The position numbers were made by a program, and so were the translations under genes. The notes beneath the pieces are model-generated. The model saw nothing but the letters and a program-made list of their open reading frames with translations, made no database searches and was not told the DNA's origin. From contig DAOVDS010000003.1 of assembly GCA_030669415.1 (NCBI GenBank), positions 1-41,578 of the forward strand: a stretch of DNA of 41,578 nt, in the 5' to 3' direction. This DNA comes from a bacterium. GTDB lineage: Bacteria > Planctomycetota > SKW154 > DAOVDS01. Shown here one piece after another: positions 1 through 41,578 of the stretch. Within the stretch, counting starts at the first letter, position 1. Every line of letters begins with the position of its first letter.

Positions 1-72
1 ACATATACCCCGGCATGGGGCTCTTGGGGCCCGGCCCCCAAAATATTTAGATTATAAACAAACCCCCCCCAC

Positions 73-100
73 GCGGCCCGCCACGGGGCGGGCCGCTTTT
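73..100 (+). terminator. Rho-independent terminator
   Basis: Perfect 10-bp stem gcggcccgcc-acgg-ggcgggccgc followed by tttt. Confidence 0.75.
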
Positions 101-181
101 CTCACGGAACCTCCTATGCCGACCTTTCCCGTAAAAAAGGGAAGGTTGACGACCCTGGCGCAGGCTGATAGATTGTTCGAG

Positions 182-586
182 ATGGAACTTCTCAGAATCG
201 TGCTTGTATGCCTCGCGATACTCCCGCTCGGGCTTGGCTCTATTCACGTGGCGGAGAGGCTGCGCTGGTATGAATCGCGCCGGGGCCTCTGGAAAGTCGC
301 GGCCGCCTCAGGTGCCGCCTTCGCCGGCGTGTGCGCACTTCTCCTGCTTCAGGGCGGAGTCGCTTTCACTGCCGGGGCATACTTGCAGACAGTCCTGCAA
401 ATGCTGTTTGCGACCTACTTCCCAGTGGCGCTTGCCTACCTGCTTCACTGCGTCGTCTGGGTAATCACCCGGCTGGGCAGGCGTGTTTTCCTTGATGAGC
501 TGTTCAGCCGCGCGCTTGTTCTTGCAGTCTTCGCCGCAATCGACCTCGCCGCCTATCTCGCCCTTGCGTTCCTCTTCGGCACCTGA
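182..586 (+). CDS. Small multi-pass membrane protein upstream of PBP2, MreD-like position
   Basis: ORF 116-586 with hydrophobic segments; position just before mrdA-rodA. Start may be ATG 182 or 116; no specific family recognised. Confidence 0.5.
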   Translation: MELLRIVLVCLAILPLGLGSIHVAERLRWYESRRGLWKVAAASGAAFAGVCALLLLQGGVAFTAGAYLQTVLQMLFATYFPVALAYLLHCVVWVITRLGRRVFLDELFSRALVLAVFAAIDLAAYLALAFLFGT

Positions 587-681
587 CACCTTTCTCCCGC
601 CTGTGCACAACCAGGGTCTTTTATTTCGCCGGCTCCTGTGTTAGACTTGATGCCTCTTGTTTCCGGGACGGGCTTGGATTA

Positions 682-3039
682 GTGTATAAAAACAGACTTG
701 CTGCCTTTCTTGTGTTGTTCCTGCTCACCTTCGCCGTGCTTGTGTGGCGGCTCGGGTGCATGCAGATAGTGCAGTGCGACTACTACGAGGAGATAGTCGA
801 GCGCAAGCGCCGCAGGGTTCAGATATATTCGGGACCGCGAGGGACAATCTACGACTGCGACGGCGAGGTGCTTGCAACAGACATGCAGGTGTTCGACGCC
901 TCGTTCATACTCCCCAAGCTTGACCCGCTGGTGGCTGTAGTGCCGCTTGTATGCCGGACGGCGGGCCTGAGCCGGGAGAAGTTCGAGGAGCACCTCGACC
1001 TGGCGAAGCTGAGGGCTGCAATTGAAGAACAGAGTGTTCAGACGCTGCTGCCGGAGATAGCGCCGCGGGCGGCAAAGAGGCTGCGCTACCTTGCCGGGAA
1101 GTACCCGGAGAAGTACGGGGCGCTGATTGTGCATGAAAGGGAAGTTGACGGGCGTGCTGTCTTTTCGCTCCGCGCGGACCTGGCAGAGCTCTGCCGAAAA
1201 GAAGAGACTCTGCGGCTGGCAACGGCGTTTCTTGGCGCTTCCTACGACGAAGCTCTCAAGGAAGTGAATCGGGTCGAAGAGAAGATTTCAAAAATAGCAA
1301 ACTCCTACCAGCGCCGCTACGAACTCGACATGCCATACACGCTCGCCAAGAAACTCTCCCGCGACCAGGCGGAAGAATTCGAGGTGCGATACCGGCGCTA
1401 TCCCGGAATAGTCGTGACAACCCGGACACAGCGGGTGCACCCGCACGGCGACCTGGCCTGCCACGTTCTGGGTTACCTGCGCGCGCTCAGCAGCACCGCA
1501 CAGTACGAGGACCTCAAGAAGCAGGGGCGAATCATCCGGCGCGGCTTCAGCGAACTCAGGGACTTCGAGAAGATTGAGGCGAACCCGTTTTTCCATGACG
1601 ACAGTGTGGGGGCCTCGGGAATAGAGCGTATCTACCAGAAAGAGCTCCAGGGTCGAAAAGGCGCAAGACTTCTGGAGCGGGACACTCGCACACCCGAGCA
1701 AACCGTGCTCAGCGAAATACTGCCCGGTCCGGGTTTGGACCTTCACCTGACACTGAGTGCAAGAGTCCAGCGCGCCGCGCAGGATGCATTCTCCGAGGAA
1801 GGGCTTGCCGGCGCGGCAGTGGTCATGGATGTTAAGACTGGCGCAGTAATAGCGCTTGCCTCGGCGCCGGGATACGACCTGGACACCTTCCGACGGGACC
1901 AGAGCACGTTCAACAAGCATCTGCAGGAACCGTACCCGCTCGTGAACCGCGCGCTCAGCGCTGTCGCGCCCGGCTCAGGCTTCAAGCTGGTTACAGCCTT
2001 GGCGGCCCTTGAAGAAGGTGCGATAACACCGCAGACACACTTCTACTGACGCGGTTACTACAAAACGCCCGGTGCTTTCAGGTGATGGAAGAGGGGCGGG
2101 CACGGGTCGGTTGACCTGTCCACGGCGATTGAAGGCTCCTGCAACGTGTACTTCTACGGGACTGGCGAGAGACTGGGGCAGGAGCAGTTGGGTAATTGGG
2201 CGCGGATTCTCGGGTTCGGCCGCACCACGGGGATTGACCTTCCCGGCGAATGCGCCGGCCTGATTCCGAACCCGGACTGGAAGAGGGCGCGCGCCTCCCG
2301 AACCAGAGACAGGCTCAACAGGATGCAGGCGGAGCTCGAGTACACCCTCGAAGAGATAAGGGACATAAGCCGCCTGAGCCCGAAGGGCAGCTCTACTGTT
2401 CAGAAAGGAGAGCAGGAGACGGTGGAACAGCCTTCGGCAGACCTGGGTCTGCGAAAGGCGCGCGTGGAGCAGTTGAAAAAGGATATTGCGCGAGAGAAAA
2501 GCAGGCTTGCACTTTTCGAGAGCGAGCGGGCATGGGTGCCGGGCGACACCCGAAACATGGCGATTGGCCAGGGCAGTGTCCTCGCAACACCACTTCAGAT
2601 GGCGCGGCTGGCAGCCGCGATTGCCAACGGCGGAACGCTGCTGCAGCCACACCTGCTGCTGAGAAGCAGCAGCTCTACTAACTCCTCACTACTTTCTGGA
2701 AAGGAGAGAGTAGAAAGTAGAGCTGGGCTGAAGCCCGAGCGCAAGCTGCCAGTCTCCCCGGCTAACCTTGAGGTCCTGCGCAGAGCCATGCGCGATGTGG
2801 TTTCCGGAAGGCAGGGCACTGCTCGCCAGAAGGAGCTGCGCAAGCATGACGTGGCGGCAAAGACAGGCACGGCCGAGCTTGGCGGTGTCTGGAATAATGG
2901 CTGGATACTGGGTTTCGCGCCTTACGGGGCGCCGCAAATCTCATTTGCGGTAGTAGTGGAGCGCACGAAGTACCACGGCGGCGAGGTCGCAGGCCCGCTG
3001 CTTGCAAAAATTCTGGATGCGTACTTTGGCACAGATTAG
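682..3039 (+). CDS. mrdA: Penicillin-binding protein 2 (peptidoglycan D,D-transpeptidase), read through two in-frame TGA codons as a predicted selenoprotein
   Basis: ORFs 682-2049 and 2146-3039 share one frame; the intervening codons read HFY-TGA-RGYYKTPGAFR-TGA-WKRGGHGSVDLSTAIEGSCNVYFYGTG. PBP2 dimerisation domain, SGFK (SxxK), SCN (SxN), KTGTAE (KTG); followed by rodA. Confidence 0.85.
2047..2049 (+). other. Candidate selenocysteine codon 1 (in-frame TGA) in PBP2
   Basis: TGA at the family-conserved Cys position in FY[C]RGYY; coding continues in frame on both sides. Confidence 0.7.
2083..2085 (+). other. Candidate selenocysteine codon 2 (in-frame TGA) in PBP2
   Basis: TGA at the family-conserved Cys position in FR[C]WKRGGHG. 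Confidence 0.75.
2102..2119 (+). promoter_or_regulatory. Candidate bacterial SECIS hairpin for TGA 2
   Basis: ACGGGTC-GGTT-GACCTGT: 7-bp stem (one G-U), GGUU tetraloop, 23 nt between TGA and loop. Confidence 0.55.
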
Positions 3040-4144
3040 TGTAAAACTGTCGAGGTTCCGCTGGGGACTGTTTCTTGTGACCTGTGCGTTACTGGCGGTC
3101 GGTGTCACTTTCATCCACAGCGCCTCGTACAAGATTGTCACCGGCACCTACTCCGGCTACGCCGCCAAGCAGATGGTATGGGTCGGGCTCGGGCTTGGCC
3201 TTTTCTTCGCCCTGCTGTTTGTGAGTTACCGCGACATCGGAAGAATCTCACCGCTTATCTACATCGCCAACCTTGCGGGACTTGCGGCGGTCTATGTCTT
3301 CGGCGTCTCTGTACACGGCTCGCAGCGCTGGATACCTGTCGGCACCTTCCGTGTGCAGCCCTCGGAGTTCATGAAGCTCGTGGTAATAATTGTGCTTGCC
3401 CGGTATGCGGCAAAAGGGCAGAAACTCAGCGAATTCAGAAGCCTGATTGTACCGGGAATACTGTGCCTGATACCCATGGTTATGATTGCGCAGCAGCCTG
3501 ATATGGGAACGACGATGATTTTCATACCTGTGTTTTTTGCCATAATGTATGTCGGCGGAGCGCGCGTTAAACACCTGCTGCTTCTGGCGGCGGTTGGGAT
3601 TGCGCTTACCCCGGTGCTGTGGTTCGGCGTACTCAAAGATTACCAGAAAGGCCGGCTCACGGCGTTCGTCAATCCTGAGAGCAAGGAACACAGGTTAAGC
3701 GAGGGTTACCAGCTTATCCAATCGAAAGTAGCCATAGGTTCAGGCGGGCTGACAGGCAAGGGTTACGGCATGGGCACGCAGAACACCCACGGTGTGCTGC
3801 CCGAGCGCCACACTGATTTCGTCTTTTCGGTGGTTGGCGAGGAGTGGGGATTTGCAGGCTGTGTTTTTGTGCTGGGACTCCTGTTTGGTATAATGCTTTT
3901 ATGCCTTGACGTGGCCTACTCAACGGCCGACCCGTTCGGCAGGCTGCTTGCGGTAGGAGTTGCCACTGTTATTTTCGTGCAGACTGTAATAAATGTGGGG
4001 ATGGCAATAGGTCTTATGCCCGTTACAGGCCTGACACTGCCCTTTGTGAGCTACGGCGGCTCATCGCTTCTGCCATCCATGGCGGGCCTGTCGCTGGTGG
4101 TAAATGTGGGCATGCGTGAAGTGAAGTCGCTCGGGCTCGAGTAG
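3017..4144 (+). CDS. rodA: RodA/FtsW/SpoVE family peptidoglycan glycosyltransferase
   Basis: Multi-TM SEDS protein with HTDFVFSVVGEEWGF and PFVSYGGSS motifs; overlaps the end of mrdA; start approximate. Confidence 0.93.
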   Translation: MRTLAQISVKLSRFRWGLFLVTCALLAVGVTFIHSASYKIVTGTYSGYAAKQMVWVGLGLGLFFALLFVSYRDIGRISPLIYIANLAGLAAVYVFGVSVHGSQRWIPVGTFRVQPSEFMKLVVIIVLARYAAKGQKLSEFRSLIVPGILCLIPMVMIAQQPDMGTTMIFIPVFFAIMYVGGARVKHLLLLAAVGIALTPVLWFGVLKDYQKGRLTAFVNPESKEHRLSEGYQLIQSKVAIGSGGLTGKGYGMGTQNTHGVLPERHTDFVFSVVGEEWGFAGCVFVLGLLFGIMLLCLDVAYSTADPFGRLLAVGVATVIFVQTVINVGMAIGLMPVTGLTLPFVSYGGSSLLPSMAGLSLVVNVGMREVKSLGLE

Positions 4145-4166
4145 AGCGCTTCTGGGAGATAGCGTT

Positions 4167-5558
4167 ATGGAAATCAAGTACGACTATACAAGCGTCATGG
4201 CCTCCGCGGTGGGTTCTGAGCACGGGCTGACTGAAGCGGAGCTGTCCGAAGCTCTCGAGAGCTACAGCGGGGTTCCCCGGAAGCTGGAAGAGCTACGAGC
4301 CTCGGGCGGTGCGGATTACATGAACCTGCCTTATGACGGCGCTCTGACAGAGTCGATATCCGGGCTGGTAGATGCCAAACGGGGTCGGTTCGAGAACTTT
4401 ATCGTGGTGGGTATCGGCGGCTCCAGCCTGGGGTCCCGCGCGGTGTTTGAAGCGTTGAGCCACCCGTATCACAATCTACTGCCTGCGAAGGAGCGAGGCG
4501 GCCCGCGGATGTTCTTCCCGGACAACGTGGACCCGGAACTGCTGGCCGGGCTCACAGACACACTCGACCCGGCCAAGACGGTCATAAACGTGATTACCAA
4601 GTCAGGCAGCACCGCCGAGACAATGTCGAACTTCCTCGTCCTCGCACACTGGCTGATGTGCGGCCCTGATGCCAGCCCTGCCGACCACATTGTCGCAACC
4701 ACCGACCCGGAGAAAGGCGCGCTTCGCAAGATGGCGCGGGAAGAAGGTTTCCAGACATTTCCCGTGCCGCCGGGTGTTGGCGGCAGGTTCTCAGTCCTGA
4801 GCGCGGTAGGCCTCGTTTCAAGCGCGTTTGCAGGCATTGATGTCAACAGGCTGCTTACAGGCGCAGCCGCAATGGATAAACGAATCAGGGAATCGAAGCC
4901 GGCGACCAACCCGGCGCTCGTGGCTGCCATAATCCACACCCAGCTTGACCGCAAGAAAGGCAAGAGAATGGCAGTGTTTATGCCATACGCACAGTGCCTG
5001 CGTGCGACCGCTGACTGGTTCCGCCAGCTCTGGGCGGAAAGTCTCGGCAAGAGACTTTCCACAACGGGGGATGTCGTGAACACCGGGCAGACGCCAATTG
5101 CAGCACTGGGGACAACAGACCAGCACTCGCAGATACAGCTCTACGCCCAAGGGCCCAATGACAAACTAATCACCTTCGTGGAAGTGAAGAAGTTCCGCTC
5201 TGAAGTTAGAATGCACGAGTTGTACGAATCAGATGCGACTTCGTATCTCTGGGGGCGCAGCCTTGGCGAACTCATGCTTGACGAGCTCGCCGGGACTCGA
5301 ATTGCCCTTACCGACGCCAAGAGACCGAACGCGACGATAATCATGCCTGTTGTGAACGAAGAAACTCTGGGGCAGCTTCTCTTCATGCTCCAGGTGCAGA
5401 CCTCTTACGCGGGAATGATATACGGGGTCAACCCCTATGACCAGCCCGGTGTCGAGGCCGGGAAAGTGGCGGCGTATGCGCTTATGGGCCGCGCAGGCTT
5501 CGAGGAGAAGCTGGCGCAAATCAGGCGCAAGAGCGCCGCACCCCGTCTGGAAGTATAG
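4167..5558 (+). CDS. pgi: Glucose-6-phosphate isomerase
   Basis: VVGIGGSSLGSRAVFEAL and INVITKSGSTAET sugar-isomerase motifs; full-length ORF. Confidence 0.95.
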   Translation: MEIKYDYTSVMASAVGSEHGLTEAELSEALESYSGVPRKLEELRASGGADYMNLPYDGALTESISGLVDAKRGRFENFIVVGIGGSSLGSRAVFEALSHPYHNLLPAKERGGPRMFFPDNVDPELLAGLTDTLDPAKTVINVITKSGSTAETMSNFLVLAHWLMCGPDASPADHIVATTDPEKGALRKMAREEGFQTFPVPPGVGGRFSVLSAVGLVSSAFAGIDVNRLLTGAAAMDKRIRESKPATNPALVAAIIHTQLDRKKGKRMAVFMPYAQCLRATADWFRQLWAESLGKRLSTTGDVVNTGQTPIAALGTTDQHSQIQLYAQGPNDKLITFVEVKKFRSEVRMHELYESDATSYLWGRSLGELMLDELAGTRIALTDAKRPNATIIMPVVNEETLGQLLFMLQVQTSYAGMIYGVNPYDQPGVEAGKVAAYALMGRAGFEEKLAQIRRKSAAPRLEV

Positions 5559-5597
5559 CCAGAGCACCCGAACACGGCCTGTGTCATCAAAATCATC

Positions 5598-5625
5598 TTG
5601 ACGAGCGCGCGTTTGTGGATATAAT
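5598..5625 (+). promoter_or_regulatory. Sigma70-like promoter for the pilM-secretin locus
   Basis: TTGACG-16 nt-TATAAT. Confidence 0.6.
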
Positions 5626-5684
5626 TGCGCAACTGCTTTCGCGTGAGGGAGAGACAACTACACAGCCCGAGGAGATACCCGCCA

Positions 5685-7478
5685 ATGATAGTAGAAGATG
5701 CCGTCTGGGGAATTGATATCGGGAGGTCCTCGCTAAAAGCCATCCGCATGCACAAGCTGCGGGACACGGTCGAGATAACCGGGGTCGATGTAATCGACTA
5801 CTACGGAAGCTCGGAGGAGCAGCCGAGTACCGCGGAAATCAGACAGGCGCTGGCGCAGTTCAGGCAGCGCAACAAGGTGAAGGCGGGCGATATAATCGCC
5901 ATTGCGGTGCCGGGCTACGCCGCGTTCACCAGGTTCATAAAACTGCCTCCGGTCGAGGACAAGAAGATAGGGGATGTCGTCAAGTACGAGGCGGCACAGC
6001 AGATACCCTTCCCCTTGAGCGATGTTATCTGGAGCTTCCAGAAGGTAGACCGCAAGTACGAGCCGGGCGAGGAGATTGATGTCGGCATCTTCGCCATCAG
6101 GGAAGAGATCGTTATGAATCTTCTCGCCGACTTCGATGCCGCCAAGCTCCACGCGGACATAATAACGATTGCCCCGCTCGCGCTGTTCAACTTCGCCAGG
6201 CACGAGATGGACATACCGGAGGAGTCGGTGGTGGTTGACATAGGGGCGGACCACACCGACCTGGTCGTCATCGAGTACGGGAAATTCCACGTCAGGAACC
6301 TGCCGCTGGCGGGAAACGACATCACCAAGAAGCTGATGGAGGAGTTTGAAATCAGTTTCGCGGAAGCCGAAAAGCTCAAAATCAAGGCTGCCCAGAGCAA
6401 GCAGGCGGACAAGCTCTTCGCCGTGATGCAGCCGACGCTGCGCGACTTCGTCGGCGAGATAATGCGCTCGCTCTCTTTCTACAGGTCGGGCGCCAAGCAG
6501 ATGGTGCTCCTGGGCAACGCTACGAGGCTCGAAGGGCTGGCAGACTACTTCGCATCCAACCTGGACATGAAAATCAACCGGTTCTTTGACATCATGCACA
6601 TGGAGCTCGCCCACGATGTGGACATAACCCTGCTGCAGGAGCATCTCCCTTCTTTCGGCGTGGCGATGGGGCTGGCGCTGCAGGGCGCGGGCAAGGGGCA
6701 GAGTTCCATAAACCTGATGCCCCGGAAGCTCTACAAGGCGCGCCAGATAGAGCGCAAGCAGCCCATGTTCATCGTCGCGGCCGCGCTCCTGTTTTTTCTT
6801 ATCCTGTTCATGTACCTGTCCAGCTCCAGCCAGATAACGACGCTCGATGAATCGCTGGAAAAGGCCAACGTCGTCCTGACCGACCTCGAGGAAGTCGAAG
6901 ATGAGCAGGCCAAGCTGAAGGACTCCTCCGGCTACCGCAAAGACTCGCTGGAGTTCGTGGAGTTCGCGAAGCGGCGCAACATGCCTCTCGAGATAATAAA
7001 CAAGATAAACCAGGCTGTACCGGACAACCTGGACGCCATCCCCCCCGTGCTCCTGGGCAAGTTCGGCGGAGATCTTTTCCCTCCATATCCCGATGCAGAA
7101 ATGGATACCACAAACAGGGAGAAGGTGTGGCTGCTCGGGCTCGAATTCAATCAGGTGAAAGACCCGCAGGACAAGGCGGGTATCGAGGTCGTCCTGACAG
7201 CCGCGGTTATTGCGGATGACGAGGATGTGAAGACGATTCAGCGCCTCAAGAGCATCTTTGCGGACAGGCTCGCGGCCCAGTTCGACAAGAAGGCCGATGA
7301 CATCCTCGAGCTCCCGGCGACGACGAGGATAAGGAGCCTCTCGCCAAGCAGGCGGGCCGCACAGAACGATGACGGGTCGAGGCAGACCTACTACATGTTC
7401 AAGCTCAGGTGGACGGTGCCGTTTCCCGAGGAGCAGGAAAAAGGGCCTGATAAGGCCCCGGAAGAGCCGGACAAATAA
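5685..7478 (+). CDS. pilM: PilM-like actin-fold pilus assembly protein with C-terminal PilN-like TM segment
   Basis: VWGIDIGRSSLKAIRM, VVVDIGADHTDLVVIEYGKFHVRNLPLAGNDITKKL (PilM/FtsA-type ATPase); later a TM segment and periplasmic region. Confidence 0.8.
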   Translation: MIVEDAVWGIDIGRSSLKAIRMHKLRDTVEITGVDVIDYYGSSEEQPSTAEIRQALAQFRQRNKVKAGDIIAIAVPGYAAFTRFIKLPPVEDKKIGDVVKYEAAQQIPFPLSDVIWSFQKVDRKYEPGEEIDVGIFAIREEIVMNLLADFDAAKLHADIITIAPLALFNFARHEMDIPEESVVVDIGADHTDLVVIEYGKFHVRNLPLAGNDITKKLMEEFEISFAEAEKLKIKAAQSKQADKLFAVMQPTLRDFVGEIMRSLSFYRSGAKQMVLLGNATRLEGLADYFASNLDMKINRFFDIMHMELAHDVDITLLQEHLPSFGVAMGLALQGAGKGQSSINLMPRKLYKARQIERKQPMFIVAAALLFFLILFMYLSSSSQITTLDESLEKANVVLTDLEEVEDEQAKLKDSSGYRKDSLEFVEFAKRRNMPLEIINKINQAVPDNLDAIPPVLLGKFGGDLFPPYPDAEMDTTNREKVWLLGLEFNQVKDPQDKAGIEVVLTAAVIADDEDVKTIQRLKSIFADRLAAQFDKKADDILELPATTRIRSLSPSRRAAQNDDGSRQTYYMFKLRWTVPFPEEQEKGPDKAPEEPDK

Positions 7479-7532
7479 TGGAATGTCGGTGCGGGACCCG
7501 GAAATACCCCGCATAGCTCGGAGCGAAGATTC

Positions 7533-8777
7533 ATGAAGAAACACTCGATGTGGATTATCCTCGGTGCGATACTGCTTGTTGAGATTATCACCTACCTCGC
7601 CTTCGTCTCTCCCCGGGGAACTGTGATTGCGGACAAGGTGCGCAAGCTCAAGAGAACCACAAAAGCCCTGAGAGACTATGCGGACATGGGCGGGAAAATC
7701 CCGACGAGGCAGGTAAACAAGCTTCACAAGAAGAACAGGAGGACTCTCAAAGATGAGCATGATAGCTGTGTCGAGTTCTTCAAGGACGAAGACAGGAGAT
7801 TCAAGCAGTGGTTCGAGGAGCTGGGCATCAAGGACTGGGAGCGCCAGCCCACCCCCGCGCAGTTCCAGTCGCGCTACAGGGACCAGTTCAACAAGCTTCG
7901 CAAGTTCTGCGAGGATAATGGCATCTCGGTGAGCGATGAAGTTGCCACGCTCCTGGTCGAGCTCAAGAGCGGCGAGAAGCTCAAGGGCACACTCCTTCGT
8001 GAAGATGACACTGAGATAGTCATCCAGGTTGCCGGCAAGGAGACCATCCTGGCGCAAACAGAGGTCAAGAGAAAGGTGTGGGTTGCGCTCAAGCTCACAT
8101 CTGAAGAGCAGGCGACAGTCCAGAACTATATGAGATTCGCGCCGCCTCCTCAGGTGGATACGGACGAGACAGTCCCCGACAACGCCGCCGGGGGCTTCTG
8201 GGAGACGAGCAAGCTCAACGCCAAGAACCTCCGGACCGCACAGATGCAGTTCTGGGTGCAGAAGGCGTTCGTGGAAGCACTGAAAGAAGCCAATGGAAAG
8301 CAGCTTGTCTTCGCATCCTTCTACAAGGAGCGCGACGTCAGGAGAGGCAGGAAAGAGGAAGAGAGAAAGCCGCAGACCGCAATCGAGGCGCACTTCGAGC
8401 GAATGCCCGTGACCATGCTTGTCAAGATGCCCTACGGCTCAATCGCGACAATGCTCCAGTACTTGAACGCGAAATGCCCCGTCAACATGGAGTTCAAGAG
8501 CCTCAGGGTGGTAAAGCCCCTTCTGAGCACCATTTCGACCAGCCCCCACCCCCTGGTCAAGCTCGGTGTGACTTACACCCAGCAGGATGCGTTCAACGGG
8601 GTAATGCCGAAAGTGTTCAGCAAGCACGGCGGCGTCTACTTCGGGGAGGTGGTGAGAGACCAAAAGAGGAATCTGCCCGACCAGGACCAACTGATTAGCG
8701 AGCCGCCGGTCCTAGTCGAGTTCTCCTACTACGTGATGATGAAGATAGAGCCGAAACCAGCGGCAAAGAAACCGTAG
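7533..8777 (+). CDS. PilO/Amuc_1100-like inner-membrane pilus-associated protein
   Basis: Single N-terminal TM helix, coiled coil, C-terminal region; position between pilM and secretin. Confidence 0.5.
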   Translation: MKKHSMWIILGAILLVEIITYLAFVSPRGTVIADKVRKLKRTTKALRDYADMGGKIPTRQVNKLHKKNRRTLKDEHDSCVEFFKDEDRRFKQWFEELGIKDWERQPTPAQFQSRYRDQFNKLRKFCEDNGISVSDEVATLLVELKSGEKLKGTLLREDDTEIVIQVAGKETILAQTEVKRKVWVALKLTSEEQATVQNYMRFAPPPQVDTDETVPDNAAGGFWETSKLNAKNLRTAQMQFWVQKAFVEALKEANGKQLVFASFYKERDVRRGRKEEERKPQTAIEAHFERMPVTMLVKMPYGSIATMLQYLNAKCPVNMEFKSLRVVKPLLSTISTSPHPLVKLGVTYTQQDAFNGVMPKVFSKHGGVYFGEVVRDQKRNLPDQDQLISEPPVLVEFSYYVMMKIEPKPAAKKP

Positions 8778-8844
8778 TCAGTAGAAAAAGTAGAGAGTAG
8801 AACAGTAGAACTGCCGGTGCCGAGCGCCGGCGAAGGAGCGTCGG

Positions 8845-9882
8845 ATGGTTGAAGGCAATTTCAAAGACCTCTTGATTCGCCACGTCGAGAAATTCGCCCT
8901 TGGTGTTGTGCTGCTCATAATAATCATCTATCTGATATCCCTTGCCGTCGGCACCACCGAGGCTCGGAAACTCAAGGGCAAGGCTAACAGTGCCCTTGAG
9001 CGAATCAGGGACAACATGGAGAACCCCGCCCTGCCCGAGGATGTGAATGTAAGCTACGCTCACGATGTCCAGACCCCCTATAAGGAGGTGCCCGAGCCGG
9101 GCAGGGAGCCCAGATGGTTTCCGTTCAAGCGGCCCTACATTATTCGCAAGGCGAAGTTCGAGGACCCTACCCAATCTGTGCATCGCCCCCCCACGCTCTC
9201 GGCCACTGCTGACATCGGGCAGGTCAAGCTCTCATGGAAAGAGGCGCAGGACAACAGGAACATCGATGTCCTTGGCTACACTCTCCGGCGAAGAGAGGGC
9301 GAGGGCAACTGGCTCAAGCTCAAGAGCTTCGATGTCGAGGCGCGCGATTACGTCGACAAGACTGTCAGGCCCATCACCAAGTATGCCTACAGGATTACCT
9401 CGCACGCGAAGGAGAAGGACCCGAGGGTGCCTCTCAAGAACTCCGATGAGCCAAGCAAGACGGCCCTGGTGGAGACCCCGTTCAACATGGAGTTCGACAC
9501 CGAGCACATGATGCCCCACGAGAACAAGGTAAGGATAAAAATAACATACCGCAAGTCGGGCACCGAGGAAGTCACGGAGTGGGTGTGGATTGAGAAGGGC
9601 AAGAACATCAAGGTGAAGGACATCGAGACAGACTGGAAGCTCAAGAGCTTCGGGGAGAGGAAGCTCGGCCCGGCGAAAGTGGTGAAGTATATTGTTATTG
9701 TCAACTCGAAAGGAAAAGAAATGACCATCCCGCCGACCGAGGGTACGCAGCCCGAGGGTGGCGAAAAACCTGAAGAGCCTGAGAAACCACCGGAAGAACC
9801 CGAGAAACCCGAAGACCCGGAAAAGAAAACGCCCGAAGAACCGGAAGACCCGGGTGGTGGCTGGCTCCCACCGGGGAAATGA
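8845..9882 (+). CDS. Membrane-anchored protein with fibronectin-III-like domain and Pro/Glu-rich tail
   Basis: N-terminal TM helix; LSATADIGQVKLSWKEAQDNRNIDVLGYTLRRREGEGNW FN3-like pattern; EEPEKPPEEPEKPEDPEKK tail. Confidence 0.6.
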   Translation: MVEGNFKDLLIRHVEKFALGVVLLIIIIYLISLAVGTTEARKLKGKANSALERIRDNMENPALPEDVNVSYAHDVQTPYKEVPEPGREPRWFPFKRPYIIRKAKFEDPTQSVHRPPTLSATADIGQVKLSWKEAQDNRNIDVLGYTLRRREGEGNWLKLKSFDVEARDYVDKTVRPITKYAYRITSHAKEKDPRVPLKNSDEPSKTALVETPFNMEFDTEHMMPHENKVRIKITYRKSGTEEVTEWVWIEKGKNIKVKDIETDWKLKSFGERKLGPAKVVKYIVIVNSKGKEMTIPPTEGTQPEGGEKPEEPEKPPEEPEKPEDPEKKTPEEPEDPGGGWLPPGK

Positions 9883-10061
9883 ACAGGCGCGAGGCTCGAA
9901 GACCGGGCGCTCCTGCTGTGTCCCCTGACGAAAAACTACTGTTGAAAATTACCCGCTTTTTGGCCGGAGTTGTGACAATTCCGTGACAAGTTCATCCTAT
10001 GGTGCTTGTTGCAGGAAACAGAGATGTCTCGACGCAAGCGTCTTCGATAAAGGAGCGACAC

Positions 10062-12695
10062 ATGAGAACTGCCTCACGGTACTTCGTGCTTATCCTGCTG
10101 TTCGGGGTCCTGGGCGGCCTGACAGTCGGCTGCGGGTCCGCACAGGTGCGGGAGCGCTCGGCGGTCGCGCCCACGCAGGCTGCGCCGCTTGCTGCCGGCC
10201 CGACCGATGGTAATGGGCCGCAGAACGGCGAGGAGGCCCCTGCTCCGGAGGGGGGAGCCACGAGAGAGCTTTCCGTCCCGGAGGAGACGGCGAGAATCAT
10301 GGAGGTCATGGGCGTTGAAGAAGGCGCCAAGAAGGAAACGGCCGAGAGGTTCTATCGCTCCGGGCTCAACCTGTACCGGCAGCTTCGGTACGAGGAGGCT
10401 GCACACGACCTGCGGATTGCGGCGCTGCTGGACCGCGAGCACGAGAAAGCCAGGAAACTCCTCTATGAAGTTCTCTGGATACTTGGCGAGCGCAGGGGCG
10501 AGATACACGATGTCGCACGCCAGCTTGTAAATGAACGACTTGTCAGTATCCAGCAGGCCCAGGCCGAGATGGAGCGCGTGTACGTGGAAGCGCGCAGGCT
10601 CTTCGATGACAAGCAGTTCGACGAAGCCATAGACAGGTTCGAGCGGGTCCTCGAGATTATCCGATGGTTCCCCTACTTCATCGACAAGAAGGGCTACGAG
10701 GATGCCGCGAAGTTCTGGATAGGGCTCGCCCGTATCGAGGCGGAGGCGAAGGATGCGTTCACCAGGGCCAAGCTGCACACAATCGCGGTAGAGCAAAAGG
10801 AGTTCGCTCAGGCCCAGGATTACCGGTACGTCCGCGCGAAGATAACGACGCTTGTCGGGAAGGCGAAGGAGGCGCTGAGGCTCGAGAAATACGCCCGCGC
10901 GGAGGACCTGCTGGCCAAGGTGCTCCGTCTCGACCCGCACAACGATGAGGCGATAAAGCTCAAGCAACACGCCACCAAGTACCGCCACCTCAAGAAGGCG
11001 CTCCGGAACGTGCAGGACAAGGTGGAGGCGCTCAAGAGAGCGTTCGAGAACGTGGACAGGGTCTCAATCCCCTACGCGGACCTGCTGCGGTTCCCCAACG
11101 CGGAAGAGTGGGAGATTATCTCCCAGCGCGAGCTGCCCCTGATGAAGCTGCTTAGGCGGGAAGAAAGCCCCGCCGTGCGCCGGATAAAGAGCAAGCTGGA
11201 AAACCAGAAAGTGACAATCAACTTCTCCGAGACGCCGTTCGAGGAGGCGATAAACTTCCTGCGTGATATTACGGGGCTCAACTTCGTCATCTCTAACAGC
11301 GCCATGGATGTCGTGGCCGATGCGGCGGTTTCACTGCGGCTGCGCGAGATACGCCTCAAGAACGCGCTCGCCCTTATCCTCGCGGCAGATGAGTCGCTGC
11401 AGTGGACCATCAAGCACGATGTCATCTACATCTCAACGGAAGAGGATGAGCCGCCCGAACTGTTCCTCGAGTTCTACAACGTCTCGGAGCTTGTCCAGAA
11501 CGTGCCCGATTTCCCCGCCCCTCAGATCGCGCTGCGCGACCAGGGCAACCCGTGGGAAGGGGGCGGCGGCGGCGGCGGTGGCGGCGGCGGTATCATCGAC
11601 CTCGGTGACTCCGACGACGATACGGGCGGAGGCGTGGGCTTCGACTGGGAGAAGCTCCAGGAGCTTATCGAGCGGATACTCGGCGACATGGAGGACGAGG
11701 GCGAGATACGCTACACCGGCGGGCTGCTTATTGTCCGCAAGCCACTCGAGGCCCACAAGAAGATTCAGAAGCTCCTCTCAACACTGCGAAAGACCGTCGG
11801 TATTATGGTCACTATCGAGGCGAGGTTCGTGGATGTCCAGGACAACTTCCTCGAGTCGCTCGGCATTGACTGGCGCGACCTGCCGCCGACAATAAACGAG
11901 ACCACAGGCCCGGGTGGCGGGAACGTCTCCGCCGGTTACCACTACATCAACGCCCAGGGACAAAACGAACTGCGCGGGCGTATCGCCAACACGCTGAGCC
12001 TGCCGCTCGCCGCCGGATTCCCCTTCAACATGAGTGAAGTAGGCGGCATGGCCGTCCAGTTCAACCTGACACAGGAGTACCAGGTGCAGGCGATCCTCGA
12101 CGCAGTCACCAAGAACTTCAAGGTGAGAGAGCTCTCCGCGCCGAGAATCACCGTCTTCAACACCCAGCGCTCGCATCTAATGGCAATCTACCAGGAGTCC
12201 TATCTGGCCGATATAGAAATAAACACCGTCGGTATCCCGACGCTGCAGCCGGTAATAGGCATCCTCAACCACGGCTCCATCCTCGAAGCCAAGCCCGTCG
12301 TTACCTACGACAAGAAGTACGTGCTCGTCGAGGTCAAGCCGACCATGGCCGTGGACCTCACGGGCCTCACCCAGGACCGTACCGGCAGAACTGTCATATT
12401 GCAGCAGGGCCTCACTGCCGTGAACATCGAGCTGCCCACACTCTCGCTGACCAGGATTCGCACCACTGTGATTGTCCCGGACGGCGGAACAGTTATACTC
12501 GGCGGGCTCAAGAACCTGGTTCACCACGAGCTCGATACCACCGTCCCGCTCCTGGGTCAGATACCCCTTATCAAGAACCTCTTCCGCAAGAAAGGTAACA
12601 TGAAGCTGCGCCGGAACCTCGTGATCCTCCTCAAGGCGGATATAACCATCCTGCGGGAGAAGGAAGAGCAGTTGTTTGGTTCCAGCAACTGGTAA
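10062..12695 (+). CDS. Secretin lipoprotein (PilQ/GspD family) with N-terminal TPR region
   Basis: Lipobox LTVGC; STN-like domain TINFSETPFEEAINFLRDITGLNFVIS; secretin C-terminus VPDGGTVILGGL...VPLLGQIPLIKNLFR. Confidence 0.88.
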   Translation: MRTASRYFVLILLFGVLGGLTVGCGSAQVRERSAVAPTQAAPLAAGPTDGNGPQNGEEAPAPEGGATRELSVPEETARIMEVMGVEEGAKKETAERFYRSGLNLYRQLRYEEAAHDLRIAALLDREHEKARKLLYEVLWILGERRGEIHDVARQLVNERLVSIQQAQAEMERVYVEARRLFDDKQFDEAIDRFERVLEIIRWFPYFIDKKGYEDAAKFWIGLARIEAEAKDAFTRAKLHTIAVEQKEFAQAQDYRYVRAKITTLVGKAKEALRLEKYARAEDLLAKVLRLDPHNDEAIKLKQHATKYRHLKKALRNVQDKVEALKRAFENVDRVSIPYADLLRFPNAEEWEIISQRELPLMKLLRREESPAVRRIKSKLENQKVTINFSETPFEEAINFLRDITGLNFVISNSAMDVVADAAVSLRLREIRLKNALALILAADESLQWTIKHDVIYISTEEDEPPELFLEFYNVSELVQNVPDFPAPQIALRDQGNPWEGGGGGGGGGGGIIDLGDSDDDTGGGVGFDWEKLQELIERILGDMEDEGEIRYTGGLLIVRKPLEAHKKIQKLLSTLRKTVGIMVTIEARFVDVQDNFLESLGIDWRDLPPTINETTGPGGGNVSAGYHYINAQGQNELRGRIANTLSLPLAAGFPFNMSEVGGMAVQFNLTQEYQVQAILDAVTKNFKVRELSAPRITVFNTQRSHLMAIYQESYLADIEINTVGIPTLQPVIGILNHGSILEAKPVVTYDKKYVLVEVKPTMAVDLTGLTQDRTGRTVILQQGLTAVNIELPTLSLTRIRTTVIVPDGGTVILGGLKNLVHHELDTTVPLLGQIPLIKNLFRKKGNMKLRRNLVILLKADITILREKEEQLFGSSNW

Positions 12696-12712
12696 AAGCT
12701 GCCAATAGAGTA

Positions 12713-12741
12713 TTGCGTTAACACAAAGTCCAGCGTATAAT
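12713..12741 (+). promoter_or_regulatory. Sigma70-like promoter overlapping a terminator hairpin
   Basis: TTGCGT-17 nt-TATAAT; the TATAAT forms most of the loop of the hairpin at 12728-12757. Confidence 0.5.
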
Positions 12742-12757
12742 GCGCTGGACTTTTTTT
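12728..12757 (+). terminator. Rho-independent terminator after the secretin gene
   Basis: gtccagcg-tataatg-cgctggac followed by ttttttt. Confidence 0.8.
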
Positions 12758-12771
12758 CAAAGGAGTAAGCT

Positions 12772-14220
12772 GTGAAGAAACTTGCGCTCCTGCTCGTGCT
12801 GGCCCTCTTGCTGCCCGTCTACCTATTGGCACAGGAGGAGCCTGAGCAAAAGCCCCAAGAGACGCTTGAGCAGAAGCTCCTGGGCCAGGTTGATTCATTC
12901 AAGAAGGCTGTCAGCAGGATTCGAGGCAAGGAGTTCCGCGGCGACTTCAAGGTCGGCATCAAGACGAAAGAAGAGCTGCGCAAACTCATCCTCGAAAAGA
13001 GCAAAGAGGATGAGATGCTCGGGGAGTTCGAAAAGACCCGCAAACTCCTTGTCAAGCTCGGCGCTGTCAAGCCCGAGTTCGACCTCAGAAAGACCCTCAC
13101 CGAGATGCTGACCGAGCAGATCGCAGGCTTCTACGACCCGGAAGCCAAGGCGCTCTATCTCATGGAGGAAACCGCCGCCGGTCCAACTACGGGAATGGTC
13201 CTTGCACACGAGATGTTCCACGCCCTTCAGGACCAGTACTTCCACATCAGGGCAATGCAGCAGGTGATTCTCAACAACGATGACCGCTACCTCGCCATTA
13301 TGGGCATTATCGAAGGTGAAGCTACCCTGGGAGGCTTCGAGTACGATTTCGAGAAAAAAGGCGTGTCCATAATTACACTGCCCATGCTTGACAACTTTGG
13401 CGCAATCGCCCGCGCGGGTTTCGAAATGGACCTAAGAATGAAGCCGGATTCCGCCATGGCCAGAGCTCCCAAGATTATCCGCGAAATGCTTATCTTCCAG
13501 TATTGCGAAGGCTCGTCCTTCGTGCAGAAATTCCTGCAGAAGCACAAGTCCTGGAAAGCGCTTGACAAGCTCTTCGAACGCCCGCCGCTCTCCACGGAAC
13601 AGATAATGCACCCCGACAAGTACCTCGGCGAGAAAGATTATCCCGTGCGCATTCATCTGCCCGAGCTTCACAAGAAGCTTAATGGCCAGTGGGAAGAGGT
13701 CACAACCAGCACAATGGGAGAGTTCCTGCTGAAAGTGCTTCTGTCCGAGTTTGTGGACGGCAAGACCGCCGCAGCCGCGGCCGCTGGGTGGGACGGCGAC
13801 TCCTACACCTTCATCGCGTCGAAGGAAAAAGGCGGGCCACAGATTATTGCCTGGCTTTCCGTCTGGGACTCCAAGGATGATGCTGAGGAATTTGTCAAAG
13901 CATACGCCGCGGCACTTGGCAAGCGCTACAAGAAAGAGCCGGAGCTTACTAACACCGGCTACTTCCTCAACATCAAGCAGGGAGAGGAGACGGCACTCAT
14001 CCATTTCGCCGGGACGCAGGTCCTCATAATCCAGGGCGCGCCGCGCTCACTGCTTCCGAAAATAACGGCCGAGATGCTCAAGGCACGCCAGGTGGTTATG
14101 AAGGAGGCTGACTTCGGCGACCTGTCCAGGAAGAAACTGGAGCTGCCCAAGATACCTGAGAAACCGGAACCGCCGCCGGAGAAAGAGCCGGAGAAGGAAC
14201 CCGCGAAGAGAGATTTCTAA
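12772..14220 (+). CDS. Secreted HExxH-containing putative zinc peptidase-like protein
   Basis: Signal peptide; VLAHEMFHALQDQYF (HExxH) and downstream IIEGEATLGGF; Pro/Glu-rich C-terminus. Confidence 0.6.
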   Translation: MKKLALLLVLALLLPVYLLAQEEPEQKPQETLEQKLLGQVDSFKKAVSRIRGKEFRGDFKVGIKTKEELRKLILEKSKEDEMLGEFEKTRKLLVKLGAVKPEFDLRKTLTEMLTEQIAGFYDPEAKALYLMEETAAGPTTGMVLAHEMFHALQDQYFHIRAMQQVILNNDDRYLAIMGIIEGEATLGGFEYDFEKKGVSIITLPMLDNFGAIARAGFEMDLRMKPDSAMARAPKIIREMLIFQYCEGSSFVQKFLQKHKSWKALDKLFERPPLSTEQIMHPDKYLGEKDYPVRIHLPELHKKLNGQWEEVTTSTMGEFLLKVLLSEFVDGKTAAAAAAGWDGDSYTFIASKEKGGPQIIAWLSVWDSKDDAEEFVKAYAAALGKRYKKEPELTNTGYFLNIKQGEETALIHFAGTQVLIIQGAPRSLLPKITAEMLKARQVVMKEADFGDLSRKKLELPKIPEKPEPPPEKEPEKEPAKRDF

Positions 14221-14336
14221 TATTCCAGAGCCGCGGGGTTGTCCCGAAGGGACTTTCATAAAAGTGGTGGCGCAGCCACTCCTGTAAAATGTGCCTACGG
14301 CACCGCCACCGCGGAAAATAAGCGTGGAAAAACACC

Positions 14337-16490
14337 ATGGCCGACGTTGCAGTCGCCTTCCTGTGGCATTATCACCAGCCGGACTACCGCCACCCGCGCA
14401 CGCGTGAGGCGCTGCTGCCGTGGACGCGGCTCCACGGGGTCAAGGACTACTACGCCATGGCGAAGATCGCCGCCGAATTCCCGGCAGTCAGGCAGAACTT
14501 CAACCTCGTTCCATCCATGCTTGACCAGCTTCTCGAAATCGCCGGCGGCACGGCGGACCTCTACCTGCGCTACTCACGCAAGCCTGCATCCGAGCTGAGC
14601 CCAGAGGAGCGCGCCTTCATAGTAGCAGAATTCTTCAGCACCAACTGGCGAACCATGATTGAGCCTTTTCCAAGGTTCGCCGAGCTGCTGGGTCTGAGCG
14701 GCAAGAAATCCGCGCAGTCCGCCCACGATGCGGCCCGGCGTTTCGGCAGGCAGGACCTGCTTGACCTGCAGGTCTGGTTCAACCTTGTCTGGTTCCATCC
14801 CTACAGCCGGGAGAAAGAGCGGCTCGTGGCCGGCCTGATAGAGAAGGAGAGAGGCTTCACCGAGGATGAGAAAAACAAGCTCCTCGACCTGCAGATAGAG
14901 CTTCTGGGCGAAGTGGTGCCACTTTACGGCGCCCTCGCGGACTCGGGTCAGGCGGAGCTTACCACATCTCCCTACTATCACCCGATTCTGCCGCTTCTGT
15001 GCGACATCGAGACAGCCCACCAGGCAATGCCCGGCGTCCCGCTGCCGCTTGAGTTCCCCAGAGCACCCGAAGATGCCCTCACCCAGATGCGAAAGGCAAT
15101 CCGCAGGCACGAAGAGCTCTTCGGCACCAGGCCCAGCGGTGTGTGGCCCTCCGAGGGCGGCGTGAGCACGCAGGTAATAGACATCCTCGCGCAGGCCGGA
15201 ATCGACTGGTGCGCCACAGACGAGGAGATACTGTCAGCCACGCTCTCGGGCTCCGGCAGGGTTCTCAGGCTCGATGGCCCCGGGCGCGCCGAGCTGCTCT
15301 ATCGCGGCTACCGCGCAGAGTCGAATGGCCACTCCGTCAAAGTGGTCTTCCGCGACCACTACCTCTCGGACCTGATTGGCTTCACCTATTACGCCTACGA
15401 CCCTTCTGAGGCCGCCGCCAACTTCGTCAACCACCTGCACCGCATCGCCGAGACGGCCGCGCGCAAAGGCTCCGGAACCTGGATTGTACCTGTGATTCTC
15501 GACGGCGAGAACGCATGGGAAGCCTACCCGTGCGGCGGGCTGGTATTCCTGCGCGAGCTTTTCGGCCTCCTGAGCGTCTCGAAGCGCGTGCGCACGACAA
15601 GAATCTCAGACTACCTCGAAGATGCCGACCTCAAGCCCCTAAGCGGCCTGTTCGCCGGCTCGTGGATTGGGCACAGCTTCCGGGTCTGGGTTGGCGAAGA
15701 GCTCAACAACAAGGCCTGGAACTGCCTCGGGCGCACGCGCAAAGCGCTCGTCAAGGCCCGCGACCGGCTCTCCGAGGAAGCCGCAGGGCAGGCGTGGGAG
15801 CAGATCCACATGGCCGAGGGCAGCGACTGGTTCTGGTGGCTCTCACAGCAGCACAGCAGCCCGCATGACGAGCAGTTCGACATCCTTTTTCGCACCCACC
15901 TCGCGGGCGTCTTCGAGGCAATTGGCGAAGAGATTCCGCCCTTTGTTGATGAGCCTATCCTGCGCGTCGCCGAAGCCGCCTATACCCAGCCGTACGCCCT
16001 GCTCGATGTGCGTATTGACGGGCGCAGGTCGGACTACTTTGAATGGCTCTGCGCCGGCCGCTACGACCCGGCGGGCGACCAGGGCGCCATGGCGCGGCCC
16101 GCAGGCTCGCTTGTGAAAGAAATCTACTTCGGCTTCGACCTGGATAATTTCTACCTGAGAATAGACCTGACCAGCGACGCGGCCGAACTCCCGGATGCAT
16201 CGCTGGCGGTCCGCTTCCTGGAGCCCGGGGAAGTGGAGCTTCGCGCAGAATCCCTGCGCAGTAAGACGCTCATGACGCAGGCGCGCACCGAGGTGGGCGA
16301 GATGGCGGCCAACAGGTTTGTCGAGCTGGCCATACCATTCCGGGCGCTCGGCATCCGGCAGGGGCAGCGCGCCAAGTTCCAGGTGGAGTTGTCGACACCC
16401 GGGGGCGCAGTCGAGAGACTCCCATTCTCCGGCCCGATTGTCTTCACTTCCCCCACCGACGAGTTCGACCAGGTGCAGTGGCAGGTTTGA
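14337..16490 (+). CDS. Glycoside hydrolase family 57 protein (alpha-amylase-like)
   Basis: AFLWHYHQPDY N-terminal motif, WPSEGGVSTQVIDILAQAGIDWCATDEE, ILDGENAWEAYP. Confidence 0.88.
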   Translation: MADVAVAFLWHYHQPDYRHPRTREALLPWTRLHGVKDYYAMAKIAAEFPAVRQNFNLVPSMLDQLLEIAGGTADLYLRYSRKPASELSPEERAFIVAEFFSTNWRTMIEPFPRFAELLGLSGKKSAQSAHDAARRFGRQDLLDLQVWFNLVWFHPYSREKERLVAGLIEKERGFTEDEKNKLLDLQIELLGEVVPLYGALADSGQAELTTSPYYHPILPLLCDIETAHQAMPGVPLPLEFPRAPEDALTQMRKAIRRHEELFGTRPSGVWPSEGGVSTQVIDILAQAGIDWCATDEEILSATLSGSGRVLRLDGPGRAELLYRGYRAESNGHSVKVVFRDHYLSDLIGFTYYAYDPSEAAANFVNHLHRIAETAARKGSGTWIVPVILDGENAWEAYPCGGLVFLRELFGLLSVSKRVRTTRISDYLEDADLKPLSGLFAGSWIGHSFRVWVGEELNNKAWNCLGRTRKALVKARDRLSEEAAGQAWEQIHMAEGSDWFWWLSQQHSSPHDEQFDILFRTHLAGVFEAIGEEIPPFVDEPILRVAEAAYTQPYALLDVRIDGRRSDYFEWLCAGRYDPAGDQGAMARPAGSLVKEIYFGFDLDNFYLRIDLTSDAAELPDASLAVRFLEPGEVELRAESLRSKTLMTQARTEVGEMAANRFVELAIPFRALGIRQGQRAKFQVELSTPGGAVERLPFSGPIVFTSPTDEFDQVQWQV

Positions 16491-16577
16491 GAAAAAATAG
16501 CAGACAGAAAACAGTGGACGCTATACTGGTTCCTGCTGTATGCTGCCTGCTGTCTATCGTCCACTCAGGAGCTTGAG

Positions 16578-17576
16578 ATGCCGGAGCTGCGCAAAGACCC
16601 CATTATCCGCAGGTGGGTCATTATTGCAAGAGAGCGGGCTAAGAGGCCCTCGGATTTCAGGCACAAGGGTACGCAGGAAGATGACGCCTTCTGCCCGTTC
16701 TGCGAGGGGAACGAGGACAAGACCCCGCCGGAGATACTTGCCTACCGCAGGGCCGGGACACAGCCCAACAAGCCGGGCTGGCGTGTCAGGGTCATAGCCA
16801 ACAAGTTCCCCGCGCTGCGAATCGAAGGTGACCTCACCAAGCGCGGGATAGGGATGTACGATGAGATGAACGGCATTGGCGCGCACGAGGTGTTTATCGA
16901 GACGCCCGTCCACCACCGCTCCTCCTCGGCCCTCGAGGCGAGCGAGCTCGAGGAAGTCATCTGGGCCTACCGCGACAGGATGGTTGACCTCAAGAAGGAC
17001 AGGCGCCTCATCTACGGGCTCATATTCAAGAACGTGGGGCGCGAGGCGGGGGCGTCGCTTACACACACCCACTCGCAGCTTATCGCCACTCCCTTTGTGC
17101 CCATCAGAATCTCGGAGGAAATCCGCGGCTCCAAAGATTATTACTCCTACCGCGGACGATGCATCTTCTGCGACATGGTCAGAGAAGAGCTTTCTTTCAA
17201 GGAGAGAATTGTAGCCGAGACTGCCGAGTTCCTCGCGTTTGGCCCGTTCGCATCGAGGTTTCCGTTCGAGACGTGGGTCGTGCCGAAGAAGCACTTCTCG
17301 CACTTCGAGAACTCGCCCAAGCAGGTCATAGAGGACTTCGCCCTGATTCTCAAAAAGACAATTACCAGGCTGGAGATTGCACTCGAACAGGCCCCGTACA
17401 ACTATCTCATCCATTCCTCGCCGTTCGACTGCGACTTCCTGAAAGAGTACCACTGGCATCTCGAGATAATACCGCGCCTCACGAAAATGGCTGGCTTCGA
17501 ATGGGGAACAGGCTGCTACATAAACCCCATTTCGCCCGAAGATGCATCCAAGTATCTGCGTGAGATAGAATGTTAG
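16578..17576 (+). CDS. galT: Galactose-1-phosphate uridylyltransferase
   Basis: ELRKDPIIRRWVIIARERAKRPSDF, THTHSQLIATP, YHWHLEIIPRL (HIT-type site). Confidence 0.92.
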   Translation: MPELRKDPIIRRWVIIARERAKRPSDFRHKGTQEDDAFCPFCEGNEDKTPPEILAYRRAGTQPNKPGWRVRVIANKFPALRIEGDLTKRGIGMYDEMNGIGAHEVFIETPVHHRSSSALEASELEEVIWAYRDRMVDLKKDRRLIYGLIFKNVGREAGASLTHTHSQLIATPFVPIRISEEIRGSKDYYSYRGRCIFCDMVREELSFKERIVAETAEFLAFGPFASRFPFETWVVPKKHFSHFENSPKQVIEDFALILKKTITRLEIALEQAPYNYLIHSSPFDCDFLKEYHWHLEIIPRLTKMAGFEWGTGCYINPISPEDASKYLREIEC

Positions 17577-17647
17577 AAGCTCCGGGCCTGGGCCCCGAGA
17601 CGGACCAAGCCCCGGGTTTTACACCCGGGGAAAGAAAGGATAACGCG

Positions 17648-19117
17648 TTGAAAGTAATCCTCGTTTCACCGGAAGTTGTCCCATTCGCCAAGACGGGCGG
17701 CCTCGCCGACGTCGCCGGCGCGCTGCCGCTGGCGCTTTCAAAGCTCGGGCACGCAGTCTCGGTCTTCATGCCCCTGTACCGGCACGTCGTGGATCGCGAG
17801 CTCGCGCTGGAGCCAACCGGCATCGAGCTGTCTTTCCACGTCTATCACCGCGAGCAGAAGGCGACCATCTGGAAGGGTGAATTCCCAGGCACCACCGTGC
17901 CGGCCTACTTCGTTGAGCACGATGGCTTCTTCTATCGCAGAGAGCTCTACGGTGATACCAGAGGCGCTTACCCGGATAATGCCGAACGGTTCGCGTTTTT
18001 CTCGCGCGCCGTGCTCGAGGCGGTTGTCGCGCTGGGGATAGAACCTGATGTTTTCCATTTGAACGACTGGCAGTCGGCGCTTATCGCGGTCTACCTGCGC
18101 AGCATCTTCGCCGGAGGGCCTGTCCTGGGCAAATCGGCAAGCCTGCTTACAATCCACAACCTCGCTTACCAGGGACTTTTCCCCGAGTGGGAGTTCAACT
18201 TCACCGGCCTCGGGTGGGAGCTTTTCAACTGGAAGGAACTCGAGTACCACGGCAAGGTCAACTTCCTCAAGGGCGGCATTGTCTTCGCCGACCTGATAAA
18301 CACTGTCTCGAAGAAATACTCGCAGGAGATACAGACCGCGGAGTTCGGCGCCGGGCTCGAAGCGGTCCTGTCGTCAAGAACGGAAGACCTTTTCGGTATC
18401 CTCAACGGCGTTGATTACCAGAACTGGAACCCGGCCACCGACAAGCTGATACCGGCAGGCTATTCTCCAGAGAGCATCTCCGGCAAGGCCAAATGCAAGG
18501 CCCACCTGCAGGAAATCAACAACCTGCCCCAGAAGCCGGATGTGCCCGTTGTCGGGATTGTCTCGCGCCTCGCAGACCAGAAGGGGTTCGACATTCTTGG
18601 AGAGGCAATGGAAGAGATTATGAAGCTCGACATGCAGCTTGTGGTGCTGGGCACGGGCCAGCAGGAGTACCACGACATGTTCACCAGGATAGGAAAGAAG
18701 TACCCGCAGAAGACTGGCATAAGCCTGAAATACGACAACCAGCTCGCTCACATGATAGAGGCCGGCTCCGACATGTTCCTTATGCCCTCGCGATACGAGC
18801 CCTGCGGGCTAAACCAGATGTACAGCCTCAAGTACGGCACTGTGCCGATTGTCCGTTCCACGGGCGGGCTCGCCGACACCATCACCGACTGCACCAACAA
18901 GACCCTGAAAAAGGGAACGGCCAACGGCTTCTCCTTCAGCGAATACAGCGCCGCCGAACTGGTCAAGGTACTCAAGCGGGCAGTGGACACCTACGCCAAG
19001 AAACCGAAAGTCTTCAAGAAACTGGTCGCAAAAGGCATGGCCCAGGATTTCTCATGGGATAGAAGCGCCCGCGAGTATGTCAACCTCTACGAAAAGGCGA
19101 TAGCCAAACACCACTAA
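17648..19117 (+). CDS. glgA: Glycogen synthase (ADP-glucose, GT5)
   Basis: MKVILVSPEVVPFAKTGGLADVAGALPLAL, LMPSRYEPCGLNQMYSLKYGTVPIVRSTGGLADT; exact start uncertain. Confidence 0.92.
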   Translation: MKVILVSPEVVPFAKTGGLADVAGALPLALSKLGHAVSVFMPLYRHVVDRELALEPTGIELSFHVYHREQKATIWKGEFPGTTVPAYFVEHDGFFYRRELYGDTRGAYPDNAERFAFFSRAVLEAVVALGIEPDVFHLNDWQSALIAVYLRSIFAGGPVLGKSASLLTIHNLAYQGLFPEWEFNFTGLGWELFNWKELEYHGKVNFLKGGIVFADLINTVSKKYSQEIQTAEFGAGLEAVLSSRTEDLFGILNGVDYQNWNPATDKLIPAGYSPESISGKAKCKAHLQEINNLPQKPDVPVVGIVSRLADQKGFDILGEAMEEIMKLDMQLVVLGTGQQEYHDMFTRIGKKYPQKTGISLKYDNQLAHMIEAGSDMFLMPSRYEPCGLNQMYSLKYGTVPIVRSTGGLADTITDCTNKTLKKGTANGFSFSEYSAAELVKVLKRAVDTYAKKPKVFKKLVAKGMAQDFSWDRSAREYVNLYEKAIAKHH

Positions 19118-19148
19118 AAACCTACGGACTTCAGTCCGCGGATATGGG

Positions 19149-19964
19149 TCAATAACCGAGAGCTAATTGGTCTATCATATCTGGTCCTTTTTCCCGGCCA
19201 ACTTGCTGGTAGATTCCAAGGATATTCTCGTAGGTTCCCGGCCCACCCACTATGTCCCAGAATTCTTTACCAATTAGAACCTCGTTAACCATGTCCATGT
19301 AGTTTACGGCAAAACTGTGTTTGTATTCCTCTTTTCTGAGACCATAAGGGTTGTAGGCCGTAGCGTAAAAAGCCCGCGATTTGGGGTACGTACTGTGAGT
19401 CATAGCTTGAATCTGAAGTAATCTTGAGGTGGCTTCCAAACATTGTCCCTTGTTCGGTTTTGGGCTTTTGATTTCGAAGAATAATTGAGTGCCATCTTTC
19501 TTTTCAATATATAGGTCGGCTATGCAGACTCGCTCGACTCCAATGCCACTCTTGCTCAAACCCACGATTTCCTTAACATAGTCGGAGTAATCTACCTTCA
19601 TTCCGCCACTGCCGACTTCAGCTATAATTTCTTCTATCCGTTTTACTGCATCTTTTGTGATTGCGCCACAAATTCTGTGCCCTCGTTCCGCTCTTTTGTG
19701 AATGGACTGACCAACAAGTCGAGCGCATTCCTCAAAAGTAGTACCAAGTTTAGTAGAAAAGGACCTCTCGAATTCAGTTACAAGTAGCAGGCCATGCGGT
19801 AAAATCGACTCGTGAAATGGCTTCAAGTCACCCCGCTTCGATGAATTGCGAACAGGACGAAGTTGCTTCGGTTCGAAACCTTGGTCTTTGTGTTCATCAA
19901 TCATACCTTGAATAAAACCTTCGAGGTATCCTTTAATCTGGTTTCTTACACTTCTTTTAATCAT
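19149..19964 (-). CDS. Type II restriction endonuclease, TdeIII-like
   Basis: PFHESILPHGLLLVTEFERSFSTKLGTTFEECARLVGQ resembles TdeIII-family enzymes; paired with a methyltransferase. Confidence 0.6.
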   Translation of the reverse strand: MIKRSVRNQIKGYLEGFIQGMIDEHKDQGFEPKQLRPVRNSSKRGDLKPFHESILPHGLLLVTEFERSFSTKLGTTFEECARLVGQSIHKRAERGHRICGAITKDAVKRIEEIIAEVGSGGMKVDYSDYVKEIVGLSKSGIGVERVCIADLYIEKKDGTQLFFEIKSPKPNKGQCLEATSRLLQIQAMTHSTYPKSRAFYATAYNPYGLRKEEYKHSFAVNYMDMVNEVLIGKEFWDIVGGPGTYENILGIYQQVGREKGPDMIDQLALGY

Positions 19965-21216
19965 TTTTCTGCCAAATCAAGATGCTTTCGTAGAATGCAT
20001 TCTCCCTGCGTCCTGTACGCCGATTTACGTGACGATCGACTCGGCCGATTGTCCTAAATCCCAAAGGGCGAGGATCATATAGACCATCTTTATCATTCAC
20101 GACAATTATCATAAGTGCATCCTTCCTCATATGGTCTCTCGTATGAGCTATAACGTCGTTGATTCCCTTTATGTATTCTTTTCTTGCGCGGAGTGATCGT
20201 CCATTGTTTGCAGAACCGATCTCTTTTGCATCGTTCTTTTGAAGTCCAAGGAGTTCGTAGGAGTATCTGTGCTGTTCATGGTAGTCAATGAGGCCTACGT
20301 AAGGCGGAGAGGTGAACACCATATCAATATCCTTTGGTAGCTTTCCTTCTCTTGAATCGGCATGATTAACCAATACACTCGCTTCAGTTCTAATTCTGGA
20401 GAATCGCTTCACTCGCGCAAGTGTGTCAATTGTGTAACGACGCAGAAACTTGTACGCTTCATTCACCGGCTGGCATGTTCTTCTATGTTTGTGACAATGG
20501 TAAGAGGTTCTTTGTGGTTTCTTAGGGAAATCAAGATCGTAGTGTTTTACCAATCTTGCTGAACGTGCGGCACGCGACAGAACGATTCTGAGGATGTCCT
20601 GGTATGTGTATTCTTTAATAAAGTGGAGATAACACAAAAGATCCTTTTGAGCTGTCTCCGAGAACCAAGTTTTGATGTATTCATTATCAGTTTCGAAAAC
20701 ATCATTCGCCTTGCCATTTAGTTTTTGGAGCTGTTTCTTGAAAAGGACAAGCTGGTTGTTTCCATCCCTGGGACATTCTTGACAAGACAGATGTGCCCTG
20801 TGTTCCTGTAATTTCGACAGGATGTCGTTAAGCTCCTCCTGTAGCAATTCCAAATCATACTTTGCCGTTTTCACTCTTGAGAGTAAGACATTAAAGGCTG
20901 AAATATCAGTTCCGATAGAGTCAATACCCAAGACATTTGCCTCGACGAGGGTTGTCCCGGAGCCGCAGAAAGGGTCATAGACCAATTTGGGTGTAAACTT
21001 TCTCAAGAAAATTTCCACAAGCTGAGGAATGAATTTGCCAAGATAAGGGTGGAGTCTATGAACATGCTTGGTTCTCTTTCTTTCGGGCAGGTCTCGCTCT
21101 GTCCAATTTAGATTCATGTCCTCAAGTCTAGTTTCCGGTGTGACACTCGCGAAGTCTGTCAAGGGCATTTGCTTCTGCTTTTCTGCAATCTTTTTAGCAT
21201 GAACGTTGTCGTACAT
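19957..21216 (-). CDS. DNA methyltransferase (N4-cytosine/N6-adenine type) of an R-M pair
   Basis: YDPFCGSGTTLVEA (motif I) and MVFTSPPYVGL (motif IV); start taken at MYDNVHAKK rather than the ORF maximum 21678, which overlaps the + strand GH57 start. Confidence 0.85.
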   Translation of the reverse strand: MYDNVHAKKIAEKQKQMPLTDFASVTPETRLEDMNLNWTERDLPERKRTKHVHRLHPYLGKFIPQLVEIFLRKFTPKLVYDPFCGSGTTLVEANVLGIDSIGTDISAFNVLLSRVKTAKYDLELLQEELNDILSKLQEHRAHLSCQECPRDGNNQLVLFKKQLQKLNGKANDVFETDNEYIKTWFSETAQKDLLCYLHFIKEYTYQDILRIVLSRAARSARLVKHYDLDFPKKPQRTSYHCHKHRRTCQPVNEAYKFLRRYTIDTLARVKRFSRIRTEASVLVNHADSREGKLPKDIDMVFTSPPYVGLIDYHEQHRYSYELLGLQKNDAKEIGSANNGRSLRARKEYIKGINDVIAHTRDHMRKDALMIIVVNDKDGLYDPRPLGFRTIGRVDRHVNRRTGRRENAFYESILIWQKND

Positions 21217-21486
21217 GGTCTTTACGCCTGCAATTTGCTTGAGACCAACTAAACTGTACACCAGTCTAACATGCAAAGAAAGCTTTTTCAACCTGCATTT
21301 CTCGGAAGAACCTATGAATCGTGATTCCGTTAGAAAGCTGTTCGAACATACCTTGATTTGAAGTGATAATAGTTGAATGGATCTTCTGCCACAGTGTTGA
21401 TTTGCTCGTTTTGATGTTGAACCCGAAAACGCGACAGGTAGAATAGTATCTAAGCAGTTCTTCACTAACTGCACTGAGGAAGAACA

Positions 21487-23604
21487 ATGGACTCTGGAAA
21501 AATATACTTCGCAATTGGGATACACAATCATCAGCCTGTAGGCAACTTCGACGGCGTGTTTGAAGATGCGTACAAGAGAGCCTACCTGCCGTTTCTCAAG
21601 ATGATGGAGAACTACCCGGGCATCAAGTTCGCACTGCACAACTCCGGCTGCCTGCACGAATGGATACAGGAACATCACCCGGAATACGTTGACAGGCTGC
21701 GTACCATGGTGGAACGCGGGCAGGTCGAGATTCTCGGCGGCGGCTTCTACGAGCCTATCCTTACAATCCTGCCGGAGACTGACAGGGTCGGCCAGGTCTC
21801 CAGCTACGCCGAGTTCCTCAAGGACACGTTTGGGCAGCGGCCGCAGGGCGCGTGGCTCGCCGAGCGTGTCTGGGAGCAGTTCCTCGCCTCCTCACTGGCC
21901 GAAGCGGGTGTGCGCTACACCATGCTCGACGACAACCACTTCAAGAACGCCGGGCTCATTGGTCAGGAGCTTCTCGGCTACTACACCACCGAGCACGAAG
22001 GCAGCACCCTGAGCGTGTTTCCCATAAGCGAGCGGCTGCGATACCTAATCCCCTTCCGTCAGGTTGAGGAGGTGATTGAGCACCTTCGCTCGCTTGCCGA
22101 GGACGGCACAGAGCGCCTCATCGTCTACGCCGACGACGGCGAGAAGTTCGGCACCTGGCCCGGCACGCACAAACACGTCTACACCGATGGCTGGCTGGAA
22201 CGGTTTCTCGACGCGCTGGCTGAGAATTCCTCGTGGATTGAGATTATCCACTTCAGCGAAGCGCTTCAGAAGCTCACACCCGCCGGACGGATATACCTGC
22301 CTGACACATCGTACCGCGAAATGGGGGAGTGGGTACTCGAAACGCCGGCCCGTGAGCGCTACGAGCAGCTTGTGGACCTGCTCAAAGACCGCGGCGTCTT
22401 CGACCTGGTCTCTTTCTGCATCCGCGGCGGCTCCTGGCGCAATTACCGCGTGAAATACCCGGAAGCCGCGCGCATGTATGCGAAGATGCTCGAAGTCTCG
22501 CGGCTCGTGAACGCCAGCCGCTCGAAAAAACGCGCCGAGGCGCTGCGCGAACTCTACCGCGGGCAGTGCAACTGCGCCTACTGGCACGGGGTCTTTGGCG
22601 GCATCTACCTGCCGCACCTGCGCACCGCTGTCTACGAAAAGCTCCTTGCAGCCGAGAACCTCGTAAACCGCGCCGGGAAGGCGAAGGTAACTGAAGCGGA
22701 CTTCGACGGCGACGGCTCGCCGGAAGTGAAGCTGTCTAACGGGTCGCTCAACCTCTATCTCAAGCCTTCCGCCGGCGGGCACCTCTACGAGCTTGACTTC
22801 CGGCCCGCCGGGTTCAACCTGCTGAACACCATGGCCCGCCGGGAGGAATACTATCACCGCGAAGTCGGGCAAGAGCAGCACAGCCCGCCGCCGGACGCAG
22901 AGGTCCCTTCAATCCACGAGCTCGGGGCCGATTCGTCCAGCCTGGCCCCACTGCTGAAGTATGACCGCTACAGCAGGGTCTCGCTCCTTGACCATTTCCT
23001 CGCGCCAGGCTATACTCCGGCGACCATCGCAGACTGCGAGTACCGCGAGCTTTCCGGTACAGCCAAGTCGCACCGTGACTTCACCATCGATGAACAGGCA
23101 GGCTCTCTCACAATGCATTCGCGCGAAATCGTCTTCACCCCCGGGGGCGACCGGGTCCTCTCGCTCGCCAAGACTGTCTCGCTCTCAAAAGACCCCGGCA
23201 GCTTTACCGTCACATACTCCTTCCGGAACGCCAGCCCCGCCGCCATCAAGGCCGAATTCGCGGTCGAGTTCAACTTCGCCATGCTCTCCGAGCGCGACCC
23301 CGCGAAATGGTACTTCACAGGAGCCGGCGACAACTCAAAGAAGCAGGGCGGGCTCGGCAGAACCGCAGACCTCGGCGCACACTCGGTCTTCGGCATCCGC
23401 GACGAGCGCCTCCGTCTGCAGATTCGCGTGCACGCTGAGCCAGCGGCTCGCGTGCTGGTTCACCCCGTTTACTCCGTGAACCACTCGGAAAGCGGCTTCG
23501 AGAAGGTGTTTCAGTGCTGCGGGGTATACGTGATATGGGCCCTGGAACTGGAGCCCGGCAGCACAGTCATGTATTCGCTGGATAACTGCATTGACAGACT
23601 CTGA
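21487..23604 (+). CDS. GH57 4-alpha-glucanotransferase/alpha-amylase
   Basis: FAIGIHNHQPVGNFDGVFEDAYKRAYLPFL, RLIVYADDGEKFGTWPGTHKHVY; C-terminal beta domains. Confidence 0.9.
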   Translation: MDSGKIYFAIGIHNHQPVGNFDGVFEDAYKRAYLPFLKMMENYPGIKFALHNSGCLHEWIQEHHPEYVDRLRTMVERGQVEILGGGFYEPILTILPETDRVGQVSSYAEFLKDTFGQRPQGAWLAERVWEQFLASSLAEAGVRYTMLDDNHFKNAGLIGQELLGYYTTEHEGSTLSVFPISERLRYLIPFRQVEEVIEHLRSLAEDGTERLIVYADDGEKFGTWPGTHKHVYTDGWLERFLDALAENSSWIEIIHFSEALQKLTPAGRIYLPDTSYREMGEWVLETPARERYEQLVDLLKDRGVFDLVSFCIRGGSWRNYRVKYPEAARMYAKMLEVSRLVNASRSKKRAEALRELYRGQCNCAYWHGVFGGIYLPHLRTAVYEKLLAAENLVNRAGKAKVTEADFDGDGSPEVKLSNGSLNLYLKPSAGGHLYELDFRPAGFNLLNTMARREEYYHREVGQEQHSPPPDAEVPSIHELGADSSSLAPLLKYDRYSRVSLLDHFLAPGYTPATIADCEYRELSGTAKSHRDFTIDEQAGSLTMHSREIVFTPGGDRVLSLAKTVSLSKDPGSFTVTYSFRNASPAAIKAEFAVEFNFAMLSERDPAKWYFTGAGDNSKKQGGLGRTADLGAHSVFGIRDERLRLQIRVHAEPAARVLVHPVYSVNHSESGFEKVFQCCGVYVIWALELEPGSTVMYSLDNCIDRL

Positions 23605-25828
23605 AGGCAGAATAGTCCTCGCGCTCACCGAGCCGCAGGAAGCTGACTCGCTCGCAGGCAAGCTGCGCACCGAAGGCTATGATGTGCAGACAGTGCACGA
23701 CGGACGCACCCTCGTCAACCTTGTGGCTGGCGGGAAGGTTGACCTTGCACTGGTAGACACGCACCTGCCCGACATGTCCGGCTACGACGTGTGCCGCAAG
23801 GTGCGACAGGTAACCACCCGCGGCTACATCCCCGTGATTATGCTTCGCCACCAGGGCGATGCCCAGGTGGACAATGCGCTCGAATGTTTCAAGGCAGGCG
23901 CCGATGACTGCCTACTGAAACCTTACTCCAGCCTCGAACTGCTCGCCCGCGTCTCCAGGTTCCTGCACTCCTACGCCCAAGAAGCCATGCTGCGCGAAGA
24001 GCAGTCCCTTCTCAAGCATCGAGTAGAAACACAGTATTACGAGATACGCAGGCTGCGTGACCTGAACCTCGAAATCGTCTCCGCCATTCCCTCTCTTATC
24101 GTTGTCCTCGACAGCGACCAGAAAGTGCTCTACGCCAACCCGAGCTTCTACGAGAAACTGGACTTCGACGAGCCGGCTGTCCGCGACACCCACTTCGCCG
24201 ACCTGCTCGCCGACCGGCTCACCCGCAAGGACGAGCTGCTCGCCGAAATACGCCGCGTGGCGCAGGAAGGCGCCACCGGCATCCTGCGCGGCGTCTATTA
24301 CGACACCGGCCCGGGCAGGAGAAACCTCTTCTTCGACATTTCCGTAAGCCCCCTCGCCAGCGAGGGCGACGAGGAAATCCTCCTCGTCCTCGACGATGTG
24401 ACCGAAACGGCCCTCAGGCGGGATGTCGTCGCCATGCTACGAAACATCGCGCTTTCAATACAGGGCACCCTCGACCTTGACAGGATCCTCTTCACCATCC
24501 TGACCTGCACGACCGCGGGTATGGCCATCGGCTTCTCCCGCGCCTTCCTCTTTCTGATAAACGAGGAGCGCCAGAGTCTCGACGGCGAGATGGCTGTCGG
24601 CCCCACCAGCCTGCAGGATGCCATCCGCGTCTGGAGTGACCTCTCCAAGGAACAGCGCAGCCTCGACGACCTGCTCTCCGCATACGACCGTATCGCCGAT
24701 GGCGAGAAAATGCCCCTGCGCGAATTCATCCAGGCCGTGCGATACCCCCTGCGCGACTCGCGCGAAGTGCCCGTCCTCGCGGTAAGGGCGCGAAGGACCT
24801 TCCACGTGGAAAGCGCCGCCACAGACCCGCAGGTAAGCGATGTCTTCCTCGACACATTCAAGTGCGACTCCTTCGTGGTTGTTCCCATGATTGCCCGCAA
24901 CCGCGTCGTCGGCGCCGTGCTCGCCGATAACGCCTACAGCGGCCGGGCAATAACCACCGGCCAGATTGAGCTCCTCGAAGCCTTCGTCGGACAGGCCGCC
25001 ATGGCTGTGGACAGCGCCGAGTCTTACCGCAACCTGCAGGACAAGGTGGAGAAACTCGCCAAAGCCTACGAAGACCTGCGCACCGCAAGAGAAAGGGCAA
25101 TACGCGCCGAGCAGCTCGCCACGATAGGTGACATGGCCGCCCGCGTCGCACACGAAATACGAAACCCCCTCGTCACAATAGGCGGCTTCGCACGCGCAAT
25201 CAACCGCTCACCCGACAGGACATCCCGCGTGAAAAGCAACTCGTGGATTATCGTGCAGGAGGTCGAGCGCCTCGAGCGCATACTCTCCAACATCATGAAC
25301 TTCGCCAAGCCCCCCAGCCCGCTGTTCGAAAAGCACAATATCAATCGCATAGTTGACGACACCCTGCTCATGCTCCACGACGAGACAGAAAAGCACGGCA
25401 TCGACACTGAAAAGCACCTCGACGAGTCCATACCCCTTGTAATGATTGATGCCCAGCAGGTTAAGCAGGTTCTCTTCAACCTCATGCAGAACGCCATCTC
25501 CGCACTCGAAGGCGAAGGAGCCCTTGTTGTCTCCACCAGGAATGAGGGTCGTTATTTCGAGGTGCATATTTCCGACACCGGGCGCGGCATCCCCGAAGAG
25601 CTCAAGGAGAAGATATTCACGCCCTTCTTTACCACCAAGTCCGCCGGCACAGGCCTGGGCCTGCCCATTGTCAAGAAAATCGTTGACGACCACGAAGGCA
25701 CAATCACCTTCCACTCCATAGTCGGTGAAGGCACCACCTTCGTCCTGCGTTTCCCCATCTCGCCCATGCCCCGAAGACCCGAGCCCAGACTCCCGGAACT
25801 GCGCCCGGATGAGCAATCCGACCGCTGA
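23591..25828 (+). CDS. Receiver-PAS-GAF sensor histidine kinase
   Basis: N-terminal receiver [23 protein letters not shown]; His[21 protein letters not shown]; HATPase [36 protein letters not shown] start overlapping the GH57 gene. Confidence 0.9.
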
Positions 25829-25863
25829 ACACCGCCCTAAATGCCCAATGACAAGAAAGCCGA

Positions 25864-25908
25864 GGGCTTCAGCCCGCGGATGGTTTAGCCGGGCCGCCTG
25901 CGGCCCGG
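25864..25908. repeat. Two adjacent palindromes
   Basis: gggcttcagccc (25864-25875) and ccgggccgcctgcggcccgg (25889-25908). Confidence 0.8.
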
Positions 25909-25994
25909 AATGCTCCTGCCAGCATGTTGCACGAACATGCAATATAATCGGCATGATCGTACCGGGGTGTGCTGTTACGACAGGCGGCAGCGCG

Positions 25995-26282
25995 GCCAGG
26001 GTCATTTAGTTCTCTCAAGTCAGTGTGGTGAACAAACTGGCCACCTCCCTGGCACCTGACTTAAATTCAAAATGTCCCCGTACCCCCGCAACACGCCATA
26101 ACCGGTCAAGCCCCGTCGTTCACGGCGGGGCGTTTATCCGCCGGCTTCAGCCGGCGGATATTTAGCCGGCGGACTTGTCCGCCGTGTATTACACGTCGAG
26201 CAAGCTCGACCGCTAAATGACCCACCTCGAGCCGGGGGCGGGGCTTCGCCACACTAAGTTCAGAGAACTAAATGACCCTGGC
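25995..26282. repeat. 288-bp element bounded by 21-bp perfect inverted repeats and containing four hairpins
   Basis: gccagggtcatttagttctct (25995-26015) versus its exact reverse complement at 26262-26282; internal palindromes at 26111-26130, 26135-26160, 26167-26184, 26195-26210. Confidence 0.8.
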
Positions 26283-26298
26283 AGCGTGGTGGCTTGTC

Positions 26299-26327
26299 TT
26301 GACTCTCTTAGGCAAATATCTTAACAT
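26299..26327 (+). promoter_or_regulatory. Sigma70-like promoter
   Basis: TTGACT-17 nt-TAACAT upstream of the 26369/26390 gene. Confidence 0.45.
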
Positions 26328-26368
26328 GAAACCTGAACCAGTCTTCGGGGGAGCCGGCCGACACCATC

Positions 26369-27031
26369 ATGATAGCTGACTACTTGAGAAACGATACAGC
26401 ACTCCTGCTTCTCGTAACTGTTGGAGTACTCGTAAGATACCTGCCTCAGGCCCGTCACGACATAGCCAATAGAAAACGGAAGGTGCTTCGCAAGAAGACA
26501 TCGATTATCAGGCCGTGGCACATCTTCTGCCTGTACGTCTGCATATACGCCGTATTTCTGTTGAGAGCCGGGCACTACCCGGATTCCCTGCCTGTGGTCG
26601 TGTTGGGCAGCTTCGTTTTCGTCCTCGGCTTCACAGTGGGCCTTGCGGCACTTCTCTCACTGAGCTGGCAGTACAACGAAGAGCTTGTCTGCTACGAAGG
26701 GGCAACCCTTGTAACGCACGGCATTTACAGCATTGTACGCCACCCGGTGAGAGCGGGCATGTTCTGTGAGCTGCTTGGCATGACAATCCTCGCCGGCGCA
26801 CCTCTCCTGCTTCTTCCGCTGACGGGCGTACTCATCTTCCAGTATGTGAGGACCAGGGATGAGGAGGCACTGCTCAGGGAATTCTTCGGCGAAGCTCAAG
26901 ACAGGTACATTGCAGCCGTTCCCAGATTCAACCTGCCATACGGTTTTCTCAAAGCCTGGTGCCGCAACCGGGCAGGCCGGGCGCACACAAAGACAACACA
27001 GAAAAACCCCGGCAGCAACTCGAAGCCTTGA
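26369..27031 (+). CDS. Isoprenylcysteine carboxyl methyltransferase-like membrane methyltransferase
   Basis: Multi-TM; VTHGIYSIVRHPVRAGMF and RTRDEEALLREFFGEAQDRY motifs. Confidence 0.75.
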   Translation: MIADYLRNDTALLLLVTVGVLVRYLPQARHDIANRKRKVLRKKTSIIRPWHIFCLYVCIYAVFLLRAGHYPDSLPVVVLGSFVFVLGFTVGLAALLSLSWQYNEELVCYEGATLVTHGIYSIVRHPVRAGMFCELLGMTILAGAPLLLLPLTGVLIFQYVRTRDEEALLREFFGEAQDRYIAAVPRFNLPYGFLKAWCRNRAGRAHTKTTQKNPGSNSKP

Positions 27032-27125
27032 AATCCCGCCCCGACCCGCACCTTCTCGTTAGTGCATGCCGTGTTTTAGATGTGAACTGCCACGGAAGCT
27101 TTGATTCTCTGGGGGGTATATAGAG

Positions 27126-28343
27126 ATGATGATAAAGCTTATGAGAATTCTGGTGTTCGCTTTTGTCGCGGCTCTCACCGGCATTTCCGCCGTAGCCGTC
27201 ATCAACGCGGGCTACGTTATCCCGGGAACGGCGCCCGTAATCGAGGTTATCCACTTTGTCGAAGAGCCACGCATGGAGCGTCCGGAGCCGCAGCCTCAAG
27301 AAGAACCAGAGGGTATCAGCCTGCTCTGCATGTCGCAGGAAGGCTCACGTCCGCCCTATCCATACACGATGCCGGGCTGGTACCTCGAGATGGAAAAAAT
27401 CCTTGAAAGGAGAATGACCGCCAATTTCGATGAAACACCCGCAAGCGAAGCCCTGAGGTTCGTGAGCGACCTTATCGGCATAAACATTATAGTAAGCCCC
27501 GAGGTAGATACCGAAAGCACCGTCACTCTGCGCGTCAGACAGATAAAGGCTAAGAACCTGCTCAGCCTGATACTGGAATGCATGGATGACCTCTCCTATA
27601 CGCTCAAGCCGGAAGGGGTGTACATATCGTACGACCTGGAGCCTTCGGCAAGAGAGCGGATAAATCGCGCCATCAGGGAAGCGTACTTCGAGCTGCGAAA
27701 GGAACACAAATACCGGCAATTCCTCGAAATACTCAATTCTCCGCAGGAGCACGAGTTCGACTGGACTGGAAAAAGCTCCCGGGAAGCGCTTCTCCAAGTA
27801 TGCAAGACCTGGGGTTTGCCGCTAAATCACTCCTGCTGCCGGTCTTGCAGCCTGAACCTTGAAGCGCCCCGCGGGCGCTGGAATGGCAACGCCGCGGCTG
27901 CCATGGAGCGGGCGCTCGACAATGTCGATTTCTCTTATGTATTCGATGCTGACCTCAACTGCATCGATATTGTGCGCAGTGAACAGGCAAGAACCAGGCG
28001 CTATTGGGACTCTATCGGCAGGACTGCGTTCAACAGGTTCAAGAGCAAAGCCCTTGGCTTCTCCCCGGCCGGGATGAAGCTCAACGATATGGTCAAGGAA
28101 ATAGAAAACCGTGCCGGCATCCTTGTTATTCCCGACAGACGAAGCTGGGAAAAGGACATCACAATCAATCTGACCGCCACGAATCCAACCCTGGGTGATT
28201 TGATTGAGCACCTCGAGCGCGAATATCGTATTGTCGCATGGTACTCCATGAACTTCGAGGTCAATTCATCCTGCTACGAGAATGCGCTGGTGCTCTTCTC
28301 CGAAGACAACAAGAACTTGTTTCTCTGCTCCACCTCAGAGTAG
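27126..28343 (+). CDS. Secreted protein with STN/secretin-N-like domains, no secretin barrel
   Basis: RRMTANFDETPASEALRFVSDLIGINIIVSPEVDTESTVTLRVRQIKAKNLLSLIL, closely patterned like the STN region of the secretin at 10062-12695. Confidence 0.65.
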   Translation: MMIKLMRILVFAFVAALTGISAVAVINAGYVIPGTAPVIEVIHFVEEPRMERPEPQPQEEPEGISLLCMSQEGSRPPYPYTMPGWYLEMEKILERRMTANFDETPASEALRFVSDLIGINIIVSPEVDTESTVTLRVRQIKAKNLLSLILECMDDLSYTLKPEGVYISYDLEPSARERINRAIREAYFELRKEHKYRQFLEILNSPQEHEFDWTGKSSREALLQVCKTWGLPLNHSCCRSCSLNLEAPRGRWNGNAAAAMERALDNVDFSYVFDADLNCIDIVRSEQARTRRYWDSIGRTAFNRFKSKALGFSPAGMKLNDMVKEIENRAGILVIPDRRSWEKDITINLTATNPTLGDLIEHLEREYRIVAWYSMNFEVNSSCYENALVLFSEDNKNLFLCSTSE

Positions 28344-28475
28344 CTTCCAGGTTTCTCCTGACCCAAACCGGCTCGCCTGGCGCGGTCTCACCTCAAAGCA
28401 AGGTAAGTGCCGCATATCGCGGGATATGGGTATCAGTCTGTTGGTTTTTGAGGAGATTTTTGAGGAGATTGCCGG

Positions 28476-28504
28476 TTGTCTGCAGCAGGTGTTTGGCGTA
28501 TAAT
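28476..28504 (+). promoter_or_regulatory. Sigma70-like promoter for fdhE
   Basis: TTGTCT-17 nt-TATAAT. Confidence 0.6.
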
Positions 28505-28505
28505 T

Positions 28506-28556
28506 CCACTTTCGTTTCACCGGAGCCGAAGACACTCTTAAGGAGAACGAAAGTGG
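28506..28556 (+). promoter_or_regulatory. 11-bp perfect inverted repeat spanning the fdhE leader and start codon
   Basis: ccactttcgtt (28506-28516) and aacgaaagtgg (28546-28556); right arm covers the GTG start, SD aaggag in the loop. Confidence 0.6.
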
Positions 28557-29425
28557 CCGACGAGGAAGCACAGACCTGGGCACAGAAGCTCGAAGAGGAT
28601 GTGAAACGGGCGCTGGCGGACATGCCTGAGTACGAAAAAGTGCTCGCGATGTACAGGGAACTGCTCCTTGCGCAGAACGAGGCGAAATCGAAGCTGCCGG
28701 CCGTCGAGGTGGATATGGATGCCGACCGGGCGGCGGTTTGCGCGGATACGGGTGTCACGCTTCTGGGCGAGGTAGATGCGAAGCTTGACGCCGAGGCGGC
28801 CGCGGCGCTCTTCGGCAGGCTCAAGGAGATTGCCGCCGGGCACGGCGAGGAGTTTGCCGAGGAGGCGGGGAAGCTAACCAGCGCTGTCGAATCAGGCAAG
28901 CTCGACGTCGAGGCGGTTCTGGAAGAGGCCTTCCGCGGGCAATCGAGCGAGGAGCTCAAGAAGCAGGCGATGGACCTGGACCTCGACCCGCATTTCTTCG
29001 CCCTGCTTGTCTACTCCAGCATTCGCCCGAACCTCGAGATTTATGCACAGAAGTTGGCGCCCTTGCTTGACGACAAGGACTGGGACAAGCGTTCCTGTCC
29101 CGTGTGCGGGCGGCTGCCGTATATCACGAAACTCGTGGGCGAGGAAGGCAGGCGCGTACTCTGCTGCCCCGCGTGCTCGACCACCTGGCGCTTCCCCAGG
29201 CTCAAGTGCGTCAACTGCGGCATTGACAACCACGAGAAGCTGCGCATGCTCTACGCCGAGGGCAAGTCGCGGGAGCGCTACGCCGACGTCTGTGACAACT
29301 GCAAGAGGTATCTCAAGGTCATCGATACCCGCAAGATGGCCCGCTCGCCGATAATGATGATTGCGGATGCAAGCACGCTTCACATTGACATGCTTGCGCA
29401 GCGCGAGGGGTTTGTTGCGCTTTAG
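28553..29425 (+). CDS. fdhE: Formate dehydrogenase accessory protein FdhE
   Basis: CPVCGRLPYI...CCPACSTTWRFPRLKCVNCGIDNHEKL, CDNCKRYLKVIDTRK (rubredoxin-like Cys motifs); GTG start with upstream aaggag. Confidence 0.88.
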   Translation: MADEEAQTWAQKLEEDVKRALADMPEYEKVLAMYRELLLAQNEAKSKLPAVEVDMDADRAAVCADTGVTLLGEVDAKLDAEAAAALFGRLKEIAAGHGEEFAEEAGKLTSAVESGKLDVEAVLEEAFRGQSSEELKKQAMDLDLDPHFFALLVYSSIRPNLEIYAQKLAPLLDDKDWDKRSCPVCGRLPYITKLVGEEGRRVLCCPACSTTWRFPRLKCVNCGIDNHEKLRMLYAEGKSRERYADVCDNCKRYLKVIDTRKMARSPIMMIADASTLHIDMLAQREGFVAL

Positions 29426-29437
29426 GGAGGACTGTTC

Positions 29438-30214
29438 CTGGGAGCTTCGTCCAAGAGGAAGGTCAAGCGCATAAGGGGCAACGCCGCCCCCCGGACGGCT
29501 GTCGAGAGCATTGTCCGGGAGGTGCCTGTCTCCGTGTACATGAACGGCTCCGAGTACGCGGTGCTAATGGCGACGCCGACCGACCTGAAGCAGCTTACGC
29601 TCGGGTTCCTGCTGGGTGAGGGTGCGATAACCCGGGCCACGACCGTCGAGCGAGTGGAAATCGACCGCCGGGAATGGGTAGTCCGCGTGCAGCTTAGCGG
29701 GGAGTTCGACTCAACCCGCAAACGCGGCCTGGTGACCTCCGGGTGCGCGGCCGTGGCGCTCTACAAGGGCGCCTTCGGACTTGCGGGCGTGGGGCGCGTG
29801 AGGTCGAGGCTGCGCCTCGGCGCCGGAGAGGTTCGCAAGCTTGTCAGCCGGATGATTCGCCGCTGCGATACGTATCAGCAGACCGGCGGCATCCACTCTG
29901 CCGCGATTGCCCACAAGGGTGGCATCCTGCTGTTTGCAGAGGATGTCGGCCGGCACAACGCGGTGGACAAGGTTATCGGGCAGGCATACCTGGACTCGAC
30001 GGAACTGAGCGACAAGGTGCTTCTGTGCACGGGGCGCATATCTTCGGAGATACTAATCAAGGCAGCCAGGAGCGGGCTCCCGGTAGTGGTCTCGCGTACC
30101 TCACCTACGGACCTTTCTGTGAGGCTGGCTAACAAGCTGGGAATCACGCTTATCGGGTTTGTCCGTGGCGGTAATGTCAGCATATACAGCGGCATGCAGA
30201 GGATTGTCGATTGA
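29438..30214 (+). CDS. fdhD: Formate dehydrogenase accessory sulfurtransferase FdhD
   Basis: REVPVSVYMNGSEYAVLMATPTDLKQLTLGFLLGEGAI, TSGCAAVAL, GGIHSAAIAHKGGILLFAEDVGRHNAVDKVIG; start uncertain (CTG or GTG). Confidence 0.9.
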   Translation: MGASSKRKVKRIRGNAAPRTAVESIVREVPVSVYMNGSEYAVLMATPTDLKQLTLGFLLGEGAITRATTVERVEIDRREWVVRVQLSGEFDSTRKRGLVTSGCAAVALYKGAFGLAGVGRVRSRLRLGAGEVRKLVSRMIRRCDTYQQTGGIHSAAIAHKGGILLFAEDVGRHNAVDKVIGQAYLDSTELSDKVLLCTGRISSEILIKAARSGLPVVVSRTSPTDLSVRLANKLGITLIGFVRGGNVSIYSGMQRIVD

Positions 30215-30228
30215 GGGGGAGGAATGAG

Positions 30229-30591
30229 ATGGCGTTCAAGCCGCGCACAAGGCTCTGGATACAGGATGAGAACGAGAAGATTATCTTTGGCACGGGGCGC
30301 GTGCGGATATTGAAAGCCATCGACGAGACCGGCTCCATGAACAAGGCGGCGCGCAAGCTGGGCATGTCGTACCGCACAGTGTGGGGCAAGGTGCACGACA
30401 CCGAGGGCAGGCTGGGCTTCAAACTGATTGAGACCTCCGTGGGCAGTAAGAGGGGCGGCTCGCGCCTGACCCCCGGCGCCCGACAGATGCTGGGCAAATT
30501 CGAGAAGTGGCACGACAAGACCATCGACTACGCGGACAAGCTGTTCGCAAAGCTCTTCGAGGAAACCACCGCCAAGAAACCCCGAAAGTGA
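30229..30591 (+). CDS. ModE-like winged-helix regulator (N-terminal domain only)
   Basis: GRVRILKAIDETGSMNKAARKLGMSYRTVWGKVHDTEGRLGFKLIETSVGSKRGGSRLTPGAR. Confidence 0.85.
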   Translation: MAFKPRTRLWIQDENEKIIFGTGRVRILKAIDETGSMNKAARKLGMSYRTVWGKVHDTEGRLGFKLIETSVGSKRGGSRLTPGARQMLGKFEKWHDKTIDYADKLFAKLFEETTAKKPRK

Positions 30592-30607
30592 GTGAAAGGA
30601 CTTTACC

Positions 30608-33600
30608 GTGCCTCGTACCTGTGCGGCTTGCGGTTCCCAGAACCCCGACAGGGCCAAGTTCTGCATCGAGTGCGGTGCAAAGCTCATCAAAGCGCTCACT
30701 GCAGTAAGAGAGCGGCGCAGCGTGGTTGTCCTCTTCGCCGACCTCTCAGGCTATACAGCCTTCTCGTCCGGACTCGACCCCGAAGAAGTCTCTGAAGTCA
30801 TTGACAACTGCTATCGCATAATGGGCGAGTGCGTCTACCGCTACGAAGGCACAGTTGACAAGTACATGGGCGACTGCGTCATGGCAGTCTTCGGCGCGCC
30901 CAAGGCGCATGAGAACGACACTGAGCGCGCCCTTCGCTGCGCTCTCGATATCAAGCGCGAACTCACCAAATACTCCCTCGCCAACAACCTGAACCTCGAC
31001 ATATCAATTGGAATCAACCCCGGCCTTGTCCTCTTCGGCAGAATGGGCGATGAGCGCCGCAAGGACCATACAGTGCTTGGTGATGCAGTCAACATCGCTT
31101 CGCGTCTTGAAGGAAAAGCCAAGAAGGGGCAGATACTTGTCTCCGAGAAAGTATTCAAGTCAGTGCGCGGCAAGTTCCGCTTCAAAAAGCTTGCGCCAGT
31201 TAGGGTCAAGGGCAAGAGACAGAAACTCAAAGTACACGAAGTAATTGACATTGCCGCGACTGGCGCTTACGAATCAACACTCGGCGCAGGTCTTGCGACA
31301 CTCGTCGGCCGCGACGCTGAAATCAAAAAAATCGCCCGCATTCTCACGTCCGTTAGACAAATTCCAAAGCCCCGCCGTTCATCGGCGGGGTTGGTCTCCG
31401 AAAAACCAACCGGCTCCGGCCGCATACTCGCAATCTCCGGTGAGGCAGGCGTGGGAAAGAGCCGCATGGTTTTTGAGACACGCCAGCTTGCCGAAAAACG
31501 CGGATATACTTTCCTTCGCGGCGGCTGCGACTCATTCGGCGCTAACCGCCCGTTCCGGCCCTTTGCCAACCTCATGCGCTCATACCTCAACGTTGCAGAA
31601 GGCGAAGATGAAATCACCGCCAAAGACAAGATTGAAAACGGCATGGCGGAAGTTTTCAGCAAGGAAGAGCAGCTTGAAGACCGCATCGGCGCCTTTGGAT
31701 TCCTTCTCGGCTATGAGTACGAAGACTCGCTCATGTCAAAGCTTGAAGGCAAGGCGAAGATTGACCACCTGACAGACTCGCTCGACAAGTTCTTCTTCAA
31801 GCTGGCAGAAAAAACGCCGCTTATTGTCGCTATCGAAGACCTGCACTGGGTTGACCCCTCGACGGTTGACTACCTCGACCGGCTCAGACGCCAGATAGCG
31901 GACAAACCCATCCTGCTTCTCCTTGTCTACCGCCCGCAGTTCGAGCACAAGTGGCGCAAGGTAAAAAGGTACGCAGAAATCCATCTTGAGCCATTGTCAC
32001 TCAACGATGTTACGGAATTCATCAAATCCATTCTCATTGCCGAAAGCCTGCCAAAGGGCCTTGCGAAACTGATACTCGCCAAAACCAGTGGCAACCCTTT
32101 CTTCATTGAAGAGATAATAAAGAGCCTTCTTCAGCGCGGCATACTCCACATTATCGGCAACAAGCCGGAGCTGACGGTCAGCCTGAATGACATTGAGATA
32201 CCGGACACCGTCCAAGGCGTAATTATGGCGCGTGTTGACGCGCTCGAAGCGAACACCCGCCGTGCACTCCAGGAAGCTTCAGTCATAGGCGAGACATTCC
32301 TGCTAAAGATCCTTGAGGAGGTTTCCACAGTCCGTGAGAAACTGGATACCCACCTTGCAGACCTCGAGCAGTTTGAGCTGATTTTCGAGAAGTCACGCAT
32401 CCCTGAAATCGAGTACATGTTCAAGCATGTTCTTACCCGCGATGTGCTCTACAACTCGATAACAAGAAAGAGACGCAAAGAGCTGCACAAAGCGATAGCG
32501 CAGTGCATTGAGCGCATCTGGAAAGACAACCTTACGCGCTTCTACGCCGACCTTGCACACCACTATGAGCTTGAAGGTAAAACTGACAAGGAAGTTGACT
32601 ATCTAGTCAAGGAAGCCAAGCGCCTTCTGGAAGTATCTTCATTTCTGGAAGCACGCGCACTCTTCGAAAAGGCTAACTCTAAGATTCAGAAGGTGGATAC
32701 CCGCTATATCTATAACGCAATAGGGATTGCCTCAATCGAAAGGAGAATCGGCAGACCACAAGAAGCTATAAGGATCCTCGACACGTTGGAGAAGCGATCT
32801 TTGGAGCCCGTTCTTGCTGCTAAGGCCGCTCTTGTGAGGGGATTAGTTTTGTGGGGAACAGGTGCTTATGACGAGGCTATTAGGAAATATGCGTTCGCCC
32901 TGAAAGTATTTGAGGAGACAAATAGCCATCGGGAGTTAGCAAGGACCTTGAATCTCATCGGTGTTGTTCATTGGAATCTGAATGAGCTCGGGAAGGCAGG
33001 TGAGTTCTTTGAGAAAAGCATAGAGGTCTACAAGAGCATAGGCGAGGAGAGTGGACTATCTTTTGTGCTGGAGAACTTGGGTGGTCTTCGCGGATCGCTC
33101 GAATACCTCCACGAGGCCCTTAATCTTGCAAATAAGACAGGCAATCGGGTAGCCGTAGCGGGGATTCTGAACGATATCGGCGTCGTCTACGCCAGACGAG
33201 GTGAACACAGTACCGCGCTTGACCATTATCGCAGAAGCCTGAGAATACACGAGGAAGTAGGTAACCGACGAGGTGTGGCAATTGCACTGTTCAACATTGG
33301 ATCCAAACAGTGTGATCAGGGTCAGTACTCTGCTGGCTATAATTCTTTTCGAAGAAGCCTTGCTACATTTGAGGAAGTCGATGACAGGAGAAACGCAGCC
33401 GGCGTGTTCAGCAATATGGGTGCCCTTTGTAGTGCTTGCGGTGATTATGATACGGCGCTACGCCATTTCGGTGAAAGTGCCAAAAGGTGGAAACGCTTGG
33501 GTCTCAAACGTAAGATTGCTGGCAACTACGTAGAGCAAGCGGCAGTTCTTCTAGAAAAAAATGACATGCCGGGATCACTCAAAGTACTGAAAAAAGCACA

Positions 33601-34075
33601 ACGTATTCTATCTTCTGAGAGTTGGAAGAGAAGATTGGCGGAGGTCTTCCTGCTGAAAGCACGGGCGTTGTCAATTGAAAGGAATTATGAGGCCGCAATT
33701 CAGGAAGCAGAAAAAGGCTGGAGACTTGCAGAAGAGAGCGAGAACCCGGAATTGATTCTTGTGGCACAGATTACACTTGGAGCAACCTATACAATGACAG
33801 GTGAGACAGAGAAGGCAGATAGAGCATTCAAGGAAAGTCGGAGGATAGCCAGTAAGATGCATCCCAATGCGGGTGCGGAGGTCTATTACGAATACGGCAA
33901 GTTCCTGTTCGAGCAGTGGAAGCAGCACAGCAGGAAGCGCGACAAAGACAAGGCCAAAAAGATACTCATACGCGCCAAGGAACTCTACGACTACCGTGTC
34001 AAGCATGGCTACCGCCGCAAGGAGCTTGACGAAATCAACTCCATGCTAACTGAGATAGAGAAAAAGCGGAGATGA
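30608..34075 (+). CDS. Zinc-ribbon + class III nucleotide cyclase + AAA ATPase + TPR protein
   Basis: CAACGSQNPDRAKFCIECG; VVVLFADLSGYTAFSS...GDCVMAVFGAP; ISGEAGVGKSRMVFE (Walker A); TPR repeats to the C-terminus. Confidence 0.88.
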   Translation: MPRTCAACGSQNPDRAKFCIECGAKLIKALTAVRERRSVVVLFADLSGYTAFSSGLDPEEVSEVIDNCYRIMGECVYRYEGTVDKYMGDCVMAVFGAPKAHENDTERALRCALDIKRELTKYSLANNLNLDISIGINPGLVLFGRMGDERRKDHTVLGDAVNIASRLEGKAKKGQILVSEKVFKSVRGKFRFKKLAPVRVKGKRQKLKVHEVIDIAATGAYESTLGAGLATLVGRDAEIKKIARILTSVRQIPKPRRSSAGLVSEKPTGSGRILAISGEAGVGKSRMVFETRQLAEKRGYTFLRGGCDSFGANRPFRPFANLMRSYLNVAEGEDEITAKDKIENGMAEVFSKEEQLEDRIGAFGFLLGYEYEDSLMSKLEGKAKIDHLTDSLDKFFFKLAEKTPLIVAIEDLHWVDPSTVDYLDRLRRQIADKPILLLLVYRPQFEHKWRKVKRYAEIHLEPLSLNDVTEFIKSILIAESLPKGLAKLILAKTSGNPFFIEEIIKSLLQRGILHIIGNKPELTVSLNDIEIPDTVQGVIMARVDALEANTRRALQEASVIGETFLLKILEEVSTVREKLDTHLADLEQFELIFEKSRIPEIEYMFKHVLTRDVLYNSITRKRRKELHKAIAQCIERIWKDNLTRFYADLAHHYELEGKTDKEVDYLVKEAKRLLEVSSFLEARALFEKANSKIQKVDTRYIYNAIGIASIERRIGRPQEAIRILDTLEKRSLEPVLAAKAALVRGLVLWGTGAYDEAIRKYAFALKVFEETNSHRELARTLNLIGVVHWNLNELGKAGEFFEKSIEVYKSIGEESGLSFVLENLGGLRGSLEYLHEALNLANKTGNRVAVAGILNDIGVVYARRGEHSTALDHYRRSLRIHEEVGNRRGVAIALFNIGSKQCDQGQYSAGYNSFRRSLATFEEVDDRRNAAGVFSNMGALCSACGDYDTALRHFGESAKRWKRLGLKRKIAGNYVEQAAVLLEKNDMPGSLKVLKKAQRILSSESWKRRLAEVFLLKARALSIERNYEAAIQEAEKGWRLAEESENPELILVAQITLGATYTMTGETEKADRAFKESRRIASKMHPNAGAEVYYEYGKFLFEQWKQHSRKRDKDKAKKILIRAKELYDYRVKHGYRRKELDEINSMLTEIEKKRR

Positions 34076-35155
34076 TTATCGGTCGCCTTTGAGCGCTTTG
34101 AAGGATTTTTCGTAGAATTCCTGCTCGGCCTTAAAGCCGTGTTCCTTGCAGAATTCGGCCAGCTTGCGGTAGCGTGTGACCGGGTCGGTTTCTGTCGCCC
34201 AGCAGACCTTGGCCATACATTCCGGGCAGAGCCACAGGGGTTGGCGGTCGGCCTCGGCCATGTTGTTGCTTCCGCACATGTTGCACTCGTAGGCGATGCA
34301 GTGCAGTATGGAGAACATGTGTCCCGTCTCGTGGGTGGAGACCTTCATGGTGCGAAGCAGTGCGAGCTTGAACGTATCCTCGCTCACCGCGGGGTTGCCG
34401 AAGCGGTAGATTGACCAGACGCCCACGCGGTTTACGAGGGATGCCTGTCCGAAGACGAAGTTCCACCCGCGCCCCGGCCAGAGGTCCGATGATGTGAAGG
34501 CGATGTAGGCGGCAGCGTCATCAGGCAGGCGGGGGTAGAGCACTTTGTCGAGCACGTATGTCGAGAGGATTTGCTTGATTCTGTCGCCCTTGCTGTCCGT
34601 CCAGGTGGGATGGAACCGGCGGGCCTCGGCAGGGATTACCGAAAGAGGCATATCCTCCTTGATTTTTACCGGAAGGCTAAAGTAGCGGCCCATGAAGTCG
34701 GCGGTGAGGGTCACAATCTTTCGCTGGGCATTGGAGAACTCGCCGAGTGGCTGTATGTAGAGCGTGTTTCGCTTGCCCCGGACAGTAACGGGCTTTATCG
34801 CCAGGTATTCCTTGAAAGTCTGTCCGCGCTCGGGGTGGCTTTCGAGCCAGTCGCCCGGCTGGATGGGGCCCAGCTCATTGTGGAGCGGGCGCAGCTTCTC
34901 GATTGCGGCCTTGAGCTGGCGCCCCGTCGGCGTGGCCCTCAGAGAGGCGACTTCATCTTCATTGAGCGCAGGGATTATGCCTGTTTCCCCCGGCTGTACG
35001 CGCGGGGCCGGGCGGGTGCAGAAATAGAGCAGAGAGAAGGCAGCGAGTACGGCAAGTAGAATCACCCTTCGCAGGGCGCTGCCGCGCTCTGATTTCCGGC
35101 TTTTGCGTGAGGGTTCCACCAGTGAGAGTATACAACACGAAGCCTGTGCGCGCAA
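34076..35155 (-). CDS. Archaemetzincin-family zinc metalloprotease with N-terminal membrane anchor
   Basis: HETGHMFSILHCIAYECNM...CPEC (HExxHxxxxxHC-x4-CxM...CxxC). Confidence 0.85.
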   Translation of the reverse strand: MRAQASCCILSLVEPSRKSRKSERGSALRRVILLAVLAAFSLLYFCTRPAPRVQPGETGIIPALNEDEVASLRATPTGRQLKAAIEKLRPLHNELGPIQPGDWLESHPERGQTFKEYLAIKPVTVRGKRNTLYIQPLGEFSNAQRKIVTLTADFMGRYFSLPVKIKEDMPLSVIPAEARRFHPTWTDSKGDRIKQILSTYVLDKVLYPRLPDDAAAYIAFTSSDLWPGRGWNFVFGQASLVNRVGVWSIYRFGNPAVSEDTFKLALLRTMKVSTHETGHMFSILHCIAYECNMCGSNNMAEADRQPLWLCPECMAKVCWATETDPVTRYRKLAEFCKEHGFKAEQEFYEKSFKALKGDR

Positions 35156-35173
35156 GTCTCACGGAGGCGGGAA

Positions 35174-36244
35174 TCACTTGAAGTTGTGTTTGTTCTTGTC
35201 CCACCAGTCCCGCCACGTCTTCTGCGCCTTCTTGAGCTCATCGGGGAGCTTCTGTTCCTTTTCGCCGAATGCGTAGGGGCGCTCGATGAAGTCATGCGTC
35301 AGCTTCTGGCCGGTCTGGAAGTAGAGAGCCCTTATGGCTTCGGCGCTGACCTTCTGGGACTTGTCGGTGATGGCCTCAATAAGGACGGGGATGGACTCGC
35401 GCGCCTTGTTCTTCTTAAACGCCATGGCGGCGCCCCAGCGCACCACCGCGTCCGCATCCTCTACCGCCACGACGAGGTCGAGCTTGGCCTGCGCGGGGCC
35501 CAGCTCGGCAAGCGCGATGGCGCAGCGGAAGCGCACGGTCGGGTCCTGCGCCTTGTCGCGAAGGAGAGTTATCAGCTTCGGCACCGCCTCTTTCACACGC
35601 ATCTCGGCGAGCGCGTTTACGGCCGAGAGCTTTGGCACAACCCAGTGCTCCCTTGACAGCAGCGACATGATATCGGGGATTGCCTCCTTGATGTTGAGCT
35701 TGCGTACGATGTAGATGCCTCTCCTGTTCTCGCGGTACTTGTAAGAGCCGCGTTTTTCCAGCGCGCGCAGCTTCTCGAAGATTGCCTGGGCCGTCTTTTG
35801 CGAGCGTTTCCCGATTTCGATAAGCGCGTAGGAGGCGTGGGCCTGGATGTCCTCGTTCTTGTCGGTGAGCAGGGCAATGAGCGGGTCTGCAAGCGATGTG
35901 TCCCCCGTCCTGCCAGCCGCTATGCAGCCGAGTATGCAGAGCTGGTCCTGCCTGACTCCCAGCAGTTTCCTTATGAAGGGGACAGCCCTGCGGCCATCGT
36001 TGAGGAGCTTCTTCTTCAGAATGATGTAGGTGTGGAACCTGTTGTACCTCTCGTCTGTGCCGTCGCCCCACCGAAGGACATCGTGGTCCTCGCTGACAAA
36101 CCCCCTGGGCGCTCTGCCCTCGCGGTACATGGCGGCAAGCGTCTCGAGGTCGGAGGGCGGCTTCCTGTCAGCGGGCGTAACGGTCGCGCAGCCGAAACAG
36201 GCAAAGCAGAGCAGTACGGAAATCAACTTCAGTCTTTTCATCAC
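35174..36244 (-). CDS. HEAT-repeat lipoprotein
   Basis: Lipobox CFACFGC; repeated AxxALxxIG/LxDxxxxVRxxAAxAL units. Confidence 0.75.
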   Translation of the reverse strand: MMKRLKLISVLLCFACFGCATVTPADRKPPSDLETLAAMYREGRAPRGFVSEDHDVLRWGDGTDERYNRFHTYIILKKKLLNDGRRAVPFIRKLLGVRQDQLCILGCIAAGRTGDTSLADPLIALLTDKNEDIQAHASYALIEIGKRSQKTAQAIFEKLRALEKRGSYKYRENRRGIYIVRKLNIKEAIPDIMSLLSREHWVVPKLSAVNALAEMRVKEAVPKLITLLRDKAQDPTVRFRCAIALAELGPAQAKLDLVVAVEDADAVVRWGAAMAFKKNKARESIPVLIEAITDKSQKVSAEAIRALYFQTGQKLTHDFIERPYAFGEKEQKLPDELKKAQKTWRDWWDKNKHNFK

Positions 36245-37378
36245 TTACTCCCCGTCGAGTTTATCAAGCGGTTCCCGCTTGCGGGCAATCTCCATGTATC
36301 CATAGACGACACTGCATTCCCAGCCCCAGGTGTCGTCTATTCGTGGGCCGGGGTCGAACGCCTCGTCGTTTATCATCTCTATGGCTCGAAGGTAGTAGTA
36401 CTCGGCCTCGTCAAACTGCCTGAGCACGTGGTAGAGGTAGCCAGTCCACTTGTAGACAACCCAGCGCACAAGCCCGGTCCTCTCCGGTTTCACAAGTCTA
36501 TCACTGTTGCTCTGCGCAACCTCAAGCGCCTCGAGCATGCAGGCGAGCGCCTTCTGGGTGTCTTCATCTTTGTGGTACATGCCTGTTAGTGTGATGCGGC
36601 CCGCCACGGAGTTTTCGTTTATCTTGAATACCCTGTCGAAGTATCCGTGTGCGAGGTCTCTTTTGCCGAACGCGCGCATCCTCTGCGCTTCAATGAGAAG
36701 GGTATTTATTGCACTTCTCCTGCCGTCATCGGAGTTGAGGTTGAACCCGCGGTGGTAGAGGAAGTCGTTTTGCTCGAAGTCGGTCGTCTCGAACTTGAGC
36801 GGCTCTTCGAGGTTTTTCTCGCACAGGTCGGGCAGCGGCTTGGCCATGGCCGCAAAGTCAACTCTGGGTATGAAGACGTAATACCCCTCTTCGAGCGCTT
36901 CCGGCTTGTCGAAAGTCACTTTCATCCAGACCATCTCGCCCCAGGAATCCATCGGGCCCGGCTCGCAATCGCCGGCGGCAAACAGGGATGTTTTCCATGA
37001 GCTTTTCGGCTTTATGAATTCCTCGACACTCCACCAGGAATCCTCGGCAAGCTTCACGCGGCGAATATCCACCGACACAAAATCGCTCCAGCAAGCCTCG
37101 CCAGTCCTGACTGTAATGCCTTTGTCAGCCTCTATGCAGACCGGCACGAGTACGCCGATGGCGAAATCCCTTGCCAGGGCCTCGCCGGCATCGTCTGAGT
37201 AGGCCCGGTAGGACCATCTTATCCAGAACGCGCCTGTGCCGGGAGACCATCCGGACGAGCCGCTAACTTCGCCGCAGTGTATCTCGAACTTCTTCCCGGG
37301 CTTTTCCTGGCCCGCTGCCGAAAGAGCCACAAGAAGCAGCGCAAGCGCGGCAGACATTAGTATCAGGGACTTCTTCAT
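36245..37378 (-). CDS. Secreted TPR-like protein, paralogue A
   Basis: Signal peptide MKKSLILMSAALALLLVALSAAG; TRTGEACWSDFVSV...; C-terminal RAIEMINDEAFDPGPRIDD. Confidence 0.65.
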   Translation of the reverse strand: MKKSLILMSAALALLLVALSAAGQEKPGKKFEIHCGEVSGSSGWSPGTGAFWIRWSYRAYSDDAGEALARDFAIGVLVPVCIEADKGITVRTGEACWSDFVSVDIRRVKLAEDSWWSVEEFIKPKSSWKTSLFAAGDCEPGPMDSWGEMVWMKVTFDKPEALEEGYYVFIPRVDFAAMAKPLPDLCEKNLEEPLKFETTDFEQNDFLYHRGFNLNSDDGRRSAINTLLIEAQRMRAFGKRDLAHGYFDRVFKINENSVAGRITLTGMYHKDEDTQKALACMLEALEVAQSNSDRLVKPERTGLVRWVVYKWTGYLYHVLRQFDEAEYYYLRAIEMINDEAFDPGPRIDDTWGWECSVVYGYMEIARKREPLDKLDGE

Positions 37379-38514
37379 TATCTCCTTCCCGACCGGCGCC
37401 GAACCCAGGGCGAGCGGCAGTATTCCAGCGCGCTGCCCAGGCATGAGCGCTCGGCGCTCCAGTGGTCGTCAATTTCCGGGCCCGGGTCGAAAGCGCGGCC
37501 GTTTAGCATCTCTCGTGAAAGCACGTAGCAGTACTCGGCCTCGTCGTAGTCTCCAAGCTCTTCGTGGCACTCGCCCGCGTACTTGTAGAAATCCTGCAGG
37601 TCAAGAGCGCGGCATTCTTCATCCCCGGTGTAGTACGGGTCGCCATTCCCTTTGAGAAGCGCTGTGGCCCTGAGTACACTCGCAAGCGCCTCCTCGAACC
37701 TGCATGTCTCGTAGTCGAATCCGGCCTTTGAGATGAGTGCGGGTGTCGAGTCGGGGTTGATTTTTAGCGCCTTCGCGAGGAACGCGCGCGCTTCGGGCTC
37801 TTTCCCGAAGTCGAAGCGCTCGCCCGCCGTGAAGAGGTAGTGGTTCATGGCGGCTTTCTTCTCCGCGACAGTCTTGAACCCTATTCTCCTATGGCAAGTG
37901 AGGAAGGCAAACTCAGCGCCCGGGGTATTGCCGAAACCGGGATGCTCATAGATATTCTCCCGGGACAGGTCGGGAATGGCGGCGGCGAGCGCGGTGAAAT
38001 CCACCTTCGGACGCCACACGTAATCACCTTCTCTTAGCTTCCCGGGGTCATCGAACTCTATGATAAGCCATATTTCATCGTAGTCATTGCTTGAGAACTG
38101 TTCTCCTGTTTCGAGCACGTCAAGGGTCTCGTGCAGGCGGGCGTAGCGTCTCGCAGTATAGCTGCTTGCCGGCTCTTCGAGGTTGGTTTCGTCCTCTTCG
38201 TCAGGCATGTACTTGAGCTTGACGCTGACGAAATCCGTCCACGAGGCCTTCCCGGAGCGGATGGTTACGGGTGCGCTGCCGAAATTGCGGATAGTAACAG
38301 GGACTATGAGGCCGTCGGTGAAATCAGCTTGAGGGGAAAAGGAGGGCGGGTCGTCCGTATCAGAATGATAGCACAGCGCCCAGCGCATCCCATGGTGCCT
38401 GCTGAACCCGCCGCTGAAGATTCGGTACTGCTTCTGCGGCGCTTCCTGCCCCATGGCGAGTGGGAGGATGCACAGGGCCACCGCGATACAGCAAGCGATG
38501 CAGAGCTTCTTCAT
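37378..38514 (-). CDS. Secreted TPR-like protein, paralogue B
   Basis: Signal peptide MKKLCIACCIAVALCILPLAMG; TIRSGKASWTDFVSV...; YVLSREMLNGRAFDPGPEIDDHWSAERSCL. Confidence 0.65.
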   Translation of the reverse strand: MKKLCIACCIAVALCILPLAMGQEAPQKQYRIFSGGFSRHHGMRWALCYHSDTDDPPSFSPQADFTDGLIVPVTIRNFGSAPVTIRSGKASWTDFVSVKLKYMPDEEDETNLEEPASSYTARRYARLHETLDVLETGEQFSSNDYDEIWLIIEFDDPGKLREGDYVWRPKVDFTALAAAIPDLSRENIYEHPGFGNTPGAEFAFLTCHRRIGFKTVAEKKAAMNHYLFTAGERFDFGKEPEARAFLAKALKINPDSTPALISKAGFDYETCRFEEALASVLRATALLKGNGDPYYTGDEECRALDLQDFYKYAGECHEELGDYDEAEYCYVLSREMLNGRAFDPGPEIDDHWSAERSCLGSALEYCRSPWVRRRSGRR

Positions 38515-38654
38515 TTGTCCAGCCTCAGAAAGCGGGAAGTGTATGCCGGTATATTCGTCGCTTTACAGTCATTTGTCAATAGCGCTGACACTTATGTTTT
38601 TGACGAGAGCCGGTGAGTATCATTCACGACGATTTACTCACCGGAAGAAGGGTG

Positions 38655-39173
38655 TTATCTGGGCTGCAGCTCCTGTGCCTTGCGCCGGGCTTCGTCCGCC
38701 ACACCGCCCTGCTTGGCAAGGCCCATGTCGGTTATCTTCGTCATGCCTTCGAAGTCCACCATTATGTTGTCAGGCTTGATGTCGCGGTGGATTACGCCTT
38801 CCGCGTGCGCGTGGACAAGACCGTTGGCTACGTCGCGGGCGATGAAAAGGGCATCTTCCGGGGCCAGAGGACCGGCACTTCTGACAATGCTGCCTATGCT
38901 CTGGCCCTCCACGTACTCCATGACAATGTAGTTGAGTCCGTTCTGCTCTCCGGCATCGAAGACTTTGGTGATGTTGATGTGATTGAAGGCGGCGGCGGCA
39001 CGCGCCTCCCGCAGAAAGCGTCTGTGGTAGTCCTCATCCTTGGCCAGCTCAGGCGGCAGTACCTTGATGGCAACCTGTCTGCCGGTAAGGGTGTGCACCG
39101 CCTTGAAGACGACACCCATGCCGCCTTCACCCAGCTTGGAGACTACCTCGTAACCGCTTATGGATACCGTCAC
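38655..39173 (-). pseudogene. Truncated Ser/Thr protein kinase (N-lobe to DxG only)
   Basis: YEVVSKLGEGGMGVVFKA, VAIKVLP, HRDIKPDNIMV, TDMGLAK, then stop without activation loop or C-lobe. Confidence 0.65.
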
Positions 39174-39484
39174 CTGGCACTCCGACCTGTGAAACCGCTC
39201 TTATATGACGTCTCTGCGGGGGGAATTGCAACTCTTTTTTGGAGACTGTTCAACAGTAGTCAGCACTCATATTTAAGCCAGAGGTGAACACAGGTGAAGA
39301 CGAGGAGTTGGGTTATGCGGAGAGAAAAAGACTTGACGCCTCCTGCCCTCGGTTGTACCATGTCATCAGGACACAGCACAACAAGCGTTAGGATGGGCAA
39401 CAGCAAAGAATCCAGGCGGGCCGAGAACCACGCCATACGTGCTCATCTTGAGCTTGTTGGTGTTGTGTCCAATCTCGGCTCGCT

Positions 39485-40855
39485 TTGTTTTTGAAAGGGG
39501 GTGCCGCATTGAGAATCTTTAGAAGAAAGTGGCGTGTAAGGGGCAAGAAAGAGGGCAAGCCAGCAACGCGGGAAAGCCGGAACTACTACGGCGAATACAA
39601 GGATGGTTCCGGGCGCACCCGCCGCGTTAGGCTGTGTGCTGACAAGAGCGTGTCTGAAAGGATGCTCGCAAAAATCAGCAGTGACGCTGCCCTGGAAGCT
39701 GTTGGAGTAAGAAACCCTTTCAGAAAGCAGGAGAAAATGCCGCTGAGCGAGCACCTTGCAGACTTCGCCAGGCACCTGAAAGCCCAAGGACGGACGGCGA
39801 AGCATATCAAGCACACTATGGGTATGTGCCAGTGCATTGTGCAGGATTTGAAGTTTCAGCACATCTCGGACTTGTCAGCTTCTCGGACTGAGAATTTCCT
39901 TGCGCGGCTTCACGGCAAAGGACTCAGTGCGAGTACCATCAATCACTACATAGTTGCAATCAAGTCCTTTGCTGCGTGGCTTGTTCGAGACGAGCGTACC
40001 GCCAGCAATCCGCTGGTAGGTCTAAGGCGCCTCAACCCTAATACTGACAAGCGACGTATCCGAAGAGCACTAACGGACGGTGAGAAGAAGGTGCTGATTG
40101 AAGCATCGGAGAAAGGCCCCGTGTTCAAAGGCCTGTCCGGGCCTCACAGGGCACTATGCTACAAGGTGGCACTCACGACCGGCCTGCGGGCGGCGGAGCT
40201 TCGTTCTCTCACTTGGGCGAGCTTTGACCTTGATAGCCTAACCCCGACAGTGGTTGTCGAAGCTGCCTATTCCAAACACCGGCGGCGGGATACACTCCCG
40301 CTCAAGGAGAGTGTAGCTGCCGAGTTGCGGAAGTGGAAGAAAGAGCAGTCGCATGTCGAGAGAGTTTTTCCGCTACCAGTGAACACAGTGGAGATGCTCA
40401 GACAGGACTTTGACACTGCCAACATTCCTTACAGGGACGAAGCGGGCCGCGTGGCGGACTTTCACGCGCTCCGGCATACCTTTATCACTGACCTTGTAAG
40501 GGCCGGGGCGCATCCAAAGGTTGCACAGACTTTGGCAAGGCACAGCAGCATAACCCTGACAATGGATGCCTATTGCCACTTTGAGGCAAAAAAGCAACGT
40601 GGCGTGGTGGAAGCGCTCCCTGATTTGACGAAAGAGGCGGCCAAGAGCGAACCACAGCCGCCGAATTTTGTACCGTATTTTGTCCGCATTTTGGGGCAAG
40701 AGCCGGCAGAACCTGGCACAAGCCGGCAGGAACAAAGAAGTGGTGCCAAAACAACCAATGGCTCTGGAACCCTCTATTTTGCTGGATTTTGCAACGCCTC
40801 GCAAGAACTCACACCAAAAATCAAGAGGCTGGAGGGGGAGGATTCGAACCTCTAA
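39485..40855 (+). CDS. Tyrosine recombinase/integrase
   Basis: TGLRAAELRSLTW; HALRHTFITDLVRAGAHPKVAQTLARHSSITLTMDAYCHF (R...HxxR...H...Y); N-terminal SAM-like domain. Confidence 0.92.
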   Translation: MFLKGGAALRIFRRKWRVRGKKEGKPATRESRNYYGEYKDGSGRTRRVRLCADKSVSERMLAKISSDAALEAVGVRNPFRKQEKMPLSEHLADFARHLKAQGRTAKHIKHTMGMCQCIVQDLKFQHISDLSASRTENFLARLHGKGLSASTINHYIVAIKSFAAWLVRDERTASNPLVGLRRLNPNTDKRRIRRALTDGEKKVLIEASEKGPVFKGLSGPHRALCYKVALTTGLRAAELRSLTWASFDLDSLTPTVVVEAAYSKHRRRDTLPLKESVAAELRKWKKEQSHVERVFPLPVNTVEMLRQDFDTANIPYRDEAGRVADFHALRHTFITDLVRAGAHPKVAQTLARHSSITLTMDAYCHFEAKKQRGVVEALPDLTKEAAKSEPQPPNFVPYFVRILGQEPAEPGTSRQEQRSGAKTTNGSGTLYFAGFCNASQELTPKIKRLEGEDSNL

Positions 40856-40900
40856 TAGCTGATTAACAGTCAGCCGTGATACCGGTTTCACTACCCTCCA
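40829..40900 (-). tRNA. tRNA-Asn (GTT)
   Basis: Minus strand TGGAGGG acceptor pairs with CCCTCCA; anticodon arm GCTGA-CTGTTAA-TCAGC; T-loop TTCGAAT; CCA not fully encoded. Confidence 0.93.
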
Positions 40901-40905
40901 ATGGC

Positions 40906-40937
40906 AAAAAAACCCCGGAGCCGGATGGGCCCCGGGG
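40906..40937 (-). terminator. Rho-independent terminator (minus strand)
   Basis: Minus strand CCCCGG...CCGGGG followed by TTTTTTT. Confidence 0.55.
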
Positions 40938-41479
40938 CCTGCTGTTCGCAGGGACCTCTCAAGGCCCGGATCTGCTGTTATTGTTGTTGCCTGCTTCTTT
41001 GAACATAGCCAAAACCCCTGTAACCCGGATATATGACGACAAAACAGACCCGTAGCCCGCTGAAAAACCTGAAACCGCCTGTAAGAATCTGGGAATGAAA
41101 TCACTGCCGTAGCACGCCCGACGGTCAGTACCGGCTGGAGTACGAATGCATATCCCCCTATCTCCCTTGACTACATTCTCGGACACCGTCTTTAAAATGC
41201 ATCCCTTACATACCAACGAGTTGCGTCGAGTTTTTAACAATTTAGACAGGTGTCTCACGGTTGTGTGGGCTCCTTCGATTCGCCACAGATGTGTCGGCCT
41301 GTCAAGCCCCGGATTTTACATCCGGGGAAATTCGACCGCTCTTTTCTCATACTGTCCCCCATCACCCACATTCGGGTTTGTTTTGAACTTCGAGTTTTCG
41401 ACTCCGAGATCTTTTCGATTCCACATCCTTTTGCGTCAGAGAGGCGAGCGAACCTTTCGCTCAAGGGGCCCGCAGGCTG

Positions 41480-41578
41480 CTATTGCGGTTCCGGCGGCCT
41501 TTTCTCCTCCGGGTCTTCCGGAGCATCGGAAAGCCAGGAGCGCAGCCCCTCAATATCACCGCGTTCCAGCTTCTCCTT
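41480..41578 (-). CDS. C-terminal end of a CDS cut by the window edge
   Basis: Minus strand ...KEKLERGDIEGLRSWLSDAPEDPEEKRPPEPQ-stop (TAG); open to the window end. Confidence 0.4.
   Translation of the reverse strand, partial: KEKLERGDIEGLRSWLSDAPEDPEEKRPPEPQ

Follow-up and report, generated by a model that had tools for sequence, protein, structure and literature searches.

A Planctomycetota PBP2 gene with two in-frame TGA codons on a conserved cysteine pair: a predicted selenocysteine zinc site in a cell-wall transpeptidase

Introduction

Can a gene for an essential cell-wall enzyme be interrupted twice by TGA and still encode a functional protein? The question is raised by mrdA, the gene for the class B transpeptidase PBP2, in the 41,578-nucleotide stretch of DNA analysed here (referred to hereafter as the window). 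A previous interpretation made from the letters of this DNA, the sequence-only reading, held that two TGA codons fall on a conserved cysteine pair of PBP2 and that both are decoded as selenocysteine (Sec), giving the enzyme a selenol or a diselenide/redox pair. We examined the gene, its genome and its relatives and arrived at a related but different proposal, to which we assign a probability of about 0.8: mrdA is a selenoprotein gene whose two UGA codons are decoded as Sec, forming a Sec-Sec-His-Cys zinc site beside the SxN active site.

Results

The mrdA frame occupies positions 682-3039 of the plus strand. Translation revealed only two internal stops ahead of the terminal stop, both TGA, at codons 456 (2047-2049) and 468 (2083-2085), as the sequence-only reading had described. 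Read through, the product has 785 aa and contains the transpeptidase (Pfam PF00905) and PBP-dimerisation (PF03717) domains; with TGA taken as Cys it scores 472.8 bits against TIGR03423, the curated NCBIfam equivalog for MrdA (cut-off 455). The SxxK catalytic motif (S432-K435, 1975-1986), the SCN motif (residues 486-488) and KTG are all intact, the eight remaining Cys codons are all TGC, and rodA, which encodes the SEDS glycosyltransferase partner, directly follows (3002-4144, plus strand; PF01098, E 3.6e-100), again in agreement with that reading. The exact start of rodA is uncertain because the TTG taken as its start overlaps mrdA. Family score, motifs and the adjacent rodA together identify the product as MrdA/PBP2. 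A second intact mrdA, which the sequence-only reading had named as evidence that would count against it, was not found in the window genome (G000), where the only other match was a 605-aa FtsI-like gene. A coding-signal scan of the whole window yielded no further plausible read-through TGA; one candidate, antisense to a secretin gene, was judged spurious.

Several other features of the window were recorded. A glycogen-type cluster (14337-23604) comprises two GH57 enzymes, a starch/glycogen synthase and a GalT-like protein. A 1155-aa protein (30608-34075) combines a zinc ribbon, a guanylate/adenylate cyclase domain, an AAA ATPase domain and many TPRs. Near the contig end, a gene for a tyrosine recombinase of the phage integrase family (39485-40900) overlaps a tRNA-Asn on the opposite strand, a likely integration site. 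An 886-aa open frame on the minus strand (5733-8393), antisense to a pilM-like gene and its neighbour, is probably an artefact of composition.

When PBP2 sequences from about 29 further members of the phylum were aligned with the window protein, both TGAs fell on near-invariant Cys columns, which bears out the claimed correspondence with the cysteine pair; each is therefore an in-frame UGA at a Cys of the homologues, and the same is true of the TGA in a second genome, G002, described below. A rare exception is L039, which has Asp at the second column. In an alignment of 18 sequences from several phyla, His474, Gly475, Ser486, Cys487 and Asn488 were invariant and column 468 was nearly so. The chance that two random TGAs would land on exactly this pair is about 3e-6 (1 over 785 choose 2). 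Identity within the transpeptidase domain was 35-53% just past the TGAs compared to 40-48% ahead of them; the sequence past the TGAs is as conserved as that ahead, which counts in favour of mrdA being a selenoprotein gene.

The columns themselves suggest what the pair is for. Residue alignment to 7zg8 matched codons 456, 468, 474 and 487 with D350, D365, H371 and C384 of Acinetobacter baumannii PBP2, the four zinc ligands of that enzyme (PMC9974482). The ligands of Clostridioides difficile PBP2 are D515, D528, H538 and C551, and C. difficile PBP3 and SpoVD carry Cys in place of both Asp ligands (PMC9334274). Mutation of the ligands lowers zinc binding in both the A. baumannii and the C. difficile systems (PMC9974482, PMC9334274), and in A. 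baumannii the mutants lose the ability to confer rod shape (PMC9974482). The window PBP2 thus has the two ligand columns that are Asp or Cys in Zn2+-binding PBPs, the His and the Cys of the SxN motif, and would be a variant of this group in which ligands 1 and 2 are predicted Sec. His474 (2101-2103) is the predicted third ligand and Cys487 of the SCN motif (2140-2142), an ordinary TGC codon, the predicted fourth. Because the TGA columns are two of the four ligands in zinc-PBPs (PMC9974482, PMC9334274), one would expect the residues to form part of a Sec2-His-Cys zinc site. An AlphaFold model of the window PBP2 was confident over most of the transpeptidase domain, and its top structure matches were PBP2. 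The SxN and KTG halves of this domain are separated by an insertion, about 80 residues long and predicted to form two long helices (window 2285-2525, residues 535-615), around which solved PBP2 structures align.

Sec usually stands in for redox-active Cys, and this favours another reading, in which Sec is present at both sites and the pair is a diselenide or selenol redox couple without zinc, reduced for example by a periplasmic thiol-disulfide pathway. It is also favoured by Bacillus subtilis SpoVD, which is reportedly regulated by the oxidoreductase StoA and whose motif was once predicted to be a disulfide (both as cited in PMC9334274). The positions of the TGAs on zinc ligands, the invariance of the other two ligands as well, and the observation of zinc in two C. 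difficile proteins that have Cys at both sites, SpoVD and PBP3 (PMC9334274), argue against it, and we regard it as unlikely. The claim of the sequence-only reading that the residues form a simple redox pair is accordingly not upheld, although a possible redox sensitivity of the predicted zinc site is retained; a diselenide or selenenylsulfide would form only on loss or displacement of zinc.

Does the genome have the means to decode UGA as Sec? G000 is a fragmented metagenome-assembled genome (MAG) of 4.15 Mb in 448 contigs, 92% complete with 5.6% contamination. It contains a tRNA-Sec (71.3 bits, over cut-off, anticodon TCA, that is UCA in the RNA), SelA (E 4.6e-128), and SelB and SelD, both over cut-off, so that selA, selB, selC and selD, which the sequence-only reading proposed to seek in the same genome, are all present. 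Two further genes of G000 have an in-frame TGA, SelD in GAGUASKIG and the formate dehydrogenase FdhA in ARIUHSST, both canonical Sec sites. The contigs that carry Sec genes correlate with the window in tetranucleotide signature at r 0.57-0.80, compared to 0.24-0.53 for loci from other genomes, and contamination is therefore an unlikely explanation. Since tRNA-Sec is widespread among relatives, being encoded by 184 of 294 genomes of the phylum, its presence in both genomes with a TGA-containing PBP2 carries little weight alone. An ORF at 28238-29425 of the window has marginal FdhE (formate dehydrogenase accessory) domains and fits a genome with a Sec-type FdhA.

Conservation of the protein alone cannot tell Sec from Cys, and UGA might be read as Cys or another residue by a suppressor tRNA or by misreading, which would leave an ordinary CCHC zinc-PBP2. 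This is very improbable given a dedicated Sec system with Sec-type SelD and FdhA genes in G000, and given that every other Cys of mrdA is TGC while TGA terminates other genes of the window. The latter also rules out a global reassignment of TGA.

Each of the two TGAs is followed by a candidate bSECIS hairpin. The published consensus calls for a loop of 3-9 nt that has G within its first two positions and, in most cases, G or U after it, an upper stem of 4-16 bp, a spacing of 16-37 nt and an MFE at or below -7.5 (PMC13188914). The candidate for the first TGA (2066-2098, plus strand) has the apical loop GGUGA (2081-2085), 31 nt past the UGA, and the second UGA lies within this loop. The candidate for the second TGA (2095-2126, plus strand) has the apical loop GGUU (2109-2112), 23 nt past the UGA, on a 7-bp upper stem. 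Both agree with the consensus. In its G(G/U) form the rule was passed by 4/4 TGA sites (both in PBP2, G002 and SelD), by 7/58 Cys-codon controls and by 9.5% of window codons, a modest match at the PBP2 TGAs that is supportive, not decisive. The match in G002 adds little because the locus is GC-rich and over half of all its codons pass. Folding energies of the hairpins were unexceptional relative to shuffles, and Sec sites were inseparable from Cys sites by energy. A first rule requiring a GG loop gave 4/4 against 3/58 but was devised after the sites had been inspected and was set aside for the published one. Rfam gave no match in positions 1-6000 of the window.

To place these codons among relatives, 392 genomes of the phylum were surveyed, and in 231 of them a PBP2 match spanned the region of the Cys pair; TGA was sought in the matches listed and, on re-inspection, in the weaker matches (80 genomes), apart from the weak match G242. 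An in-frame TGA in PBP2 was present only in G000 and G002, 2 of the about 231 PBP2-bearing genomes checked. G002 belongs to another family of the phylum, carries a tRNA-Sec (75.2 bits), and combines TGA at the first column with TGC at the second (FDUGDGVFRAARGRNLRCWKSGGHG...SCN), that is a predicted Sec/Cys pair and the mixed state for which the sequence-only reading had suggested searching related genomes. The nearest relative, G001 of the same order (L012), has TGC at both columns and thus Cys/Cys. With two TGAs in G000, one in G002 and none in G001, the sequences suggest either a repeated Cys-to-Sec change or scattered loss. A narrow TGA-specific pattern run over 84,980 genomes found no further PBP2 with an in-frame TGA; its 36 matches were 34 with TGA out of frame and 2 in frame that were not PBP2. 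A second TGA pattern gave nine matches in 391 phylum genomes, in frame in G002 only, and a single-protein scan of the genome-contig collection found no relative. The PBP2 of another member of the phylum (L043, G098:C78) has a single in-frame TAG between its His and SCN ligands; this codon is outside the Cys columns and is no parallel to the TGAs.

In a MAG with some contamination the TGAs might be suspected of being errors of sequencing or assembly, or the gene of being a pseudogene in decay, but this is scarcely credible here, as it would need two third-base changes precisely on the Cys pair with no frameshift or other stop in the sole mrdA copy, whose downstream half is conserved, and G002 is an independent case.

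Discussion

The analysis directly establishes where the codons lie, the orthology of the gene, the identity of the columns, the presence of the Sec machinery and of further Sec genes, and the independent case of G002; Sec incorporation, zinc binding and any regulatory role of the window PBP2 are inferred. The central claim of the sequence-only reading, that both TGAs are decoded as Sec, is well supported by the machinery, the TGAs of SelD and FdhA, the hairpins and G002, with Sec itself still a prediction. SelB and tRNA-Sec(UCA) would decode both UGAs of mrdA, each served by its own hairpin immediately 3', and the two Sec would take the place of both Cys in a Cys-Cys-His-Cys zinc site on a beta-hairpin that packs onto the SxN motif in the active site of the transpeptidase. 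With two selenolates, the thiolate of Cys487 and His474 as its ligands, the zinc would fix the SxN loop and so support cross-linking by the PBP2-RodA elongasome. Selenolates would also make reversible oxidation of the zinc site easier, and for this reason wall elongation may be controlled, through the Sec zinc site, in response to redox state or selenium. We lean, with less confidence than for the selenoprotein assignment, towards the wider proposal that an essential transpeptidase holds an active-site-bracing zinc on two encoded selenolates, that elongation is thereby selenium-dependent and oxidant-sensitive, and that such an arrangement has arisen at least twice (Sec/Sec in G000, Sec/Cys in G002).

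A catalogue published in 2026 lists 119 families of prokaryotic selenoproteins; PBP2 is not among them, and penicillin, transpeptidase, peptidoglycan and cell wall all go unmentioned (PMC13188914). A literature search for a selenoprotein penicillin-binding protein returned nothing relevant; its coverage of subscription papers was partial and a report elsewhere is possible. If our proposal is correct, selenium enters an essential step of cell-wall synthesis, a process unrepresented among the catalogued families (PMC13188914). The window PBP2 would also be a naturally occurring example of Sec predicted to bind zinc; such a function of Sec has been deduced mostly from Cys homologues, and proof of it is awaited (PMC13188914). 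According to proposals from two groups, PBPs may use their zinc-thiolate site as a redox sensor (PMC9334274, PMC9974482), and a natural Cys-to-Sec swap would make that idea directly testable.

The closest known systems are the Zn2+-binding class B PBPs, namely PBP2, PBP3 and SpoVD of C. difficile and PBP2 of A. baumannii. The window PBP2 shares their fold and four ligand columns, and its His and SxN-Cys ligands are identical to theirs. The first two columns are Cys in SpoVD, PBP3 and most relatives of the window PBP2; the window gene differs in having UGA, predicted Sec, rather than Cys or Asp at both, and in having two candidate SECIS hairpins within its coding sequence. The best PDB match over the short region, Campylobacter jejuni PBP2 (8yjx), likewise has the GHG and SCD motif but carries Cys at both columns where Sec is predicted in the window protein. 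With bacterial selenoproteins such as FdhA and SelD the gene shares an in-frame UGA on a Cys column, a downstream hairpin with a GG/GU loop and SelABCD, yet its product is a wall-synthesis transpeptidase rather than an oxidoreductase, with two predicted Sec in a predicted zinc site.
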